Below the pieces are notes generated by a model. That model searched no databases and was not told the origin of the DNA. It was given only the letters and a program-made list of their open reading frames with translations. A stretch of 64,000 nt of DNA from Solwaraspora sp. WMMD406 (lineage in GTDB: Bacteria > Actinomycetota > Actinomycetes > Mycobacteriales > Micromonosporaceae). The DNA lies in the NCBI RefSeq assembly GCF_029626025.1, contig NZ_JARUBF010000001.1, forward strand, positions 1,426,001 to 1,490,000, given 5' to 3'. Positions 1 through 64,000 of this stretch are shown here, piece after piece (position 1 is the first letter of the stretch; each line of letters starts with the position of its first letter). A program made the position numbers and the translations under genes.

Positions 1-212
1 GGCATTCGGTGGCCAGCCACCCGAAGCTGCCGCGCGGCGCGTACGGGGTGGCCGGCGAGTCGCTGGGCGACATGGAGCAGCTGCTGTTCGGCCCGGCCGA
101 CGAGCCGGACGGGCAGCTCAACCTGTTCGGCGGGCTGCGCCGGGCGATGGCCAAGTGCGGCTACCGCGACCTCAAGGAGTTCCAGCGCGTGGGGCTGGTC
201 CTGGACCGGTGA
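1..212 (+). CDS. guaB3: GuaB3 family IMP dehydrogenase-related protein, C-terminal end (partial)
   Basis: Only the last 69 or so codons are present; the gene enters from the left edge in frame 3. The visible tail has the pattern of actinobacterial GuaB3 proteins: HPKLPRG, then LEQ-type LFGPA, then a glycine-rich GLRRAMAKCGY and the terminal LKEFQRV. GuaB3 is the IMP-dehydrogenase/GMP-reductase paralogue usually found near guaB and guaA in actinomycetes, which fits guaA at 15.6 kb. Its stop codon overlaps the GTG start of the next gene by GTGA, so the two are probably translationally coupled. The catalytic part lies outside the window, so activity cannot be judged. Confidence 0.8.
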   Translation, partial: HSVASHPKLPRGAYGVAGESLGDMEQLLFGPADEPDGQLNLFGGLRRAMAKCGYRDLKEFQRVGLVLDR

Positions 213-1672
213 CACCCAGCCGTAGCCGTAGCCGTAGCCGCAGCCGTAGCCGTACGTCGGTCGTCGCCGCGACGGTGGCGGTGGTGCTCGCCGCCGGTGC
301 CGCCAGCGCCGGCTGTGGCGTACTGCCGGTGCTGCTCGACCGGGCGTCGCAGCCGGCGGGCGACTTCGAGCCCGGCGCGGTCGGGATCGGCGACCCCTAC
401 TTCCCGTCGTACGGCAACGGCGGCTACGACGTCGCCGGCTACGAGTTGGCGTTGCGCTACGACCCGGCGACCCGCCAGCTCGACGGCACCGCCACGATCA
501 CCGCGACCGCGACCATGGACCTGTCCCGGTTCAACCTGGACCTGGCCGGCCTGGACGTCGCGGACGTCGACGTCGACGGCCGGCCGGCGCAGCACCGCCG
601 CGACGACGACGAACTGGTCGTCACCCCGGCCGCCGGGCTGCCCGACGGGTCGGCGTTCACCGTCGTCGTCGCGTACGGCGGCGAGCCGGAGCCGCTGATC
701 AGCCGCGACTTCGGTGAGGGTGGTTTTCAGGTCACCGACGACGGGGCGATCGCGCTCGGCCAGCCCGAGTCGGCCAGCACCTGGTTCCCGGTCAACGATC
801 ACCCGGCGGACAAGGCGACCTTCGACCTGGAGATCACCGTGCCGGACGGGCTGGCGGCGGTCAGCGTCGGCGCGCCGGGGGAGACGACCAGCGCCGACGG
901 CTGGACCACCTGGCGCTGGTCGGAGTCGACCCCGCTGGCCAGCTACCTGACCACCCTCGTGATCGGCGACTACCGGGTGGAGACCAGCACCCACGCCGGT
1001 CGGCCGATGGTGATCGCCGTCGACGCCGACCTGCCCGAGGGCGGCGCGGCCGAGCAGGCGATGGCCCGGACCGGGGAGATCGCCGACTACCTGGAGACGG
1101 TTTTCGGGCCGTACCCGGTGGACGCGTACGGCGGGATCGTGGTCCGTGACGACCGGATCCGCTACGCCCTGGAGACCCAGTCCCGGCCGGTGTACGGCGA
1201 CGTGTTCTTCGACCGTGGCCCGGAGACGTGGGTGGTGGCGCACGAGTTGGGCCACCAGTGGTTCGGCAACAGTGTGTCGCTGCTGCAGTGGCGGGACATG
1301 TGGCTCAACGAGGGCTTCGCGACGTACGCCGAATGGTTGTGGTCGGAGCACGACGGCGCGGCCACCGCCGACGAGATGTTCGACCGGGAGTACGAGCGCA
1401 CCGACTGGACGAACCCGGCGGGTGATCCCGGTCCGGCGGGGATCTTCAGCCAGGCGGTCTACAAGCGGGGCGGGATGACGGTGCACGCGCTGCGGCGCAC
1501 GGTCGGCGACGACGCGTTCTTCCGGTTGCTGCGGACCTGGGCGGCGGAGTACCGGGGCGGCAACGCCACCACCGAGCAGTTCGTCACGGTCGCCGAGCGG
1601 GTCACCGGACAGCCACTGCGGGAGTTCTTCGACGAGTGGCTGTACGGCGACACCGCCCCGGCGAAACCCTGA
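209..1672 (+). CDS. Exported M1 family zinc metallopeptidase
   Basis: Predicted zinc aminopeptidase-like enzyme of about 487 residues. The zinc site is clear: HELGH at residues 345-349 and the third ligand E368 in NEGFA, giving HExxH-18-E as in gluzincins of family M1. The N-terminal beta domain (about 50-240) fits M1 architecture, and the length suits the short actinobacterial M1 proteins without the large C-terminal helical domain. The GTG at 209 is preferred over an upstream GTG at 155 because it overlaps the guaB3 stop by 4 nt and puts an Arg-rich n-region directly before a hydrophobic segment (about 17-33) and a Cys, so the protein is probably exported, possibly as a lipoprotein (the SAGC lipobox is weak). 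The n-region contains six Ser-Arg repeats. The gene stands alone after guaB3 and its substrate is unknown. Confidence 0.88.
   Translation: MTPSRSRSRSRSRSRTSVVAATVAVVLAAGAASAGCGVLPVLLDRASQPAGDFEPGAVGIGDPYFPSYGNGGYDVAGYELALRYDPATRQLDGTATITATATMDLSRFNLDLAGLDVADVDVDGRPAQHRRDDDELVVTPAAGLPDGSAFTVVVAYGGEPEPLISRDFGEGGFQVTDDGAIALGQPESASTWFPVNDHPADKATFDLEITVPDGLAAVSVGAPGETTSADGWTTWRWSESTPLASYLTTLVIGDYRVETSTHAGRPMVIAVDADLPEGGAAEQAMARTGEIADYLETVFGPYPVDAYGGIVVRDDRIRYALETQSRPVYGDVFFDRGPETWVVAHELGHQWFGNSVSLLQWRDMWLNEGFATYAEWLWSEHDGAATADEMFDREYERTDWTNPAGDPGPAGIFSQAVYKRGGMTVHALRRTVGDDAFFRLLRTWAAEYRGGNATTEQFVTVAERVTGQPLREFFDEWLYGDTAPAKP
218..253 (+). repeat. Six-unit hexanucleotide repeat (agccgt) in the signal peptide region
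   Basis: Six tandem copies of agccgt (one copy agccgc) encode alternating Ser-Arg immediately before the hydrophobic export segment of the M1 peptidase. Changes in copy number would stay in frame and alter only the positive charge of the n-region. Confidence 0.9.
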
Positions 1673-1706
1673 TCGTCTTCTTATCGCTGGGTCGGCTGGC
1701 CGGTGC

Positions 1707-2723
1707 TCAGTCCGGGTCCGAGGCCAGGTCGTCCTCCTCGTCGTGGTAGTCCTGCATCAGCCGGGCCGGCGGCAGGTGCGACTCCGGGTCCGACGGGCGC
1801 GGGCCTTCCGGGCCGTCGGGTCCGACCCGGACGAAGGTCTCGACCCGGGTCACCCGGCAGCGGACCCCTTCGACCTCGAAATCGTCGGTACGGGGCGGCC
1901 GGTGCTCCTCGCGGGCCCGCTGGTACGCGGCCCGGAACTCGTCCAGCGAGGTGTCCTCGTCCAGGCGGATGTCGGGCATCACGAACGATCCGGCGTCCCG
2001 GGCACCCTGCGGGGTGGCGTACGTGGTGGCCGACCTGGGCCGCCAACTGCCGTCGACCAGCTTGCCGACGGTGAAGCCGACGGGCAGCAGCACCACGTTC
2101 GGGTGGGTGTCCATCGCCCGGCGGGAGTCGGCGTGCACGTCGGCGGCGACGGTCGCCGGATGGTAGGCCGACGAGATCAGCTCCACCCGGAGCAGTCCGC
2201 CGGTGAGCCCGGTGCTGGCGGCCGGGTCGATCACGACGTCGTCCAGGTGGGAGAAGTACTGTTCCGCTTCACCCGGCGGGTACGGGTCGGGGTCGGTGGG
2301 CCGGGGCGGCTCCGGCCCGTCAGGTCCCATCCGGATGAACGTCTGGGCGCGGATGATCCGGTATCGGTAGCCGTCGACGGTGAGTTCGTCGAGGGCCTCC
2401 CAGTCGAGCAGTTCGTAGATTTTCTCGTATTCGGCGCGGCGGGCGGCGTTTTCGGGGGTCGACGGTGTTTCGCTGTGCAGCCGGCGGAAGTGCGAGGCGA
2501 GGCTGTCGCGAGCATCCTGTGGGCTGTCGCCGTTGAGCCGGATGATCCGCCATCGGCCGTCGATTTCCTGGGCGCAGCCGAACACCGGGGCACCCCACAT
2601 GATGGTCGGATAGGCGGCGGCCCGCTGCCGGGCGTCGTCTTCGGAGACCAGCGATACGGGGTGGTCCGGCTGTTCGACCTTGATCAACAGGTGACTGGGC
2701 ACCTTGCTAGCGTCAAAGGGCAT
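1707..2723 (-). CDS. DUF5954 family protein
   Basis: Conserved actinobacterial protein of 338 residues with no known function, recognised as DUF5954 by its two related segments. Each half carries a block of the form R-x-R-(I/V)-x-R-x-(E/Q)-T-F-(I/V)-R-x-GPDGPE followed by PRP-(T/S)-DP, one mid-protein and one near the C terminus, so the protein looks like an internal duplication. No signal peptide or membrane segment is visible. The ATG at 2723 is chosen because homology begins around MPFDASKVP; the frame stays open further upstream but that part is low-complexity. It is transcribed alone, convergent with the M1 peptidase gene. Confidence 0.75.
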   Translation of the reverse strand: MPFDASKVPSHLLIKVEQPDHPVSLVSEDDARQRAAAYPTIMWGAPVFGCAQEIDGRWRIIRLNGDSPQDARDSLASHFRRLHSETPSTPENAARRAEYEKIYELLDWEALDELTVDGYRYRIIRAQTFIRMGPDGPEPPRPTDPDPYPPGEAEQYFSHLDDVVIDPAASTGLTGGLLRVELISSAYHPATVAADVHADSRRAMDTHPNVVLLPVGFTVGKLVDGSWRPRSATTYATPQGARDAGSFVMPDIRLDEDTSLDEFRAAYQRAREEHRPPRTDDFEVEGVRCRVTRVETFVRVGPDGPEGPRPSDPESHLPPARLMQDYHDEEDDLASDPD

Positions 2724-2910
2724 GTGCGCATTGTGATCCCATGGTGGCTGAGATCGCAGCCCCGCCACGTCCACAGTCGCCCCACAGTTTCGCGGTGGCT
2801 CCCCAGTTCTCTCCAAATTTCCACCGGCCACCCCCACTGGAGCTCCGATCGCCATGATCATTCGACGGAAATTCGGACGACACGCCGTTGGCGTCCTAGT
2901 TGATCAATTG

Positions 2911-3168
2911 TCATGTCGACTGTCGTTTGGGCAGTCGGTAGAGTCCACGGCGCTGGACGAAGATCTCGCGCCGTTCGGCGGCAAATCCGCGTTCGTCGAT
3001 GACGTAGCCGGTGAGCCAAACCCAACCGTGGTACGTCGGTTTCTGGTCGACAGAGATGACGCGGAACGTGAGCCGTCGGTCGCCGGCGAACTGGACGCTG
3101 GCGTGCGCGCCGATCAGCAGTACGTCACCGGGCTTCGGTTCGGGTGTGCGCAGGAGCTGGTTATTCAC
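2911..3168 (-). CDS. Small conserved hypothetical protein (85 aa)
   Basis: Soluble 85-residue protein beginning with GTG. The layout suggests a compact beta-rich domain: PKPGDVLLIGAHASVQF, then LTFRVISV, then TYHGWVWLTGYVID, ending in a basic segment. I recognise it only as a type of small protein found beside DUF397/Scr1 loci in Micromonospora-like genomes; no function is known to me. It is the last of four minus-strand genes in a tight cassette and overlaps the preceding gene by 8 nt, which supports it being a real, co-transcribed gene. Confidence 0.6.
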   Translation of the reverse strand: MNNQLLRTPEPKPGDVLLIGAHASVQFAGDRRLTFRVISVDQKPTYHGWVWLTGYVIDERGFAAERREIFVQRRGLYRLPKRQST

Positions 3169-3343
3169 GGGGCGGTGCGTCGCGGCGTGGTCGTTCGACG
3201 CCGTCGGCTCCTCGTTCGGTCGGCCAGGTGGTGAGCCCGCACTGGGGGCACCACCTGGACTTCACCGGGAACGAGAACAGTCCGGCGCAGAAGCCGAGCA
3301 GGGCCACGCCGATGAGCGCTCCGATCTCCATCGTCGACACCAT
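3161..3343 (-). CDS. Small membrane protein with CPxCG motif (60 aa)
   Basis: An ATG-initiated 60-residue protein. Residues about 5-25 form one hydrophobic helix (IGALIGVALLGFCAGLF), followed by a cytoplasmic-type basic stretch and a CPQCG knuckle at about 32-36 that could be half of a zinc ribbon. The tail is charged. It is third in the four-gene minus-strand cassette, 3 nt after the upstream gene and overlapping the next one. Function unknown; membrane tethering of a metal-binding knuckle is an inference. Confidence 0.55.
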   Translation of the reverse strand: MVSTMEIGALIGVALLGFCAGLFSFPVKSRWCPQCGLTTWPTERGADGVERPRRDAPPRE

Positions 3344-3346
3344 CTC

Positions 3347-3565
3347 TCACGTTCGGTTGGGTAGTGGGGCCGACCAGAGTCCGGACAGGTGCAGCACGGT
3401 ACGCAGCCGTCGGGCCTTGGCCGGGTCGTGGCGGTCGAGGATCGTCAACGCCCGCAGGAACGGCCGGCATGGTGTGGCCCGGCCACACGTACGGCAGACG
3501 CGCAGCCGGGTCGGCAGGTGCGCCCGTACGTCTTCCCGGGCCACACGTGCCGCGTCGCCGGTCAC
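3347..3565 (-). CDS. Small Cys-containing hypothetical protein (72 aa)
   Basis: GTG-initiated 72-residue basic protein with a CRTCG motif (about residues 24-28) and a further Cys nearby (ATPC), followed by a helical segment (FLRALTILDRHDPAKARRLRT). This could be a small zinc-binding or nucleic-acid-binding protein, but I do not recognise a family. Its start overlaps the stop of the DivIVA-like gene by 4 nt (GTGA), strong evidence for translational coupling and for the gene being real. Confidence 0.55.
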   Translation of the reverse strand: MTGDAARVAREDVRAHLPTRLRVCRTCGRATPCRPFLRALTILDRHDPAKARRLRTVLHLSGLWSAPLPNRT

Positions 3566-3963
3566 GCCGGCACCTGGGCACGGAACTGTTGCGACTGCCA
3601 GTCACGCAGCGCCTGCTTGATCCGTACGTTCTCGTCTGAGGTGGCGGCCAGGTCGGCGCGCAGCGCGGCCAGCTCGTCGGCGACCAGGTACAGGTAGGCG
3701 CGAACCTCGCCGGGGTCGCAGCCGCGCCGGGCGCGGTCCGGGAAGTAGCGGTCGCGGACCTGGACCGGGCTGATCGACAGCCGTGCCGCCGAGCCGGTGT
3801 TGTAGTGGGCACCAGCGTTGGGGCTGCGCCACGTCGGCGGACGACGTGACCCGGCCGCCGCCGCTGCCGCGTTGTTGCGGCTGTGGTGGCCGATCTCGGC
3901 GAGTAGCCGCCGGTGCCGTCGGCTCCGCACAGGGGTACGGAAGACGTCGAGAAGTCTGCGCAT
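3562..3963 (-). CDS. DivIVA-domain-like small protein
   Basis: A 133-residue protein whose C-terminal 70 residues resemble the N-terminal domain of DivIVA/Wag31: a short lead (LSISPVQVRDRYFP), a charged turn, DPGEVRAYLYLVADELAAL, and a continuing amphipathic helix that could form a coiled coil. The first 60 residues are basic and low in predicted structure. The ATG at 3963 is chosen because the upstream in-frame part is low-complexity. It heads a minus-strand cassette of four small genes that diverges from the Scr1-type regulator at 4259. DivIVA proteins sense membrane curvature at poles and septa; whether this short version does so is not shown by the sequence. Confidence 0.65.
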   Translation of the reverse strand: MRRLLDVFRTPVRSRRHRRLLAEIGHHSRNNAAAAAAGSRRPPTWRSPNAGAHYNTGSAARLSISPVQVRDRYFPDRARRGCDPGEVRAYLYLVADELAALRADLAATSDENVRIKQALRDWQSQQFRAQVPA

Positions 3964-4258
3964 GGGAGAGCCGCCCTTTCTGAGGTCACGGGTCGCGTTA
4001 CATCGGCAAGGGGTGTGACGTGACCGGGCGGGCATTGCCGTGACCCACCCGGTCACCTGGGATTTCAGCGAAAGAAGCGAGAAACGATCACGTCACGCGC
4101 CGTTTCCTGCGATCGACAGCCAGCCGGTTGATCAACTGTCCACCATCGACCCGTTGCCTACGGTGGCATCAAAATGGTGATCTTGCAACTCCCGCTAGTT
4201 CAGATTTTCTCTGATCTGGGACTCGCCAATCGACGCAAGATGCTGCACACTGTCCCCT
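3964..4258. promoter_or_regulatory. Divergent intergenic region with palindromes (candidate operators)
   Basis: About 295 nt separate two divergent transcription units. The region is less GC-rich than its flanks. It contains a perfect 10-bp palindrome gttgatcaac at 4127-4136, whose core ttgatcaa recurs at 2900-2907 behind the far end of the cassette, and an inverted pair gaaacg (4081) / cgtttc (4111). Palindromes here are natural candidates for binding by the XRE regulator encoded at 4259. This is inference from position only. Confidence 0.35.
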
Positions 4259-5170
4259 GTGGCAGGAATCCCAAGCGTTCAGCGCCGTCGACTCGCTTCG
4301 GAGCTTCGCGCACTTCGCGAATCCGCCGATCTGACGATCGACCAGGTGGCGCAGCAAGTGACGATCGGCAAGTCGACGCTGTCGCGCGTCGAGAACGCCC
4401 AGGTCTCAGTGACGCCGCGCAACGTCGCGAAGCTGCTGCGGCTTTACGGAGTAGCCGATGATGACGCCGCCGGGCTCATCCAGCTCGCCCACGACGCCCA
4501 GCAGTACAGCTGGTGGAACGACTACTCGAATGCCATGTCAGACGGGCTGGCCGGGTACGTTGCCTTCGAGGACGAGGCGACCCAGCTTCGCGCCTACGAT
4601 GTCCAACTCGTCAACGGGCTGCTCCAGACCGCCGAGTACACCCGCGCACTCCTACAAGCTGAGTTCCCGGAAGGTCCACCAGAGAAGATCGAGGAGCGGG
4701 TCGAGATCCGCCTCGCCCGGCAAAGGATCCTGGATCGGTCGAAGCCACCCAGGCTGTGGTTCGTTCTGGACGAAGCGGTACTGCATCGGCCGGTGGGCGG
4801 CCCGCAGGTAATGGCGGCGCAACTCGGGCACTTGATCACCACGGCTCAGCGGCCGTCGGTGACCGTTCAGGTGTTGCCGTTCCGGCAGGGTGCGCACATG
4901 GGCATGGGCGTGTCCTTCGCGCTGCTCGACTTCGGCGACCATCCGACGGTGGTCTACCAAGAAAATCTGAGTGGCGCTCTCTACCTGGACAAGGACTACC
5001 ATGTAGACACGCACGGGCTGGCGTTTGACCACCTCCGTGCGACCGCCCTCTCGCCCGCTGACACGCTGGCCTTCCTGCGAATGAGGGCGGAGGTGATGCT
5101 GGCGCAGGGAGCAAGGGAGAGCCCGAATGACGACCACCCCTCGTGGCCTGGACCAGGCGACCTGGCGTAA
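4259..5170 (+). CDS. XRE/Scr1-type transcriptional regulator with DUF5753 domain
   Basis: DNA-binding regulator of 303 residues. Residues about 10-70 form an XRE helix-turn-helix (LASELRALRESADLTIDQVA ... STLSRVENAQ), and about 95-275 match DUF5753, the ligand-sensing or protein-interaction domain typical of Streptomyces Scr1-like regulators (ending in DYHVDTHGLAFDHLRATALS). Family members are almost always paired with DUF397 genes, as here: the first DUF397 gene begins inside this one at 5127 and a second follows. Such pairs have been described as antitoxin-like regulator/partner systems in streptomycetes. The GTG start gives a normal N terminus for the family. Probable autoregulation and control of the divergent cassette are inferred from layout. 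Confidence 0.88.
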   Translation: MAGIPSVQRRRLASELRALRESADLTIDQVAQQVTIGKSTLSRVENAQVSVTPRNVAKLLRLYGVADDDAAGLIQLAHDAQQYSWWNDYSNAMSDGLAGYVAFEDEATQLRAYDVQLVNGLLQTAEYTRALLQAEFPEGPPEKIEERVEIRLARQRILDRSKPPRLWFVLDEAVLHRPVGGPQVMAAQLGHLITTAQRPSVTVQVLPFRQGAHMGMGVSFALLDFGDHPTVVYQENLSGALYLDKDYHVDTHGLAFDHLRATALSPADTLAFLRMRAEVMLAQGARESPNDDHPSWPGPGDLA

Positions 5171-5336
5171 AAGCACTCGTAGCAACGCGCAGGGCATGTG
5201 TGTCGAGGTCGCCACCAACGTCCCCGCGACAGTGCTTGTTCGCGACAGCAAGGACCCGGCGGGTCCGGCCCTCAGCTTCGCCCCCCACGGCTGGGCCGCC
5301 TTCGTCACCACTCTCAAGACCCACAGCCACCCCTGA
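5127..5336 (+). CDS. DUF397 domain protein (first copy)
   Basis: 69-residue protein consisting of a single DUF397 domain: TWRKSTRSNAQGMCVEVA near the N terminus, then LVRDSKDPAGPALSF and the aromatic WAAFV. The family occurs as the partner of DUF5753-type XRE regulators in actinomycetes. It starts 44 nt before the end of the regulator gene, in another frame, with a purine-rich agggaga stretch upstream as ribosome binding site, so the two are co-translated. Its biochemical role is unknown. Confidence 0.88.
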   Translation: MTTTPRGLDQATWRKSTRSNAQGMCVEVATNVPATVLVRDSKDPAGPALSFAPHGWAAFVTTLKTHSHP

Positions 5337-5378
5337 CCATCGGCGGTCGTCATGACCGCCTCCAGTGAAGGATGCGCG

Positions 5379-5570
5379 ATGAGTAGTGAGCAGACGCTGC
5401 AGTGGCGTAAGTCCAGCCGGAGCAGCAACGGTGGAGACACCTGCGTCGAGGTGGCCGACAACATCCCCGGCCGGGTGTACGTCCGGGACACCAAGGACCG
5501 CGACGGCGGGACCCTGACCTTCGAGCCAACCGCGTGGTCAGCGTTCGTCGAACTGGCCAAGTCTCGCTAA
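5379..5570 (+). CDS. DUF397 domain protein (second copy)
   Basis: A second, diverged DUF397 protein (63 residues) with LQWRKSSRSSNGGDTCVEVAD, VYVRDTKDRDGG and WSAFVEL. The ATG at 5379 is preferred over one at 5352 because gaagga sits about 7 nt upstream of it and homology begins there. It lies 42 nt after the first copy in the same apparent operon. Two non-identical DUF397 genes behind one regulator suggest more than one partner or target. Confidence 0.85.
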   Translation: MSSEQTLQWRKSSRSSNGGDTCVEVADNIPGRVYVRDTKDRDGGTLTFEPTAWSAFVELAKSR

Positions 5571-5584
5571 GCCAATCATCAGCG

Positions 5585-5622
5585 CCAGCGACCCCACGCC
5601 GAGCGTGGCGCGGGGTCGCTGG
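5585..5622. terminator. Bidirectional hairpin between convergent genes
   Basis: A 16-bp inverted repeat (ccagcgaccccacgcc, one mismatch) around a 6-nt loop lies between the second DUF397 gene and the converging STAND gene. Placement and symmetry suit a shared terminator; there is no T-run, as is common in actinomycetes. Confidence 0.7.
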
Positions 5623-5662
5623 GGCAGTGCGGCTGCCGGCAGCAGAGCCTGCCGGTCTCCAG

Positions 5663-8521
5663 TCAGACGGCGTCGGGGGCTGCCTCGTCTGCCTGGGGTG
5701 ACCTGGGCGACGGCGGTTTCGGGCGCTGACTGGCGGCAATTTCCTTCAGCTCAGCCAAGGTGGCTGCTGCTGCATCGCGATCTGTGGTGAACGCCTGCGG
5801 CTCAGCGGCTACGAGTTCGTCGAAGTAGCGCACACCTTCAGCGACAGCATCAAAGATCTGCTCCTGCGCCTCTCCAAGGAGATGCGCTATATACCCGATG
5901 CTCCACAGGGACCTGGCGAGGTCGGGTAGGTAGGCGTCGCGGTTAGTGGTGGCGAGTTCCCGGTAAAGGGTGAGGGCTTCTTGGCTGGTGGTGAGCGCTT
6001 CGGTGCGTTGTCCGGCTTCGGCCAGCCGGAGGGCGTGGTTGTTGAGTGACACGGCGAGGCCCGGTAGGTGGGTGTCGCGGTTGGTGGTGGCGAGTTCCCG
6101 GTCGAGGGTGAGGGCTTCTTGGCTGGTGGTGAGTGCTTCGGTGCGTTGTCCGGCTTCGGCCAGCCGGAGGGCGTGGTTGTTGAGTGACATGGCGAGGTGG
6201 GGTAGGTGGGCGTCGCGGTTGGTGGCGGTGAGTTCCCGGTAGAGGTTGACGGCTTCTTGGCTGGTGGTGAGTGCTTCGGTGCGTTGTCCGGCTTCGGCCA
6301 GCCGGAGGGCGTGGTTGTTGAGTGACATGGCGAGGTGGGGTAGGTGGGCGTCGCGGTTGGTGGCGGTGAGTTCCCGGCGCAGGTTGACGGCTTCTTGGCT
6401 GGCGGTGAGTGCTTCGGTGCGTTGTCCGGCTTCGGCCAGCCGGATGGCGTGGTTGTTGAGTGACATGGCGAGGTGGGGTAGGTGGGCGTCGCGGTTGGTG
6501 GCGGTGAGTTCCCGGTAGAGGTTGACGGCTTCTTGGCTGGTGGTGAGTGCTTCGGCCCGTCGTCCGACCTCGGCCAACAGGTCGGCGTGGTTGTTGAGTG
6601 ACATGGCGAGGTGGGGTAGGTGGGCGTCGCGGTTGGTGGCGGTGAGTTCCCGGCGCAGGTTGACGGCTTCTTCGCTGGTGGTGAGTGCTTCGGTGCGTCG
6701 TCCGGCTTCGGCCAGCCAGAGGGCGTGGTTGTTGACCGACCCGGCGAGGTCGGGTAGGTGGGTGTCGCGGTCGGTGGCGGCGAGTTCCCGGTAGAGGTTG
6801 ACGGCTTCTTCGCCGGCGGTGAGGGCTTCGGCCCGTCGTCCGACCTCGGCCAGCCGAACACTGTGTACGGTCAGTAGCGATGCCCGATCGCTGGACTCGA
6901 TCGTTGCCGCTGCGCCACGCAGGGCTTGAGTGGTCAACGCCAGCGCGACCCGGCCGAACTCGATCGACGGGTACGGCACCCGAAGCTCTATCCGCCTGAT
7001 CCAGTCAGCGTCGAGCTCAGCCGTTCCGAGCAGAATCGCCAGGCGGGGGGCGAGCACACCGGGGAACTGGAGGCCGACCTGGAGCACCGCCTCGGTCATC
7101 ACCGGCACGTCAGCGGCCAGCGCCACGTCGATCATCTGCGCGGCATCGGACTGGTGGGCATGGGCGCGACTCAGGACCGTCAGTGCCCGTACCGCCTGAT
7201 TGACAGCCAGACCGCGCACGATCGCGGCGCGTTCGGACGGGGAGCTTTCGCGGAGCACCGCGACCGCGAGGTCCTCCGCGAGCAGATCCGGCTGCAACGT
7301 CCCCAACCCACCACCCGTCGCCGCCGACGGGTACAGCGCGAACAACCAGCTCACATAGCTGTCCACCAGCTCCGGTGGCGCCTCACCTAGCCCCGGCACC
7401 CGGCGGACCAGATCCACCGCCTGCGCACGGTCGTCCGCGCCCAGCAGCGCCGCCACGGCGACCAGCCGCCGCAACACCGCGTCGGTAGCCGGTTCACCCA
7501 CCCCCGGCAGCCCGTCGCGGCGAGCCCGGTGCCGCCAATACCGGGCCTCATGGCCCAGCACCTCGCCCAGCACGTCGTACCGGTCGTCACCACGCGGCCC
7601 GCCCAACACCGCCAGCAGCGCCTGCGCGTGCAACCGCAACACCGGAACATCCGGACCCGCCTCCGCCACCGCGACCTCACCCGGATGGTGGCGACCCAGC
7701 CGACCAGCGAACGCCGTCACCGCGTCCGTCACCATCTGCTGCGGACTGTGGCCCTCGATCTCGGCCGGGACCTCCAGCACGTTCGCCGACACCGTCAGCG
7801 CGTCCACCAGATGTGCCTGCGGCGGGTACGCCGCCGACAACGACGACCACCACAACCCGACCGACCGGGCCAGCAACAACACTCGTACGCCACCAGCCCG
7901 TTGTGCGGCGCACATCAGGTGCGCCAACTTCGCCGGATCGCGGGTCTCGGCATAGTCGACTGTCAACAGCACCCTGCCCGGTCGGTCGCCCGCCTCAAGC
8001 CGCTCGGCGACCGTCTCCTCTCGGTCAGGGGCCACCGGCCACCACTGCCAACCCGTCGACCGGCGGGCGAAGTGCTGCGCCAACCGGGTCTTGCCCACCC
8101 CACCCGCACCCACGAGCAGCCGGACCGCGCTCGCACCCGGATCCGCGCACCACCTGTCCAGCGCCGTCAGCAGCCACCCACGACCGACGAACCCGACCAC
8201 CGCTGCCTGCGGATGCAGCAGCCACGCCACCGACTCCGGCAACTCCGCCACCAGCGCCCCGCCGACTACCCGATTCCGCTGTTCCCGCCGCTCCCGCCCC
8301 TGCCGAACCCGGTCCAGCACCGACGGCGCGAACGCGCCTGCGACGGCCGCCGCTACGCCAGCGACCACCGTCCAGGCTGGCTTGTCATCCGCGACCAGCG
8401 CCCACACGGCTGCCGTCGCGACCACTGCGGGAACCAGCACCACCCACCAGTACCTCTGGACCCATCGCCAGCACGCTCGGAGCACTCCCGCACAATACTG
8501 AAAGTGATCAAACCGCCACAT
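5663..8521 (-). CDS. Membrane-anchored STAND-type NTPase with TPR repeats
   Basis: Large 952-residue protein of signal-transduction ATPase (STAND) type. Two hydrophobic segments near the N terminus (about 25-43 and 50-66) should anchor it in the membrane. An NTPase module follows: Walker A GAGGVGKTR at about 138-146, Walker B-like RVLLTVDYAE at 183-192, and a sensor-like VRVLLLARS at about 212-220. After a helical arm (about 230-540) come seven 46-residue TPR units from about 551 to 872 and a degenerate eighth, then a Pro-rich tail. In this family the TPR part senses a ligand, the NTPase oligomerises and the N-terminal segment is the effector; a membrane effector would be consistent with an immune or death-inducing role, but that is inference. 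It converges on the Scr1/DUF397 genes. The TPR units are nearly identical at DNA level, a sign of recent expansion or gene conversion. Confidence 0.82.
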   Translation of the reverse strand: MWRFDHFQYCAGVLRACWRWVQRYWWVVLVPAVVATAAVWALVADDKPAWTVVAGVAAAVAGAFAPSVLDRVRQGRERREQRNRVVGGALVAELPESVAWLLHPQAAVVGFVGRGWLLTALDRWCADPGASAVRLLVGAGGVGKTRLAQHFARRSTGWQWWPVAPDREETVAERLEAGDRPGRVLLTVDYAETRDPAKLAHLMCAAQRAGGVRVLLLARSVGLWWSSLSAAYPPQAHLVDALTVSANVLEVPAEIEGHSPQQMVTDAVTAFAGRLGRHHPGEVAVAEAGPDVPVLRLHAQALLAVLGGPRGDDRYDVLGEVLGHEARYWRHRARRDGLPGVGEPATDAVLRRLVAVAALLGADDRAQAVDLVRRVPGLGEAPPELVDSYVSWLFALYPSAATGGGLGTLQPDLLAEDLAVAVLRESSPSERAAIVRGLAVNQAVRALTVLSRAHAHQSDAAQMIDVALAADVPVMTEAVLQVGLQFPGVLAPRLAILLGTAELDADWIRRIELRVPYPSIEFGRVALALTTQALRGAAATIESSDRASLLTVHSVRLAEVGRRAEALTAGEEAVNLYRELAATDRDTHLPDLAGSVNNHALWLAEAGRRTEALTTSEEAVNLRRELTATNRDAHLPHLAMSLNNHADLLAEVGRRAEALTTSQEAVNLYRELTATNRDAHLPHLAMSLNNHAIRLAEAGQRTEALTASQEAVNLRRELTATNRDAHLPHLAMSLNNHALRLAEAGQRTEALTTSQEAVNLYRELTATNRDAHLPHLAMSLNNHALRLAEAGQRTEALTTSQEALTLDRELATTNRDTHLPGLAVSLNNHALRLAEAGQRTEALTTSQEALTLYRELATTNRDAYLPDLARSLWSIGYIAHLLGEAQEQIFDAVAEGVRYFDELVAAEPQAFTTDRDAAAATLAELKEIAASQRPKPPSPRSPQADEAAPDAV
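5906..6871 (-). repeat. Seven tandem 138-bp repeats encoding 46-aa TPR units
   Basis: The period is exactly 138 bp (for example the NN codons end at 6733, 6595, 6457, 6319, 6181 and 6043). The consensus unit holds NNHALRLAEAGQRTEAL, then EAVNLYREL and NRDAHLPHLAMSL. Inner copies differ by only a few bases, whereas the outermost ones are more diverged, as expected for array growth from the middle. The count stays in frame whatever the copy number. Confidence 0.93.
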
Positions 8522-8601
8522 GGCCGATCATCCCAAGGTGGCAGCCATACGTTCAGCTGGCCGATGAGCGCGAAAGTCGGTCTCCCGAGTCACTGCACGC
8601 T

Positions 8602-8663
8602 GTCGAGTTGAGGGCTGGCGTACGTAATTTTCGCGGATAACGTACGTGAGCCCTCAACTCGAC
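8602..8663. repeat. Long inverted repeat in a divergent intergenic region
   Basis: Perfect 15-bp arms (gtcgagttgagggct at 8602-8616 and its complement at 8649-8663) continue inward with a second 7-bp pairing built on gtacgt (8619-8625 with 8640-8646), leaving a 14-nt AT-rich loop. It lies upstream of both the STAND gene and the toxin-antitoxin operon, so it is not an ordinary terminator of either. It may be a regulatory structure or a remnant of a small non-autonomous element. Confidence 0.75.
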
Positions 8664-8903
8664 GCGGCCCGCCATCTCGGGAAGGGCTCGACGCGGTGGA
8701 GTGGTGGCGTTCCGGCCTCTCCCGATCTGCTGCGAGTAGCGCGAGATCGGATGATTGACCTTGGCGGTTCCGCGACCGACCGCGACGAGGATCGGCGATA
8801 TGTCACTTTATGTCGGTTTGGGTGTGCCGGGTGCGCACGCCTTTCGGGCCGCAACGCCAGCCGAGGTGGACAGCGCCTCGGTGCGTGCGCCACAATTGTG
8901 GCC

Positions 8904-9170
8904 ATGACTACCGAACCGCTGCGCGGCGTCCGTGACCACCTCTCAGAGTACGTCGACCGGGTCGAACGTGAGCATGAGCGGATCGTGCTTACCCGCAACG
9001 GCCGCGCCGCAGCAGTATTGATCAGCCCGGAGGACCTGGCCCAACTGGAGGAGACCATCGACGTGCTGCGGGATCCGCAGGCCCTGGCTGACATCCGCGA
9101 GGCCGACGCCGCGTACGCCCGCGGTGACGTAGTCCGGGGTGCCGAGGCGGTGCGTGAGCTGCGCAGGTGA
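8904..9170 (+). CDS. Phd/YefM-family antitoxin
   Basis: 88-residue antitoxin with the typical Phd/YefM N-terminal dimerisation and DNA-binding fold: LRGVRDHLSEYVDRVEREHERIVLTRNGRAAAVLISPEDLAQLEE, followed by an acidic C-terminal tail that would wrap the toxin. The ATG at 8904 is used because an in-frame GTG far upstream (8646, inside the inverted repeat) would add 86 residues with no family similarity. The stop overlaps the toxin start by GTGA, the classic coupled arrangement. Such antitoxins normally repress their own promoter, which would lie between 8664 and 8903. Confidence 0.9.
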   Translation: MTTEPLRGVRDHLSEYVDRVEREHERIVLTRNGRAAAVLISPEDLAQLEETIDVLRDPQALADIREADAAYARGDVVRGAEAVRELRR

Positions 9171-9439
9171 ACGAGTATGAACTGGTCGTAACCCCACCCG
9201 CGCGACGCGCGCTCGCGAAGACCCTGCCCGAGTCGGTCGCGGCCGCAGCAATCGAATTCCTGACCAACACCTTGGTGCACAACCCGCATCGAGTGGGGAA
9301 ACCGCTGCAGTTCGAATTAGCGGGCGTTTGGGCTGCACGTCGCGGGACCTACCGCGTGCTCTACCGAATCAACGAGAACGCACGCGAGGTCGTCGTGCTG
9401 CGCATAGAACACCGGCGGGACGCCTACCGCCCTATGTAA
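9167..9439 (+). CDS. RelE/ParE-superfamily toxin
   Basis: 90-residue toxin of the RelE type. Visible features are the opening YELVVTPPARRALAKTLP, the central basic HRVGKPLQFELAGVWAARRGTYRVLYRI, and the ending EVVVLRIEHRRDAYR, where conserved Arg and a terminal His-Arg segment are typical of mRNA-cleaving RelE toxins. GTG start coupled to the antitoxin by a 4-nt overlap. Expected action is ribosome-dependent mRNA cleavage, inferred from family; the key Arg and Tyr-like positions are present, so it is probably active. Confidence 0.9.
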   Translation: MNEYELVVTPPARRALAKTLPESVAAAAIEFLTNTLVHNPHRVGKPLQFELAGVWAARRGTYRVLYRINENAREVVVLRIEHRRDAYRPM

Positions 9440-9488
9440 GGTGAAAATCACCCTGGAGCTTGCCGGGCACGTCCGGCACGATCGGTGC

Positions 9489-10088
9489 GTGAGTGTTCCG
9501 TACCGCCAGATCCGGGCCGCGTTCGACGAGCAGACCGTCACCGTCTACCAGGCGTACGCGCCGGAGATCGCCGCCCCGGCGGTGGCCGCCGGTCGGTTCG
9601 TGCCACCGTTCAAGCGCGAGCGGATGACCTGGATCAAGCCGTCGTTCCTCTGGATGATGTACCGCAGCGGCTGGGCGTCCAAGCCCGGCCAGGAGCGGGT
9701 GCTGGCGGTCAGGATCCTCCGCAGTGGATTCGAGGCGGCGCTCGCTCAGGCGTGCCTCAGCCACTACGACCGCGACCTGTATCCGGACCAGGCCGCCTGG
9801 GCGCGGCTCGTGCAGACCAGCCAGGTCAGGGTCCAGTGGGACCCGGAGCGGTCACCGTCGCTCGGCCCGCTGCCGTACCGGTCGCTGCAGGTCGGCCTGT
9901 CCGGCCAGGTCGTCGACCGGTACGTCGACGAATGGATCGTCGGCATCAGCGACGTGACCGACCAGGCGCATGCGATCCGGGACCAGCTCGCCGCCGCCGA
10001 CGGGCCCGTCCCACCCGGCCTGTCGCCCGTTGAGCGGCCGTACCCGCTGCCCGCCGCGATCGGGGCGACCATCGGCGTCACCTCGTGA
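9489..10088 (+). CDS. DUF4291 family protein
   Basis: 199-residue protein matching DUF4291: opening PYRQIRAAFDEQTVTVYQAYAPEIA, the hallmark MTWIKPSFLWMMYRSGW, and a later VQWDPERSP with PYRSLQVGL. The family is widespread in bacteria and fungi with no established function. GTG at 9489 puts the family start (PYRQIRA) at residue 4; an in-frame GTG at 9441, directly after the toxin gene, would add 16 residues without similarity. It follows the toxin-antitoxin pair by about 50 nt and could be read through from it. Confidence 0.82.
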   Translation: MSVPYRQIRAAFDEQTVTVYQAYAPEIAAPAVAAGRFVPPFKRERMTWIKPSFLWMMYRSGWASKPGQERVLAVRILRSGFEAALAQACLSHYDRDLYPDQAAWARLVQTSQVRVQWDPERSPSLGPLPYRSLQVGLSGQVVDRYVDEWIVGISDVTDQAHAIRDQLAAADGPVPPGLSPVERPYPLPAAIGATIGVTS

Positions 10089-10219
10089 TGTCGCGTGGTC
10101 ACCGATTCAGTGCATCGGTGGCCATCACGCCCACCCGGCGGGGTCAGGCCGCCCCGTACCACCGTCGCCACGTCGGCCCCGGCCAGACAGGGCTGTCGGT
10201 CAACCGAGGGCTGACAGGC

Positions 10220-10225
10220 TAGTTT
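10220..10225 (+). promoter_or_regulatory. TAnnnT -10 box for a leaderless transcript
   Basis: TAGTTT ends 6 nt before the ATG at 10232, so transcription would start at or next to the start codon. No Shine-Dalgarno sequence is present, consistent with a leaderless mRNA. Confidence 0.5.
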
Positions 10226-10231
10226 GCTGGG

Positions 10232-10675
10232 ATGAGTCTCCTCGATGAGGTCGCGGTCCGGGACGGTTGGCGATGCTGGGTGTGCGATGAGCCGGTCGAC
10301 GCCGACAAGCCGGTGAACGATCCGCGTGGTCTCAGCATCGACAGCCGTACCGCCGACAAGAAGGCCAAGGTCGTCGAGCGACTCGCGCATCGGGCCTGCA
10401 ATACCCGCAAGGGCGCGGTCAAGGTGGTCATCGCCTGGCCGGACCGGCTGCGGGTGGTGGAGCCCGCGCCGCTGATCGCCGTCGCCGAGCGGCTCGAACG
10501 CAAAGGTGGCCGGGAACTGGTTGCCCGCTGCCCGAGCAGGAAGGATGCCCAAGAGGCGGCGGACTGGCTGGTCGACCGGTTCTCCCGGCTGGTGCCTGGC
10601 CTGCCGGTGACCGCGAGCGTCGACGCGGGCGGTGGACAGTACCTCGTCGCTCTCGCCACCGGCCGCCGCCGCTGA
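10232..10675 (+). CDS. HNH-endonuclease-like protein
   Basis: 147-residue protein whose first half has the look of an HNH nuclease or its zinc knuckle: RDGWRCWVCDEPVD, a spacer with DPRGLSIDSRT, then LAHRACNTRKG. The CxxC pair plus the H-x2-CN element resemble the metal-binding frame of HNH domains; the usual first catalytic His position (after the CxxC, in a DHxxP motif) is not evident, so nuclease activity is uncertain. The C-terminal half is a different alpha/beta region. It probably has its own leaderless promoter (box at 10220). Function unknown; neighbours suggest an accessory region. Confidence 0.6.
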   Translation: MSLLDEVAVRDGWRCWVCDEPVDADKPVNDPRGLSIDSRTADKKAKVVERLAHRACNTRKGAVKVVIAWPDRLRVVEPAPLIAVAERLERKGGRELVARCPSRKDAQEAADWLVDRFSRLVPGLPVTASVDAGGGQYLVALATGRRR

Positions 10676-10716
10676 CGGCGGCCCCGATCGTGGCCATGTG
10701 GTGGGAGTCGCGGTGA

Positions 10717-11082
10717 CGGCTACATCTGGCGGTGAACGCCGAAAAGCAGCCAACAGCCGAGGCCACGGACAGGGCCCTACGGGTGCGCGACGTCATGCCG
10801 GCAGCCTGGGACAACGTCGAGGTGGACACCTGGACCGGCCTGACCACCGCCTACTGCCTGAGCCGCGGTGCCTCGGTCATCGTTCGTGGTCTGCGTACGG
10901 CCGCCGACCTCGGCTACGAGTACCAACTCGCTTCGATGAACGAGCGACTCGGCGTCCAGACCGTCTGGTTACCGTCCCGTCCGCAGCTGGCCGCCACATC
11001 GTCCACGGTCACCCGCGCATACCGCTCGGCACAGTCGGCCCGTTCCCGGACACCGCAGCTTCCGCCCGAGCAGCCAGGTTGA
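10717..11082 (+). pseudogene. coaD: Truncated phosphopantetheine adenylyltransferase (CoaD) remnant
   Basis: The reading frame resembles the middle of CoaD, the enzyme joining ATP and 4'-phosphopantetheine in CoA synthesis: RLHLAVNAEKQP, then NVEVDTWTGLTTAYC, GASVIVRGLRTAADLGYEYQ and MNERLGVQTVWLPS. The first 30 or so residues, including the GSFDPxTxGH nucleotide-binding motif, are absent; a TGA at 10714-10716 sits just before the recognisable part. The C terminus also diverges after about residue 90. Translation could start at GTG 10732 but the product could not bind ATP normally. A functional coaD should exist elsewhere in the genome. The similarity is judged by eye. Confidence 0.7.
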
Positions 11083-11116
11083 TCCCATGAGGGGATCACA
11101 ATCCCCTCGCGGGATC
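11081..11116. terminator. Two-part hairpin after the coaD remnant
   Basis: An outer 6-bp stem (gatccc/gggatc) and an inner perfect 8-bp stem (gaggggat/atcccctc) with a caca loop are separated by a symmetric 2-nt bulge. It lies between two convergent genes and may terminate transcription from both sides. Confidence 0.6.
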
Positions 11117-11194
11117 AGACAACACGAGGCTATGGCCTGCTGACGCGCGTGTCCCGAGAGCCAGCTGCCGAGCTCGGGATCCGGTGGCTGGCTC

Positions 11195-11722
11195 CTACGG
11201 GAGGAGGTCGAGTGCCCACAGCACCCCGAAACCGATCCCGGCGAAGGCGCCGGTCACGGCGACCAGAGCGAACGGGCCGACGATGTCGCGGATCAGGTTG
11301 CCCACCGGTGCGGGCCTCGGCAGCAGCTCGGTCTGGCCGCTCGGGACGTGTCGGCGGACGAGGACGGACTCGCTCACCCGGCCCGGGTCCCAGGCCCCGG
11401 TGTGGATGGTGCAGGTGAAGTCCGGGCCCTTCAGATGCGCGGTGAAGACGGTGTCGGAATCGGCGTTGTAGCGGCGCTCCTTGTCGGTCAGTACCGCCCG
11501 CACATCCTCCCCGAACAGCCTGAGCTGCCAGGACCGCCAAAGCATGAGTACGCCCTGCGCGGTCTGCCGGACGCCGATGAGGAAGATGAGGCTGCCGCCG
11601 ACACCGATCAGCCACCGGTCGGTGCCGCCGTCTCGCGAAACCAGACGGGCCACGACGCCGGCGAGCACGACCGCAGCCAGTGCGTAGCCGACCATCCGAG
11701 GCAGGCTTCGACGCTTTCCCAC
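11195..11722 (-). CDS. Membrane protein of unknown function
   Basis: Protein of about 175 residues with predicted membrane helices at about 10-28 (MVGYALAAVVLAGVVARLV), 38-58 (WLIGVGGSLIFLIGV) and near the C terminus (IVGPFALVAVTGAFAGIGFGVLWAL). Between them is a soluble domain containing GEDVRAVLTDKERRYNADSDTVFTAHLKGPDFTCTIHT, reminiscent of DUF3592-like modules that sit between membrane helices. GTG at 11722 is chosen because it directly precedes a basic segment and the first helix; the frame remains open upstream to 11809. Function unknown. Confidence 0.6.
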   Translation of the reverse strand: MGKRRSLPRMVGYALAAVVLAGVVARLVSRDGGTDRWLIGVGGSLIFLIGVRQTAQGVLMLWRSWQLRLFGEDVRAVLTDKERRYNADSDTVFTAHLKGPDFTCTIHTGAWDPGRVSESVLVRRHVPSGQTELLPRPAPVGNLIRDIVGPFALVAVTGAFAGIGFGVLWALDLLP

Positions 11723-11807
11723 GCGCCCAGCATCTCCGACAGCGTCAACCGGGTCGCCTGTGCTGGCACACCGACATCGAGGCGTCGGATGGGGAAGACT
11801 GGCGGGC

Positions 11808-12398
11808 ATGGCTGACCCGGGCGATGCGAAAACCGCGCTGCTTCTCTACCTTCGGGGCACTCGCGAGGACCTGATCTGGAAGCTCGACGGGCTGAGCGAA
11901 CGCGAAGCCAGGCTGCCCCGTACCGCGACCGGCACCAACCTGCTGGGGATCCTCAAACACTGTCTCAATGTCGAAGCCGGCTACTTCGGGCCGACCTTCG
12001 GCCGCGAGTTCCCGACGCCTGGAGAACTGGTTCCCATGGCGGCGTTCGAGGCGGACCCGCAAGCAGACTGGTACGCGCGGGAGGACGAGACGAAGGACGG
12101 GCTGATCGACCTCTATCACCGGGTCGGGACGTTCGCGGATCAGACGATCGAACAGCTACCGCTCGACGCGCCGGGCCGGGTGGCGTGGTGGCGGCCCGAT
12201 GCCCAGGCCGTGACGCTGCAACGGATCATCATCCATGTGACCTGCGACCTGGCCCGCCACGCCGGTCACGCGGACATCCTGCGTGAGCAGCACGACAGCG
12301 CGATCGGCCTGCGTCGGGACAACACCAACATCCCCGACGACCACGACTGGCCGGCGTACGTCGCCAAGCTGACCACGCTGGCCGACCGTTTTGGATAG
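11808..12398 (+). CDS. DinB/DUF664 family protein
   Basis: 196-residue four-helix-bundle protein of the DinB superfamily (DUF664). Likely metal ligands are visible as His residues in LLGILKHCLNVEAGYFG (first) and IIIHVTCDLARHAGHADILRE (second and third), the standard H...HxxxH layout. Actinobacterial members include thiol S-transferases using mycothiol or bacillithiol and maleylpyruvate isomerase relatives; the substrate here is unknown. ATG at 11808 starts the family similarity (KTALLLYLRGTREDLIWKLDGLSE). Monocistronic in appearance. Confidence 0.85.
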   Translation: MADPGDAKTALLLYLRGTREDLIWKLDGLSEREARLPRTATGTNLLGILKHCLNVEAGYFGPTFGREFPTPGELVPMAAFEADPQADWYAREDETKDGLIDLYHRVGTFADQTIEQLPLDAPGRVAWWRPDAQAVTLQRIIIHVTCDLARHAGHADILREQHDSAIGLRRDNTNIPDDHDWPAYVAKLTTLADRFG

Positions 12399-12454
12399 CC
12401 CGCTGGCTGACACCGCGCCGTCGATGTCGCTGGCCTGGGGCTACGGTCTGCGCC

Positions 12455-12841
12455 ATGGACGACAACGTGGTGGCAGCGCGACGTGCCGCCAACGCCTACG
12501 TGGATCGCCTGGAGCGCCGTGACTGGCCGGGGTTGGCGGCCCTGCTCGCCGACGACGTGGTCTACGAACTGCCGCAGACCCGGGAGCGCGTTCGCGGCAA
12601 AGATGCATTTTTGCGATTCAACGTCGAATATCCCGGTGACTGGCATCTGCGGGCACGACGAGTGATCGCCGAGGGTCGGTTCGCCGCGCTGTGGCTCGAC
12701 GTACGGGTCGGCCCCGACCAGCAGGACGCCTGCGTCTGGCTGGAGACCTCCGAGCACGGGCTGATCACCAAGATCATCGACTACTGGCCCGAGCCGTACG
12801 ATCCGCCGCAGGGCCGGGAACACCTTGTCGAGCGGTGGTGA
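12455..12841 (+). CDS. NTF2-like (SnoaL-type) protein
   Basis: 128-residue single-domain protein with the NTF2/SnoaL cone fold pattern: N-terminal helix ANAYVDRLERRDWPGLAALLADDVVYE, a glycine-containing strand region, then CVWLETSEHGLITKIIDYWPEPY, the typical closing strands of the family. Such proteins may be small isomerases, hydrolases or ligand binders; no catalytic residues stand out. A TACGGT box at 12442-12447 lies 7 nt before the ATG, so the transcript is probably leaderless. No link to the neighbouring DinB gene other than position. Confidence 0.8.
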   Translation: MDDNVVAARRAANAYVDRLERRDWPGLAALLADDVVYELPQTRERVRGKDAFLRFNVEYPGDWHLRARRVIAEGRFAALWLDVRVGPDQQDACVWLETSEHGLITKIIDYWPEPYDPPQGREHLVERW

Positions 12842-12887
12842 CCAGGGGTCGGTTGGCCCAGGACGATTCAGCGGCCGTCAACGGTCG

Positions 12888-13175
12888 TCAACCAGCACGA
12901 ACGGTCAGTTGGACGCGGACGATGTCGTCGAGGTCGATGTTCTCCTTCTTGCGTACCGAGTCCCGCAGCGGGAGGACGTAGCCACCGTCCTTGGGGAACA
13001 ACGAGGTCCGCCATCGGCTCCGCCCGAGCCGTACCTCGACAGGCACCATTCCCCAGCCGTACGTGACCGCCGATGCCCACTCGCGTACCACCTCGGTGGA
13101 CTCGTCCGGAATCGACACGAAGTGGTACGGCGACGGCCCACGCCACTCCCACACCACGCCCTCGAACTCCAGCAC
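12888..13175 (-). CDS. DUF1905 domain protein
   Basis: 95-residue protein matching DUF1905: FEGVVWEWRGPSPYHFVSIPDE, a central WGMVPVEVRLGRSRWRTSLFPKDGGYVLPL, and the ending NIDLDDIVRVQL. In many bacteria DUF1905 is fused to a YdeI/OmpD-associated domain in a single polypeptide. Here the YdeI-type gene lies immediately upstream on the same strand (43 nt away) but as a separate and frameshifted gene. Function unknown; the fold is a small beta-barrel by family. Confidence 0.85.
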   Translation of the reverse strand: MLEFEGVVWEWRGPSPYHFVSIPDESTEVVREWASAVTYGWGMVPVEVRLGRSRWRTSLFPKDGGYVLPLRDSVRKKENIDLDDIVRVQLTVRAG

Positions 13176-13217
13176 GTCACCAGGCTACGGAACTCGGCGT
13201 CCTCCTGCCGTACGTGA

Positions 13218-13837
13218 TCATGACGTGGCCGATCGCGGCGGCTCCGGCGGCGTGGCCTTCTGCGGGTAGATCGTTTCGTGCCGGGCCAGCATGGCGACGA
13301 CCTCGCGGATCTTCCGTTCGCGGGTTTCCGCCCGCTTGACGCTGTTCACCCGGTGGATGATGGCGAAGCGATTGGTGCTGGTCAGGACGTCGAACATGGC
13401 CTGGGCGTCGGGGTCGGCGGCGATCGCGGCGAGCAGATCGGCCGGCACCTGGGCTTCCGAGGGCGGCGCGTAGGCGGCCGCCCACCGTCCGTCCGCCTTG
13501 GCCGCCGCCACGACGGCGCGGCCGGCCGGCGTCATCAACCCTTGCGCCTCCAACCGGGCCACGTGGGCGACATTGCGCTGTGACCAGGAACTGCGGGGCC
13601 GGCGTGGGGTGTACCGGATCCAGGAGGTCTGCTCGTCCCGTTTGCGGGCCTGCCCGTCGATCCAGCCGAAGCACAGCGCCTCGTCGACCGCCTGCTGCCA
13701 GGTCAACGTGGTGACGGTACCGCCCTTTTGGTCAGGGCGAGCCAGACTCCGGGCGACGTGGCGTGGTTGACCGACAACCAGGCGCGCAACGCATCGGCGT
13801 CCGCGACGATCAACTCGTCCAGTTCGGCGCTTCCCAT
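13218..13837 (-). pseudogene. Frameshifted YdeI/OmpD-associated family gene
   Basis: Two adjoining frames together make one YdeI-family protein of about 206 residues. From the ATG at 13837 the first frame reads MGSAELDELIVADADALRAW and on to GVWLALTK; the second continues KGGTVTTLTWQQAVDEALCFGWIDGQ, the family signature, then RYTPRRPRSSWSQRN. The switch falls in the run tttt at 13726-13729 (AAAA on the coding strand), where one A more would restore the frame. This is either a recent loss-of-function mutation or a homopolymer sequencing error. The family is tied to acid-stress and peptide-resistance phenotypes in a few species, but its biochemistry is unclear. Confidence 0.85.
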
Positions 13838-13891
13838 GGCCGCAGGCTAGCCGGTGTGCCACGGCTGGTGCCGGGCGGTGATGATGGCGGG

Positions 13892-15547
13892 ATGCGGTAC
13901 GACGTGGTCGTGATCGGGTCCGGGTTCGGGGGCAGTGTCGCCGCGCTGCGGCTCGCCGAGAAGGGCTACTCGGTGCTGGTGTTGGAGGCCGGCCGCCGCT
14001 TCGCCGACCACGAGCTGCCGCGTACCTCCTGGCGGGTCCGCCGGTTCCTGTGGGCACCGGCACTCGGCTGCTACGGCATCCAGCGGATCACCCTGCTGCG
14101 CCCCGCCGGCCGTCGCGTAAGCAAGAACGCAGGACAGAGCGCGGGGGAGGGCCGCAACCAGGCCGGGGTGCTGGTGCTGTCCGGGGCCGGCGTCGGCGGC
14201 GGATCGCTGGTCTACGCCAACACGATGTACGAGCCACCGGACGACTTTTACACCGACCCGCAGTGGTCCGCCATCACCGACTGGCGAGCCGAACTCGCCC
14301 CGCACTACGCCCGCGCCAAGCAGATGCTCGGCGTCGTCGACTATCCCCGTACCACCGTCGCCGACGAGGCGATGCGGGCGGTCGCCGACCGGATGGGTGT
14401 CGGCGACACGTTCCGGTCCACCCCGGTCGCCGTCCACCTCGGCCGCCCCGGTGAGCGGGTCGCCGACCCGTACTTCGGCGGGGCCGGACCGGACCGGGTC
14501 GGCTGCACGCACTGCGGGTCCTGCATGACCGGCTGCCGGGTCGGCGCCAAGAACTCCCTGCCCAAGAACTACCTGTGGTTCGCCGAACGGGCCGGAGCGC
14601 GGGTCCGCCCGCTGACCACGGTCGTCGGGCTGCGGCCGGGTCCGGGCGGTGCCGGCTATCTGATCGAGGTACGCCGTACCGGTGCCTGGGTCGGCGGCCG
14701 GGAGACGATCGCCGCCGACCAGGTGGTGCTCGCCGCCGGGGCGCTCGGCACCCAACGGCTGCTGCACGCCGCCCGCGCCACCGGCGCGCTACCCCGGATC
14801 TCCGGCCGGATCGGGGCGCTGACCCGGACCAACTCGGAGGCGATCCTCGGCGCGTCGGTGCCCCGCCGGGCCGCCCGCCGCCGGCGGCTCGACGTCACCG
14901 ACGGGGTGGCGATCACCAGTTCGTTCCACCCGGAGCCGGGCACCCACGTCGAGCCGGTGCGGTACGGCCACGGCTCGAACCTGATGGGTCTGCTGCAGAC
15001 GGCGCTGGTGGCCGGCGGGCCACGCCGGGTCCGCCGCTGGCTGGCCGTGTTGGTCGGCCGGCCCCGCGAGACGGTCCGGCTGCTGTCGGTACGGGACTGG
15101 TCGCGGCGCACCATCGTGGCGCTGGTGATGCAGTCGGTCGACAACTCGCTGACCACGTACCACCGGCGCGGGCGGCTGGTCGCCGGCCACGGGCACGGCG
15201 AGCCGAACCCGAGCTGGATCCCGGCCGGTCACCGGGCGGTACGGCTGCTCGCCGACGAGATCGGCGGCATTGCGGGCGGCGCGGTCACCGAGCCGTTCGA
15301 CGTGCCGATGACCGCGCACATCCTGGGCGGGGCGGTGATCGGGGCGACCGCTGCGGAGGGCGTCGTCGACCCGTACCACCGGGTCTTTGGTTGTCCGGGC
15401 CTGCACGTGGTCGACGGTGCTGCGGTGCCGGCGAACCTGGGGGTGAACCCGTCGCTGACCATCGTCGCGCTCGCCGAGCGGGCGATGGCCCACTGGCCGG
15501 CCAAGGGCGAGCCGGACCGCCGCCCGCCGGCGGGGCCGGTCAGCTGA
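13892..15547 (+). CDS. GMC family oxidoreductase (cholesterol-oxidase-like)
   Basis: 551-residue FAD-dependent oxidoreductase. It opens with a Rossmann motif (VVVIGSGFGGSVAALRLAEKG then LEAG at the end of the second strand), has a second FAD element GAGVGGGSLVYANT, and ends with the GMC C-terminal block including TAHILGGAVIG and HVVDGAAVPANLGVNPSLTI, with the expected His and Asn. A CTHCGSCMTGC cluster in the middle resembles a ferredoxin-type cysteine motif seen in one branch of GMC proteins. The ATG at 13892 is preferred, directly before the Rossmann strand. Compared with typical relatives there seems to be an insert of about 20 residues before VLVLSGAGVGG. It lies 70 nt upstream of guaA, which has its own promoter. 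The substrate could be a sterol or other alcohol; not determinable. Confidence 0.85.
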   Translation: MRYDVVVIGSGFGGSVAALRLAEKGYSVLVLEAGRRFADHELPRTSWRVRRFLWAPALGCYGIQRITLLRPAGRRVSKNAGQSAGEGRNQAGVLVLSGAGVGGGSLVYANTMYEPPDDFYTDPQWSAITDWRAELAPHYARAKQMLGVVDYPRTTVADEAMRAVADRMGVGDTFRSTPVAVHLGRPGERVADPYFGGAGPDRVGCTHCGSCMTGCRVGAKNSLPKNYLWFAERAGARVRPLTTVVGLRPGPGGAGYLIEVRRTGAWVGGRETIAADQVVLAAGALGTQRLLHAARATGALPRISGRIGALTRTNSEAILGASVPRRAARRRRLDVTDGVAITSSFHPEPGTHVEPVRYGHGSNLMGLLQTALVAGGPRRVRRWLAVLVGRPRETVRLLSVRDWSRRTIVALVMQSVDNSLTTYHRRGRLVAGHGHGEPNPSWIPAGHRAVRLLADEIGGIAGGAVTEPFDVPMTAHILGGAVIGATAAEGVVDPYHRVFGCPGLHVVDGAAVPANLGVNPSLTIVALAERAMAHWPAKGEPDRRPPAGPVS

Positions 15548-15603
15548 CCATCGACCGAACGTCGCCACCTGAACCATCGTCAGGACGGTCGGACGACGGT
15601 CGG

Positions 15604-15609
15604 TAGGCT
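15604..15609 (+). promoter_or_regulatory. TAGGCT -10 box immediately before guaA
   Basis: TAGGCT ends 7 nt before the guaA ATG and fits the actinobacterial TAnnnT consensus. Transcription would begin at the start codon, giving a leaderless mRNA. No Shine-Dalgarno sequence is seen. Confidence 0.55.
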
Positions 15610-15616
15610 CCGGGGC

Positions 15617-17170
15617 ATGAGCACGCCGCGCCCGGTCCTGGTGGTGGACTTCGGAGCCCAGTACGCCCAGCTGATCGCCCGCCGGGTACGCGAGGCCAAG
15701 GTCTATTCGGAGATCGTCCCGCACGACATGCCGGTGGCCGAGATGCTGGCCATGCAACCGGCCGCGATCATCCTGTCCGGCGGCCCGGCCTCCGTGTACG
15801 CCGACGGTGCCCCGCAGATCGACCCGAAGCTGTTCGACGGTGGGGTGCCGGTTTTCGGCATCTGCTACGGCTTCCAGGCGATGGCGCTGGCGCTCGGCGG
15901 CACGGTCGCGCACACCGGCAGCCGGGAGTACGGCGGCACGCCGCTGGCCGCCCGCCCCGACGCCGGGGTGCTGCTGCGGGAGCTGCCGACCGAGCTCCCG
16001 GTGTGGATGAGTCACGGTGACTGCGTGACCGCCGCGCCGGCGGGTTTCGTGGTGACCGCCGGGTCGGCCGGGGCGCCGGTCGCCGCGTTCGAGGACGTCG
16101 CCGGCCGGCGGGCCGGGGTGCAGTTCCATCCGGAGGTGGCGCACACCGCGCACGGGCAGCTGATGCTGACCCGGTTCCTGTACGACATCGCCGGCATCGA
16201 GCCGATCTGGACGCCGCAGAACATCATCGACGAGCAGGTGGCCCGGATCCGCGAGCAGGTCGGTGACAAGGAGGTCATCTGCGGGCTGTCCGGCGGGGTC
16301 GACTCGGCGGTGGCCGCCGCGCTGGTGCACCGGGCCGTCGGCGACCAGCTGACCTGCGTCTTCGTCGATCACGGGCTGCTGCGGGCCGGTGAGGCCGAGC
16401 AGGTCGAGTCGGACTACGTGGCCGCCACCGGGATCAAGCTGAAGGTGGTCGACGCCGCCGACCGGTTCCTCGGCGCGCTGGCCGGCGTCACCGACCCCGA
16501 GCAGAAGCGCAAGATCATCGGCCGGGAGTTCATCCGGGTCTTTGAGGCGGCGGCCCGCGAGGTGGCCGCCGCCGGCGACGTCGAGTTCCTGGTGCAGGGC
16601 ACCCTCTACCCGGACGTGGTGGAGTCCGGTGGCGGCACCGGCACCGCCAACATCAAGTCGCACCACAACGTCGGCGGGCTGCCCGAGGACCTGCAGTTCG
16701 CCCTGGTCGAGCCGCTGCGCACGCTGTTCAAGGACGAGGTACGGGCGCTCGGCCTGCAACTCGGCCTGCCGGAGGCGATGGTCTGGCGGCACCCGTTCCC
16801 CGGCCCCGGCCTGGCGATCCGGATCATCGGCGCGGTCGACCGGCAGCGCCTCGACCTGCTGCGCGCCGCCGATCTGATCGCCCGTGAGGAGCTGACCGCA
16901 GCTGGGCTGGACCGCGACGTCTGGCAGTTTCCGGTGGTCCTGCTCGCCGACGTGCGCAGCGTCGGGGTGCAGGGCGACGGCCGCACGTACGGCCACCCGG
17001 TGGTGCTGCGCCCGGTGTCCAGTGAGGACGCGATGACCGCCGACTGGTCGCGGCTGCCGTACGAGGTGATCGGCCGGATCTCCACCCGGATCACCAACGA
17101 GGTGCCCGAGGTGAACCGGGTGGTGCTGGACGTGACCAGCAAGCCACCGGGCACCATCGAGTGGGAGTGA
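15617..17170 (+). CDS. guaA: GMP synthase (glutamine-hydrolysing)
   Basis: Converts XMP to GMP with ATP and glutamine, the last step of guanine nucleotide synthesis. The 517-residue length is standard. The class I amidotransferase domain comes first, with nucleophile C83 in FGICYGFQ and partners H171 and E173 in FHPEV. The ATP pyrophosphatase domain follows, with the PP-loop SGGVDS at 225-230. The C-terminal dimerisation domain ends with the typical KPPGTIEWE. All key residues are present. It is transcribed from its own promoter, downstream of the GMC gene and convergent with a PspC gene whose stop lies 10 nt away. Confidence 0.98.
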
Positions 17171-17179
17171 CCTGTCCGG

Positions 17180-17458
17180 TCAGTCGGTGGTGGGATGGGT
17201 GGTCGACGGCGTGGTGCCGGGCCAGGCGGGGGCGGTCGGTGGCTCCTCCGGCATCAGGAACCAGATCACCGGGTAGGTGAGCGCGGCCAGACCGCCGGTC
17301 AGCACGGTCACCACCGCGAAGATCACCCGTACCAGGGTGGGGTCGGTGTCGAAGTAGCGGCCGAGACCGCTGGCGACTCCGGCGATCATGCGGTCCGTGG
17401 TGGGTCGCCGGAGCTGCTTGTACGGGGTGTGAGCTGCGGAGCCAGAGTGTGTCGTCAT
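17180..17458 (-). CDS. Small PspC-domain membrane protein
   Basis: 92-residue protein consisting almost entirely of a PspC domain: LRRPTTDRMIAGVASGLGRYFDTDPTLVRVIFAVVTVLTGGLAALTYPVIWFLMPEE, with one or two membrane helices in the second half, followed by a short Pro/Thr tail. PspC domains bind phage-shock-protein partners or couple to membrane-stress kinases. It is monocistronic, one of three PspC genes in this window. Start ATG at 17458. Confidence 0.9.
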   Translation of the reverse strand: MTTHSGSAAHTPYKQLRRPTTDRMIAGVASGLGRYFDTDPTLVRVIFAVVTVLTGGLAALTYPVIWFLMPEEPPTAPAWPGTTPSTTHPTTD

Positions 17459-17540
17459 GTCTCCAACGGTCCGCGCCCCAGCGGTCGGCGACCTCGGTGA
17501 CCGCCCGGATCAATACCCTGATCCGTCCCGGATTGCGGCT

Positions 17541-17567
17541 CTAGGTAGTCAGGTGGTTACCTAGAAT
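17541..17567. promoter_or_regulatory. Inverted repeat overlapping a -10-like element
   Basis: Perfect 7-bp arms ctaggta (17541-17547) and tacctag (17558-17564) are separated by 10 nt, and the right arm runs into TAGAAT (17562-17567), a good -10 box for the Nudix gene downstream. An operator overlapping the promoter is plausible. Confidence 0.4.
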
Positions 17568-17628
17568 ACTGTCGCCAATCTGACACTTTTCCGCGACGAT
17601 CGTCCGTAGGGGGGCAGAATTCGGACTC

Positions 17629-18576
17629 GTGACCCCCGCCCTGGAGCCGCTGCGCAGGATCGCGGCATACGCTGTCTGTGTCGACTCGGAGGACCGGTTT
17701 CTCCTGGTCCGAGCCTCTCCGCGCTCCGGTACGCCCGGGGTGTGGTCGCTGCCCGGTGGGGCCGTGGACCACGGGGAGGACCCCCATCACACCGTCGTCC
17801 GCGAGACCGCCGCCGAAACCGGCATTTCGGTTTCGGTCACCGGGCTGCGTGACGTTCTCGCCGACATGCGCTCGCTGCCCCGGCGCGGCATCACGCTACA
17901 CACCGACCGACTGATCTACGAAGCCGCCATCCGTGGCGGCCAGATCTGCCACCGGATCAACCAACCCACCGACCTGGCCCGCTGGTGCAGCCTGGACGAC
18001 GCCAAGCAGTTGCCGCTGCGCCCGTTCACCGCCAGCGCCCTCGGCCTGCCGCCGGAAAGCATCGACCTGCGGCCGGACACCGCCCCCGACTTCCCGTCGT
18101 TCCACGCCGTACCCGGGCCGGACGGGCTGCACCGGGCGCAACGGTTCGCCGCCTACGCGGTCGCCACCGACCCGGCCCGGCGGGTGCTGCTCACCCGGAT
18201 CGCCCCCGGCTACCCCGGTGCCGGCCGCTGGCACCTGCCCGGCGGCGGCACCGACTACGGCGAGCAGCCCGGCACCGCGCTCATCCGGGAACTCGTCGAG
18301 GAGACCGGCCAACGAGGCCGGCTGATCCGGCTGCTCGGGGTGGCCAGCCATCGCGACGCCGCCTCGCTCGGCCCGGAGGGCTACCCGATCGACTGGCACG
18401 GCGTACGCGCGTTCTACGAGGTCGCGGTCGACCGGCCCACCCTGCCGATCGTCTCCGACATCGGCGGGTCGACGTCGGAAGCCCGCTGGTTCGCCCCCGC
18501 CGACCTGGCCGCCACGCCGTCAGCGGAGCTCACCGAGGTCACCGCCGAGGCGGTCGGCGCCGCTCAGCTTGTCTGA
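17629..18576 (+). CDS. Tandem Nudix hydrolase (two Nudix domains)
   Basis: 315-residue protein with two Nudix domains. The first (about 8-145) has the box GAVDHGE-x7-RETAAETG, in which one of the central Glu residues is replaced by Ala. The second (about 180-310) has an intact box GGTDYGE-x7-RELVEETG. Nudix enzymes hydrolyse nucleoside diphosphates linked to other groups; the substrate is unknown. The first domain may be weakened or structural because of the missing metal-binding acid. GTG start. The following 0.6 kb is a decayed paralogue of this gene, so the locus arose by tandem duplication. Confidence 0.85.
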   Translation: MTPALEPLRRIAAYAVCVDSEDRFLLVRASPRSGTPGVWSLPGGAVDHGEDPHHTVVRETAAETGISVSVTGLRDVLADMRSLPRRGITLHTDRLIYEAAIRGGQICHRINQPTDLARWCSLDDAKQLPLRPFTASALGLPPESIDLRPDTAPDFPSFHAVPGPDGLHRAQRFAAYAVATDPARRVLLTRIAPGYPGAGRWHLPGGGTDYGEQPGTALIRELVEETGQRGRLIRLLGVASHRDAASLGPEGYPIDWHGVRAFYEVAVDRPTLPIVSDIGGSTSEARWFAPADLAATPSAELTEVTAEAVGAAQLV

Positions 18577-19161
18577 CCCGGCGACCGGCCGCGCAGTCAG
18601 GGCTGGCCCCGGCCTTGACGCAGTGGCTGGCCGTGACGTCCCCGGCCGGGAACGGCGGATCGGGGCGTACGGCGTGTGCCGCGATGCCGCCGGCCGGCTG
18701 CTGATGGTCCGCGCCTCGGCGCGGACCGGGGTGCCGGGCTGGTGGCAGATTCCCGGCGGCGGCGTACCCGCCGGACGGATCCTGCTGACCCGGATCGCCC
18801 CCGGCTATCCGGGAGCCGGGCGGTGGCACCTGCCCGGCGGCGGCACCGACTACGGCGAGCAGCCCGCCGTCGGACTGCTGCGGGAAATCGTCGAGAGACC
18901 GGTCAGACCGGTCAGGTCGGTGACCTGCTCGACGTACGGCACCGGCACGACCCGGCGGCCCTCGGGCCGGAAGGTCACCCCGTCGACTGGCACGTGGTCC
19001 AGGTGCTCTACCGGGTGACGGTCGACCGGCCGGTGCCGTTGCGGATAACCGAGGAAGTCGGCGGGTCGACGGCGGCTGTCGCCTGGTTCTCACCCGACCA
19101 GATCCGAGCTCTGCCGCTGACCGACGTCGCTGCGGAGACCCTGCGGGACACCAGCGGGTGA
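18569..19161 (+). pseudogene. Decayed copy of the tandem Nudix gene (internal deletion plus frameshift)
   Basis: The first part reads RRIGAYGVCRDAAGRLLMVRASARTGVPGWWQIPGGGV, the start of a first Nudix domain. It then jumps directly into PAGRILLTRIAPGYPGAGRW, which is second-domain sequence almost identical to 18190-18260. About 130 residues between the two Nudix boxes are therefore missing. A second lesion follows: gtcgagagacc at 18890-18900 lacks one g relative to the intact copy (gaggagacc), shifting frame inside the Nudix box. The remaining domain continues in the other frame (GEVGD-like region, PVDWHVVQVLYRV, GGSTAAVAWFSPDQI) to the stop at 19161. No functional product is expected. Confidence 0.82.
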
Positions 19162-19341
19162 TCGGTCCGGTGCTTGCGTCAGCTAGCGGTGACAGCGGGA
19201 CACCCTGTACCTTTCGTCCCGGCGAAAAAGGCATGATCCGGACCGATCTCTCGCCAACCTGCCTGAGCTGTGCAATGGTGTAGGCCGCATAATCGGGCGG
19301 CTGTCCGTTGGTGATGGTGCCCGACCGATGATGGAGGATCC

Positions 19342-20376
19342 GTGGCGAGAGCCCCGTGGCGGCGGCGGCGTACGACCGACAGCCCTCGACCGGCAGGTCG
19401 CCGGTGGGCTGGCCCTCTGCGGCGGAGCGGCACGTTCGCCCGGCAGGTCCTGCTTGTCCGGGTCGGTAGGCGGACCCGCGACGTTCACCCGCGCGGCCGC
19501 GACGGCCACCTGATCGATCCGCGCGGCCGCGACGGCCACCTCGTCGACCCGACGGCGCGATACCGGCTGGACCCGGTGACGGCGGCGGAGATCGCCGCGA
19601 TCGCGCCCGTCAGCCCGGCGATCGGCCCGCCGCGACCGGCCCCGACCGCCGACGACGGCCTGACCCAGATCCGCCCGGCCACCACCGTGCCGCTGCTGCC
19701 CGGCGCCCAGACGACGGCGCGTCGGCTCCGGTTCGCGCTGGTCAACGCGACCACCCTGGCAAGCCTGACGCTCGGGCTGGCGGCGGTCTTCCTGGCCATG
19801 CAGGGCGACGTGCGCGGCGCGGCAGGCTGTCTGATCGCTTGTGTCGTCTTCGACGGACTCGACGGCGCGCTCGCCCGCCGGCTCGGCGTGGCGAGTCCGT
19901 TCGGCGCGCAAATGGACTCACTGGCCGACATGTGCTCCTTCGGCCTGGCTGCCCCGGTCGTGGTCTACGCCTCGCTGGCCGGCACCGTTTCCACACCTGC
20001 CGCAGCGGTGGCCTGCGCGTTGGTCGCCGCGTGCGCCGCGATCCGGCTCGCCCGGTTCAACGTGTCGCCGAAGGACGGCGGCTTCTTCACCGGAGTGCCG
20101 ACCACCCTCGCGGCGGCGGTCCTCGCGCTCGGCGTACTCATCGGTGTACCGGTGCCCGGTGGCGTCCAGGTCGCCGGCGTCGCTCTGCTCGCCTTCGCGA
20201 TGGTGTCCAGTTTTCCCTACGTCAAGCTGGCCCGACTGTTCCGGCTCCCGCCGTGGGTGTGGGTGCTGCCGGTCGTGGGCGCGTTGATCGACGTCCGGTT
20301 GACGTTCGGTGTGATCGTCCTGGCGTACCTGGCCAGCGGGCCGTTGCTGTGGCTGCACCAACGCCGGCCGGTCTGA
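19342..20376 (+). CDS. pssA: CDP-alcohol phosphatidyltransferase, probable phosphatidylserine synthase
   Basis: Transfers a phosphatidyl group from CDP-diacylglycerol to serine, the first step towards phosphatidylethanolamine. The signature DGALARRLGVASPFGAQMDSLAD fits D-G-x2-A-R-x8-G-x3-D-x3-D exactly. Six or so membrane helices follow across about 135-340. The first 120 residues are a hydrophilic Arg/Pro-rich extension with a duplicated 10-residue unit, unusual for the enzyme. A GGAGG site 4 nt upstream supports the GTG at 19342. Phosphatidylserine specificity is inferred from the neighbouring decarboxylase gene, which faces it from the opposite strand. Confidence 0.85.
   Translation: MARAPWRRRRTTDSPRPAGRRWAGPLRRSGTFARQVLLVRVGRRTRDVHPRGRDGHLIDPRGRDGHLVDPTARYRLDPVTAAEIAAIAPVSPAIGPPRPAPTADDGLTQIRPATTVPLLPGAQTTARRLRFALVNATTLASLTLGLAAVFLAMQGDVRGAAGCLIACVVFDGLDGALARRLGVASPFGAQMDSLADMCSFGLAAPVVVYASLAGTVSTPAAAVACALVAACAAIRLARFNVSPKDGGFFTGVPTTLAAAVLALGVLIGVPVPGGVQVAGVALLAFAMVSSFPYVKLARLFRLPPWVWVLPVVGALIDVRLTFGVIVLAYLASGPLLWLHQRRPV
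19491..19550 (+). repeat. 30-bp direct repeat (two copies) in the pssA N-terminal extension
   Basis: Units 19491-19520 and 19521-19550 differ at three or four positions and encode RGRDGHL(I/V)DP twice. The repeat remains in frame and lies in the poorly structured extension. Confidence 0.9.
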
Positions 20377-20412
20377 CCGCCGCCCCACCGGAGACAGACC
20401 CTTCCGATCGCC

Positions 20413-20456
20413 CGCGCGCGGTGACTGCCGCGCGCGGTGACTGCCGCGCGCGGCGC
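20413..20456. repeat. 16-bp tandem repeat between convergent pssA and psd
   Basis: cgcgcgcggtgactgc occurs twice in a row and a third time in part. The alternating CG core can also fold on itself, so it may serve as a transcription end for the two converging genes. Confidence 0.7.
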
Positions 20457-20473
20457 GATCCGACGTGTGGGCG

Positions 20474-21727
20474 TCAGCGCCAGCGGGCGATCACCGACGC
20501 GCCGCCGAGGACCCGGTCGCCCGACCCGACCAGTGGTTCCGCCCGGTCCGCCGGCAGGTACACGTCGGTGCGGGAACCGAATCGGATCAGACCGAACCGC
20601 TCCCCCCGGGCGAGCAGGGAGCCCACCGGGGCGCGGTGCACGATCCGGCGGGCGACCATGCCGGTACGCTGAGCGACCACGACCCGGCCGTGTGTGGTGT
20701 CGAGAACCGTGTACGCCGCGACGTTGTGCTCGGCGGCCGGCTTCATCGCGGCGGCGAAACCGCCGTCGGTGACGAAGTGGTCGACCACCCGACCAGCCAC
20801 CGGGGACCGGTTGACGTGCACGTCGAGCACGGACAGGAAGACCGCGATCCGGAGGAACTCCGTCGCGCCGAGCCGTTCGTCGCGCAGCCGTTCGACCGAG
20901 AGCACCCGGCCGTCGCTGGCCGCGACCACGGCGCTGGGGTCGTCCGGGACATCGCGCTGCGGGTCGCGGAAGAACGCCGCCACCGGCACGGCGGCCAGCG
21001 CCGGCACCAGCCAGAGCTTGCTCCCGCGCCGGGTGGCCCGGGCGGCAGCGGCGAGACCGAGGGCGATCGCCGCCGCCGCGACCCCGTTGGAGTCGATGTG
21101 CATTCCCCGGGTGACCGGCATACTGGACGTCCGCATGGCCGGTCCGAGCCGGTCGGCCCGGCCGACGTGCGCCGGAGTGAACCGTAGGCGGTGGACCCGT
21201 ACCGGTGGGGTGTTGCGCAGCACAAGGTCGCCGCCGACGCCGAAGAGCGCCGCCTGCCGGTCCAGCTCGGCGGCGGCACCGGCGGTGCCGCCCGGCACCG
21301 CCGGGACGGCGACCGCGAGTACGCCGCCGTCGGTGAGGTACTTGCCCAGGCCGTCCAGCAGGGTGCGGGCGTCGTCAGCGGATCCGGTCACCGGGCTGCC
21401 GATGATCACGGTGTCGGCCGGGTCGGCCGCCGGCAGCGAGTCGATCACCCGGACCCGTTCGCTGACCCAGGGTCCGTGCGCGGTGATCTCGGCCCGCAGC
21501 GCGGCGACCTGGTCGACGTCGTTGGGTACGAGGGTCAGCGTGTCGCCGGGGAGCAACGCGTCGATCGCTGCCGTGACGACTGTTGATCCGATCGTGGCGT
21601 CGACGACGAGGGCGTGTTTCTCGGCGTTGTCGCGGGCCAGTTCCGCGGTCAGCGTACGGGCGGCGCGGTCACCGAGGCGGACCGGACCGCGTGAACCGGC
21701 GGTACCCCCGGTGGGGAAGTAGGACAT
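20474..21727 (-). CDS. psd: Phosphatidylserine decarboxylase with N-terminal methyltransferase-like domain
   Basis: 417-residue protein. The C-terminal half (about 200-417) is a phosphatidylserine decarboxylase of the short actinobacterial type: AAFFRDPQRDVP, SDGRVLSVE, FLSVLDVHVNRSPVAG, and the self-cleavage site RFGSR near the end, where Ser becomes the pyruvoyl group. The first 190 residues look like a Rossmann-type methyltransferase (VVDATIGSTVVTAAIDALLPGDTLTLVPND then VIIGSPVTGSADDA). Such an extension is uncommon in standard Psd and may be regulatory or inactive. The ATG at 21727 is preferred; an ATG at 21772 would add 15 residues. It converges on pssA rather than sharing an operon with it. 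Confidence 0.85.
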   Translation of the reverse strand: MSYFPTGGTAGSRGPVRLGDRAARTLTAELARDNAEKHALVVDATIGSTVVTAAIDALLPGDTLTLVPNDVDQVAALRAEITAHGPWVSERVRVIDSLPAADPADTVIIGSPVTGSADDARTLLDGLGKYLTDGGVLAVAVPAVPGGTAGAAAELDRQAALFGVGGDLVLRNTPPVRVHRLRFTPAHVGRADRLGPAMRTSSMPVTRGMHIDSNGVAAAAIALGLAAAARATRRGSKLWLVPALAAVPVAAFFRDPQRDVPDDPSAVVAASDGRVLSVERLRDERLGATEFLRIAVFLSVLDVHVNRSPVAGRVVDHFVTDGGFAAAMKPAAEHNVAAYTVLDTTHGRVVVAQRTGMVARRIVHRAPVGSLLARGERFGLIRFGSRTDVYLPADRAEPLVGSGDRVLGGASVIARWR

Positions 21728-21801
21728 GTCGGGTGGGCTCCTTGCGGCGATGGCGGGACGCGAAACCAGCATAGGTGCCCCGATTGAGCGGTGCAGCGCC
21801 G

Positions 21802-22119
21802 TCAGTCACGGGTCTGGGCCGGCAGCGGGTCGTCGACATCCGGGCCCGTCGACCCGGACGCCGGCTCCGGGACCGCCGCCGGTGCCGGGTCGGCCGCCGC
21901 CGGTGCCGGCTCGGCAGCCGCCGCCGGTGCCGCCGACCGCCCGGAACGGAGCGCGCCGAACAAGCCGAAGGCGCCGAGCAGGATCAGGCCGGCGGCGACC
22001 ACCCAGCCGACCTCGGGTAGTGCCAAATCGATGATCTGGGCCACCAGCCACCATCCGGCGGCCGCCAGGAAGAGGATTGCGACGGTCAGGGAGACGCCGT
22101 CGGTACGGTGCCGTTTCAT
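21802..22119 (-). CDS. Small two-helix membrane protein
   Basis: 105-residue protein with two hydrophobic helices (about 10-30 TVAILFLAAAGWWLVAQII and 38-56 GWVVAAGLILLGAFGLFGAL) and an Ala/Pro-rich cytoplasmic or external tail. The helix pair resembles the N-terminal transmembrane unit of LiaF/LiaI-like stress proteins. Its start overlaps the stop of the upstream PspC gene by ATGA, so they are co-translated and probably act in the same envelope-stress complex. Confidence 0.75.
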   Translation of the reverse strand: MKRHRTDGVSLTVAILFLAAAGWWLVAQIIDLALPEVGWVVAAGLILLGAFGLFGALRSGRSAAPAAAAEPAPAAADPAPAAVPEPASGSTGPDVDDPLPAQTRD

Positions 22120-24047
22120 CGAGTTACCTCCAGTTCACCGGCTTGCACGACGATCCGCAGGACCAGGTCGCCGCCCCCGGCGCCGTCCTGGCCGAGGTCC
22201 GACACCGTCCGGGCCGGTTGTTCGAATCCGTCCCACCGTTCGCCGAGCACCTCCGCCGAACCGGCCTTGATTTCGGCCTCCACCCGTACGTCGACGTCCG
22301 GCGGGAGCTGGACCCACAGCTTGCCGAACGACATGCTCGCCGTGACGTCGGCTCGTTCGCCGGTGAAGTCGACGTTGCGCAGATCCAGGAACGCGTCGCC
22401 GAACGACGACTCGTACCGGGGCGCGATCAGCTCGTAGCTGGCTGGCCGCCAGGTCACCGGGTCGTTCGCGCGGTGGTTGACCGACTCGGCGATGCTGGAG
22501 ACCCCCAGCGCCGCAGCGGCCACCAGACCGAGCGCGATCAGCCAACGGGCCCGGCCGAACCATGCGCCGACCAGCAACCCGAGCGCGATGGTGGCGAGCA
22601 CGGCCGCGAAGTACGCCGACGGTGGGGTCGGTGTGGCGTCGGTCAGATCGAGTACGGTGACCAGCCCCAACGCCACGAAGATCATCGAGAAGGTGGCCGC
22701 GCCCAGCCGGGACCTCTCCTTGGGCGGCCGAGGTGGCGGTGGCGTCGCCGGTAGCACCGGGGGCACCATCGGTGGCGTGGCGTACGCGGGCTGCGTCGTG
22801 CGGCCGGCGTACGGGCCGTACGGGGCGAACGGCGCCCGATAGCCAGGCTGGCCGCCAGCCGGCGGAGCCGAGGTCATCGGGGGCGTCGCCCCGGGCATCG
22901 CCGCGCCCACCGGTGCCGGCCCGGGCCAGCGCGGCGGTACGCCGGTCGACGGCGGCTGGGGGAGTCCGCCAGGTGGGAAACCACTCGGCGTCGGAGGCGT
23001 CGGCGCGGGCTGCCCCGCCGCGCCCGGTGGCGGGTAGGTACCCGGCGCGGGCCACTGACCAGGCGGGTAGCCAGGTGGCGCGGCGGTCGCGGCCGGTGCC
23101 GAGGCGTACCCCGGTCGCCAGGTCGGATAGCTAGGCCCGGCCGGACCGGACGGGACGTACTGGCCGGTGGGGTTGGTGGGGCTCGCGGGATCAGCCTGCC
23201 CGGACGGGCCGAAGGCGCCAGCGGTGCCGAACGGCGGCGAGGCGCTGTCCTGGGTGTTGTTGCTGTTGCGGTTGAGCAACAGTACGCCACCGATCAGGAC
23301 CGCCGATCCGAGCAGGACCGCCCGGAATCCGTCGGTGACGATGAAGGCGAACATGACGGCGACGAGGATTCCCAGGACCAGCACGGTGACCGGGGACATG
23401 CTGGACCGGCCACGGCCGAGCATGCTCTCCACCGGGGAGGCGGTGTCGCCCTCGCTCGGGGTGGCCAGCCAGACGGCCAGGTAGACCAGAATTCCGATGC
23501 CGCCGAAGAAGCCCAGTACGGCGAGGAGGACCCGCCACAGGATCGGATCGGTGTTCGTGGCCCGGCCGATCGCCGCGCACACGCCCGCCAGGTACCGCCC
23601 GTGGCGTGGCCGGACCAGCCCGTACCGGGAGGTGAAGCCGCCTGGTGGTGGCGGTGGCGGTGGCGGATATCCCCAGCCGGCCCCCGACGGCCCCGGACCG
23701 GTGTCGGAAGCACCCGGTGCCGGCCCGTCGTCCGGTGCCGGCCCGTCGTCCGGTGCCGGCCCGTCGTCCGGTGCTGGCCCGTCGTCCGGTGCTGGCCCGT
23801 CGTCCGGTGCTGGCCCGTCGTCCGGTGCGGATGCGTCCTGTGGTGCTGGTGCGTCTTGCGGTGCTGGTGTCTCCTGCGGTGCCGGTGTCTCCTGCGGCGC
23901 GGGTCGATCGTCGTCGGGTGCCGGCCCCTCGTCCGGCGCGGATCGTCCGGTGTCGGTGGGCCGCGGATCGCCGCTGCCGGGCGAGGGCGCACCGTCGTTG
24001 TCGGTCGGCTTCGCCGGACCCCGGGGTTCGGCCGCGTCATCGGTCAT
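22116..24047 (-). CDS. PspC-domain protein with LiaF-like C-terminal domain
   Basis: About 643 residues. It has a disordered acidic/Pro N terminus with tandem DDGPAP units, a PspC domain (about 165-225: RPRHGRYLAGVCAAIGRATNTDPILWRVLLAVLGFFGGIGILVYLAVWLAT), further helices, a long Pro/Gly/Tyr-rich linker, two more membrane helices, and a C-terminal beta-rich domain (SFGDAFLDLRNVDFTG ... VQLPPDVDVRVEAEIKAGSAEVLG) like the LiaF/DUF1707-DUF2154 adhesin-like fold. The ATG at 24047 is chosen; frame upstream is non-homologous. It diverges from the PspC histidine kinase at 24184, suggesting joint regulation of a membrane-stress response as in LiaFSR systems. Confidence 0.85.
   Translation of the reverse strand: MTDDAAEPRGPAKPTDNDGAPSPGSGDPRPTDTGRSAPDEGPAPDDDRPAPQETPAPQETPAPQDAPAPQDASAPDDGPAPDDGPAPDDGPAPDDGPAPDDGPAPDDGPAPGASDTGPGPSGAGWGYPPPPPPPPGGFTSRYGLVRPRHGRYLAGVCAAIGRATNTDPILWRVLLAVLGFFGGIGILVYLAVWLATPSEGDTASPVESMLGRGRSSMSPVTVLVLGILVAVMFAFIVTDGFRAVLLGSAVLIGGVLLLNRNSNNTQDSASPPFGTAGAFGPSGQADPASPTNPTGQYVPSGPAGPSYPTWRPGYASAPAATAAPPGYPPGQWPAPGTYPPPGAAGQPAPTPPTPSGFPPGGLPQPPSTGVPPRWPGPAPVGAAMPGATPPMTSAPPAGGQPGYRAPFAPYGPYAGRTTQPAYATPPMVPPVLPATPPPPRPPKERSRLGAATFSMIFVALGLVTVLDLTDATPTPPSAYFAAVLATIALGLLVGAWFGRARWLIALGLVAAAALGVSSIAESVNHRANDPVTWRPASYELIAPRYESSFGDAFLDLRNVDFTGERADVTASMSFGKLWVQLPPDVDVRVEAEIKAGSAEVLGERWDGFEQPARTVSDLGQDGAGGGDLVLRIVVQAGELEVTR
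23716..23823 (-). repeat. Six-copy 18-bp minisatellite encoding DDGPAP
   Basis: Six head-to-tail units of ggtgccggcccgtcgtcc (variants with gct) run from 23716 to 23823 inside the PspC gene. A single variable base in each unit separates three older and three younger copies. Copy changes keep the frame. Confidence 0.93.
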
Positions 24048-24183
24048 ACCGTGATGGTGCTCGCCGAGCGGCCCGACCGGCGTCGGGAATCGACCCTGAA
24101 CCCACCCTGAGAAACCCGGCGGCAATGTCGGGGACGTCCCCGTGGTCACCGCCTCCCACCACGTGTGACGATCGGAGCCGCTG

Positions 24184-25521
24184 GTGACCACACCAGGCGA
24201 GGGGGCGGTACGGAGGGAGACGGCGATCACCACCGTCATCGAGCAACCACGGCTGTACCGCAGCCGGGAGCAGCGGGTGGTGGCCGGAGTGGCCGCCGGG
24301 ATCGCCCGTCACCTGCGGCTTCCGGTCGTCGGCGTCCGGGTGGCCTTCGTGGTCCTGCTCGGGTTCAGCGGCCTCGGTGTGCTGCTCTACGCCGCCTTCT
24401 GGGCGGTCGTTCCGCCGGCCACCGCCGGCCCGCCGAAACGGCGGAACCTGGCCGAGTTGCTGCCGTTCGTGGCGATCGGCCTCGGCGTACTGCTGCTGCA
24501 GGTGATGGTCTTCGGTTCCACCGGGGTGAGTGCGACCGCTGGTTGGCTGGTCGCGATCATCGCGGTCGGCGCGGGCATCATCTGGCACCAGTCGGCCCCG
24601 GAGCGGCGACGGATGTGGAGTCAGACACTGCCGCAGGTGCCCTGGCTCGGCGCGGTCGTCGAGGAGAGCGACCGCCGCGCGTTCCTGCTGCGGTTCATCG
24701 GCGGCGGGTTGCTGGTGGCGGTCGGTGTGATCGGGGTGGCGGCGGTCTACTCGCCGCGGGGCAACTTCGCGGCGGTCGTCAACGGGGTGATCTTCGCCCT
24801 GGTCGGGCTGGCCGGGGTCGGTGTGGTCACCGCCCCGGTGCTGTGGCGGACCTTCAACCAGTTGCGCGCCGAGCGGGAGGCCCGGGTCCGGGAACAGGAA
24901 CGGGCCGAGCTCGCCGCGATGATCCACGACCAGGTCCTGCACACCCTCGCGCTGATCCAGCGCAACGCCGCCGACCCCAAGACGGTCCAGCGGCTGGCCC
25001 GAGGGCAGGAGCGTACCTTGCGGAACTGGCTGTACAAGCCGACGGCTTCGCCGACCGAACGGTTCGCCGCGGCGTTGGAACAGGTGGCGGCCGAGGTGGA
25101 GGACACGTTCGGGCTCAGCGTCGAGGCGGTCGTGGTCGGCGATCACGCCACCGACGAACGGGTCGGGGCGCTGGTGGCCGCGACCAGGGAGGCGTTGGTC
25201 AACGCGGCCCGGCACGCCGGAGTCGGCACCGTGTCGCTGTACGCCGAGGCCGAGCCGGAACAGTTGAGTGTCTTCGTCCGGGACCGGGGGGCGGGGTTCG
25301 ACCTGAATCAAATCGAGGAGCATCGACACGGGGTGCGTGGCTCGATCATCGGCCGGATGCGCCGGCACGGCGGGCGAGCGGAGATCATCAGCGCGGTCGG
25401 CGAAGGCACCGAGGTCCGCCTCACCATGCCGCTCGACCGGCGGGCCAGGCGGGAAGCCGACAATGGTCCGGCCACAGCCGGACAGTCCGCGCGGGACAGC
25501 GGACCAGCCAGCGGTCCGTGA
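24184..25521 (+). CDS. PspC-domain sensor histidine kinase (NarL/LiaS type)
   Basis: 445-residue kinase. An N-terminal PspC domain (about 24-80, RSREQRVVAGVAAGIARHLRLP ... GLGVLLYAAFWAVVPP) replaces a classical sensor and is followed by several membrane helices up to about 220. The HisKA_3-type dimerisation helix contains phospho-acceptor H248 in MIHDQVLHTLALIQ. The ATPase domain has the N box REALVNAARHAG and G boxes DRGAGFD and GSIIGRMRRHGG. GGAG upstream supports the GTG at 24184. It is followed by its response regulator and diverges from a LiaF-like PspC protein, so this is probably a LiaRS/PspC envelope-stress two-component system. Confidence 0.92.
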   Translation: MTTPGEGAVRRETAITTVIEQPRLYRSREQRVVAGVAAGIARHLRLPVVGVRVAFVVLLGFSGLGVLLYAAFWAVVPPATAGPPKRRNLAELLPFVAIGLGVLLLQVMVFGSTGVSATAGWLVAIIAVGAGIIWHQSAPERRRMWSQTLPQVPWLGAVVEESDRRAFLLRFIGGGLLVAVGVIGVAAVYSPRGNFAAVVNGVIFALVGLAGVGVVTAPVLWRTFNQLRAEREARVREQERAELAAMIHDQVLHTLALIQRNAADPKTVQRLARGQERTLRNWLYKPTASPTERFAAALEQVAAEVEDTFGLSVEAVVVGDHATDERVGALVAATREALVNAARHAGVGTVSLYAEAEPEQLSVFVRDRGAGFDLNQIEEHRHGVRGSIIGRMRRHGGRAEIISAVGEGTEVRLTMPLDRRARREADNGPATAGQSARDSGPASGP

Positions 25522-25548
25522 CCAGGCGTACGGGAGAGGATGGGCGAG

Positions 25549-26253
25549 ATGTCGGAACCGACCACGAGTCAGTCGACCGGCGGGGGGTCTGCCTCGGAGG
25601 GCGGGCGTCGGCTGCGGGTCTTCCTGGTCGACGACCACGCGATGTTCCGGGCCGGGGTACGCGCCGAGCTCGGCGCCCACGTGGACGTGATCGGTGAGGC
25701 GAGCACGGTCACCGAGGCGATCAGCAAGATCGTCGCGACCAGCCCGGACGTCGTACTGCTGGACGTGCACATGCCTGACGGCGGTGGCCGGGCGGTGCTG
25801 GACGCGGTGCTGCGTGGTTCCGGCGACCGGCCGGCGGTGCGGTTCCTGGCGTTGAGCGTGTCGGACGCGGCGGAGGACGTGATCGGTCTGATCCGGGCGG
25901 GAGCCCGTGGGTACGTGACCAAGACGATCTCCCCGGAGGACCTGGCCTCGGCGATCCACCGGGTGGCGGACGGGGACGCGGTGTTCAGCCCGCGACTGGC
26001 CGGGTTCGTGCTGGACGCGTTCGCGTCCCGACCGGACGCGCCGGTGGTGGATCCGGAGTTGGACCTGCTGACCAACCGGGAGCGTGAGGTGCTGCGGCTG
26101 CTCGCCCGTGGTTACGCGTACAAGGAGATCGCCCGAGAGTTGTTCATTTCGATCAAGACGGTCGAAACGCACGTATCCAACGTGCTGCGCAAGCTCCAGA
26201 TGTCGAACCGGTACGAACTATCCAGATGGGCAGCCGATCGTCGGCTCATCTGA
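25549..26253 (+). CDS. LuxR/NarL-family response regulator
   Basis: 234-residue regulator. The receiver domain (about 21-140) carries the acidic pocket D28-D29, phosphorylation site D72 in LLDVHMPDG, the conserved Thr/Ser region FLALSVSD and K in YVTKTISPED. The LuxR-type DNA-binding domain (about 168-230) shows LTNREREVLRLLARGYAYKEIARELFISIKTVETHVSNVLRKL. The ATG at 25549 is preferred to 25540 because ggagagg lies about 10 nt before it. Cognate to the kinase 28 nt upstream; target genes are not visible here but the divergent PspC operon is a likely one. Confidence 0.95.
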   Translation: MSEPTTSQSTGGGSASEGGRRLRVFLVDDHAMFRAGVRAELGAHVDVIGEASTVTEAISKIVATSPDVVLLDVHMPDGGGRAVLDAVLRGSGDRPAVRFLALSVSDAAEDVIGLIRAGARGYVTKTISPEDLASAIHRVADGDAVFSPRLAGFVLDAFASRPDAPVVDPELDLLTNREREVLRLLARGYAYKEIARELFISIKTVETHVSNVLRKLQMSNRYELSRWAADRRLI

Positions 26254-26704
26254 CCGTTCGTCGGACTTGCTCGATCTCCCGGATGGTGGGAACCTGATGG
26301 CGGCCCACCGAGCTGACGCTCCTGATCGACCCGGTTCTGGAGTGACCTGCTGAGGTTGGCCGCAACCCGGGTTTTACAAACCGGCAATTGCTGTCGTATC
26401 CGACAGCCGGTCGTCTCGGGCAAGTGGTAACTCTCCGTATTAACTTGACATCCAATCGTGACGGGGGGCTCGCGGGCAACGTCACACCAGGGGTCTCCTA
26501 CTCCGTGGTAACCAGGGTTGTAGAGTGGTCCGATGCCCAGGTCAGAGCGGTTTCGAGGCGAGGTCGAAGGATCTCGATCGGCGTATCGGCACCGTCCCGG
26601 CCGCGTATCGGCTTGATAACGGCACCTTCACGCAACGGGCTACCTGGTGTCACAGTGTCAGTCACCTCACAACCCCCCCGTGAGCGCCCTGAGGAGGCTC
26701 TCCC
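26254..26704 (+). other. 451-nt intergenic region before the peptide ABC operon
   Basis: No credible gene is present. It contains TTGACA at 26445-26450 without a convincing -10 at the right spacing, a TAGAGT box at 26521-26526, a GTGAC...GTCAC inverted pair around 26458-26485, and a strong ribosome binding site gaggagg at 26691-26697 for the downstream lipoprotein gene. It probably carries the promoter of the transporter operon. Confidence 0.5.
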
Positions 26705-28339
26705 ATGCGTGGGAAATCCCTAAAGGTGGCGGTCGCAGCGACCGCCATCGCTCTGTTCGCCACCGCTTGCAGTAGCGACAGCGGAGAGACCACGGAGAAC
26801 GACTCCGGCGGTGATCTTCGTATCTACGCTTCGGAGCCGGCTTTCCTGCTGCCGTCCGCTGGCGACGACGAGCCGTCCATCCTGGTCATCCGCCAGCTCT
26901 ACCGCGGTCTGGTGAAGTACAACGCCGAGACCGGCGAGCCCGAGAACGACCTGGCCGAGTCGATCGAGTCCGAGGACAACACGACCTGGACGATCACGCT
27001 CAAGGACGGCTACACCTTCGACAACGGAGAGCCCGTCAACGCCGACGCCTTCATCCGTAGCTGGAACTTCACCGCGTACGGGCCGAACGCCCAGAACAAC
27101 GCGTACTTCATGAAGCGCATCGCCGGCATCGACGAGGTCTCTCTCGGCGAGGACCCGGACGGCGACGGCCCGCAGGAAGCTCCGGCTCCGGTCGCCGAGG
27201 AGCTGTCCGGTCTGCAGAAGGTCGACGACCTGACCTTCACCGTCGAGCTGAAGGCGCCGTTCTCCGGCTTCCCGGCGATCGTCGGCTACTCCGGCTTCTT
27301 CCCGATGGCCGAGGCCTGCGTCGCCGACACCGACGCCTGCAACGAGACGCCGATCGGCAACGGCCCGTACCAGATGGACGGTTCGTGGCAGCACGACGTC
27401 AGCATCACGCTGACCCGTAGCGAGACCTGGGCCGGCGAGGACAAGGGCGCCGCCGACACCCTCTCCTACAAGATCTACGCCGATGTGGACGCCGGCTACG
27501 CCGCCTTCCAGTCCGGCGAGCTCGACGTCATGTACACCGTCCCGCCGGCCCGGTACGCCGAAGCCAAGGCGCAGTACGGCGACCGGATGTACGAGGCCCC
27601 GGGCGACAGCTTCACCTACGTCGGATTCCCGCTGTACAACGAGAACTTCGCCGACAAGCGGGTCCGCCAGGCGTTCTCGCTCGCGCTCGACCGGCAGGGC
27701 ATCATCGACGCCGTCTTCGACGGCCGGTTCACCCCGGCCGAGGGCATCGTGGCCCCGACCTTCGACGGTTACCGTCCGGGCGTCTGCGAGTACTGCACCC
27801 AGGACATCGAGCGGGCGAAGGAGCTGCTGGCCGAGGCCGGTGGCTGGCAGGGCGGTCCGTTGGAGCTCTGGGCGAACGCCGGTGCCGGTCACGACCAGTG
27901 GCTGCAGGCCGTTGGTGACCAGATCAAGGCCGCGCTCGGCATCGACTACACCCTGCGGGTCAACCTGCAGTTCCCTGAGTACCTGGCCACCGCCGACGAC
28001 AAGCAGTTCACCGGTCCGTTCCGGCTCGGCTGGGGCCCGGACTACCCGGTGGTGGAGACCTACCTCCAGCCGTTGTACGGCACCGGATCGGGCAGCAACA
28101 ACTCCGGCTACTCCAACCCCGAGTTCGACGCGCTGATCACCCAGGGCGACTCGGCCGAGAACCTCGAGGCGGCGATCCCCTTCTACAACCAGGCCGAAGA
28201 CCTGATCGTCGAGGACCTGCCGGTCATCCCGATGTGGTTCGGCAAGGTCGCCGCGCTGTACAGCGAGAACGTCGACGAGTTCTACTGGAACAAGATCTCG
28301 GACGCCGAGTACGGCAAGATCACGCTCAACAACGCCTGA
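26705..28339 (+). CDS. Peptide/oligopeptide ABC transporter substrate-binding lipoprotein
   Basis: 544-residue solute-binding protein of family 5 (DppA/OppA type). The signal peptide ends in a clear lipobox (LFATAC, Cys22), so the mature protein is lipid-anchored outside the cytoplasmic membrane. Family features include the early YRGLVKYNAETGEPENDLAES, the family 5 signature region FDNGEPVNADAFIRSWNF, and RVRQAFSLALDRQGIIDAVFDG. It delivers peptides to the permeases encoded next. A GAGGAGG site precedes the ATG. A strong hairpin lies between it and the permease genes, consistent with higher expression of the binding protein. Exact ligand unknown. Confidence 0.93.
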   Translation: MRGKSLKVAVAATAIALFATACSSDSGETTENDSGGDLRIYASEPAFLLPSAGDDEPSILVIRQLYRGLVKYNAETGEPENDLAESIESEDNTTWTITLKDGYTFDNGEPVNADAFIRSWNFTAYGPNAQNNAYFMKRIAGIDEVSLGEDPDGDGPQEAPAPVAEELSGLQKVDDLTFTVELKAPFSGFPAIVGYSGFFPMAEACVADTDACNETPIGNGPYQMDGSWQHDVSITLTRSETWAGEDKGAADTLSYKIYADVDAGYAAFQSGELDVMYTVPPARYAEAKAQYGDRMYEAPGDSFTYVGFPLYNENFADKRVRQAFSLALDRQGIIDAVFDGRFTPAEGIVAPTFDGYRPGVCEYCTQDIERAKELLAEAGGWQGGPLELWANAGAGHDQWLQAVGDQIKAALGIDYTLRVNLQFPEYLATADDKQFTGPFRLGWGPDYPVVETYLQPLYGTGSGSNNSGYSNPEFDALITQGDSAENLEAAIPFYNQAEDLIVEDLPVIPMWFGKVAALYSENVDEFYWNKISDAEYGKITLNNA

Positions 28340-28372
28340 TTCCGCAGGTCTGACTGATCAAGTCGTAACGCG

Positions 28373-28417
28373 ACGTGGCGGCAGCAGGCTCCCATAAGGA
28401 GCCTGTTGCCGCCACGT
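28373..28417 (+). terminator. Long intra-operon hairpin after the binding-protein gene
   Basis: A 20-bp stem (acgtggcggcagcaggctcc, one G-U pair) with a 5-nt loop cataa, followed by ttta. Placed between the substrate-binding gene and the permease gene, it can act as a partial terminator and as a 3' stabiliser of the short mRNA. Confidence 0.82.
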
Positions 28418-28442
28418 TTAGCGCCGAGAGGAGACCCCCGTC

Positions 28443-29450
28443 ATGGGGCGCTACGTCATCAGACGGTTGCTCCAGTTCATTCCCACCATGCTGGGCACCC
28501 TGTTTCTGCTTCACTACGTGACGTCGGTGGGCATCCAGTTCAGCGGTAACCCGGTCCGGGCGCTGTTCGGCGACCGGCGGCCGACCGATTCCCAGCTCGC
28601 CGCCCTGACCGAGAAGCTCGGCTACGACGACCCCTGCCTGAGTCAGCCGTTCAACCCGTGTCTGCAGCTGTTCGGCGAGCGACTGTTCGGCATGCTGCAA
28701 GGTGACTTCGGCATCGACCTGCGGCAGCGAGCGGTCACCGACATCGTCGCGACGGCCATCCCACACACCATCAAGTTGGTCCTGATCGCGATCATCTTCC
28801 AGGCGATCGTCGGGATCGCCGCCGGCACGCTGGCCGGACTGCGCAGCGGCAGCTTCTGGGACTACCTGGTGAAGATCTCCACGGTCCTCGTCATCTCGGT
28901 GCCGATCTTCGTGCTCGGCGTGATCGTGCGGGAGTACGTCGGTGTCAAGTTCGGCAACGAACTACGGGACATGGACTGGGTTCCCGAGCTGATATCGCGA
29001 GGCGTGTTCAGCGCCGGGTTCAAAGTGGAATATCCGTTCGCCAGCCTGATCATCCCTGGTCTGGTGCTCGGCGCCACCTCGCTGGCGACGACTGCCCGGC
29101 TGACCCGGACCAGCATCCTGGAGAACATCCGGGCCGACTACGTGCGGACCGCCAAAGCGAAGGGCCTGGCCAACAAGCGGGTCATCGGGGTGCACACCCT
29201 GCGAAACTCGCTGATCCCGGTGGTCACGCTGCTCGGTGTGGACATCGGCGCGCTGATGGGCGGCGCGGTCGTCACCGAACGGATCTTCAACGTACGAGGG
29301 ATCGGCTCCGAGGTCGCCCAGTCGGCGACCAGCGGTGAGGCTCCGGTGGCGATCGGCATCGTCACCATGTTGGTGCTCGTCTTCCTGGTGGCCAACCTGC
29401 TCGTCGACCTGCTCTACGCGGTGCTCGACCCGAGGATCCGCTATGAGTGA
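28443..29450 (+). CDS. Peptide ABC transporter permease (DppB/OppB type)
   Basis: 335-residue inner-membrane permease. It opens with the family N terminus GRYVIRRLLQFIPTMLGTLFLLHYV, has about six membrane helices, and bears the ATPase-docking EAA loop YVRTAKAKGLANKRVIGVHTLRNSLIPVV. The extra-cytoplasmic loop at about 40-90 is longer than in E. coli DppB and contains two Cys residues. It forms a heterodimer with the product of the next gene. ATG start with gagaggag-like purines upstream. Confidence 0.95.
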   Translation: MGRYVIRRLLQFIPTMLGTLFLLHYVTSVGIQFSGNPVRALFGDRRPTDSQLAALTEKLGYDDPCLSQPFNPCLQLFGERLFGMLQGDFGIDLRQRAVTDIVATAIPHTIKLVLIAIIFQAIVGIAAGTLAGLRSGSFWDYLVKISTVLVISVPIFVLGVIVREYVGVKFGNELRDMDWVPELISRGVFSAGFKVEYPFASLIIPGLVLGATSLATTARLTRTSILENIRADYVRTAKAKGLANKRVIGVHTLRNSLIPVVTLLGVDIGALMGGAVVTERIFNVRGIGSEVAQSATSGEAPVAIGIVTMLVLVFLVANLLVDLLYAVLDPRIRYE

Positions 29451-29518
29451 TCGCACCCGTCCATCCAGCACGGCCCCGCAACGGATCTGCGGTGGTCCGA
29501 GCGTAGTGAGGTGGCACC

Positions 29519-30493
29519 ATGAGTGACCCGACCAGCGGCGTGGCGGCGTCGTCCACCGGGGAGCCCCCGACCAACGGGGAGCCCGCGACCGGCGCGCCAC
29601 AGACCACGCCACCGCCGGCCGATCCGGCCAAGGCAGCCAAGCCGGAACGAAACGCCAGCCTCTGGGCCGACGCCCGGCGGCAGTTGTTGCGCAACCCGAT
29701 CTTCCTCGCCGCGTCGCTCTACCTGCTCGCGGTGGGATCGATGGCCGCTGTCCCCCGGCTCTGGACCAGCCAGGATCCGGGCGACTGCAACGTGCAGCGG
29801 AGCCGGACACCACCGAGCGGCGACCACCCGTTCGGGTTCAACAACCTCGGCTGCGACTACTACGCGCACGCGATCTACGGCGCCCAGCCGTCTCTGCGGA
29901 TCGCCATCTTCGCCACCCTGGGCATCGTCCTGCTCGGTGGTGCCGCCGGGCTGCTCTCGGGCTACTTCGGCGGCTGGACCGACGCGATCATCTCCCGGAT
30001 CGTCGACATCTTCTTCTCGCTGCCGTTCCTGCTCGGCGCGATCGTCTTCCTCACGGTGATCAAGCAGCAGAACGTCTGGACGCTCACCGCCGTGCTGGTG
30101 GTGCTCGGCTGGACCACGATCGCTCGGATCATGCGAGGCAGCGTGCTGTCGTCGAAAGGGCTGGACTACGTCCAAGCGGCCAAGGCGATGGGTGCGAGCC
30201 ACACGCGGCTGATGCTCCGGCACATCCTGCCCAACTCGGTAGCCCCGATGCTGGTCTACGCGACGATCGCGCTCGGCGCGTTCGTCTCCGCGGAAGCGAC
30301 GCTGACCTACCTCGGCGTCGGCCTGCAAGCTCCGGAGGAATCCTGGGGAATCATGATCTCGCAGCACCAGGTCTACTTCCTCGAAGACCCCTGGCTGCTG
30401 ATCTTCCCCTGCGGGCTGCTCGTCGGGACCGTACTGTCCTTCATCCTCATCGGCGACGCGCTACGCGACGCCCTCGACCCGAAGCTGCGGTGA
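29519..30493 (+). CDS. Peptide ABC transporter permease (DppC/OppC type)
   Basis: 324-residue partner permease. A hydrophilic Pro/Ala-rich N terminus (about 50 residues) precedes the usual OppC-type N-terminal domain (DARRQLLRNPIFLAASLYLL), five further helices, and the EAA loop YVQAAKAMGASHTRLMLRHILPNS. A glycine-proline turn PFGFNNLGCDYYAHAIYGAQPSL is characteristic. It lies 68 nt after the first permease and 8 nt before the first ATPase gene, so it belongs to the same operon. Confidence 0.95.
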   Translation: MSDPTSGVAASSTGEPPTNGEPATGAPQTTPPPADPAKAAKPERNASLWADARRQLLRNPIFLAASLYLLAVGSMAAVPRLWTSQDPGDCNVQRSRTPPSGDHPFGFNNLGCDYYAHAIYGAQPSLRIAIFATLGIVLLGGAAGLLSGYFGGWTDAIISRIVDIFFSLPFLLGAIVFLTVIKQQNVWTLTAVLVVLGWTTIARIMRGSVLSSKGLDYVQAAKAMGASHTRLMLRHILPNSVAPMLVYATIALGAFVSAEATLTYLGVGLQAPEESWGIMISQHQVYFLEDPWLLIFPCGLLVGTVLSFILIGDALRDALDPKLR

Positions 30494-30501
30494 GGCGAGC
30501 C

Positions 30502-31545
30502 ATGACGACGGACAAACAGATCACCGCCACCATCGACGCCCTGCCGGGACTCGACTCGAGCGCTCCGCCGCTCGAGGTCAAGGACCTGCAGGTCGAGTTC
30601 CGCACCCGGATCGGCGTCGCGCACGCGGTCAACGGGGTCAGCTTCTCCCTGCAGCCCGGTGAAACCCTGGCCATCCTGGGCGAATCCGGTTGCGGCAAGA
30701 GCGTGACGGCCCAGGCGATCATGGGGATCATCGACTCCCCGCCCGGGTACGTCACCGGCGGCGAGATCCGCTATCGCGGTGTCGACCTGCTCAAGCTGCC
30801 GGAGTCCCAGCGCCGCAAGATCCGGGCCAACCGGATCGCGATGATCTTCCAGGACGCGCTGTCCGCACTCAACCCGGTCTTCACCGTCGGATTCCAACTG
30901 GCCGAGCTGTTCCGCAAACACCGGGGCATGTCCCGGGCGGACAGCAAGGTCCGGGCGGTGGAACTGCTCGACATGGTGAAGATCCCGGCGGCCCGGCAGC
31001 GGGTGAGCGACTTCCCGCACCAGTTCTCCGGCGGCATGCGCCAGCGGGTGATGATCGCGATGGCGCTGGCCCTCGACCCCGAGGTGCTGATCGCCGACGA
31101 GCCGACCACCGCCCTCGACGTCACGGTGCAGGCGCAGGTCATGTCCCTGCTCGCCGAGCTGCAGCGGGAACGCAACATGGGCCTGGTGCTGATCACCCAC
31201 GACATGGGAGTGGTCGCCGACGTGGCGGACCGGATCTCGGTGATGTACGCCGGCCGGGTCGTCGAGGAAGCGCCGGTTCGCGACATCTACGGCTCGCCCG
31301 CGCACCCATACACCAAGGCCCTGCTGGAGTCGATTCCCCGGATCGACCTCAAAGGCCAGGAGCTGAACGTCATCCGAGGGTTGCCGCCGGCGTTGACGAA
31401 CATTCCGCCGGGCTGCTCGTTCAACCCGCGCTGCCGCTACGCGCAGGACGTCTGCCGGGCCGACCCGCCGCCGCCGCGCTACCAGGTGGCGCTGACGCGC
31501 ACCTCCGCCTGCCACTTCTGGAAGGAGGTCAAGGGCGATGAGTGA
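30502..31545 (+). CDS. Peptide ABC transporter ATP-binding protein (DppD/OppD type)
   Basis: ATPase subunit of about 347 residues. Walker A GESGCGKS, signature FSGGMRQRVMIAMAL, Walker B VLIADEPTTALDVT and the H-loop ITHDMGV are all intact. The C-terminal oligopeptide-binding extension has the cysteine set CSFNPRCRYA-x-DVC and a final Cys, as in OppD/DppD proteins that can carry an iron-sulfur centre. The ATG at 30502 is preferred over a GTG at 30490 that overlaps the previous stop, because ggtgagg gives a well-spaced ribosome binding site. Pairs with the next gene product. Confidence 0.94.
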   Translation: MTTDKQITATIDALPGLDSSAPPLEVKDLQVEFRTRIGVAHAVNGVSFSLQPGETLAILGESGCGKSVTAQAIMGIIDSPPGYVTGGEIRYRGVDLLKLPESQRRKIRANRIAMIFQDALSALNPVFTVGFQLAELFRKHRGMSRADSKVRAVELLDMVKIPAARQRVSDFPHQFSGGMRQRVMIAMALALDPEVLIADEPTTALDVTVQAQVMSLLAELQRERNMGLVLITHDMGVVADVADRISVMYAGRVVEEAPVRDIYGSPAHPYTKALLESIPRIDLKGQELNVIRGLPPALTNIPPGCSFNPRCRYAQDVCRADPPPPRYQVALTRTSACHFWKEVKGDE

Positions 31546-32548
31546 CGTTGTCCTGGAAACGAAGGACCTGGTCAAGCATTTCCCGCTGACCCGGGGGATC
31601 CTGTTCAAGAAGCAGATCGGCGCGGTCCGCGCCGTCGACGGGATCAACATCCAACTGCGTCGTGGCGAAACCCTCGGCATCGTCGGCGAGTCCGGCTGCG
31701 GCAAGTCCACCCTGGCCAAGCTGCTGGTCGGGCTGGAGACGCCGTCCGCCGGGTCGATCGTCGTACGCGGGCAGGACATCGCCGGCCAGTCCGGTGCCGA
31801 GATGCGCCGGGCCCGACGCAACATCCAGCTGGTGATGCAGGATCCGTACACGTCGCTCAACCCCCGGATGACCGTCGGTGACCTGATCGGTGAGCCGTAC
31901 GAGATCCACCCCGACGTGGCGCCCAGGGTGGACCGCCGACGCCGGGTCCAGGAACTGCTCGATCTGGTCGGTCTCAACCCGGAACACATCAACCGGTATC
32001 CCCACCAGTTCTCCGGCGGTCAGCGTCAACGGATCGGGATCGCCCGGGCACTCGCCCTCCGGCCGGAGATCATCCTCTGCGACGAGCCGGTCTCCGCGCT
32101 GGACGTGTCGATCCAGGCCCAGGTGATCAACCTGCTGGAACAACTGCAGGCCGAACTCGGCCTGTCGTACATTTTCATCGCGCACGACCTGTCCGTGGTC
32201 CGGCACATCGCCGACCGGGTAGCCGTCATGTACCTCGGCAAGATCGTCGAGATCGGCACCGAGGACGAGATCTACGAACGGCCGACCCACCCGTACACCC
32301 AGGCCTTGCTCTCCGCCGTGCCGCTGCCGGATCCGACGGTACGGGGATTGCGCGACCAGATCGTGCTGGAAGGCGACGTGCCGTCGCCGGCCGATCCGCC
32401 GTCCGGCTGCCGGTTCCGTACCCGATGCTGGAAGGCACAGGACATCTGTGCCACCGAGGAGCCGGCGCTGGTCGCCCGGGGGGCGGCGCAGCATCCGAGC
32501 GCCTGCCACTTCGCCGAGGTCAGGAACGTGGTGCGCGTCGCCGAGTAG
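31538..32548 (+). CDS. Peptide ABC transporter ATP-binding protein (DppF/OppF type)
   Basis: 336-residue second ATPase. Walker A GESGCGKST, signature FSGGQRQRIGIARAL, Walker B IILCDEPVSALDVS and H-loop IAHDLSV are present, with the C-terminal CRFRTRCWKAQDIC cysteine cluster. It overlaps the previous gene by 8 nt and ends the importer operon, just before a long palindromic terminator. Together the five genes encode a complete peptide uptake system. Confidence 0.95.
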   Translation: MSDVVLETKDLVKHFPLTRGILFKKQIGAVRAVDGINIQLRRGETLGIVGESGCGKSTLAKLLVGLETPSAGSIVVRGQDIAGQSGAEMRRARRNIQLVMQDPYTSLNPRMTVGDLIGEPYEIHPDVAPRVDRRRRVQELLDLVGLNPEHINRYPHQFSGGQRQRIGIARALALRPEIILCDEPVSALDVSIQAQVINLLEQLQAELGLSYIFIAHDLSVVRHIADRVAVMYLGKIVEIGTEDEIYERPTHPYTQALLSAVPLPDPTVRGLRDQIVLEGDVPSPADPPSGCRFRTRCWKAQDICATEEPALVARGAAQHPSACHFAEVRNVVRVAE

Positions 32549-32553
32549 GCGTT

Positions 32554-32602
32554 CCGGTGCTGGTGTGCCGATCCACGAACGGGATCGGCACACCAGCACC
32601 GG
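32554..32602. terminator. Perfect 21-bp hairpin ending the importer operon
   Basis: Arms 32554-32574 and 32582-32602 (ccggtgctggtgtgccgatcc and complement) are perfectly paired around a 7-nt loop. It also sits downstream of the converging chorismate mutase gene, so it may work in both directions. Confidence 0.85.
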
Positions 32603-32691
32603 CGGCGGGCGTGGATGGATGGCCGGAACGGACGCCCGGATCGCACGACCCTGCCCGCCCGGGCCCGGTAGAGCGCGGAGGGCGGCCCCGG

Positions 32692-33057
32692 TCAGAGCGG
32701 GCCGCGACCGGCCCGCAGCACCAGCAGCGCCAACTGGGTGCCGTCCGCACCGAGAGCCTCCCGGTACCGGTCGACGATCTCCCGTTCCCGGGAGAGCACC
32801 AGCCGGGTGCCGCCGGAGGCGATCCGCACCGCACCCACCTGCCTCGACAACTCGGCCCGCTCCTGCCACAGCGAAATGAGCGCGTCGTCGATCTCGTTGA
32901 TCCTGGCCCGCATCGCCAGGATGCGGTCGGCGGCGTCCGGCGCGTCGGTACCGGTCTGCTGACGGTTCCCGGACCGGTCGGGGTCGACCGGATCGGAACC
33001 CTCCGACGGGCGCGCCGCAGCGTCGTCCGCGGATTTCGCCACCGCGTTGGTGCTCAT
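32692..33057 (-). CDS. Chorismate mutase (AroQ type)
   Basis: 121-residue protein that should convert chorismate to prephenate, the branch point to Phe and Tyr. The last 80 residues form the AroQ helical core: RILAMRARINEIDDALISLWQERAELSRQVGAVRIASG then SREREIVDRYREAL, with the expected Arg, Lys/Arg and Glu positions. The first 40 residues are a hydrophilic extension. A GGAGG site precedes the ATG. About 50 nt upstream is a strong terminator hairpin, and further upstream a tiny frame rich in Phe and Tyr codons, so expression is probably controlled by attenuation in response to aromatic amino-acid supply. Confidence 0.88.
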   Translation of the reverse strand: MSTNAVAKSADDAAARPSEGSDPVDPDRSGNRQQTGTDAPDAADRILAMRARINEIDDALISLWQERAELSRQVGAVRIASGGTRLVLSREREIVDRYREALGADGTQLALLVLRAGRGPL

Positions 33058-33109
33058 GTCCTGCCTCCTGGACTCTCGGATCCCTGGGTGCCGGAACCCG
33101 GACGACGAG

Positions 33110-33140
33110 AAGCCCCGGGCTCTGCGCGGGCCCGGGGCTT
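33110..33140 (-). terminator. Attenuator hairpin upstream of chorismate mutase
   Basis: Perfect 11-bp stem aagccccgggc/gcccggggctt with a 9-nt loop lies between the leader peptide frame and the chorismate mutase start. As it precedes rather than follows a gene on this strand, its natural role is conditional termination. Confidence 0.8.
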
Positions 33141-33156
33141 GTCGTAGGTCTGTGAA

Positions 33157-33213
33157 TCAGGTGCGACCCACGGTGGCCGGAGACCCGGAACCGTAGGAAA
33201 AGTAAAATCGCAC
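33157..33213 (-). CDS. Phe/Tyr-rich leader peptide (18 aa)
   Basis: GTG-initiated frame of 18 codons ending in TGA, with the opening residues V-R-F-Y-F-S-Y-G. Four aromatic codons (ttt tac ttt ... tac) occur within six positions near the start. Its stop lies 17 nt upstream of the attenuator hairpin and about 100 nt upstream of chorismate mutase, the enzyme that commits chorismate to Phe and Tyr. This is the expected layout of ribosome-mediated attenuation: stalling at Phe or Tyr codons would let transcription continue. The frame also lies inside a longer unrelated reading frame, which I consider spurious. Confidence 0.7.
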   Translation of the reverse strand: MRFYFSYGSGSPATVGRT

Positions 33214-33403
33214 CCGCTGGATCACAGCCCGAGTATGCCCATCCGGCCAGCACCGGCGCAAGGATCCGGGCCATTTGCTGGGATGAGGTGTCCGGACGCA
33301 GCGGGGTATCTGGTCTTCGCGGGTCGGGTCCCGAGGCGGCTCCCGCAGCGGTTGGTCGCCCGTGTCCGGTGCCGCCGTCGGCGATGTTGTCGGGCCGTCG
33401 GCA

Positions 33404-33409
33404 TAGACT
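33404..33409 (+). promoter_or_regulatory. TAGACT -10 box before pcrA
   Basis: TAGACT ends 9 nt before the pcrA ATG and no Shine-Dalgarno sequence is present, implying a very short or absent leader. It lies in the 205-nt divergent region that also must carry the promoter of the chorismate mutase leader. Confidence 0.45.
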
Positions 33410-33418
33410 CGCCCTGCG

Positions 33419-35905
33419 ATGCATCCTCTCTTCGAAACCCCAGCAGCCCCGTCTGTTCCCGTGGCACCGGATTCGCCGACGGCCGGCCGGCGACACGGCG
33501 ACGAGTCCGCCGCCGGCCGGTGGGACCGTGACGAGTCCGCCGTGGTGGACCCGGCCGGTGGCGGCGAGCGGTCCGACCGGTCGCTGGCCGGGGCGGCGCT
33601 GCTGACCGGTCTCAACGGGCCGCAACGGGACGCGGTCACCCACGCCGGCGGTCCGCTGCTCATCGTCGCCGGAGCGGGATCGGGCAAGACCAAGGTGCTC
33701 ACCCACCGCATCGCGCACCTGCTGGCCGCCCGGCAGGTGCACCCTGGTCAGATCCTGGCCATCACGTTCACCAACAAGGCCGCCGGCGAGCTCAAGGAGC
33801 GGGTCGGCGGGCTGGTCGGCCCACGGGCCCGGATGATGTGGGTATCCACGTTCCACTCCGCCTGCGTACGGATCCTGCGCTCCGAGCACGAGCACGCCGG
33901 CCTGAAGTCGACGTTCTCCATCTACGACGCCGACGATTCGCGGCGACTGATGCAGTTGGTCGCCCGCGAGCTCGACCTGGATCCGAAACGGCATCCGGCT
34001 CGTGGCCTCGCGACCCAGGTGTCCAACCTCAAGAACGAACTGGTGGATCCGGAGGAGTTCGCCGACCGCGCCAGCGGCCCGAACGAGCGGGCGGTCGCGG
34101 AGGCGTACACGTTGTACCAACGCCGGCTGCGGGAAGCACACGCGTTGGACTTCGACGATCTGATCATGACGACCGTGCATCTGCTGCAGGCGCATCCGCA
34201 CGTCGCCGGCAACTACCGGCGCCGGTTCCGGCACGTGCTGGTCGACGAATACCAGGACACCAACCACGCCCAGTACCAGTTGATCAAGGAGCTGGTGGGG
34301 GACGGTTCGGACGGGGTCGACCCCGGTGAGCTCTGCGTCGTCGGCGACGCCGACCAGTCGATCTACGCCTTCCGAGGGGCGACGATCCGCAACATCCTGG
34401 AGTTCGAACGCGACTTCGCCGACGCCCGGACCATCCTGCTGGAGCAGAACTACCGCTCCACCCAGACCATCCTCACCGCCGCCAACGCGGTGATCACCAA
34501 CAACAGCGGACGCAAGCCCAAGCGGCTGTGGAGCGATCAGGGCGACGGCGAACCGATCGTCGGCTACGTCGCCGACACCGAGCACGCCGAAGCCGACTGG
34601 GTCGCCCGGCGGATCGACCGGCTCTGCGACGACACCGGGGCCCGCCCGGGGGACATGGCGGTCTTCTACCGCACCAACGCCCAGTCCCGGGTCTTCGAGG
34701 AGGTGTTCATCCGGGTCGGCCTGCCCTACAAGGTGGTCGGCGGGGTGCGCTTCTACGAACGCAAAGAAGTACGCGACGCACTGGCGTACCTGCGGGCGGT
34801 GGTCAACGACGACGACACCGTGAGCATCCGGCGGATCCTCAACACGCCACGGCGGGGGATCGGCGAGCGGGCCGAGGCGTGCGTCGAGGCACTGGCCGCC
34901 CGGGACCGGATCTCCTTCGGCGCGGCGCTGCGGCGGGCCGCCGACGCCCCCGGCATCTCCACCCGGGCGGCGAACGGGATCGCCGACTTCGTCGCGTTGC
35001 TGGACGAGACCCGCGACCGGCTCGCCACCGCCACCCCGGAGGAGGCGCTGGAGTCGGTCCTGCTGCGCTCCGGCTACCTGACCGAGTTGGAGGAGAGCCT
35101 CGACCCGCAGGACGCCGGCCGGGTGGAAAACCTCCAGGAGCTGGTCAGCGTGGCCCGCGAGTACACCGAGCGGGTCGAGGCGTCCGACGAGCCGGCCACC
35201 GTCGCCGGGTTCCTGGAGCAGGTCGCGCTGGTCGCCGACGCCGACCAGGTGCCCGAGGACGACCCCGACCATCAGGGCGTGGTCACCCTGATGACCCTGC
35301 ACACGGCGAAGGGTCTGGAGTTCCCGGTGGTCTTCCTGACCGGCCTGGAAGACGGCGTGTTCCCGCACCTGCGGGCGCTCGGCGACACCCGGGAGCTGGA
35401 GGAGGAACGCAGGCTGGCCTACGTCGGGATCACCCGGGCCCGGCAGCGCCTGCACCTGTCCCGGGCGGTGACCCGGTCGGCGTGGGGGCAGCCGGCCTAC
35501 AATCCGCCGTCGCGGTTCCTCGCCGAACTGCCGGCCGAGCTGGTCACCTGGGAACGGACCGAGGCCGCGTACACGTCGTGGTCCGGCACCGGCGGAGGGG
35601 TCGGCGGCCGGTCCGGCGGCGGGGACCGCACGCTCGTCGCGCGGGGTGGCGGCTTCGCCGGCGGTACGCCGAAAGCGGCCCGCCTGGCCCAGCGCCTCGG
35701 CGTGGACGCCAGCCGGCTCAGCACCGCCAGCGAGTTGCCGGCCGCCCCCAAGGTGTCGGCGGGCGACCGGGTCAACCACCAGCGGTACGGCATGGGCCGG
35801 GTGCTGGCGGTCGAGGGGCACGGGCCCGGGACCAGAGCGCAGATCGACTTCGGCGACCAGACCATGTGGCTGGTGCTGCGCCACGCGCCGATCGAGAAGC
35901 TCTGA
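33419..35905 (+). CDS. pcrA: ATP-dependent DNA helicase UvrD/PcrA
   Basis: 828-residue superfamily 1 helicase acting in repair and replication-fork maintenance. Helicase motifs are all visible: Q motif LNGPQRDAV, Walker A AGAGSGKT (84-91), motif Ia TFTNKAAGELKER, Walker B VDEYQDTN, motif III GDADQSIYAFRGA, motif IV QNYRSTQTIL, motif V TLHTAKGLEFPVV and motif VI VGITRARQRLHLS. The C-terminal Tudor-like region ending with YGMGRVLAVEGHG is typical of PcrA. The first 60 residues are an unusual low-complexity extension, so a later start cannot be excluded, but the -10 box favours 33419. Confidence 0.95.
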   Translation: MHPLFETPAAPSVPVAPDSPTAGRRHGDESAAGRWDRDESAVVDPAGGGERSDRSLAGAALLTGLNGPQRDAVTHAGGPLLIVAGAGSGKTKVLTHRIAHLLAARQVHPGQILAITFTNKAAGELKERVGGLVGPRARMMWVSTFHSACVRILRSEHEHAGLKSTFSIYDADDSRRLMQLVARELDLDPKRHPARGLATQVSNLKNELVDPEEFADRASGPNERAVAEAYTLYQRRLREAHALDFDDLIMTTVHLLQAHPHVAGNYRRRFRHVLVDEYQDTNHAQYQLIKELVGDGSDGVDPGELCVVGDADQSIYAFRGATIRNILEFERDFADARTILLEQNYRSTQTILTAANAVITNNSGRKPKRLWSDQGDGEPIVGYVADTEHAEADWVARRIDRLCDDTGARPGDMAVFYRTNAQSRVFEEVFIRVGLPYKVVGGVRFYERKEVRDALAYLRAVVNDDDTVSIRRILNTPRRGIGERAEACVEALAARDRISFGAALRRAADAPGISTRAANGIADFVALLDETRDRLATATPEEALESVLLRSGYLTELEESLDPQDAGRVENLQELVSVAREYTERVEASDEPATVAGFLEQVALVADADQVPEDDPDHQGVVTLMTLHTAKGLEFPVVFLTGLEDGVFPHLRALGDTRELEEERRLAYVGITRARQRLHLSRAVTRSAWGQPAYNPPSRFLAELPAELVTWERTEAAYTSWSGTGGGVGGRSGGGDRTLVARGGGFAGGTPKAARLAQRLGVDASRLSTASELPAAPKVSAGDRVNHQRYGMGRVLAVEGHGPGTRAQIDFGDQTMWLVLRHAPIEKL

Positions 35906-35943
35906 TCCCGGACGTCGACGTCACGGTGTGACGAGCCGCCGGC

Positions 35944-37002
35944 TCAGCAGCCGAGGTCGACCCCGCGCTCACGCATCCAGGGTGCCGGGTCGAGCTGGTT
36001 CCACAGCCCGGCGTGGACCTCGAAGTGCAGGTGCGGCCCGGTGGAGTCGCCGGTCGATCCTTCGGAGCCGATGACCTGGCCCGGCGTGACCTGATCGCCG
36101 ACCGACACGGCGGTCGCCGACAGGTGCGCGTAGTGGGTCAGGATGCCGTCGCCGTGGTCGATGACCACGGAGATGCCGTACCCGGTGTAGGCCCAGCCCG
36201 CGACCTGCACCGTGCCGGCGCCGGCGGCCAGGACCTGGGTGCCGGCGGGCATGGCCAGATCGACTCCGGCGTGCAAGACCCCCCAGCGCTGGCCGTAGCA
36301 GGACGTGGTCTGGGCGCCGGGCATCGGGCTGACCCAGTCCGGCGTCGGGCTGGGCGCGGCCGGGCTCGGTGCCTCGGCCGCTGCGGCCGCGGTGTCGCTG
36401 GCTGCCGCTTCGGCCTGCTCAGCGGCCGGATCGGTCGGTTCGGCGGGCTGTTCCCCAGGCGTCGCGTCGGGGTCGTCGGCCGGTGAGGTGGCTGGTGCTT
36501 CGCCGAACCCGGTCTGCGGCGCGGAGGAGTCGCTGTCCGGGGCGGTGGTCGACCCATCCGGTGTCGTCGACCCGCCGGGGGTCGTCGCGGCCCCGCCGCC
36601 GTCTCGGGCGGAGCGGTCGGAGCGGTCGGCTCGGTCGGCGGCACCTGCTCGGTCCTGGGCGGCGCTGGTGATCCCACCGCCGGCGGGATCGGTTTCCGGT
36701 GGTCCGCCTGTCGTGGCTGTGGCCACCCCGGCGACCCCGAGCGCGAGGGCGGCGGCCGCGGCGACCGCGAGGGTACGGCCACGGCCGTGCGACCGGCGAC
36801 CGAGGTCGGCCGCTGCGGGCAGTTGCCGGGCGAGTCGGCCAAGCTGACCGAGGCCGTCCCGGGCGATGGCGGGCAGCCGTCGGGCCGCCAACCGGCGCGG
36901 TCCGCCGGTGGCGCGATGACGGGCCGGCGCGGCAGGGTGACCGGGCCGGGTACGCCGAGCGGCGCCTGACTCGGCGTTCTCCGGTGACTCTGGGTGCGAC
37001 AC
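35944..37002 (-). CDS. M23 family metallopeptidase (long, membrane-anchored or secreted)
   Basis: 352-residue peptidoglycan hydrolase candidate. An Arg-rich cytoplasmic segment (1-75) leads into a hydrophobic helix (about 78-96, LAVAAAAALALGVAGVATA), followed by a long Asp/Ser/Thr/Pro linker (about 100-222) and the M23 domain. Zinc ligands are H244 and D248 (HAGVDLA) and H326 in GPHLHFEV, with catalytic H293 in THYAHLS. All are present, so it is probably active against peptide cross-bridges or is a lysostaphin-like endopeptidase. GTG start with cggaggt upstream. A Crp-like site lies about 160 nt upstream. Separated from the next M23 gene by a terminator. Confidence 0.9.
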   Translation of the reverse strand: MSHPESPENAESGAARRTRPGHPAAPARHRATGGPRRLAARRLPAIARDGLGQLGRLARQLPAAADLGRRSHGRGRTLAVAAAAALALGVAGVATATTGGPPETDPAGGGITSAAQDRAGAADRADRSDRSARDGGGAATTPGGSTTPDGSTTAPDSDSSAPQTGFGEAPATSPADDPDATPGEQPAEPTDPAAEQAEAAASDTAAAAAEAPSPAAPSPTPDWVSPMPGAQTTSCYGQRWGVLHAGVDLAMPAGTQVLAAGAGTVQVAGWAYTGYGISVVIDHGDGILTHYAHLSATAVSVGDQVTPGQVIGSEGSTGDSTGPHLHFEVHAGLWNQLDPAPWMRERGVDLGC

Positions 37003-37162
37003 GGGGTGACCTCCGTGGTAGGTGGCACGGACCCGAAAATGGTGGTGTGCCGACCACGGACAGTGGGTACGGGGTACCGGAGGAGCGCAGAGCTACCCGC
37101 TTCGAGCGGGCGAATATGCGGTGGTGTGATGCCCGATGGGGTGATTTGGGAATGAGTTTTGC

Positions 37163-37176
37163 GTGATGCCAGTCAC
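37163..37176. promoter_or_regulatory. Candidate Crp binding site
   Basis: gtgatgccagtcac fits GTG-N6-GNCAC, the motif reported for Streptomyces Crp, and is nearly palindromic. A further half-site (gtgtgac) follows at 37185-37191. It lies 160 nt upstream of the M23 gene start on the minus strand, a usual distance for an activator or repressor in front of a long leader. Confidence 0.4.
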
Positions 37177-37221
37177 AAAAAGCAGTGTGACGCAGACCAT
37201 AGTTTTGGTTGTCGGGCAGCG

Positions 37222-37252
37222 AAAAACCGCCCAGAGCGTACGGCTCGGGCGG
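37222..37252 (-). terminator. Rho-independent terminator with T-run
   Basis: On the minus strand a stem ccgcccgagc...gctctgggcgg with a short loop is followed by five T, one of the few classical T-tailed terminators here. It ends transcription of the upstream M23 gene (stop at 37273) and insulates the second M23 gene. Confidence 0.88.
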
Positions 37253-37272
37253 CTACTTCGCGTTACTATCGG

Positions 37273-37995
37273 TTACGGCTCGACTACTCCACCGTAGATT
37301 GCCTCGACTTGTAGCTTGATGTCCACTCCCTTGTCGCGCAGCCACGGGATCGGGTCCTTGGGCTCGCCATTGACATGGACCTCGAGATGCAGGTGGGCAC
37401 CGTACGAGTGGCCGGTGTTGCCGACGTCGCCGAGCAGGTCGCCGGCCTCGACACGCTGTCCGGCGGTGACCCGCAGCTGAGAGGCGTGGCCGTAGACCGC
37501 CTCGGTGCCGTCGTCGTGTTTGACGATGACGCAGTAGCCGTAGCCGCCGTTCCAGCCGGCGAGCGTGACCGTGCCCGAGTGGATCGAGTGGAACGCGGTG
37601 CCTTCCGGGGCGGCCAGGTCGACCCCGGCGTGCAGCTTGCCCCACCGCATCCCGTACGGGGAGGTGAAGGTGTAGCCGCGCAGTGGCAGCATCCAGACGT
37701 CCGGCGCGGCCTGCGTCATCGACGTCGCCGGGACTCGTTCGGTGTCGCGGGACGCGCGGTCGGCGTCCTCGGCACGCTCCAGCGCCTGGTCGCTCAAAGC
37801 GACGGTGCTTTCCAGGTCGGCCAGCGCGGCCGGGCTGAGGGTCTTGGCGTCCGGCATCGCGCTGGCACCGAGCGCGACGACGCCGGCACCGACCACGGCA
37901 GTGGTCATCACGGCGGCGTAGCGGCTGCGCGGTGGGGTGGGTACGCGGCGGCGACCCCGATATCTATCGGGCTCTGCTGACAAACGCTGGCGCAC
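37273..37995 (-). CDS. M23 family metallopeptidase (short, membrane-anchored or secreted)
   Basis: 240-residue protein. A basic N terminus and a hydrophobic segment (about 28-47, AAVMTTAVVGAGVVALGASA) are followed by a helical stretch (about 55-88) and the M23 domain with zinc ligands H122, D126 (HAGVDLA) and H203 in HLHLEV, plus H170 in YGHASQL. GTG at 37995 is chosen because a strong GGAGGG site sits 5-6 nt before it; a longer frame extends to 38136 but its extra residues resemble no known protein. It is preceded by an unusually long, structured leader (see the candidate element at 38033-38150). Cell-wall remodelling role inferred. Confidence 0.9.
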   Translation of the reverse strand: MRQRLSAEPDRYRGRRRVPTPPRSRYAAVMTTAVVGAGVVALGASAMPDAKTLSPAALADLESTVALSDQALERAEDADRASRDTERVPATSMTQAAPDVWMLPLRGYTFTSPYGMRWGKLHAGVDLAAPEGTAFHSIHSGTVTLAGWNGGYGYCVIVKHDDGTEAVYGHASQLRVTAGQRVEAGDLLGDVGNTGHSYGAHLHLEVHVNGEPKDPIPWLRDKGVDIKLQVEAIYGGVVEP

Positions 37996-38032
37996 GCACA
38001 CCCTCCGATGACGGCTGGTTTCGGGCGGTGTC

Positions 38033-38150
38033 GCGGGCGTTGGGGAACTTCTGGTTAACGCCCGCTGGCCGAGTCGCGGTCTGGCCGGAACCAGACGACA
38101 ACCGTGGACACGGTAGCCAACCCCTAGGCTCGCCACAACCCGACTCGCGA
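38033..38150 (-). ncRNA. Structured 5' leader of an M23 gene, candidate c-di-AMP-type riboswitch
   Basis: On the minus strand, 38-160 nt upstream of the M23 start, several pairings combine: an outer 7-bp helix cgagtcg/cgactcg (38141-38147 with 38070-38076), an inner ccgtg-tc-cacgg hairpin, a gtctgg/ccagac hairpin, and a separate 9-bp stem gcgggcgtt/aacgcccgc (38033-38041 with 38057-38065) closing a 15-nt loop. In actinomycetes, ydaO-type c-di-AMP riboswitches commonly precede cell-wall hydrolase genes. I cannot verify the conserved core by eye, so the class is a suggestion while the structure is visible. Confidence 0.35.
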
Positions 38151-38222
38151 AAGTACGTTGACGATCTGCGATCGTCCGTTGTGTATTGCCCGCTTTCGTA
38201 ACCTTTTATTAGGTGGGTCGTT

Positions 38223-38239
38223 GGTAACGGCTAGTTACC
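38223..38239. promoter_or_regulatory. Inverted repeat GGTAAC-N5-GTTACC
   Basis: A perfect 6-bp inverted repeat with 5-nt spacer lies in the 432-nt divergent region between the M23 gene and the B12-binding protein gene. Related motifs follow nearby (ggttaacc at 38315-38322, gtaacc at 38199), suggesting a repeated operator. The rest of this interval holds no credible gene. Confidence 0.4.
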
Positions 38240-38427
38240 ACGCGTGATACTTATCGTGCGTTCAGCTGTCGTGGCTCACGGGTCCGATGTGGGTACCCCG
38301 CTGGTGCCATCGTTGGTTAACCTTCGTTAAGCAGTGGCGTTCGGCGGTGTGCGATCCGCTGTCCCGCCCGTCCGGGCGGCGACTGCCGGCACCGGCGACA
38401 TCGATCGGTCGGCAGGGAGCGGTGGCG

Positions 38428-38832
38428 ATGGGAACCCGAATCCGAGTGGTGGTGGCCAAGCCGGGTCTGGATGGACACGACCGGGGCGTCAAAGTGGTGG
38501 CCAGAGCGTTACGCGACGCCGGTATCGAGGTCATCTACACCGGGCTCCACCAGACTCCCGAACAGATCGTGGAGACCGCCATCCAGGAGGACGCGGACGC
38601 GATCGGGCTATCGGTCCTCTCCGGGGCCCACCTGACACTGTTCCGCCGACTGCTTGACCTGCTCCGCGAACGCGACGCCGCCGACATCGTCGTCTTCGGA
38701 GGCGGCATCATTCCCGACGACGACATCGCCGAGCTCACCCGACTCGGCGTCGCCCGGATCTTCACCCCGGGGGCGAGCACCGCCGCCATCGTCGACTGGG
38801 TTCGCCAGCACGTACCGGCTCAGGTCGGCTGA
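38428..38832 (+). CDS. Stand-alone cobalamin-binding protein (methylmalonyl-CoA mutase C-terminal domain)
   Basis: 134-residue protein equal to the C-terminal B12-binding domain of methylmalonyl-CoA mutase. It has the base-off/His-on signature DGHDRG (His ligand near residue 18), GLSVLSGAH and [11 protein letters not shown], followed by [14 protein letters not shown]. Such free-standing domains pair with a separate catalytic subunit in two-gene acyl-CoA mutases. No catalytic subunit gene is in this window, so the partner must be elsewhere. ATG at 38428 with agggagc upstream. Confidence 0.9.
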
Positions 38833-38915
38833 CTTCGGTCGGTCGCGGTTCGTCTCCGTAGCGGTAGGGACAGAACCATCAACACCATCAACCTGCTCCG
38901 TATGCAGGACAGGGT

Positions 38916-38952
38916 GAGAGGCCGGACGCACCCCTCACACGTCCGGCCTCTC
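38916..38952. terminator. 13-bp hairpin terminator after the B12-binding gene
   Basis: gagaggccggacg (38916-38928) pairs perfectly with cgtccggcctctc (38940-38952) around an 11-nt loop, 84 nt after the stop codon. Confidence 0.82.
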
Positions 38953-39111
38953 CATGCACGATGCCCCGCCGCCACCCCTCGACCGACAGGGCATCGGCCG
39001 TTTTCAGTGCCGGTGCCTGTCTCGCGCTCCGACATCTGACTCAACGACCCCTGTCACCGGGGGTTACGTCGCCGGCAGACCTTTTTCCGCCGGGCCGCCG
39101 CCGGATCGAGC

Positions 39112-39172
39112 GTGTGCATTTGCGCACACCGCACGCCCGCCCGATGGCGCCTCCGGCCCGGGTCGCTAGGCT
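39112..39172 (+). promoter_or_regulatory. Probable sucC promoter region with inverted repeat
   Basis: GTGTGC-N6-GCACAC (39112-39129) lies about 40 nt upstream of TAGGCT (39167-39172), a TAnnnT -10 box about 100 nt before sucC. The repeat could bind a dimeric regulator. The 440 nt between the B12-binding gene and sucC otherwise hold only the hairpin at 38916 and no gene. Confidence 0.4.
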
Positions 39173-39274
39173 GCGCGAATAGCCCGGTCACCGGAAGTGA
39201 CCGGAACACCATCTGGAATGCACGCTGGCGGCGGCGCGACGGCGCGCCGCAGAGACGGAACGGGACGCGCAAAC

Positions 39275-40471
39275 GTGGACCTGTACGAGTACCAGGGGCG
39301 CGAGCTGTTCGAGCGACACGGGTTGCCCGTGCTCGCCGGCGGCGTCGCCACCACCCCGGAAGAGGCCCGCGCGATCGCCGATCGCCTCGGCGGCCGTGTC
39401 GTGGTCAAGGCCCAGGTCAAGGTCGGTGGTCGCGGCAAAGCGGGCGGCGTCAAGCTGGCCGAGGACGCCGAAGAGGCGGTGACGCACGCCACCAACATCC
39501 TCGGCATGGACATCAAAGGCCACACCGTCCACAAGGTGATGCTGACCGTCACGGCGGACATCACCGAGGAGTACTACCTCTCCTACCTGCTGGACCGGGC
39601 CAACCGCACCTTCCTCTGCATCGCCAGCGTGGCTGGCGGCATGGACATCGAGCAGGTCGCCGCCGAGACACCAGACCGGGTCGCGAAGATCGCCATCGAC
39701 GCCACCGTCGGGGTGGACGAGGCCAAGGCCAGTGAGATCGTGGCCGCCGCCGGGTTCCCGGCCGAGCTCGCCGACCAGATCACCGAGATCGCCGTACGGC
39801 TGTGGCAGGCCTTCGTCGCCGAGGACGCCACGCTGGTCGAGGTCAACCCGCTGGCGCGGACGACCGAGGGCCGGGTGCTCTGCCTGGACGCCAAGGTCAC
39901 CCTCGACGAGAACGCCGGCTTCCGGCACCCCGACCACGAGGCCATGGTCGACCAGTCGGCGGTCGACCCGCTGGAGCAGCGGGCCAAGGAAAAGGACCTC
40001 AACTACGTCAAGCTGGACGGGTCGGTCGGCATCATCGGCAACGGCGCGGGCCTGGTCATGTCCACTCTCGACGTGGTGGCCTACGCCGGCGAGGCGCACG
40101 GCGGGGTCAAACCGGCGAACTTCCTCGACATCGGCGGTGGTGCCAGCGCGGCCGTCATGGCCAACGGCCTGGAGATCGTGCTCTCCGACCCGGACGTGCG
40201 AAGCGTGTTCGTCAACGTCTTCGGCGGGATCACCGCCTGCGACGAGGTCGCCAACGGGATCGTCCAAGCGCTCACTCTGCTCGACCAGCGTGGCGAAACG
40301 GTCACCAAGCCGCTGGTCGTCCGCCTCGACGGCAACAACGCCGAAGCCGGCCGGGCCATCCTGGACGGAGCAGCCAACCCCCTCGTGGAGCGGGTCGACA
40401 CCATGGACGGAGCGGCCGAGCGGGCCGCGCAGCTGGCCGCAGCGGCGTCCGGCCGCCCGGAAGGACTGTGA
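39275..40471 (+). CDS. sucC: Succinate-CoA ligase (ADP-forming) beta subunit
   Basis: Beta subunit of succinyl-CoA synthetase, a TCA-cycle enzyme making ATP or GTP. 398 residues, standard length. ATP-grasp features are clear: [19 protein letters not shown] start, [20 protein letters not shown] nucleotide loop, LVEVNPLA magnesium site, and the C-terminal [19 protein letters not shown] with [11 protein letters not shown] for CoA/subunit contact. The GTG at 39275 matches the family start; a longer frame upstream is not homologous. It forms an operon with sucD. Confidence 0.97.
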
Positions 40472-40478
40472 TCTAGAA

Positions 40479-41369
<891 letters not shown>

Positions 41370-41385
41370 CCGGTTTCCCACATGT

Positions 41386-41424
41386 GCCGGGTGGCGTGAC
41401 GGGAATCCCGTCACGCCACCCGGC
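41386..41424. terminator. Hairpin terminator of sucCD
   Basis: gccgggtggcgtgacggga pairs with tcccgtcacgccacccggc across a minimal loop, about 17 bp of stem. It lies between sucD and the converging DUF4190-like gene and can serve both. Confidence 0.88.
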
Positions 41425-41471
41425 ACCGCTGTGACCCGGTAGGAGAGCGGTCGCCCGGCCCGTCGGGCGGA

Positions 41472-41723
41472 TCAACCGATCGGGTAGTTCCCCGACGCGT
41501 AGAGGCTTGCGCCGGCGACGATGTTGACGACGCTGAGCACGACCGCCACCCAGCCGAGAACCGGTGACTTGCCGAACCGCCGGGCGTCGCGGATGGAGAG
41601 AAACCCGAACACGACGCCGAGGATGCCGCAGCACAGTAAGCCGACGACGATGCCGAGGACCCCCCAAAGGGTGCTCCGATCGCTGCCGGCTGACGCCGCA
41701 GGCGGTGGGTACTGCGCGGTCAC
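41472..41723 (-). CDS. DUF4190-like small membrane protein
   Basis: 83-residue protein: a short Pro/Ala N terminus followed by two membrane helices (about 18-44 LWGVLGIVVGLLCCGILGVVFGFL and 58-78 GWVAVVLSVVNIVAGASLYAS) linked by a basic loop SIRDARRFGKS. This resembles DUF4190 proteins. The GTG at 41723 has an excellent GGAGG site 5 nt upstream; an upstream start is less likely. A second DUF4190-type gene lies at 43317. Confidence 0.8.
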   Translation of the reverse strand: MTAQYPPPAASAGSDRSTLWGVLGIVVGLLCCGILGVVFGFLSIRDARRFGKSPVLGWVAVVLSVVNIVAGASLYASGNYPIG

Positions 41724-41883
41724 GGAGACCTCCGTCGAGTCACGACCACGGCCGATGACGGCCAACTACCTGGCCAAGATTACGGCTTTTCGCCCTGATT
41801 CGCGGTCTCTTCGGTCGCTGACGGGTCAGGCCACGACCATTATTGTCCGCCGTCGTCGGCACCGACGTGCAAAAGTAGGCACG

Positions 41884-43209
41884 ATGGCAGCCCACCCCCC
41901 GGACCAGGCGCCACGATCATCCGATCGGGATGACCGTGACGGTGCCGTCCGGCCAGCGCGGGCCGCGCCGTCGCGCCGGGGCGGCCGCGCCCCGCTCGCC
42001 GTCGCCGCGACGGTCGCCGCCTGCTGGGCGGCGGTGCTCTCCTACCTGCCGGTCGCGTTCGTGATGTGGCTGATCCGGCTCGCCGAGGGCGACTCCTCGA
42101 TCGGCGAGGCGGCCCGGATCGGACTCGCCGGGTGGCTGCTCGGGCACGGCGTACCACTCGACACCCCGACCGGCCCCTTCGGCCTGCCGCCGCTGATGCT
42201 CAGCCTGTTCGCCGCCTGGCGGATCGGTCGGGCCGGCGTCCACACCAGCCGTGCGATCGGCGCCCGGCACAGTGGATCGGTGGTCCGCGCCGCGACCGTG
42301 GCGGTCGCTGTCGGCCTCGTCTACGGCGGGCTCGGGTCGCTCGCGGCACTTGCCGCCGCGACCACCGTCACCCAGGTCGACCCGGTGCGTGCCGGCCTGG
42401 GCCTGGCGCTGTTCGGCGCGTTGGGTGCCCTGGTCGGAGCCGTGCAGACGACGGGCGCGTTCCATCGGCTGGCCGACCGCTGCCCGGCCGTGTTGCGCCA
42501 CGGGACACGGACCGGTCTGATCGCCGCGTCGTTGGTACTTGCCGCCGGTGCCGCCGCGGCCGGCCTGTCCGTGGCGGTGAGCGGCGGGGACGCCGCCGAC
42601 ACGATCGGCGCCTACCGGGCCGGGGTGGCCGGTCAGGCCGGAATGACCCTGCTCAGCCTGGCGTACGCGCCGAACGTCATGGTGTGGTCCGCAGCGTACC
42701 TGCTGGGCCCGGGGTTCGCCCTCGGTGCCGACACGGCCGTACGCACCAGCGAAGTGACCCTGGGCAGCCTGCCGGCGGTGCCGCTCTTCGCGGGCCTACC
42801 GAACGGTCCGGCCGGCGGCCTCAGCGCCGCGCTCCTGGCGCTGCCGGTACTGGCCGGGATGACCGCCGGATGGGTACTGGCCCGGCGCTGGACGTCCGAC
42901 GGCGGCCGGCGGCGGTCCGGGTCGACGCCGCTTCAGATGAGGACGCCGCTTCAGATGAGACAGTCGGAGGCCGGCACGCCGGTCGGCTGGACCAGCCTGC
43001 TGCTCGGCGCCGCGATCGGCGGGCCGGTCGCCGGACTGGTTCTCGGCACCGCCGCCACCGTTTCCGGCGGGCCGCTCGGCGCTGGCCGGCTGGCCGAGAT
43101 CGGGCCGATCGGCTGGCAGGTCGCGCTGGTGGCCAGCCTGGTGGTGACCGTCGGGTCGGTGGTCGGCGCGGCGGCGGCCCGAGCAGTCGCCGCACCGGCG
43201 ACCGGCTGA
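41884..43209 (+). CDS. perM: PerM-like integral membrane protein (DUF6350)
   Basis: 441-residue protein with a hydrophilic Arg/Asp N terminus (about 35 residues) and 9-10 membrane helices. Family landmarks are WAAVLSYLPVAFVMWLIRLAE, a GVPLDTPTGPFGLPPLMLSLFAAWRIGR loop, and AYAPNVMVWSAAYLLGPGFALG, typical of DUF6350. The mycobacterial member PerM (Rv0955) is needed for persistence and cell division and lies between sucCD and purNH, exactly the arrangement here. The ATG at 41884 begins the family region. An 18-bp direct repeat (42926-42961) encodes TPLQMR twice in a cytoplasmic loop. Confidence 0.85.
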   Translation: MAAHPPDQAPRSSDRDDRDGAVRPARAAPSRRGGRAPLAVAATVAACWAAVLSYLPVAFVMWLIRLAEGDSSIGEAARIGLAGWLLGHGVPLDTPTGPFGLPPLMLSLFAAWRIGRAGVHTSRAIGARHSGSVVRAATVAVAVGLVYGGLGSLAALAAATTVTQVDPVRAGLGLALFGALGALVGAVQTTGAFHRLADRCPAVLRHGTRTGLIAASLVLAAGAAAAGLSVAVSGGDAADTIGAYRAGVAGQAGMTLLSLAYAPNVMVWSAAYLLGPGFALGADTAVRTSEVTLGSLPAVPLFAGLPNGPAGGLSAALLALPVLAGMTAGWVLARRWTSDGGRRRSGSTPLQMRTPLQMRQSEAGTPVGWTSLLLGAAIGGPVAGLVLGTAATVSGGPLGAGRLAEIGPIGWQVALVASLVVTVGSVVGAAAARAVAAPATG

Positions 43210-43251
43210 CGGCCGTCACCGGCCGGGTACGTGTCCCGGACCGGATACGGA

Positions 43252-43285
43252 CTCGGCGGTGAGCACTGTCGTGCCCACCGCCGAG
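43252..43285. terminator. Hairpin between convergent perM and DUF4190 gene
   Basis: ctcggcggtg and caccgccgag form a 10-bp outer stem with an inner gcac/gtgc pairing, a shared terminator for the two converging genes. Confidence 0.7.
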
Positions 43286-43316
43286 CAGACCGCGACGTTC
43301 AGAAGTTCCGCAGGGC

Positions 43317-43928
43317 TCAGAAGTTGAGACCGCCGCCGGTCTGCAGCACCACTCCGGCGATCGCGTTGGCGATGCCGAGCACGATGCCGACCGCGCCGCA
43401 GATCAGACCGGCCATCGCCTGGCCCCGGTTGTCGGCCAGGCCCTGGTCGGCCTTGTTGCGGCCGAGGAAGCCGAGGATCACGCCGGCGATCGCGGCCGGG
43501 ATGCCCAGCAACGGGCAGCACAGGGCCAGCACGATCGACGAGATGCCGACGATCATGCCGATCAGGCCGAGCATGTTGTTCTTCTGCGGCCCGGGAGCGC
43601 CGTAGCCGGGTGCGGGATAGGGCTGACCCGGTACTGGCTGCTGGGCGTACGGGTCCTGGTAGGGCTGGCCAGGCTGTTGTCCGTAGGGCTGCGGCTGACC
43701 GTACGGTTGCCCTGAGGTGGGCTGGCCGTACGCGGGCTGGCCTGAGGTGGGCTGGCCGTACGCGGGCTGGCCCGAGGTGGGCTGGCCGTACGCCGGGTCT
43801 CCGGAGACCGGTGGCGAGTACGGCTGCTGCGGCTGACCGTACGGGTCGGAGTAGGGCGATGACGTCGGATCCTGGGGCTGCTGGGGCTGCTGACCGTACG
43901 GATCCTGGCCTGGGTAGCCGGGCTGCAC
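43317..43928 (-). CDS. DUF4190 domain membrane protein with Gln/Pro/Tyr-rich repeats
   Basis: 203-residue protein. The first 120 residues are a Gly/Pro/Gln/Tyr-rich tail including three exact [10 protein letters not shown]-type units. The C-terminal 85 residues contain two membrane helices ([39 protein letters not shown] and [21 protein letters not shown]), the DUF4190 pattern. GTG start with AAGGAG about 8 nt upstream. Proteins of this kind are common in actinomycete membranes; the disordered tail may interact with other envelope proteins. Confidence 0.82.
43711..43800 (-). repeat. Three-copy 30-bp repeat encoding [10 protein letters not shown]
   Basis: Units at 43711-43740, 43741-43770 and 43771-43800 are nearly identical; the first two are perfect copies. 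In frame within the DUF4190 gene. Confidence 0.92.
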
Positions 43929-44037
43929 AGGGAACTCCTTCGCGACAGACGGCGCTCAGGCCCATCGGAGGTAGCGTTTTGCCCGAGCGACCGGCAGCGT
44001 ATCTGGTCTGCACAAATCGTGTCGCTCCCGGCCGCGC

Positions 44038-44093
44038 CGACACGGCTGAGCACGGCGCGTCGACACGGCTGAGCACGGTGCGTCGACACGGCG
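44038..44093. repeat. 23-bp tandem repeat upstream of purN
   Basis: Two 23-bp units beginning cgacacggctgagcacgg (44038-44060, 44061-44083) and a partial third lie between the DUF4190 gene start and purN. Each contains an imperfect dyad (cgtgc-type ends). Its position 35 nt before the purN -10 box is compatible with a regulatory role, but it may be a neutral minisatellite. Confidence 0.75.
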
Positions 44094-44116
44094 CGGACCA
44101 GCCTCGTGGCGCCGGG

Positions 44117-44122
44117 TAGGGT
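44117..44122 (+). promoter_or_regulatory. TAGGGT -10 box before purN
   Basis: Located 6 nt before the purN GTG, consistent with a leaderless transcript; no Shine-Dalgarno sequence precedes the start. Confidence 0.5.
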
Positions 44123-44128
44123 GCTCGG

Positions 44129-44743
44129 GTGACCTCGTCCCCCGCCCGACTCGTGGTGCTGGTCTCCGGTTCCGGCACCAACCTGCAGGCACTGCTCGAC
44201 GCCAGTGCGGACCCGGCGTACGGCGCCGTCGTGGTGGCCGTGGGGGCGGACCGGGACGGCATCGCCGGCCTCGACCGGGCGAAGGCGGCCGGGATACCCA
44301 CCTTCGTCACGGTGGTCGCCAACCATCCGAGTCGGGCGGACTGGGACGCCGCGCTGACCGCCGAGGTCGCCGCGTACCAGCCCGATCTGGTGGTGTCGGC
44401 CGGTTTCCTCAAACTCGTCGGTGCACGGTTCCTCGCCGCCTTCGGCGATCGCTACGTCAACACCCACAACTCGCTGCTGCCGGCGTTCCCCGGCATGCAC
44501 GGCCCCCGTGACGCGCTCGCCTACGGCGTCAAGCTGGCCGGCGCCACCCTCTTCTTCGTCGACGCGGGTGTCGACACCGGTCCGATCATCGCGCAGGTGG
44601 CGGTCCCGGTGGAACCGGACGACGACGAAGCGAGCCTTACCGAACGGATCAAGCAAGCCGAGCGGGCACAACTGGTCGAGTACGTCGGCCGACTGGTCCG
44701 GTCCGGTTGGACCATCTCGCACCGAAAGGTCACCATCCGATGA
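44129..44743 (+). CDS. purN: Phosphoribosylglycinamide formyltransferase (GAR transformylase)
   Basis: Adds a formyl group from 10-formyl-THF to GAR in purine synthesis. 204 residues. It shows [18 protein letters not shown], the catalytic region [17 protein letters not shown] with Asn and His (N-x-H), and the conserved Asp of [12 protein letters not shown]. In the usual NxHPS element the Pro is replaced by Asn here, which is unusual but leaves the catalytic Asn, His and Asp. Its stop overlaps the purH start by ATGA, and folD further downstream makes the folate cofactor. Confidence 0.95.
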
Positions 44744-46344
44744 ACGTGACGTCAGCGGATCGCCGTCCGGTGCGCCGCGCGTTGATCAGCGTCTACGACA
44801 AGACCGGCCTGGTCGAGCTGGCCACCGCTCTGCACGCCGCCGGGGTGGAGATCGTCTCCACCGGTTCCACCGCGTCGACCATCGCCGCCGTCGGGGTGCC
44901 GGTGGTCCGGGTCGAGGACGTGACCGGTTTCCCCGAGTGCCTCGACGGGCGGGTCAAGACGCTGCATCCGCGCGTGCACGCCGGCCTGCTGGCCGACCTG
45001 CGCTCCGAGGCGCACGTCACGCAGCTCGCCGACCTGGGCGTCGCCCCGTTCGATCTGCTGGTGTCCAATCTCTACCCGTTCCAGCAGACGGTCGCCTCCG
45101 GCGCGGACGTGGACGGGTGCGTCGAGCAGATCGACATCGGCGGCCCGGCGATGGTCCGGGCGGCGGCCAAGAACCACGCCAGCGTCGCGGTGGTCACCTC
45201 GGTCTCGGCGTACCCGTCGATCGAGCGGGCCCTCGCCGACGGCGGCTTCACCCTGCGGCAGCGCCGCGCCCTGGCGGCCCGAGCCTTCGCCGACATCGCC
45301 GAGTACGACGTCGCCGTCGCCGACTGGTGTGCCCGGGTGCTGGTCGCCGACGGTGCCGAGGTGGCAGACGGCCAGGTAGCCGGCGACCCCGTCGACTGGC
45401 CGGAGTTCGCCGGTACGGCGTTGCGCCGGGCCGACGTGCTGCGCTACGGCGAGAACCCGCACCAGCGGGCCGCGCTCTACGCCGACCCGGCGGCACCGAC
45501 CGGGCTGGCCCAGGCCGAGCAGTTGCACGGCAAGGAGATGTCGTACAACAACTACGTCGACGCGGACGCCGCCTGGCGGGCGGCGAACGACTTCGTCGAG
45601 CCGACCGTGGCGATCATCAAGCACGCCAACCCGTGTGGCATCGCCACCGGCACCGACGTGGCGCAGGCGCACCGCAAGGCGCACGCCTGCGACCCGGTGT
45701 CGGCGTTCGGCGGGGTGATCGCGGTCAACCGACCGGTCACCGTCGAACTGGCCGGCCAGATCGCGGAGATCTTCACCGAGGTGGTGGTCGCGCCCGGATT
45801 CGAGCCCGGGGCCGTCGAGGTCCTGGCGGCCAAGAAGAACCTGCGGCTGCTGGTGGCGCCGCCGTGGCGGCCGGCTGCCGTCGAATGGCGCCAGGTGACC
45901 GGCGGCATGCTGGCGCAGACCGCCGACCGGATCGACGCCGCCGGCGACGATCCGTCGACCTGGCGGCTGGCCACCGGCGCGCCGGCCAGCGACGAGACCT
46001 TGGCCGATCTGGCGTTCGCCTGGCGGGCGGTACGCGCGGTGAAGAGCAACGCGATCCTGCTGGCCGCCGATCGCGCGACCGTCGGGGTCGGCATGGGTCA
46101 GGTCAACCGGGTCGACGCCGCGCAGCTGGCGGTCCGGCGAGCCGGGGAGCGACGCGCCGCCGAGGCGGTCGCCGCCTCGGACGCCTTCTTCCCGTTCCCG
46201 GACGGACTGCAGGTGCTGCTCGACGCCGGGGTCCGGGCGGTTGTGCAACCGGGTGGATCGCTGCGCGACGAGGAGGTCGTCGCCGCCGCTGCCGCGGCCG
46301 GGGCCACCATGTACCTGACCGGCACCCGGCACTTCTTCCACTGA
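44740..46344 (+). CDS. purH: Bifunctional AICAR transformylase / IMP cyclohydrolase
   Basis: Catalyses the last two steps to IMP. 534 residues. The N-terminal cyclohydrolase (MGS-like) domain has [43 protein letters not shown] and [19 protein letters not shown]. The transformylase domain has [27 protein letters not shown], and the Lys-containing [10 protein letters not shown] with [14 protein letters not shown] at 44740 overlaps the purN stop by 4 nt. Complete and expected to be functional. Confidence 0.97.
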
Positions 46345-46351
46345 GCCGGAC

Positions 46352-46954
46352 GTGTCGGCGGTCGAGCATCGTGTCGAGGAGCGGATCGTCGGCGCGGACT
46401 GGGCGCTCGACGACCTCGCCGGCACCCACTTCGAACGCTGCGAGTTCGTCGACGTCGACCTGACCGAGGCGAACCTGCGCGACTGCGTCTTCACCAACTG
46501 CGTGCTGGGCAACGTCCGGGCCAACGCCGCCACCTTCACGCACTGCGCGCTGCTGCACTGCGTGGTCCGGCGGTCGTCGTTGTTCGACGCGACGTTCCGC
46601 GACTGCAAACTGACCGGCACCCAGTTCCTGGACTGCACGTTGCGTCCGCTGCACGTCGTCGGCGGCGACTGGGGCTGGGTGCTGCTGCGTGGCCAGGACC
46701 TGTCCGGGGTGAAGCTCGCCGGGCTGCGGCTGCGGGAGGCCGACCTGACGGAGGCCAACCTGTCCCGGGCCGACCTGTCCGGCGCGGATCTCGGCTACGC
46801 CCGGCTGACCAACGCCCGGCTGCGCCGTACCGACCTGCGCGGCGCCGACCTCGCCGGCGTCGAGTTGCGCGGGATCGACCTGACCGAGACCCGGATCGAT
46901 CTCGCCCAGGCGGTGCTGGTGGCCGCCGCGTACGGGGCGGACGTGCGGCCCTGA
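46352..46954 (+). CDS. Pentapeptide-repeat protein
   Basis: 200-residue protein made of pentapeptide repeats, A(D/N)LxX-like units visible as [21 protein letters not shown] and [22 protein letters not shown], with a middle stretch rich in Cys. Such proteins fold into a right-handed quadrilateral beta-helix; some mimic DNA and protect gyrase (Qnr/MfpA), but a specific target cannot be inferred. It begins 7 nt after purH (GTG) and is likely co-transcribed with purNH. Confidence 0.88.
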
Positions 46955-47021
46955 TCCGTCCGGCGTGCGGCCCGTGAGGTGCCGGCGAGGTGGCATCCGG
47001 TGACGTGAGACGATCGGTTGC

Positions 47022-47894
47022 GTGACGGCGACGATTCTGGACGGCAAGGCGGCAGCCGCCGCTATCAAGGACAACCTGCGAGCCCGGGTCAAGGCACTGG
47101 CCGAACAGGGCGTGGTACCGGGCCTCGGCACCGTACTGGTGGGCGACGATCCGGGCTCCCACGCGTACGTCAACGGCAAACATCGGGACTGCGCCGAGGT
47201 GGGCATCGCCTCGCTGCGCCGCGACCTGCCGGCGGACGCCACCCAGGAGCAGGTGGAGGCGGTGGTCGCGGAGCTGAACGCGGACCCGGCGTGCCACGGC
47301 TACATCGTGCAGCTGCCGATGCCTTCGCAGATCGACACCCAGCGGGTGCTGGAGCGGGTCGACCCGGACAAGGACGCCGATGGGCTGCACCCGGTCAACC
47401 TCGGTCGGCTGGTGCTCGGCTACGACGCGCCGACCGCCTGCACCCCGCGCGGCATCGTCGAACTGCTGCGCCGCAACCACATCCGGATCCGGGGCGCCGA
47501 GGTGGTGGTGATCGGCCGGGGGACCACGGTCGGTCGCCCGCTGGGACTGCTGCTCACCCGGCGCAGCGAGAACGCGACGGTGACCTTGTGCCACACCGGC
47601 ACCCTCGACCTGGGTGACCACTCCCGGCGGGCGGACATCGTGATCGCGGCCGCTGGCGTGCCAGGTTTGCTCACCGCCGAGATGGTCACCCCGGGTGCCA
47701 CCGTCATCGACGTGGGCATCACCCGGGTGATCGGGGAAAACGGCAAGGGCCAGTACACCGGGGACGTGGCCGCCGAGGTTGCCGAGGTGGCCGGGGCGCT
47801 GGCGCCGGTGCCGGGCGGGATCGGCCCGATGACCCGGGCGATGCTGCTCACCAACGTCGTCGAACTCGCCGAACGCGGCCTCGCCACGAGGTGA
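47022..47894 (+). CDS. folD: Bifunctional methylene-THF dehydrogenase / methenyl-THF cyclohydrolase
   Basis: 290-residue FolD. It contains the substrate site [14 protein letters not shown] (catalytic Lys), the loop [10 protein letters not shown], the [15 protein letters not shown] motif, and the NADP-binding [14 protein letters not shown] with a Thr in place of the usual Ser. The C-terminal [16 protein letters not shown] closes the domain. It supplies 10-formyl-THF for PurN and PurH, encoded just upstream. GTG start. It is followed by a 15-bp minisatellite and a terminator. Confidence 0.96.
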
Positions 47895-47895
47895 C

Positions 47896-47970
47896 GAGCG
47901 GGAGCTGGTCGGACGGGAGCCGGTCGGACGGGAGCCGGTCGGACGGGAGCCGGTCGGACGGGAGCCGGCC
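47896..47970. repeat. Five-copy 15-bp minisatellite between folD and mdh
   Basis: Units of ggacgggagccggtc repeat from 47911 to 47970 (four copies, the last with one change), after a degenerate first copy at 47896. It lies in non-coding DNA, immediately before the terminator hairpin. Confidence 0.93.
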
Positions 47971-47994
47971 TCACGCCCCCGGTCGGGCGTGAGG
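47969..47994 (+). terminator. Hairpin terminator after folD
   Basis: cctcacgccc pairs perfectly with gggcgtgagg around a 6-nt loop, 75 nt after the folD stop, ending the purine/folate genes before mdh. Confidence 0.8.
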
Positions 47995-48085
47995 TGGGTC
48001 ATCGGCCGCGCCCCTGGTCCGCCAACGCGTTACCTGGCTGATACGGTCCCGTCAAATTCGCCCGGTAGCAGGGAGTGAGACGACA

Positions 48086-49036
48086 ATGGGCAAGAAGGTC
48101 ACCGTCGTCGGGGCCGGCTTCTACGGCTCGACGACCGCGCAGCGCCTGGCCGAGTACGACATCTTCGACACCGTCGTGCTGACCGACATCATCGAAGGCA
48201 AGCCCGAGGGACTGGCCCTCGACCTCAACCAGTCGCGGCCGATCGAGGGGTTCGAAACCAAGGTCGTCGGTGCGACGACCGGGGTGGACGGCTCCGGCTA
48301 CGAGGTGATCGCCGGCTCGGACGTCGTCATCATCACCGCTGGGCTGCCCCGCAAGCCGGGCATGAGCCGGATGGACCTGCTGGAGGTCAACGCCAAGATC
48401 GTCCGTGGTGTCGCGGAGAACGTCGCCCGGTACGCCCCGGACGCGGTGGTCATCGTGGTGTCCAACCCGCTGGACGAGATGACCGCGCTGGCGCAGATCG
48501 CCACCGGCTTCCCCCGTAACCGGGTCCTCGGCCAGGCCGGCATGCTGGACAGCGCCCGGTTCTCCCACTTCGTCGCGGAGACGCTCGCCGTACCCGTGGC
48601 GTCGGTGCGTACGCTGACCCTCGGCTCGCACGGCGACACCATGGTGCCGGTGCCGTCGCAGTGCACGGTCAACGGCAAGCCGCTGACCGAACTGCTGCCG
48701 GCCGACAAGATCGAGGAACTGGTGGTCCGGACCCGTAACGGCGGCGCCGAGGTGGTGGCGCTGCTCAAGACCGGGTCGGCGTACTACGCGCCGTCGGCGG
48801 CGGCCGCCCGGATGGCCAAGGCCGTGGCGGAGGACTCCGGCGCGGTGATGCCGGTCTGCGCCTGGGTCAGTGGTGAGTACGGCATCGACGGGGTCTACCT
48901 CGGGGTCGAGGCCGAGCTCGGGGCCGAGGGCGTACGCCGGGTGGTCACCACCGATCTGACCGACCCGGAGCTGGCCGCGTTGAAGGAGGCCGCCGAGGCG
49001 GTACGGGCCAAGCAGGCGGATGTCGCCGACCTCTGA
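48086..49036 (+). CDS. mdh: Malate dehydrogenase (LDH-like type)
   Basis: 316-residue NAD-dependent enzyme oxidising malate to oxaloacetate. Rossmann motif GAGFYGSTTA, Asp acceptor VLTDI, substrate-loop Arg in RKPGMSRMDLLEVN, SNPLDEMTALA, and the catalytic pair Asp in LDSARF and His in GSHGDTMVP are all present. Sequence type is that of LDH-like malate dehydrogenases (family 3), not the longer type common in proteobacteria. agggag upstream supports the ATG. It stands before icd, a TCA-cycle pair. Confidence 0.95.
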   Translation: MGKKVTVVGAGFYGSTTAQRLAEYDIFDTVVLTDIIEGKPEGLALDLNQSRPIEGFETKVVGATTGVDGSGYEVIAGSDVVIITAGLPRKPGMSRMDLLEVNAKIVRGVAENVARYAPDAVVIVVSNPLDEMTALAQIATGFPRNRVLGQAGMLDSARFSHFVAETLAVPVASVRTLTLGSHGDTMVPVPSQCTVNGKPLTELLPADKIEELVVRTRNGGAEVVALLKTGSAYYAPSAAAARMAKAVAEDSGAVMPVCAWVSGEYGIDGVYLGVEAELGAEGVRRVVTTDLTDPELAALKEAAEAVRAKQADVADL

Positions 49037-49231
49037 TCGGGTCCGCTGACCCGGCTAAGTGGGCGTAGTCGTTGGTCGACGGGGGCGGGTACGGCGGACG
49101 ACGCCGACCCGCCCCCGACGCTGTCTGGCCGGTCCGTCGGTCGGGCAGCGGTGCTCACCGCCTGCACGCCCTGGCCGGCGATCCAGTACGCTCGTACTGC
49201 TAACACGAGTTTCCGAGAGGAGCGCCGGTCG

Positions 49232-50449
49232 ATGGCGAAGATCAAGGTAACCAACCCGGTCGTCGAGCTCGACGGCGACGAGATGACCCGGATCATCTGG
49301 AAGCAGATCCGCGAGCAGTTGATCCTGCCCTACCTCGACGTCGACCTGCACTACTACGACCTGTCGGTCCAGTACCGCGACGAGACCGACGACCAGGTGA
49401 CGGTGGACGCCGCGAACGCCATCAAGCAGCACGGCGTCGGTGTGAAGTGTGCCACCATCACCCCGGACGAGGCCCGGGTCGAGGAGTTCGGCCTCAAGAA
49501 GATGTGGCGGTCGCCGAACGGGACGATCCGGAACATCCTCGGCGGCGTCGTCTTCCGCGAGCCGATCATCATGTCGAACGTGCCCCGGCTGGTGCCGGGC
49601 TGGACCAAGCCGATCATCATCGGCCGGCACGCCCACGGCGACCAGTACAAGGCGTCCGACTTCGTGGTGCCCGGTCCCGGCACGGTGACGATCACCTACA
49701 CCCCGACCGACGGCGGTGCCCCGGTCGAGATGGAGGTCGCCAAGTTCCCCGGCGGCGGCGTCGCGATGGGTATGTACAACTTCGACGAGTCGATCCGCGA
49801 CTTCGCCCGCGCCTCACTGCGCTACGGCCTCGACCGGGGCTACCCGGTCTACCTGTCGACGAAGAACACCATCCTCAAGGCGTACGACGGCCGGTTCAAG
49901 GACATCTTCGCCGAGGTCTTCGAGACCGAGTTCGCCGCCGAGTTCGCCGCCGCCGGCATCACCTACGAGCACCGGCTGATCGACGACATGGTGGCCGCCG
50001 CGCTCAAGTGGGAGGGCGGCTTCGTCTGGGCTTGCAAGAACTACGACGGCGACGTGCAATCGGACACCGTCGCCCAGGGCTTCGGTTCGCTCGGCCTGAT
50101 GACGTCGGTGCTGATGACCCCGGACGGCCGTACGGTCGAGGCCGAGGCGGCGCACGGGACCGTGACCCGGCACTACCGGCAGTGGCAGAAGGGCGAGAAG
50201 ACCTCGACCAACCCGATCGCGTCGATCTTCGCCTGGACCCGGGGCCTCGCCCACCGGGGCAAGCTGGACGGCACCCCGGCGGTGACCGAGTTCGCCGACA
50301 CCCTGGAGCAGGTCTGCGTCGCCACCGTCGAGGGCGGGCAGATGACCAAGGACCTGGCGCTGCTGATCAGCCGGGACGCCCCCTGGCTGACCACGGACGA
50401 GTTCATGTCCGCGCTCGACGAGAACCTGGCCAAGCGGCTCGGCCGCTGA
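49232..50449 (+). CDS. icd: NADP-dependent isocitrate dehydrogenase
   Basis: 405-residue dimeric type II isocitrate dehydrogenase, converting isocitrate to 2-oxoglutarate with NADPH formation. Hallmarks: [13 protein letters not shown] start, [17 protein letters not shown] substrate site, [41 protein letters not shown] with metal-binding Asp residues, and [13 protein letters not shown] cofactor loop. The ATG at 49232 follows a gagagg site. Complete and surely functional. Confidence 0.97.
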
Positions 50450-50610
50450 CCGGCCCGGGCACCGTCACCGCTTCGTTCGTCCGATCGTTGATCAGGGTGG
50501 ACGTGGTGCCAGTCGCGTCCAAGGGGATCGACCGGCGGCGGTCGCCCTGAGTACCACCGACGCCGACGGACGATCTCCGGCTGTGAACCAGCAGCCTGCC
50601 GTCCCTTCCC

Positions 50611-50640
50611 TGCGGGGGGTCCTGTCCCGGGCCCCCCGCA
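50611..50640. terminator. Bidirectional hairpin between icd and galT
   Basis: tgcgggggg pairs with ccccccgca (9 bp) with a 12-nt interior that can add further pairs. It separates two converging genes; the remaining intergenic bases hold nothing recognisable. Confidence 0.75.
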
Positions 50641-50697
50641 ACCCATGTCCGCCGCCGGGCAGGCAGGCCGGCGGCGGATGCGGGCAGCCGGTCAGAC

Positions 50698-51816
50698 CTA
50701 CAGCTCCCGCAGTCGGACGGCCGCCTGTTCCGGTCGGACGTCGTTGATGAACACACCCATCGCCGACTCCGACCCGGCCAGGAACTTCAGCTTGTCCGCC
50801 GCCCGCCGAACAGTGAACACCTGCACGTGCAGATAGCCCAGCTCCCGGTCGGCGTGCACCGGAGCCTGGTGCCAGGCGGCGATGTACGGCGTACCGAGCG
50901 GCGAGTCGAACAGCGCGTCGAAGCGCCGTAACACGTCCAGGTAGAGCGGACCGAACGCGTCGCGTTCGGCGTCGTCGAGCGCGGCGAGGTCCGGCAGTCG
51001 CCGGTGCGGTGCCAGATGCACCTCGTACGGCCAGCGGGCCGCCGCCGGCACGTACGCCGTCCAATGCTCGTTGGCCGCCACCACCCGATCCCCGGCGGCC
51101 CGCTCGGCGGCGAGGACGTCGGCGTAGAGGTTGCGTCCGCCGGTGTGTTCGGCGTGCCGGCGGGCGGCGGCCAGCAGCGCCCGGGTCCGCGGGGTGACGA
51201 ACGGGTACGCGTAGATCTGCCCGTGCGGATGGTGCAGCGTGACCCCGATCTCCACGCCTCGGTTCTCGAAGCAGAACACCTGTTCCACACCGGGCAGCGT
51301 CGACAGTTCGGCGGTCCGGTCGGCCAGCGCGTCGACGACGGTCCGCACCCGGGCCGGCGGCAGGGTGGCGAACGAGGCGTCGTGCTCGGCGGTGAAGCAG
51401 ACCACCTCGCAGCGTCCGACCCCGGGTCGGGCCGGAGTGTACGGCGTGACGTCGGCGTACCCGGAGCGTCCGGCCTCGTGTTCCGGGTGTCCGGCGGCGT
51501 CGGCGACCCGGTGACTCAGTGACGGAAACCGGTTCTCGAAGACCGCGACGTCGTAGTCGTACGCCGGGATCTCGCTGGACCGGCCCGGCCGCGACGGGCA
51601 GAGCGGGCACTGGTCGGCCGGTGGCAGGAAGGTGCGGGTCTGCCGGTGCGCCGCGATCGCCACCCACTCGTCGGTCAACGGGTCGTGGCGCAACTCGGAG
51701 GCGGGTGGCGGTGGTGGCAACTCCCGCAGGTCGGGTCTCTCGCGTACGGCGTCGTCACGCTCGTCGAAGTAGATGAGTTCCCGCCCGTCGGCGAGTCGTA
51801 CCGTGCTGCGTTTCAT
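50698..51816 (-). CDS. galT: Galactose-1-phosphate uridylyltransferase
   Basis: Leloir pathway enzyme of 372 residues. It has the N-terminal zinc Cys pair C70-x2-C73 (CPLCP), the conserved VFENRFPSL, and the uridylylated active site H196-P197-H198-G199-Q200 with a second motif HLAPHRRLPD near 265-275 and HVQVF towards the end. The gene is followed on the same strand of reading by no other Leloir gene in this window; the DeoR-type gene upstream (12 nt away) probably regulates it. Start ATG at 51816. Confidence 0.94.
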   Translation of the reverse strand: MKRSTVRLADGRELIYFDERDDAVRERPDLRELPPPPPASELRHDPLTDEWVAIAAHRQTRTFLPPADQCPLCPSRPGRSSEIPAYDYDVAVFENRFPSLSHRVADAAGHPEHEAGRSGYADVTPYTPARPGVGRCEVVCFTAEHDASFATLPPARVRTVVDALADRTAELSTLPGVEQVFCFENRGVEIGVTLHHPHGQIYAYPFVTPRTRALLAAARRHAEHTGGRNLYADVLAAERAAGDRVVAANEHWTAYVPAAARWPYEVHLAPHRRLPDLAALDDAERDAFGPLYLDVLRRFDALFDSPLGTPYIAAWHQAPVHADRELGYLHVQVFTVRRAADKLKFLAGSESAMGVFINDVRPEQAAVRLREL

Positions 51817-51828
51817 GGCTGGTCAGCC

Positions 51829-52611
51829 CTATCGGTGTCGTTGGTCGGCGATCAGCGGGTCGATCCCGTGCTCGGCGAGGACGGTCCGGGCCGAGGCGGG
51901 CAGGCCGGCGTCGGTGACCACCACCTGCGCTTCGGACAGCTCCGCCATCGACGAGATGCCGACCGTTCCCCACTTGGTGTGGTCGGCCAGCACCACCAGC
52001 CGGGCAGCCGCCGAGATCAGCGCGCGGTTGGTGTCTGATTCCATCAGGTTGGGGGTGGTGTAGCCGGCCCGCTCGCTCATTCCGTGCACCCCGAGGAAGA
52101 GCAGATCGACGTGCAGGGTACGGATCGCGGCGACCGCCGCCGGGCCGACCAGCGCATCCGAGGGGGTACGGACCCCGCCGGTGAGGATGACCGTCTGGTC
52201 GCCGCGTCCGCCCCGGTAGAACACGTCGGCGGCCGGCACCGAGTTGGTGACGACGGTCAGTCCGGCCACGTCGACGAGCCGGCGAGCGAGTTCGACGGTC
52301 GTGGTGCCGGCCGACAGCGCCACCGCCATGCCGGGGGTGACCAGCGTGGCCGCTCGGGCGGCGATCGCCTCCTTTTCGGCGCGCTGCCGGGCCGACTTCG
52401 CCGCGAACCCGGGTTCGTCGGTCGAGCCGGAGTCGAGCAGGGTCGCTCCGCCGTGCACCTTGGCCAGCAGACCTCGGTCGGCCAACGCGTCCAGGTCGCG
52501 CCGGATCGTCATGTCCGACACGCCGAACTCGACGGCCAGGTCACTGACCCGGACTCCGCCGGTGGCCCGGACCCGGTCCAGGATCGCCGACTGCCGCTGC
52601 GGCGCGAGCAT
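51829..52611 (-). CDS. DeoR/GlpR-family transcriptional repressor
   Basis: 260-residue sugar-pathway repressor. The N-terminal winged helix-turn-helix shows RQSAILDRVRATGGVRVSDLAVEFGVSDMTIRRDLDALADRGLLAKVHGGA, the classic DeoR signature. The sensor domain has AVALSAGTTTVELARRL (phosphate-sugar binding) and DLLFLGVHGM. It probably senses a sugar phosphate, perhaps from galactose metabolism, as it directly precedes galT in one operon. A 20-bp-spaced direct repeat upstream is a likely operator. Confidence 0.94.
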   Translation of the reverse strand: MLAPQRQSAILDRVRATGGVRVSDLAVEFGVSDMTIRRDLDALADRGLLAKVHGGATLLDSGSTDEPGFAAKSARQRAEKEAIAARAATLVTPGMAVALSAGTTTVELARRLVDVAGLTVVTNSVPAADVFYRGGRGDQTVILTGGVRTPSDALVGPAAVAAIRTLHVDLLFLGVHGMSERAGYTTPNLMESDTNRALISAAARLVVLADHTKWGTVGISSMAELSEAQVVVTDAGLPASARTVLAEHGIDPLIADQRHR

Positions 52612-52729
52612 CAGTGTGCTCCGGGTGACGTGGCGGCCGGATCCGCCGGCTGCTCCGGCTGGCCCGGCTGGACGTAGCTCAGGCCGTCGACCGTTGGCAC
52701 CAACCTTCGCACCATGCCCTCCGCATACT

Positions 52730-52761
52730 CGAACCTAATCGCACAGATCCGAACACTATCG
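52730..52761. promoter_or_regulatory. Direct repeat, candidate DeoR operator
   Basis: cgaacctaatcg (52730-52741) and cgaacactatcg (52750-52761) repeat with a 20-bp period, two helical turns, upstream of the DeoR gene. DeoR-type regulators often bind such spaced repeats and repress their own operon. Confidence 0.45.
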
Positions 52762-52996
52762 CGCAGGCGTGGGTCAGTGGAAGACCGTACCGGTCACCAG
52801 GCGGCGTCGTTGCCGCGGCTTCTGGTCGGCCCAGACCGGCGGCCGACCCGGCCAGCGCGCCAGTTCAACGGTGAAACGCGCATAATGCGAGGAGAGATCC
52901 AGGCGGATCCGCCGACTCAGCGGCACCACCTGATGATCAGCGACCCCGCCGACGGCGGTGTGGTCACTCGCTCCCCGGGCGCGGGCTGGGATCGGC
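52762..52996. other. Intergenic stretch between deoR-galT and the cysC fusion
   Basis: No gene is supported here. It lies downstream of the kinase gene (stop at 52997) and upstream of the deoR operator. The whole gap 52612-52996 is 385 nt and contains only the operator described and no clear terminator. Confidence 0.5.
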
Positions 52997-54526
52997 TCAG
53001 GCGGGCTGCAGCCGAGGCTCCACCCAACCGGTCTCGGTGAGGTGGTGCAACACCGCCTGCACCCCCTGCTCGATGCTCATCTCGGAGGTGTCGAGCACCA
53101 GATCCGCGTCGGTCGGCTCCTCGTACGGGTCGTCGATGCCGGTCATCCCGGTCAGTTGCCCGGCCCGCGCCTTGGCGTACAGCCCCTTGCGGTCGCGGGC
53201 CTCGCACACGTCCAACGGCGTGGCCACCCACACCAGCAGGAAGCCGGCGCCCGCCGCGACCGCCATCTCCCGAGCCGCCGCCCTGGCCTGCTCGTACGGC
53301 GCGATCGGGCAGCAGATCGCCACGCCGTGGTGCCGGCCGATCTCGGACGCGACCCACCCGATCCGGCGGACGTTGCGGTCCCGGTCGGTCTTGGAGAAGG
53401 TCAGCCCGGCGGAGAGTTCCCGGCGGACCACGTCGCCGTCGAGCAGCGTGACCGACCGGTCGCCACTTTCCCGTAGCGCGTCGGCGACACCTCGGGCGAT
53501 CGTCGATTTGCCGGACCCGGAGAACCCGGTGAAGAACACCACCAACCCGCGGTGGCGGCGCGGCGGACGGGCCCGGGCCAACTCCCGGGCCACCGCCGGC
53601 GGCGTGTGCCATTCGGGCAGCGGGAAACCCCGGTCCAGCAGGTCGTCGATCTCCTCCTGGCTGAGCGCCATCCGCCGGTTACGGGGCGGGATGTCGTCGC
53701 GCCAGCGCCACTGACCGTCCCGATTGTCGTAGGCCAACTCACGCGGCACCAGCACCCGAGGTCCGCCACCGGAGAGCATCTCGCCGGTGGAGAGCAGATG
53801 GGTGACCCCGTACGCGGCGGCCACCCGGGCCCGCAGCAGCGCGTCGCGGATCTCGTCGCCCCGGCGGGTCAACGGCACCGCGACCAGCGTCGCCGGGGGC
53901 ATCCGGTCGCGGGCGGCGAAGACGGCGCGGACCAGGACCTCCGGCGGCAGCGGATTGGCTCCACCGTCGGTCACCGGGATCAGGATGAGCAGGTGAGCGG
54001 CGAGGGTCCGGGCGGCGTGCGCGATCTGCGCCAGCTGTGGTCGGTGCAGCGGCCGGTCGGCGACCACCCCGAGAACCCGTCCCGGGGGCAGCAACGCCCG
54101 GACCTCGGCCGGTGTCCGGCGCAGCCGCTGGAACGGACCGTGTCCACCGTCACCGAGCCGGCGTACGGTGCCGCCGACCCCGCTGAACCCGTCCCGGCTC
54201 GGCCAGGCGTCCGTCACGTCCAGCGCGGCGACCGGCGCGCCTTCCAGATCGGCGAGGACGAGCACCCGGTGCAAAGGGTTGCCCAGGTCGAGGCCGGCGA
54301 CCAGGCTGGCGGGCACCTCCAAGGTGACCGGCACCGGCCAGACCGTGCCGTCGGCCAGCCGCCCGCGCCGGCCCAGGGAGGCCAGGTCCGCCCGGGAATG
54401 GAAGCCGGTCAACGGGGCGTAGGCCCCCGACAGGATCAGCTCGAGATCGGCCAACTCGAACGGCCGCGGCGTGTACGCCGGCGCGTCCCGCAGCACGTCG
54501 TCAGGCAGCACCCAGCCGTCGGTCAT
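52997..54526 (-). CDS. cysC: Adenylyl-sulfate kinase fused to degenerate ATP sulfurylase domain
   Basis: 509-residue fusion. The C-terminal kinase (about 325-509) phosphorylates APS to PAPS: P-loop GFSGSGKST at 334-342, LLDGDVVRRELSAGLTFSKTDRDRNVRRIGWVA and ATPLDVCEARDRKGLYAKARAG. The N-terminal 310 residues follow the ATP-sulfurylase order (PUA-like region GAYAPLTGF, then the catalytic domain ending PPRNRRMALSQEEI). The HxxH-type motif is damaged, however: position 156-164 reads ADRPLHRPQ where active enzymes have TRNPLHRAH, so the second His, the Arg and the Asn are lost. Sulfurylase activity is probably absent and the domain may be structural or regulatory. ATG at 54526 with a long G-run ribosome binding site. 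No cysD/cysN genes are visible. Confidence 0.9.
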   Translation of the reverse strand: MTDGWVLPDDVLRDAPAYTPRPFELADLELILSGAYAPLTGFHSRADLASLGRRGRLADGTVWPVPVTLEVPASLVAGLDLGNPLHRVLVLADLEGAPVAALDVTDAWPSRDGFSGVGGTVRRLGDGGHGPFQRLRRTPAEVRALLPPGRVLGVVADRPLHRPQLAQIAHAARTLAAHLLILIPVTDGGANPLPPEVLVRAVFAARDRMPPATLVAVPLTRRGDEIRDALLRARVAAAYGVTHLLSTGEMLSGGGPRVLVPRELAYDNRDGQWRWRDDIPPRNRRMALSQEEIDDLLDRGFPLPEWHTPPAVARELARARPPRRHRGLVVFFTGFSGSGKSTIARGVADALRESGDRSVTLLDGDVVRRELSAGLTFSKTDRDRNVRRIGWVASEIGRHHGVAICCPIAPYEQARAAAREMAVAAGAGFLLVWVATPLDVCEARDRKGLYAKARAGQLTGMTGIDDPYEEPTDADLVLDTSEMSIEQGVQAVLHHLTETGWVEPRLQPA

Positions 54527-54775
54527 CACACCCCCCAATGGATCGACTCACAGTTTCGCAGCCGTTTGCCTGTGGGTCGAGACTGGCGCGGCGAGTCGAT
54601 GTCGACAGCATGATCTTCATTCGGTGTACGGCGGCACGTCGGTGACCGCCGTCCACCTGCCGTACACCCGCCGTCCACCTGCCGTCGGGCCCGGTCGATC
54701 CCCTAATGCGTCGGCCGGTCCGCGACTCAGGGGACATCCAGGGTCGAACCGGGTGCCGGGACGAGCCCGGACTTC

Positions 54776-54781
54776 ATACGC
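54776..54781 (+). promoter_or_regulatory. TACGCT -10 box before the ABC exporter operon
   Basis: Lies 7 nt before the GTG at 54789, consistent with a leaderless transcript of the four-gene operon. Confidence 0.45.
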
Positions 54782-54788
54782 TGACCGG

Positions 54789-55718
54789 GTGACTCTCATC
54801 GAGACCGAAGCGCTGACCAAGACGTACGGCGGGCGGGTGACCGCGTTGGCCGACCTGACCGTCAGCGTCGCGCCGGGGATCGTCGGCCTGGTCGGCGCCA
54901 ACGGCGCCGGCAAATCGACCCTGATCAAGATCCTGCTCGGCCTGCTGGCCCCCACCAGCGGATCGGCGCGGGTACTCGGACTGGACCCGGCCACCGACGC
55001 CGACGAGGTCCGGGCCCGCGTCGGCTACATGCCGGAAAGCGACTGCCTCCCGCCCGACCTGAGCGCCGCCGAGTTCGTCACCCACCTGGGGCGGATCAGC
55101 GGCCTGCCGCGTACGGCGGCCCGCGAACGCGCCTCCGAGGCGCTGCGCCACGTCGGGCTCTACGAGGAGCGCTACCGCCAGATCGGCGGCTACTCCACCG
55201 GCATGAAGCAACGGGTCAAACTGGCCCAGGCCCTGGTGCACGACCCGGACCTGCTGCTGCTGGACGAGCCGACCAACGGCCTCGACCCGGCCGGGCGGGA
55301 CGCCATGCTGGCGCTGATCCACCGCATCGGTACCGAGTTCGGCATCTCGGTGGTGGTCTGCTCCCACCTGCTCGGCGAAGTCGAACGGATCTGCGACTCG
55401 CTGGTCGCCATCGACGGCGGTCGGCTGCTGCGCTCGGCGCAGCTCGTGGACATGACCACCGCCAGCGATGTGCTCGCCGTCGAGGTCAGCGAGGGCACCG
55501 AGGCGCTCGCCGCCCGGCTCGCCGCCGCCGACCTGCCGGTCAGCCGGGACGGCCGGCTGCTGCTCGTCCCGATGTCGGCCGAGGCCGGCACCGACGTCTA
55601 CGACCGGATCCTCACCGCCGTCGTCGAACTCGACCTGCCGCTGCACCGGCTCGACCAGCGCCGGCACCGGGTCGCCGAACTCTTCGCCACCACGGAGGAC
55701 AACCGTGTCAACGTCTGA
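54789..55718 (+). CDS. ABC-2 type transporter ATP-binding protein
   Basis: 309-residue exporter ATPase. Walker A GANGAGKST, signature YSTGMKQRVKLAQAL, Walker B LLLLDEPTNGLDP and H-loop CSHLLGEV are intact, with the C-terminal regulatory extension typical of CcmA-like exporters. It is the first of four overlapping genes (two ATPases, two permeases). The substrate is unknown; such systems move drugs, lipids or peptides. GTG start. Confidence 0.93.
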   Translation: MTLIETEALTKTYGGRVTALADLTVSVAPGIVGLVGANGAGKSTLIKILLGLLAPTSGSARVLGLDPATDADEVRARVGYMPESDCLPPDLSAAEFVTHLGRISGLPRTAARERASEALRHVGLYEERYRQIGGYSTGMKQRVKLAQALVHDPDLLLLDEPTNGLDPAGRDAMLALIHRIGTEFGISVVVCSHLLGEVERICDSLVAIDGGRLLRSAQLVDMTTASDVLAVEVSEGTEALAARLAAADLPVSRDGRLLLVPMSAEAGTDVYDRILTAVVELDLPLHRLDQRRHRVAELFATTEDNRVNV

Positions 55719-56640
55719 CCAACTCACCGCGCCCGGACCCGGCACCGGCGCGGCACCGGCACCGGCCGGCGTCATCCACGACATCGGCTACCAGCGGTAT
55801 GCCGGCGGTCGGCTCGGCCGTCGGCACGTCGTCGGCGCCCTGTACGCCCACAGCCTGCGGACCGCCTTCGGGCTGGGGCGTAGCGCCAAAGCCAAGATCT
55901 TCCCGTGGTTCATCGTCGCCGTGGTGGTGGCGGTCGCCGCCGGCCTGGTGGCCGTACGCGCCCAGCTCGGCCAGGTGATCCTTGGCTACGCCCAGTTCGC
56001 CGACGCGATGAGCTGGCTGGTGATCTTCTTCGTCGCGGTGGTCGCCCCGGAACTGGTCTCCCGCGACCTGGGCAGCGGTGTGCTGCCGCTGTACTTCTCC
56101 CGGCCACTGCGCATCGCCGACTATCCGCTGGCCAAGTTCGCCGCGCTGGCCACCGCCGTGTTCATGCTGCTCGGCGCGCCGCAACTGGTGATGTTCCTCG
56201 GTGGCGCGTTCACCACCGACACCGGCTGGTCCGGGGTGTGGAACGAAGTCACCGACCTGGCACCCGGCCTGGTGTACGCGTTGCTGTGGGCCGCCGTGTT
56301 CAGCGCCATCGGGCTGGTGGTCGCCTCGGTCACCGGCAAGCGGGCGTTTGCCGCCGGTGGCGTCGTCGCGGTCTTCCTGATGACCACCCCGATCGTCGGG
56401 GTGCTGTCGGTGCTGCCGTCGGTCACCGCCAACCAGCTCGCCGGCCTGGCCGCCCCGTCCAGCCTGGTGCAGGGGACCGGGCTGTGGCTGTTCCGCGACG
56501 CGCTGATCACCGGTCCGGACGATGTCGGCGGGATCGGCATCGGCGACTTCGGCCCGGTGTACGGCCTGGTCACCCTGGCGCTGATCGCCGGCTGCGTCGC
56601 CGTCCTACTCGCCCGCTACCGGAAGGCGGCCAGCCGATGA
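55705..56640 (+). CDS. ABC-2 type transporter permease
   Basis: 311-residue membrane protein with about six helices (e.g. FPWFIVAVVVAVAAGLVAV, WLVIFFVAVVAPELVS, LVYALLWAAVFSAIGLVVASV). SRDLGSGVLPLYFSRPLRIADYPLAK is a cytoplasmic loop typical of ABC-2 permeases. The GTG at 55705 is within the preceding gene and has GGAGG 6 nt upstream, so coupling is tight. It partners the preceding ATPase. Confidence 0.9.
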   Translation: MSTSDQLTAPGPGTGAAPAPAGVIHDIGYQRYAGGRLGRRHVVGALYAHSLRTAFGLGRSAKAKIFPWFIVAVVVAVAAGLVAVRAQLGQVILGYAQFADAMSWLVIFFVAVVAPELVSRDLGSGVLPLYFSRPLRIADYPLAKFAALATAVFMLLGAPQLVMFLGGAFTTDTGWSGVWNEVTDLAPGLVYALLWAAVFSAIGLVVASVTGKRAFAAGGVVAVFLMTTPIVGVLSVLPSVTANQLAGLAAPSSLVQGTGLWLFRDALITGPDDVGGIGIGDFGPVYGLVTLALIAGCVAVLLARYRKAASR

Positions 56641-57611
56641 CCACGACCACCACCACCGTGCCGGCTGCACCCGCCGGCACCGCGGCCGCCGCCGGCGGCA
56701 GCGCCGTCGAACTAACCGGGGTGTCCCGCTGGTACGGCAACGTCGTCGCCGTCAACGACATCACCATGACTCTCGGCACCGGGGTCACCGGTCTGCTCGG
56801 CCCCAACGGGGCCGGCAAGACCACGCTGCTGCACATGATGGCCGGGTTCCTCGCCCCGTCCCGGGGCACGGTCACCGTCGACGGCGAACCGACCTGGCGC
56901 AACCCCGGTGTCTACCGCAAACTCGGCCTGGTCAGCGAGCGGGAGGCCGTCCACAGCTTCCTCACCGCGTACGAGTTCGTGCTGGCCAGCGCCCGACTGC
57001 ACCGGCTGGCCGACCCGGAGGCGGCGGCCCGGCGGGCGATCGAACTGGTCGAGATGACCCCGGCGCAGGACCGGCGGATCGGCACCTACTCCAAGGGCAT
57101 GCGGCAGCGCACCCGGGTCGCCGCCGCCATGGTGCACGACCCGGCCGTACTGCTGCTGGACGAACCGTTCAACGGCATGGACCCGCGCCAGCGGATGCAC
57201 ATGATGACGTTGCTGCACTCGCTCGGCGACGCCGGCCGGACCATCCTGTTCAGCTCGCACATCCTGGAAGAGGTCGAGCAGGTCTCCGGCACCGTCCAGG
57301 TGATGGTCGCCGGTCGGCTGGCCGCCTCCGGTGACTTCCGCACCATCCGCCGGCTGATGACCAACCGGCCGCACGTGTTCGCCGTACAGTCCAGCGACGA
57401 CCGGGCGTTGGCGGTGGCGCTGCTGCGGCACGACTCGGTGGCCGGCGTCGACCTGGTCAAGGGCGGCGGCATCACCGTACGGGCCGGTGACTACGGCAGC
57501 TTCACCCGTGCCCTGCCCCGGATCGCGCTCGCCGAAGGGATCCGGGTGCACCGTCTGCTGCCCTCGGACGAATCCCTGGAGAGCGTCTTCTCCTACCTCG
57601 TGGAGGCGTGA
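56637..57611 (+). CDS. ABC-2 type transporter ATP-binding protein (second)
   Basis: 324-residue ATPase beginning with a Thr/Ala-rich tail, then Walker A GPNGAGKTT, signature YSKGMRQRTRVAAAM, Walker B VLLLDEPFNGMDP and the H-loop SSHILEEV. Overlaps the previous permease by ATGA and the next by GTGA. Two different ATPases in one exporter operon suggest two heteromeric complexes or one ATPase pair. Confidence 0.93.
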   Translation: MTTTTTTVPAAPAGTAAAAGGSAVELTGVSRWYGNVVAVNDITMTLGTGVTGLLGPNGAGKTTLLHMMAGFLAPSRGTVTVDGEPTWRNPGVYRKLGLVSEREAVHSFLTAYEFVLASARLHRLADPEAAARRAIELVEMTPAQDRRIGTYSKGMRQRTRVAAAMVHDPAVLLLDEPFNGMDPRQRMHMMTLLHSLGDAGRTILFSSHILEEVEQVSGTVQVMVAGRLAASGDFRTIRRLMTNRPHVFAVQSSDDRALAVALLRHDSVAGVDLVKGGGITVRAGDYGSFTRALPRIALAEGIRVHRLLPSDESLESVFSYLVEA

Positions 57612-58330
57612 CCGCCGTGAACTCGACCATCATGTGGATCACCGCGCGGGGCCTGTTCGGCCGGCGCCGGTTCCTGCTCCTGCTGCCGTTGCCGGCACTG
57701 GTGATCGCGCTCGCGGTGCTGTGCCGGTGGCTCGGCGTCGCCCCGGGCAACTGGGCGCAGCCGGTCCTGATCGCCCTCGGCCTGGCGGTGGTGCTACCCG
57801 TCGTCGCGTTGATCGTCGGCACCGGCGTGCTCGGCTCGGAGATCGACGACGGCACCATCGTGCACGTTCTCAGCAAGCCGCTACCGCGCTGGCAGATCGT
57901 GCTGCCGAAACTCGTCGTCGCGGTCGGCGTCACCGCGCTGACCGTGGCGGTGCCGCTCTACGTCGCCGGGGTGCTCGCCGAATCGGTCCGGCTCGGCCTG
58001 GCCCTGGCCGCCGCGAGCGCCCTGGGCGCGCTGGCGTACTCGGCGTTCTTCGTGGCGTTGAGCCTGGTCACCCGCCGGCCGGTACTGCTCGGTCTGGTCT
58101 ACGTCCTGGTCTGGGAGGGGTTGCTGGGCAACTTCGTCTCCGGCACCCGGGTGCTGTCCGTGCAGCAGTACGTGATCACCTTCGCCGATCGGATCGCCGC
58201 CACGCCACTCTTCGACGGCCAGGTGTCGGTCACCGTTTCGGTGATCATGACGGCGGTGATCGCGGTCGCCTTCACGGCGCTCGCCATCGACCGGCTGCGC
58301 TCGTTCAGCGTGGCCGGCGAAACCAGCTGA
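57608..58330 (+). CDS. ABC-2 type transporter permease (second)
   Basis: 240-residue permease with six helices (ITARGLFGRRRFLLLLPLPALVIALAVL, VLIALGLAVVLPVVALIVG and others) and the loop LGSEIDDGTIVHVLSKPLPRWQIVLPK characteristic of ABC-2 permeases. GTG start coupled to the preceding gene by a 4-nt overlap; last gene of the operon, followed by a long hairpin. Confidence 0.9.
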   Translation: MTAVNSTIMWITARGLFGRRRFLLLLPLPALVIALAVLCRWLGVAPGNWAQPVLIALGLAVVLPVVALIVGTGVLGSEIDDGTIVHVLSKPLPRWQIVLPKLVVAVGVTALTVAVPLYVAGVLAESVRLGLALAAASALGALAYSAFFVALSLVTRRPVLLGLVYVLVWEGLLGNFVSGTRVLSVQQYVITFADRIAATPLFDGQVSVTVSVIMTAVIAVAFTALAIDRLRSFSVAGETS

Positions 58331-58346
58331 CCACCTTCGGGGGTGT

Positions 58347-58384
58347 GCGCCGGCCGACCAGTCTCCCCGCTGGTCGGCCGGCGC
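58347..58384. terminator. 15-bp hairpin after the ABC exporter operon
   Basis: gcgccggccgaccag (58347-58361) pairs perfectly with ctggtcggccggcgc (58370-58384) around an 8-nt loop, between the exporter operon and the converging ppc gene. Confidence 0.88.
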
Positions 58385-58441
58385 GCCGTCGTACCGGGGC
58401 GGATCGTCGTACGACGCGCCGTACGCCCGCCCCCGGCCGGG

Positions 58442-61297
58442 TCAGCCGGTGTTGCGCATCCCGGCGGCGATGCCGTTGACCGTGGTCAACAACGCCCGCT
58501 CCAGGGCGGTGTTGTCGCCCGGTGCCCGCCGAGCGCCCGGCGCGGTCGCCACCGTCCGGGTCGCCGCCCCCGAGTCCCGGTACTGACGCAGCAGCGCCAC
58601 CTGCAGGTGGTGCAGCGGCTCCAGGTAGGTGTCGCGTACCGCCAGGGTGCGCTGCAGCACGTTGTTGTTCTGCAGCAGACTCGACGAACCGGTGATCGCC
58701 AGCACCTCGCGTACCGTCCGCTCGTACTCGTCGGAGATCTTGTCGAAGATCGGCTGCAGTGGACCCGGCACCAGCGTTTCCACATAGCGCCGCGCGATGC
58801 CCAGATCGGTCTTGGTCAGCATCATCTCGACGTTCGACAGGAACGTGCGGAAGAAGTGCCACTGGCCGTACATCTCGCCGAGCACGTCGGACAGGCCTGC
58901 CTCGCGGGCGGCGGCCAGCCCGGAACCGACGCCGAACCAGCCGGGCACGATCTGCCGCGACTGGGTCCAGCCGAACACCCACGGAATCGCCCGCAGGCCG
59001 CTCAGCCCGGCACCGGTGTTCGGCCGCTTCGCCGGCCGGGAACCAATGTTGAGCGCCCCGAGCAGTTCCGTCGGGGTGGCCGCCCAGAAGTACGCCGGCA
59101 GGTCCGGATCCTCGACCAGCGACCGGTAGCAGCCGAACGCCGCGTCGGAGACGACGTCCATCGCCGCGTCCCAGTTCTCCAGCAGCTCCAACGGCTGGCG
59201 CGGCTCGGTGTGCAGCAGCGTCGCCTGCAGCACCGCCGCGACCGTCAGCTCCAGGTTCTCCCGGGCCAGCGCGGGGATCGTGTACTTGTCGGAGATGACC
59301 TCGCCCTGCTCGGTCACCTTGATCGCGCCATCCAGGGTGCCGTACGGCTGGGCCAGGATCGCCTCGTGCGTCGGCCCGCCGCCCCGCCCGACCGTGCCGC
59401 CCCGGCCGTGGAACAACCGCAGCCGTACGCCGTGCCGGGCCGCCACGTCCCGCAGCGCCCGCTGCGCCTTGTGGATCCGCCACTGGCTGGTGGTGATGCC
59501 GGCCTCCTTGTTGGAGTCGGAGTAGCCCAGCATCACTTCCTGCACCTCGCCCCGGGCCCGGACGATCGCCCGGTACGCCGGCAGCGACAACAGTTCGTCG
59601 AGAAGTTCGCCACCGGAGTCCAGTTCGGCCGGCGTCTCCAGCAGCGGCACGAAGCCGATCCGGGCCTGGCCGGTGTGCACGTCGACCAGCCCGGCCTCGC
59701 GGGCCAGCACGGTCGCCGCCAGCACGTCGTCGCTGCCGAGCGTCATCGAGATGATGTACGACTCGACGACCTCCGGACCGAACCGCTGCTGCGCCTCCCG
59801 GATCGTGCTGAACACGTTGAACGTCTTGCGCGCCGACTCGGTCAGCGGAGTGTCGATGCTGGACAGCGGTCGGCGGCCGGTCAGCTCGTCGGCCAGCAAC
59901 TTCGCCCGTTCGGGGCGGCTCAACGACAGATAGTCAGACACCTCGCCGACCCGCGCGTACATCTGCGCCAGCACCGCGTGATGCGCCTCGGCGTGTTCCC
60001 GGACGTCCATCGTCGCCAGGTGCAGGCCGAACGCCGACACCGTACGGATCGCCGAGGCGAGCTTGCCGACGGCGGTCAACTGCCCGGAGTTGCGGGCCAA
60101 CGACGCCCGCATCAGCTCCAGGTCCGACAGCAGCTCGTCGGAGCCCCGGTAGTCACGGCCGGGTACGTGGGCGGTGCCCCGGTTGAGCCGCAGCCGGGTG
60201 TTGGCCAGCTTCGCCTTCACGCAGCGGGCCTTCAGCCGGTACGGCTCCTCGGCGTTGGTCCGGCGGAACCGCTGCGCCACCTCGGGCAGCGCGTCCAGGT
60301 CCTTGGCCAGACTGGCCGACAGGTCCAGGGACACCCCGCGCAGCCGGCGGGAGACGGACACCTCGTTGATCAGCGCGTCCATCGCCGCGTCGGTGGCCTG
60401 GATGCCGTGCTCGTGTTGGATCATCAGCACGTCCCGGGTGACCGCCGGAGTCACGTACGGGTTGCCGTCGCGGTCCCCGCCGATCCAGGTGCCGAAGGTC
60501 AACGGCCTTGACGTCGGTGATGTCTCCACCCCCAACTTGCGCAGCGTGTCGGCGAGGTCGTCGAGCACCTGCGGGGCGGCGTCGGCGTACAGGTCACGGA
60601 GGTAGTAGACGGCGTTGCGGGCCTCGTCGGTCGGGTCCGGGCGGTCCAGCCGCAGCTCGTCGGTCTGCCAGAGCAGGTCGAGCAGCTCGGCGAGGCGCCG
60701 GCTGCTGGCCGAGGTGTGCTCGCTGGCGCCGTACAGCACCGCCTCGGCCATCTCCAGGTCGAGTTCGTCGGCGACCGCCCGCAGTTTGGACAGGATCGAC
60801 CGGCGGGCCGCCTCGGTCGGGTGGGCGGTGAACACCGGGCGTACGGCCAGCCGGCGGGCGGCGGCCGCGACCTCTTCGGCGGACACCCCTCGTTCGCCGA
60901 TCAGCGTCGCCGCCTTGTCCAGCCAGCCGCCCTGGGTGGCCCGCTGCCGACGCAGGTCGCGGGCCCGGTGCACCTGTTCGGTGATGTTGGCCAGGTGGAA
61001 GTAGGTGGAGAAGGCGCGGGCCAGCTTGGTGCCGGTCGTCACATCCATCGCGCTCAGTCGGGCGGCGGCGGCTTCGGCGTCACTGCGGACCTGGGTACGG
61101 ATCTCCTCGACCAGGTCGAGCAGCGGCTTGCCTTCCTGGCGGGCGAGGGTCTGTCCGAGCAGGGTGCTCAACCGGCGGATATCCGCCCGCAGCGCCGCGT
61201 CCGGCCCCTCCTGCTCCTGACTGTGGGCGGAGCCGTCGGCCTGGGCGGCGTCGGCCTGCGTGGTGTCGGGCATCGGGTTGGCGGACAGCTCAGTCAC
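58442..61297 (-). CDS. ppc: Phosphoenolpyruvate carboxylase
   Basis: 951-residue enzyme fixing bicarbonate onto PEP to give oxaloacetate, an anaplerotic supply for the TCA-cycle genes in this window. Motifs: catalytic H159 in [27 protein letters not shown], the active-site loop [10 protein letters not shown] and [17 protein letters not shown], and the C-terminal [12 protein letters not shown] that binds the allosteric inhibitor. The GTG at 61297 has gaggagcg upstream. The frame extends much further upstream (to 61903) but that part is non-homologous. Complete. Confidence 0.97.
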
Positions 61298-61419
61298 TGG
61301 TCGCTCCTCACGCGAGTACGAGGGACGGCGCTGTCCGACATCTTGGATGTTATCGGCGTTGGCACCCCGCTCGGGGAAACTGGTGAGTCTTGTCTCAACG
61401 TTCGGCGTACGGTGTCGGA

Positions 61420-61855
61420 ATGTCCCCCTCTGCTCAACGTCAACCGTGGAAGTTGCGCGTCGGGGATCGGGTGGCCGTCCTGTCGCCCTCCGCCGGGCTG
61501 CCGGCGATTTACCCCCACGTGTACGAATTGGGGCTGCGCCGGCTGCGGGACCAGCTCGGCCTCGTGCCCGTCGAGTACCCCACGACCAGGGCTGCGCATG
61601 TTCTTCGCCATCTTGACGACGAGGTGCTGGCCACCAACCCGAAACCGTTCTTCGGCTACTCGGACAACACCAACCTGCTGCACCACCTCTACCGCCTGCA
61701 CGGTCGCGGGGGCGTCGCCTTCCACGGCGGTTTCCACGGCGGCTCGGTGCTGGTGCACCTGGGTCGGCCCGGCGCAATGCACCCGCTGACCCTGGAGTCG
61801 CTGCACGCCGCGCTGTCTCGGCGAACGGGGCCTGCTCGCGGCCTTCGCGGCGTTC
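61420..61855 (+). pseudogene. S66 family LD-carboxypeptidase, internally deleted and truncated
   Basis: The protein starts like an S66 (LdcA-type) peptidase: [47 protein letters not shown]. It then jumps to [30 protein letters not shown] and [31 protein letters not shown]. About 40 residues that normally hold the catalytic serine (in the GGDD-type segment) are absent, and everything after the middle, including the Glu/His dyad region, is missing. The 3' end runs straight into an AT-rich palindrome. The frame stays open to 61959 but the rest is not peptidase. A recent loss of a cell-wall recycling enzyme is inferred. Confidence 0.8.
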
Positions 61856-61922
61856 AAGATCAATGTGAGCGCTATTGTTGTCATCAAGCGGATTTGACAA
61901 CAACCACGCTCACATTGATCTT
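61856..61922. repeat. AT-rich long inverted repeat at the pseudogene break
   Basis: aagatcaatgtgagcg (61856-61871) and ttgttgtca (61875-61883) are matched by tgacaacaa (61895-61903) and cgctcacattgatctt (61907-61922), with a 3-nt mismatch between the two stems and an 11-nt loop. It is much lower in GC than everything around it and lies exactly between the truncated peptidase and a converging gene. Confidence 0.85.
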
Positions 61923-61926
61923 GGCG

Positions 61927-62829
61927 TCAGCGGCGCTCCGCGATGGCCTCCCGGACTGACTGGATGAGTTGTCCGCTTTGCCAGATAACGTCGTCGGCGG
62001 TGAAGCGCAGCGTCAACCAGCCGGCGGCCCGAAGCGCGTTGTAGCGGCTGATGTCACGGCGGAACGTGGCGCGCTCCCGGTGATGGTCGCCTTCGTACTC
62101 GATCGCGATCCGCCACTGCGGATAGGCAAGATCCATCCGGGCGATCACCCTGCCTGCCGGCAGGCGCACCTCGTACTGCGCTGTCGGGCGGGGTAGACCG
62201 GCGTCGTGCAGCAGCAGACGTAGCCGGGACTCCATCGGCGACTCGGTTCGTGGTTCGGCGAGCGTGACGAGCTCGCGCAGTTGGGGAGCGCCGCGCGCGC
62301 CGGGGTGGGCGCCGAGGTAACTGGTGAGGGCTTCGACGCGCAGCAGGCGGCGGTGCAGCAGGGCGTCAAGCGCGGCGAGTGCGTCGGCGCGCGGCAGCAA
62401 CCGACCCAAGTCGAAAGCGGTACGCACCTCGACGGTCAGCGGTACGCCGCCGAACAGCGTCGTGATGTCGGTCGGGTCGAGTGCGTAGTGGTGCACCACG
62501 ACGCGGTGGTGGGGTTTCGGCCGGACAGATCGGGGCAGGGTGACGTGCACTGGGCCGCCACCACGGGGGAGCAGGTCAACGCCCCACAGGAACGCTGCGC
62601 TCAGTCCGCTGACCGCCCCGCCGACCGGCAGCTTCACCGCTACCGCCTCGCACCACATCCGGTGGTCTTCGGCGTCGAACGCCGCCGCCTGCACGTAGAC
62701 GTCGGGAAGCAGCCGTCGCCAGGTGGGTCCGCGCAGCATTTGCCAGGTGGCCAGGCCGGACGCGACCGCACGACTACCGGAGAACGGGGCCGACCTCAGC
62801 TCACGCGGAATCCTGGCGGCGTAGGACAT
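61927..62829 (-). CDS. DUF559-type (Vsr-like fold) protein with AbiEi-like N terminus
   Basis: 300-residue protein. The C-terminal 110 residues carry a PD-(D/E)xK endonuclease-like motif: ESPMESRLRLLLHDAGLP, then D in RMDLAYPQWRIAIEYEGDHH (Asp, Glu-x-Glu-Gly) as in DUF559 and Vsr proteins. The first 180 residues resemble the N-terminal domain of actinobacterial AbiEi-type proteins (WQMLRGPTWRRLLPDVYV ... AAFLWGVDLLP). Many such genes are scattered in actinomycetes, with no proven function; DNA binding or cleavage is a reasonable guess. It converges on the S66 remnant. Confidence 0.75.
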   Translation of the reverse strand: MSYAARIPRELRSAPFSGSRAVASGLATWQMLRGPTWRRLLPDVYVQAAAFDAEDHRMWCEAVAVKLPVGGAVSGLSAAFLWGVDLLPRGGGPVHVTLPRSVRPKPHHRVVVHHYALDPTDITTLFGGVPLTVEVRTAFDLGRLLPRADALAALDALLHRRLLRVEALTSYLGAHPGARGAPQLRELVTLAEPRTESPMESRLRLLLHDAGLPRPTAQYEVRLPAGRVIARMDLAYPQWRIAIEYEGDHHRERATFRRDISRYNALRAAGWLTLRFTADDVIWQSGQLIQSVREAIAERR

Positions 62830-62883
62830 CGGCAGAGCCTGCCCGACGCCGAACGCCGACCGCAGCCCCGGTGGCCGGTTACG

Positions 62884-63108
62884 TCACCGATCCGACTGTT
62901 CCCGCACGAAGACACCCTCGCCCTGCCGGCCTTCGATCAGACCTTCGGCCTTGAGGATCAGCAGGGCTGTCCTAACCGAGCCGTACGACACGCCGTAGTG
63001 GTCGATGAGCCCCTGCGTCGTCGGCAGTTGATCACCAGGACGCAGCTCGCCTGCCTGGATCTGGTCCCGGATGGCGGAAGCCACGCGTTCGTACTTGGGC
63101 ATGGTCAT
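62884..63108 (-). CDS. Minimal GntR-family regulator (DNA-binding domain only)
   Basis: 74-residue protein equal to the GntR winged helix-turn-helix: PKYERVASAIRDQIQAGELRPGDQLPTTQGLIDHYGVSYGSVRTALLILKAEGLIEGRQGEGVFVRE. The usual ligand-binding domain is absent, so control must come from another factor or from its own level. ATG at 63108 or 63102. A triple GTCGAC array lies 63 nt upstream in the divergent region and is a probable operator. Confidence 0.9.
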   Translation of the reverse strand: MTMPKYERVASAIRDQIQAGELRPGDQLPTTQGLIDHYGVSYGSVRTALLILKAEGLIEGRQGEGVFVREQSDR

Positions 63109-63170
63109 GTCGGTGGTCTCCCTGGCTCGCACCGCCAAGTAGACCACCGAAGATCGACAGCGTCTATTAC

Positions 63171-63194
63171 GTCGACAGTGTCGACAATGTCGAC
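63171..63194. promoter_or_regulatory. Triple GTCGAC array with 9-bp period (candidate GntR operator)
   Basis: gtcgac occurs at 63171, 63180 and 63189, each palindromic, joined as gtcgacagtgtcgacaatg... The array lies between the GntR gene and the divergent small gene at 63319. Such dense dyads are typical of operator clusters. Confidence 0.55.
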
Positions 63195-63318
63195 GCTCTG
63201 TCGTAACCTCGGTATTGCTCTCCTTGGCTCGCAACCGGGTGGAGCGGGTTTTGTAGGCGGCCCGGGTGGAGTTGGCGCTCCAGGATCCCGGGCCTTGACC
63301 GGGAGAGGACCCCGGCCC

Positions 63319-63672
63319 ATGAGCAATCTACCGAAGCGTGCCCATCCGCCGTGGTGCCTGCGCGGCTCGGACTGCGCCACCACGCCCGAGAGCCCAGCCT
63401 GGCACTCCTCCCGGCTCCTCCGAGTGCCCGCAGCTGAGCACTCCTGCGTCGACATCGCGGTCGGCCGCTGGCAGCTCGACTCTGCCCAGCTGTCCCAGGC
63501 GCTGGCGGGTGGCGTACTGCTGGAGTTCCGGCTCGGTGACGACGTCGACCAGTGGCCGGTCGACCGGGCGCAGGCACTTGCCCTGACCGGGATCATCCCG
63601 CGACTGCTGCGCGGCGACGCGGCAACACCACTGCGCGGCGACGGGGCAACCCCGTACCGGTGGGCCGCCTGA
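63319..63672 (+). CDS. Small hypothetical protein (DUF6907-like)
   Basis: 117-residue protein with HPPWCLRGSDC near the N terminus, a WHSSRLLRV segment, then VDQWPVDRAQALALTGIIPRLL. The pattern (PPWC, His-Ser, and a closing helix after a D/Q-rich turn) resembles DUF6907, a family common beside GntR and XRE genes in streptomycetes; the match is by eye only. A duplicated 18-nt stretch encodes (L/Y)RGD(A/G)AT-like repeats near the C terminus. ATG at 63319 with gggagagga upstream. Divergent from the GntR gene. Confidence 0.55.
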   Translation: MSNLPKRAHPPWCLRGSDCATTPESPAWHSSRLLRVPAAEHSCVDIAVGRWQLDSAQLSQALAGGVLLEFRLGDDVDQWPVDRAQALALTGIIPRLLRGDAATPLRGDGATPYRWAA

Positions 63673-63714
63673 CCTCGGCGCAGCGGGCGGGGCGGATAGG
63701 CTGGTAGGCCTGAC

Positions 63715-63738
63715 CCCCCGCCCGGACCGGGCGCGGGG
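63715..63738 (+). terminator. GC-rich hairpin upstream of mfd
   Basis: ccccgcccgg and ccgggcgcgggg form an imperfect stem of about 10 bp with a single-base apex, between the small hypothetical gene and mfd. Confidence 0.5.
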
Positions 63739-63809
63739 CTGTCGTCGCGTGCGCCCCCGAGCGCGCGCGTCCACACAGCAAGGCGTATCCCACCGCGAAG
63801 GTTGTGATC

Positions 63810-64000
63810 ATGACCGCGCTCGCCGGCCTGCTCAGTGCCGCTCTCGCCGATCCCGCCCTGACCCGGGTACGGGAGCTGGCCAAGGTTGCCACGCCAGAAA
63901 AGGACGGGCTGGACGTCACCGCGCCACCGGCGCTGCGCCCGTTCACCGTCGCCGCGGTGGCCGCCGAGGCGACGGCCGGCGGCGCGGGGCGGCCGGTGCT
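63810..64000 (+). CDS. mfd: Transcription-repair coupling factor Mfd, N-terminal start (partial)
   Basis: Only the first 63 codons are present; the frame runs off the right edge. MTALAGLLSAALADPALTRVRELA and then GLDVTAPPALRPFTVAAVAAE followed by PVL match the N-terminal UvrB-like homology module of actinobacterial Mfd. Mfd removes stalled RNA polymerase and recruits UvrA. The ATG at 63810 is preferred to an in-frame GTG two codons earlier. Confidence 0.75.
   Translation, partial: MTALAGLLSAALADPALTRVRELAKVATPEKDGLDVTAPPALRPFTVAAVAAEATAGGAGRPV

Follow-up and report, generated by a model that had tools for sequence, protein, structure and literature searches.

The closest described relatives of the locus analysed here are the WhiJ/BldB-type modules of Streptomyces. 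WhiJ paralogues are reviewed as numerous in each genome, with small genes adjoining them (PMC4255298), and the DUF397-HTH pairs of S. pratensis are reported to be highly divergent, with signs of transfer (PMC4239341). In S. venezuelae, the slot beside the regulator is occupied by abaA paralogues or by iosA; the same study reports that iosA activation requires WhiJ9, which binds the DNA between iosA and whiJ9, that loss of BldB raises the abaA paralogues and iosA, and that over-expression of iosA or abaA6 produces a sporulation defect (PMC10294661).

The 64,000-nucleotide stretch of DNA analysed here (the window) contains a regulator-DUF397 module of this type, with a cassette of four small genes, g1 to g4, diverging from it. 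The reading that we favour, with a probability of about 0.55, is that these genes are the output operon of the module, stand in its abaA/iosA "target" slot, and act as a brake on growth or sporulation at the hyphal tip or septum.

The cassette and the neighbouring regulator module

All four genes lie on the minus strand: g1 (3963-3562; 133 amino acids, ATG start), a truncated g2 (3565-3347; 72 amino acids, GTG start), g3 (3343-3161; 60 amino acids, ATG start) and g4 (3168-2911; 85 amino acids, GTG start). An earlier note on this DNA had described four small, tightly packed genes, and this description is borne out: g1 and g2 overlap by 4 nt, g2 and g3 are separated by 3 nt, g3 and g4 overlap by 8 nt, and each frame is intact, with a single terminal stop. 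Purifying selection is apparent for g2-g4, whose dN/dS against hand-picked paralogue rows was 0.08-0.24 in 14 of 16 comparisons, the remaining two, both of g3, giving 0.31 and 0.51; for g1, with rows likewise hand-picked, it was 0.47-0.57 in five of five comparisons, indicating weaker constraint. By this measure the four frames look like real genes, paralogue dN/dS being blind to whether selection acted before or after the recombination joint described below was formed.

The lead gene had been called DivIVA-like in the same note, and three lines of evidence agree. The TIGR03544 DivIVA domain is recognized in g1 at 22.6 bits (cut-off 22); a profile of 21 chosen g1 homologues finds DivIVA, GpsB and Wag31 chains as the best 11 of its 14 PDB matches (E 1.4e-4 to 0.03); and the Pfam DivIVA model, which gives 18.1 bits on the window protein alone (gathering score 28), is matched at E <=0.1 by all 21 of those family members. 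DivIVA-family proteins feature a long C-terminal coiled coil. In common with DivIVA, GpsB and Wag31, g1 has a DivIVA/GpsB-type N-domain (approximately residues 62-121, within 3562-3963, minus strand); unlike them, it carries a basic, variable N-terminal half ahead of this domain and ends only 12 residues past the Pfam match. Since the long coiled coil is absent, a tip localization of g1 is a guess.

The other three proteins conform to their initial description as a Cys-knuckle protein, a single-helix membrane protein with CPxCG and a small beta protein. The g2 sequence follows the pattern H-x7-C-x2-C-x5-C, and in the family alignment the H, a P, an R and the C-x2-C-x5-C are nearly invariant; its predicted structure consists of three helices (pLDDT 84.5), for which a fold search against the PDB gave no useful match (best E 3.4). 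The window copy is about 45 N-terminal residues shorter than its nearest paralogues. The only clear transmembrane stretch among the four proteins is that of g3, a single hydrophobic segment (mean hydropathy 2.23 over 19 residues) followed by CPQCG. For g4, the AlphaFold model is that of a small, beta-rich protein (pLDDT 88.6), whose fold search returned weak matches to small beta folds (eIF5A/EF-P, Tudor, MazF), the best being eIF5A at E 0.028 and none reaching E <0.001; MazF falls in the E 0.7-0.9 range together with many small beta proteins. Pfam searches up to E 1 gave no match for g2, g3 or g4. The family alignment of g4 comprises 41 of 45 rows (L056, L064, L067 and L109 being left out), and a further cassette family, g6, aligns to it in a profile comparison (probability 91.7). 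The four proteins may form a small membrane complex controlled by Scr1, as the earlier note proposed.

As that note had also stated, the cassette diverges from a regulator gene. This gene (4259-5170, plus strand) encodes an HTH-DUF5753 protein of the WhiJ/Scr1 type (HTH_31, E 2e-15; DUF5753, E 3.7e-65), and behind it stand two genes for DUF397 (BldB-like) proteins identified by Pfam, a (5127-5336) and b (5352-5570), both on the plus strand. The combination of an HTH_Xre + DUF5753 regulator with adjacent DUF397 genes is that of a WhiJ/BldB-type module; the NF058600 model (Sco1979 family) scores 279.7 on the regulator, under its cut-off of 350. No AbaA-type HATPase occupies the neighbouring slot of the window module. 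Of the 31 genome matches to PF13581 (AbaA-type ATPase), just one comes within 9 kb of a regulator among the 49 counted below, and that one is co-directional. Since the slot can be filled by a different gene, as it is by iosA, we do not take AbaA as required for such a module.

Within the divergent intergenic region, a 27-nt block (4117-4143) that includes GTTGATCAAC (palindrome at 4127-4136) is kept in two sister loci, L105 and L109, the only ones among the compared loci, duplicates left out, that carry it without a mismatch; it is a candidate promoter or operator element. A scan of 2600-5700 found no sigma-70-like promoter and no terminator. The WhiJ9-type direct repeat CGNNCTCAAC was considered as an operator and is absent from the intergenic region. 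Both results count against the favoured reading.

A multi-copy family that exchanges cassettes and regulators

The genome (7.16 Mb, 3 contigs) contains 55 DUF5753 matches, 49 of them at >=140 bits. Stretches of 10-15 kb were fetched around all 49 regulators and around the g1-g4 homologues from whole-genome searches (apart from two weak homologues, one of g3 at 6.085 Mb and one of g4 at 2.971 Mb), and were annotated with profiles built from the same genome; g5 and g6 were sought in these stretches only. The fetched stretches hold 14 copies of g1, 17 of g2, 20 of g3, 19 of g4, at least 9 of g5 and at least 12 of g6, of which 3/14, 15/17, 11/20, 10/19, 5/9 and 12/12, respectively, are divergent from a DUF5753 gene. 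This amounts to 39 of 70 for g1-g4, and to 56 of 91 when g5 and g6 from the fetched stretches are included. Divergent cassette genes (g1-g6) accompany 24 of the 49 regulators, and one other has only a co-directional cassette gene; the automated count was 26 of 54 regulator entries, which include split-frame genes and fragments and were condensed by hand to 24 clusters, each with one of the 49.

The link between the cassette and DUF5753/DUF397, which the earlier note had proposed, is far from random, given the 39 divergent homologues out of 70. Its notion of a fixed four-gene set fails on the test that it had itself named: the exact set occurs at no other locus examined. Sub-sets are found instead, g2-g3-g4 at three other loci of the same genome, and g1 with g4, g3 being present or absent, at two loci of this genome and six of sister genomes. 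Three counts weigh against the cassette being a regulatory output: no DUF5753 gene diverges from 31 of the 70 g1-g4 homologues, among them 11 of the 14 for g1; these profiles find no cassette gene for 25 of the 49 regulators; and a regulator above 60 bits stands at only 8 of the 58 g1-like loci found in named genomes. The truncated g2 and the missing g5 of the window copy weigh against it as well. The remaining cassette copies in the fetched stretches have no regulator within 2.5 kb, including L038, which has a regulator fragment.

A quick regulator tree was built from 46 of the 49 proteins, those at 0.436, 1.910 and 3.145 Mb (the last with a g2 cassette) being dropped by a length or score filter; its support is modest, with 14 of 43 inner branches open. 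On this tree, the presence of g2 requires 8 changes where shuffling gives 12.3 on average, a value as low being reached in 1 of 300 shuffles; any cassette versus none requires 12 against 15.6 (13/300), and three cassette states require 15 against 19.7 (4/300). The clustering of g2 implies that regulator clade and cassette type partly go together and, taken with the swaps described below, that their pairing is neither random nor fixed.

Beyond this genome, homologues of g1 occur in 22 of 61 genomes of the family and those of g4 in 49 of 61. The g2 profile at E <=0.001 finds 3 of 296 genomes of the class, namely our own and two weak matches, in a survey that scored at most 18 candidates per genome and may have missed some; g2 is additionally present at L107 of the sister genome G034. 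The 58 g1-like loci come from a set of named genomes from which our own and its nearest relatives may have been left out, and they belong mostly to Micromonospora, some to Plantactinospora, and a few to distant and doubtful cases. At the 8 loci with a regulator above 60 bits, all 9 cassette genes are divergent from it, and 3 more loci have a weaker regulator match. At L160:5374-6569 (Plantactinospora) and L193:5980-6476 (Micromonospora), a second small gene of similar appearance stands behind a g1-like gene; the g1-like gene of L160 is divergent from what we take to be a GntR-like gene.

The whole module of the window falls within a stretch (2834-9461) for which the six sister genomes have no match at this site, and which is therefore variable within the genus. 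In five of these genomes the conserved flank, with the aminopeptidase gene and DUF5954, reaches to 2762-2833, and in the sixth to 1799; conserved DNA resumes at 9462 or later. Five sister genomes have the aminopeptidase gene and DUF5954 side by side, DUF5954 being interrupted by a stop in G060, and the sixth keeps a DUF5954 remnant adjoining the aminopeptidase gene. When the window proteins were compared with the six genomes, the module was not found at this place in any of them, and a related module was found about 5 kb away in G064. A DUF5954 search in genome contigs returned no relative, and no tRNA insertion site was found in 1-20000. The window also encodes a 952-residue NTPase-TPR protein (5663-8521), with a weak match to the FxSxx-COOH TPR family; a 31% relative adjoins the regulator of the g2-g6-g1 cassette at L107. 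A frame at 8646-9170 resembles a Phd/YefM-type antitoxin.

Comparison of the copies shows that both whole cassettes and whole regulators have been exchanged between members of the family. The cassettes of L047 and L049 share 94% DNA identity over 1149 bp, while their regulators share 32% at the protein level; for L057 and L059, the corresponding values are 90% over 1043 bp and 37%. The block common to the swapped cassettes extends from a short leader to just past g5, and near its end, behind g5, both L057 (5608-5664) and L059 (5546-5602) have a perfect inverted repeat of 22 bp around a 13-nt loop, possibly a terminator. Upstream of g3 in L057 (4640-4870), a frame apparent by eye carries a g2-like CRCG..PC motif that is not caught by the g2 profile. 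The reverse exchange is seen at L105 (G034) and L109 (G060), which represent the same locus: the cassette side is 96% identical over 2856 bp and the DUF397 side 92% over 517 bp, whereas the regulators between these flanks (L105:3460-4514, L109:6029-7223) are only 33% identical. The joints lie just past GTTGATCAACCGTCCAC and inside DUF397.

By the same kind of comparison, the window copy is a recombinant mosaic, with a g1 resembling that of g3-g4-g1 cassettes, a truncated g2 and g3-g4 as in g2-g3-g4-g5 cassettes, and g5 missing. Its DNA is 84-89% identical to six cassettes, from g2 onwards in L047, L048 and L049, and from g3 onwards in L057, L058 and L059. The match to the first three begins at 3538-3542, inside g2, which is longer in those copies, and the match to all six stops exactly at 2900, at the start of TTGATCAA; directly beyond this motif, the six have GGAG, resembling a ribosome site, and then the start of g5, a gene that was looked for in the window and not found. 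Two more distant cassettes, L060 and L061 (74-79%), match only to 2929. The window g1 is 66-71% identical to that of the g3-g4-g1 cassettes (L037, L105, L109, L155) and 62-64% to that of L039, L040, L106, L107 and L111, and its 5' leader matches L039 at 84% over 63 nt. The intergenic region and regulator module resemble L105 (regulator 81%, DUF397 80%), where the cassette order is g3-g4-g1 rather than g1-g2-g3-g4, so that one regulator type is seen with two cassettes.

This structure raises the alternative, which we consider doubtful, that the window copy is a decaying recombinant that has lost g5 and the g2 N-terminus, the cassettes elsewhere being functional. The joints at about 3540 and 2900 and the missing g5 speak for it, and other reduced or broken copies do exist: L062 keeps g3, g5 and, in a by-eye reading, a g2 start; L038 is left with only a regulator fragment; and in L039 (5271-6506) an inserted stretch splits g1 and contains a reading frame that resembles a transposase, which we take to be of the ISAs1 family. 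Against this stand the intact, tightly packed frames and the low paralogue dN/dS of g2-g4, although selection before and after the joint cannot be told apart by that measure.

The TTGATCAA motif was also considered in its own right. It occurs four times in the window (2900, 4128, 2680 and 34280) against 0.14 expected; 80 times genome-wide, compared with 4 for the reversed control pattern and 16 to 31 by Markov models from the fetched loci, scaled up; and 29 times in the fetched loci, which span 697 kb (694 kb once overlaps are removed) and would be expected to hold 1.5-3. The earlier note had seen the copies at 2900 and 4128 as one pair flanking the cassette, an idea that the comparison does not bear out: the distal copy (2900-2907), where the homology to the six cassettes ends, belongs to the sequence around the start of g5, which is missing here, and sister loci preserve only the one at 4128. 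Other copies fall, in a by-eye reading, in a g5 ribosome-site context, at a probable g2 start or in coding frames, and a role of the motif as a paired operator is therefore rejected. Mobile-element ends were considered as well, two recombination joints coinciding with the motif (2900 and L105/L109); that both window copies lie at or near recombination joints may be chance.

Candidate roles of the cassette

In the favoured reading, in which the cassette is the output operon of its module, g1-g4 would be co-transcribed under the control of the neighbouring gene. The regulator would most likely bind the shared 295-bp intergenic region and activate the cassette, while the DUF397 proteins, by analogy with S. 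venezuelae, would restrain its activity. The cassette would yield a set of small basic and membrane proteins, which the DivIVA domain of g1 may bring to the membrane at hyphal tips or septa, and its high expression would act as a brake on growth or sporulation, a developmental role that we infer. The approximately 24 cassette-regulator loci of the genome trade whole cassettes and regulators by recombination, the window copy being one such recombinant.

An unlikely alternative is a role of cassette and regulator in conflict or addiction, as a toxin-antitoxin-like or anti-phage module in which harmful small proteins are silenced by the regulator and DUF397. The many recombining copies with different regulators would suit such a system, as would the finding that searches of six sister genomes did not detect the module at this site; a toxin-antitoxin function has been proposed for HTH-DUF397 pairs (PMC4239341), and MazF is among the weak fold matches of g4; yet PADLOC gives no match for g1-g4 up to E 1, and the literature shows no clear toxicity of DUF397 proteins. 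It is very improbable that the cassette is a mere passenger, carried in a locus prone to recombination and not tied to its neighbour by regulation: cassettes and regulators are indeed exchanged and many cassette genes lack a regulator, but 24 regulator genes have divergent cassettes, a single one has a co-directional cassette gene only, and g2 is associated with a regulator clade.

More speculative still than the conflict module is a reading of the family as a whole. The two dozen or so interchangeable modules could form a combinatorial repertoire, like those of polymorphic recognition or growth control, in which regulator and DUF397 would set when, and the cassette what, is placed at the hyphal tip or septum, and recombination, both in the intergenic block and within DUF397, would reassort the two. 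Mycelial actinobacteria carry tens of copies of WhiJ/BldB-type modules, few of whose targets are known; with its small protein families, one of them bearing a cell-pole domain, the target slot described here supplies concrete candidates outside Streptomyces. The natural swaps, in which the cassette is kept and the regulator changed, or the regulator type kept and the cassette changed, are ready-made tests of specificity.

Comparison with described systems

In the open-access literature, we found no paper describing these cassettes, and a search for DivIVA with DUF397 turned up DivIVA only as a reference-list entry. The Scr1/Scr2 pair (XRE-DUF397) of S. coelicolor has the same regulator and DUF397 architecture; its described role is to activate antibiotic production, and we saw no small-gene cassette reported with it. 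The bldB/hpb pairs of Streptomyces likewise show unusually high divergence and incongruent trees, as reported in PMC4239341. With the WhiJ-BldB-AbaA/IosA loci of Streptomyces, such as whiJ9-bldB9-iosA, the present locus shares the HTH-Xre regulator, the DUF397 partner, one or more genes in the adjacent slot and the many paralogues per genome. It differs from them in what fills the slot, which here is a multi-gene cassette of DivIVA-domain, Cys-knuckle, membrane CPxCG and small beta proteins, with no HATPase (AbaA), and in that cassettes and regulators here reassort as whole units.
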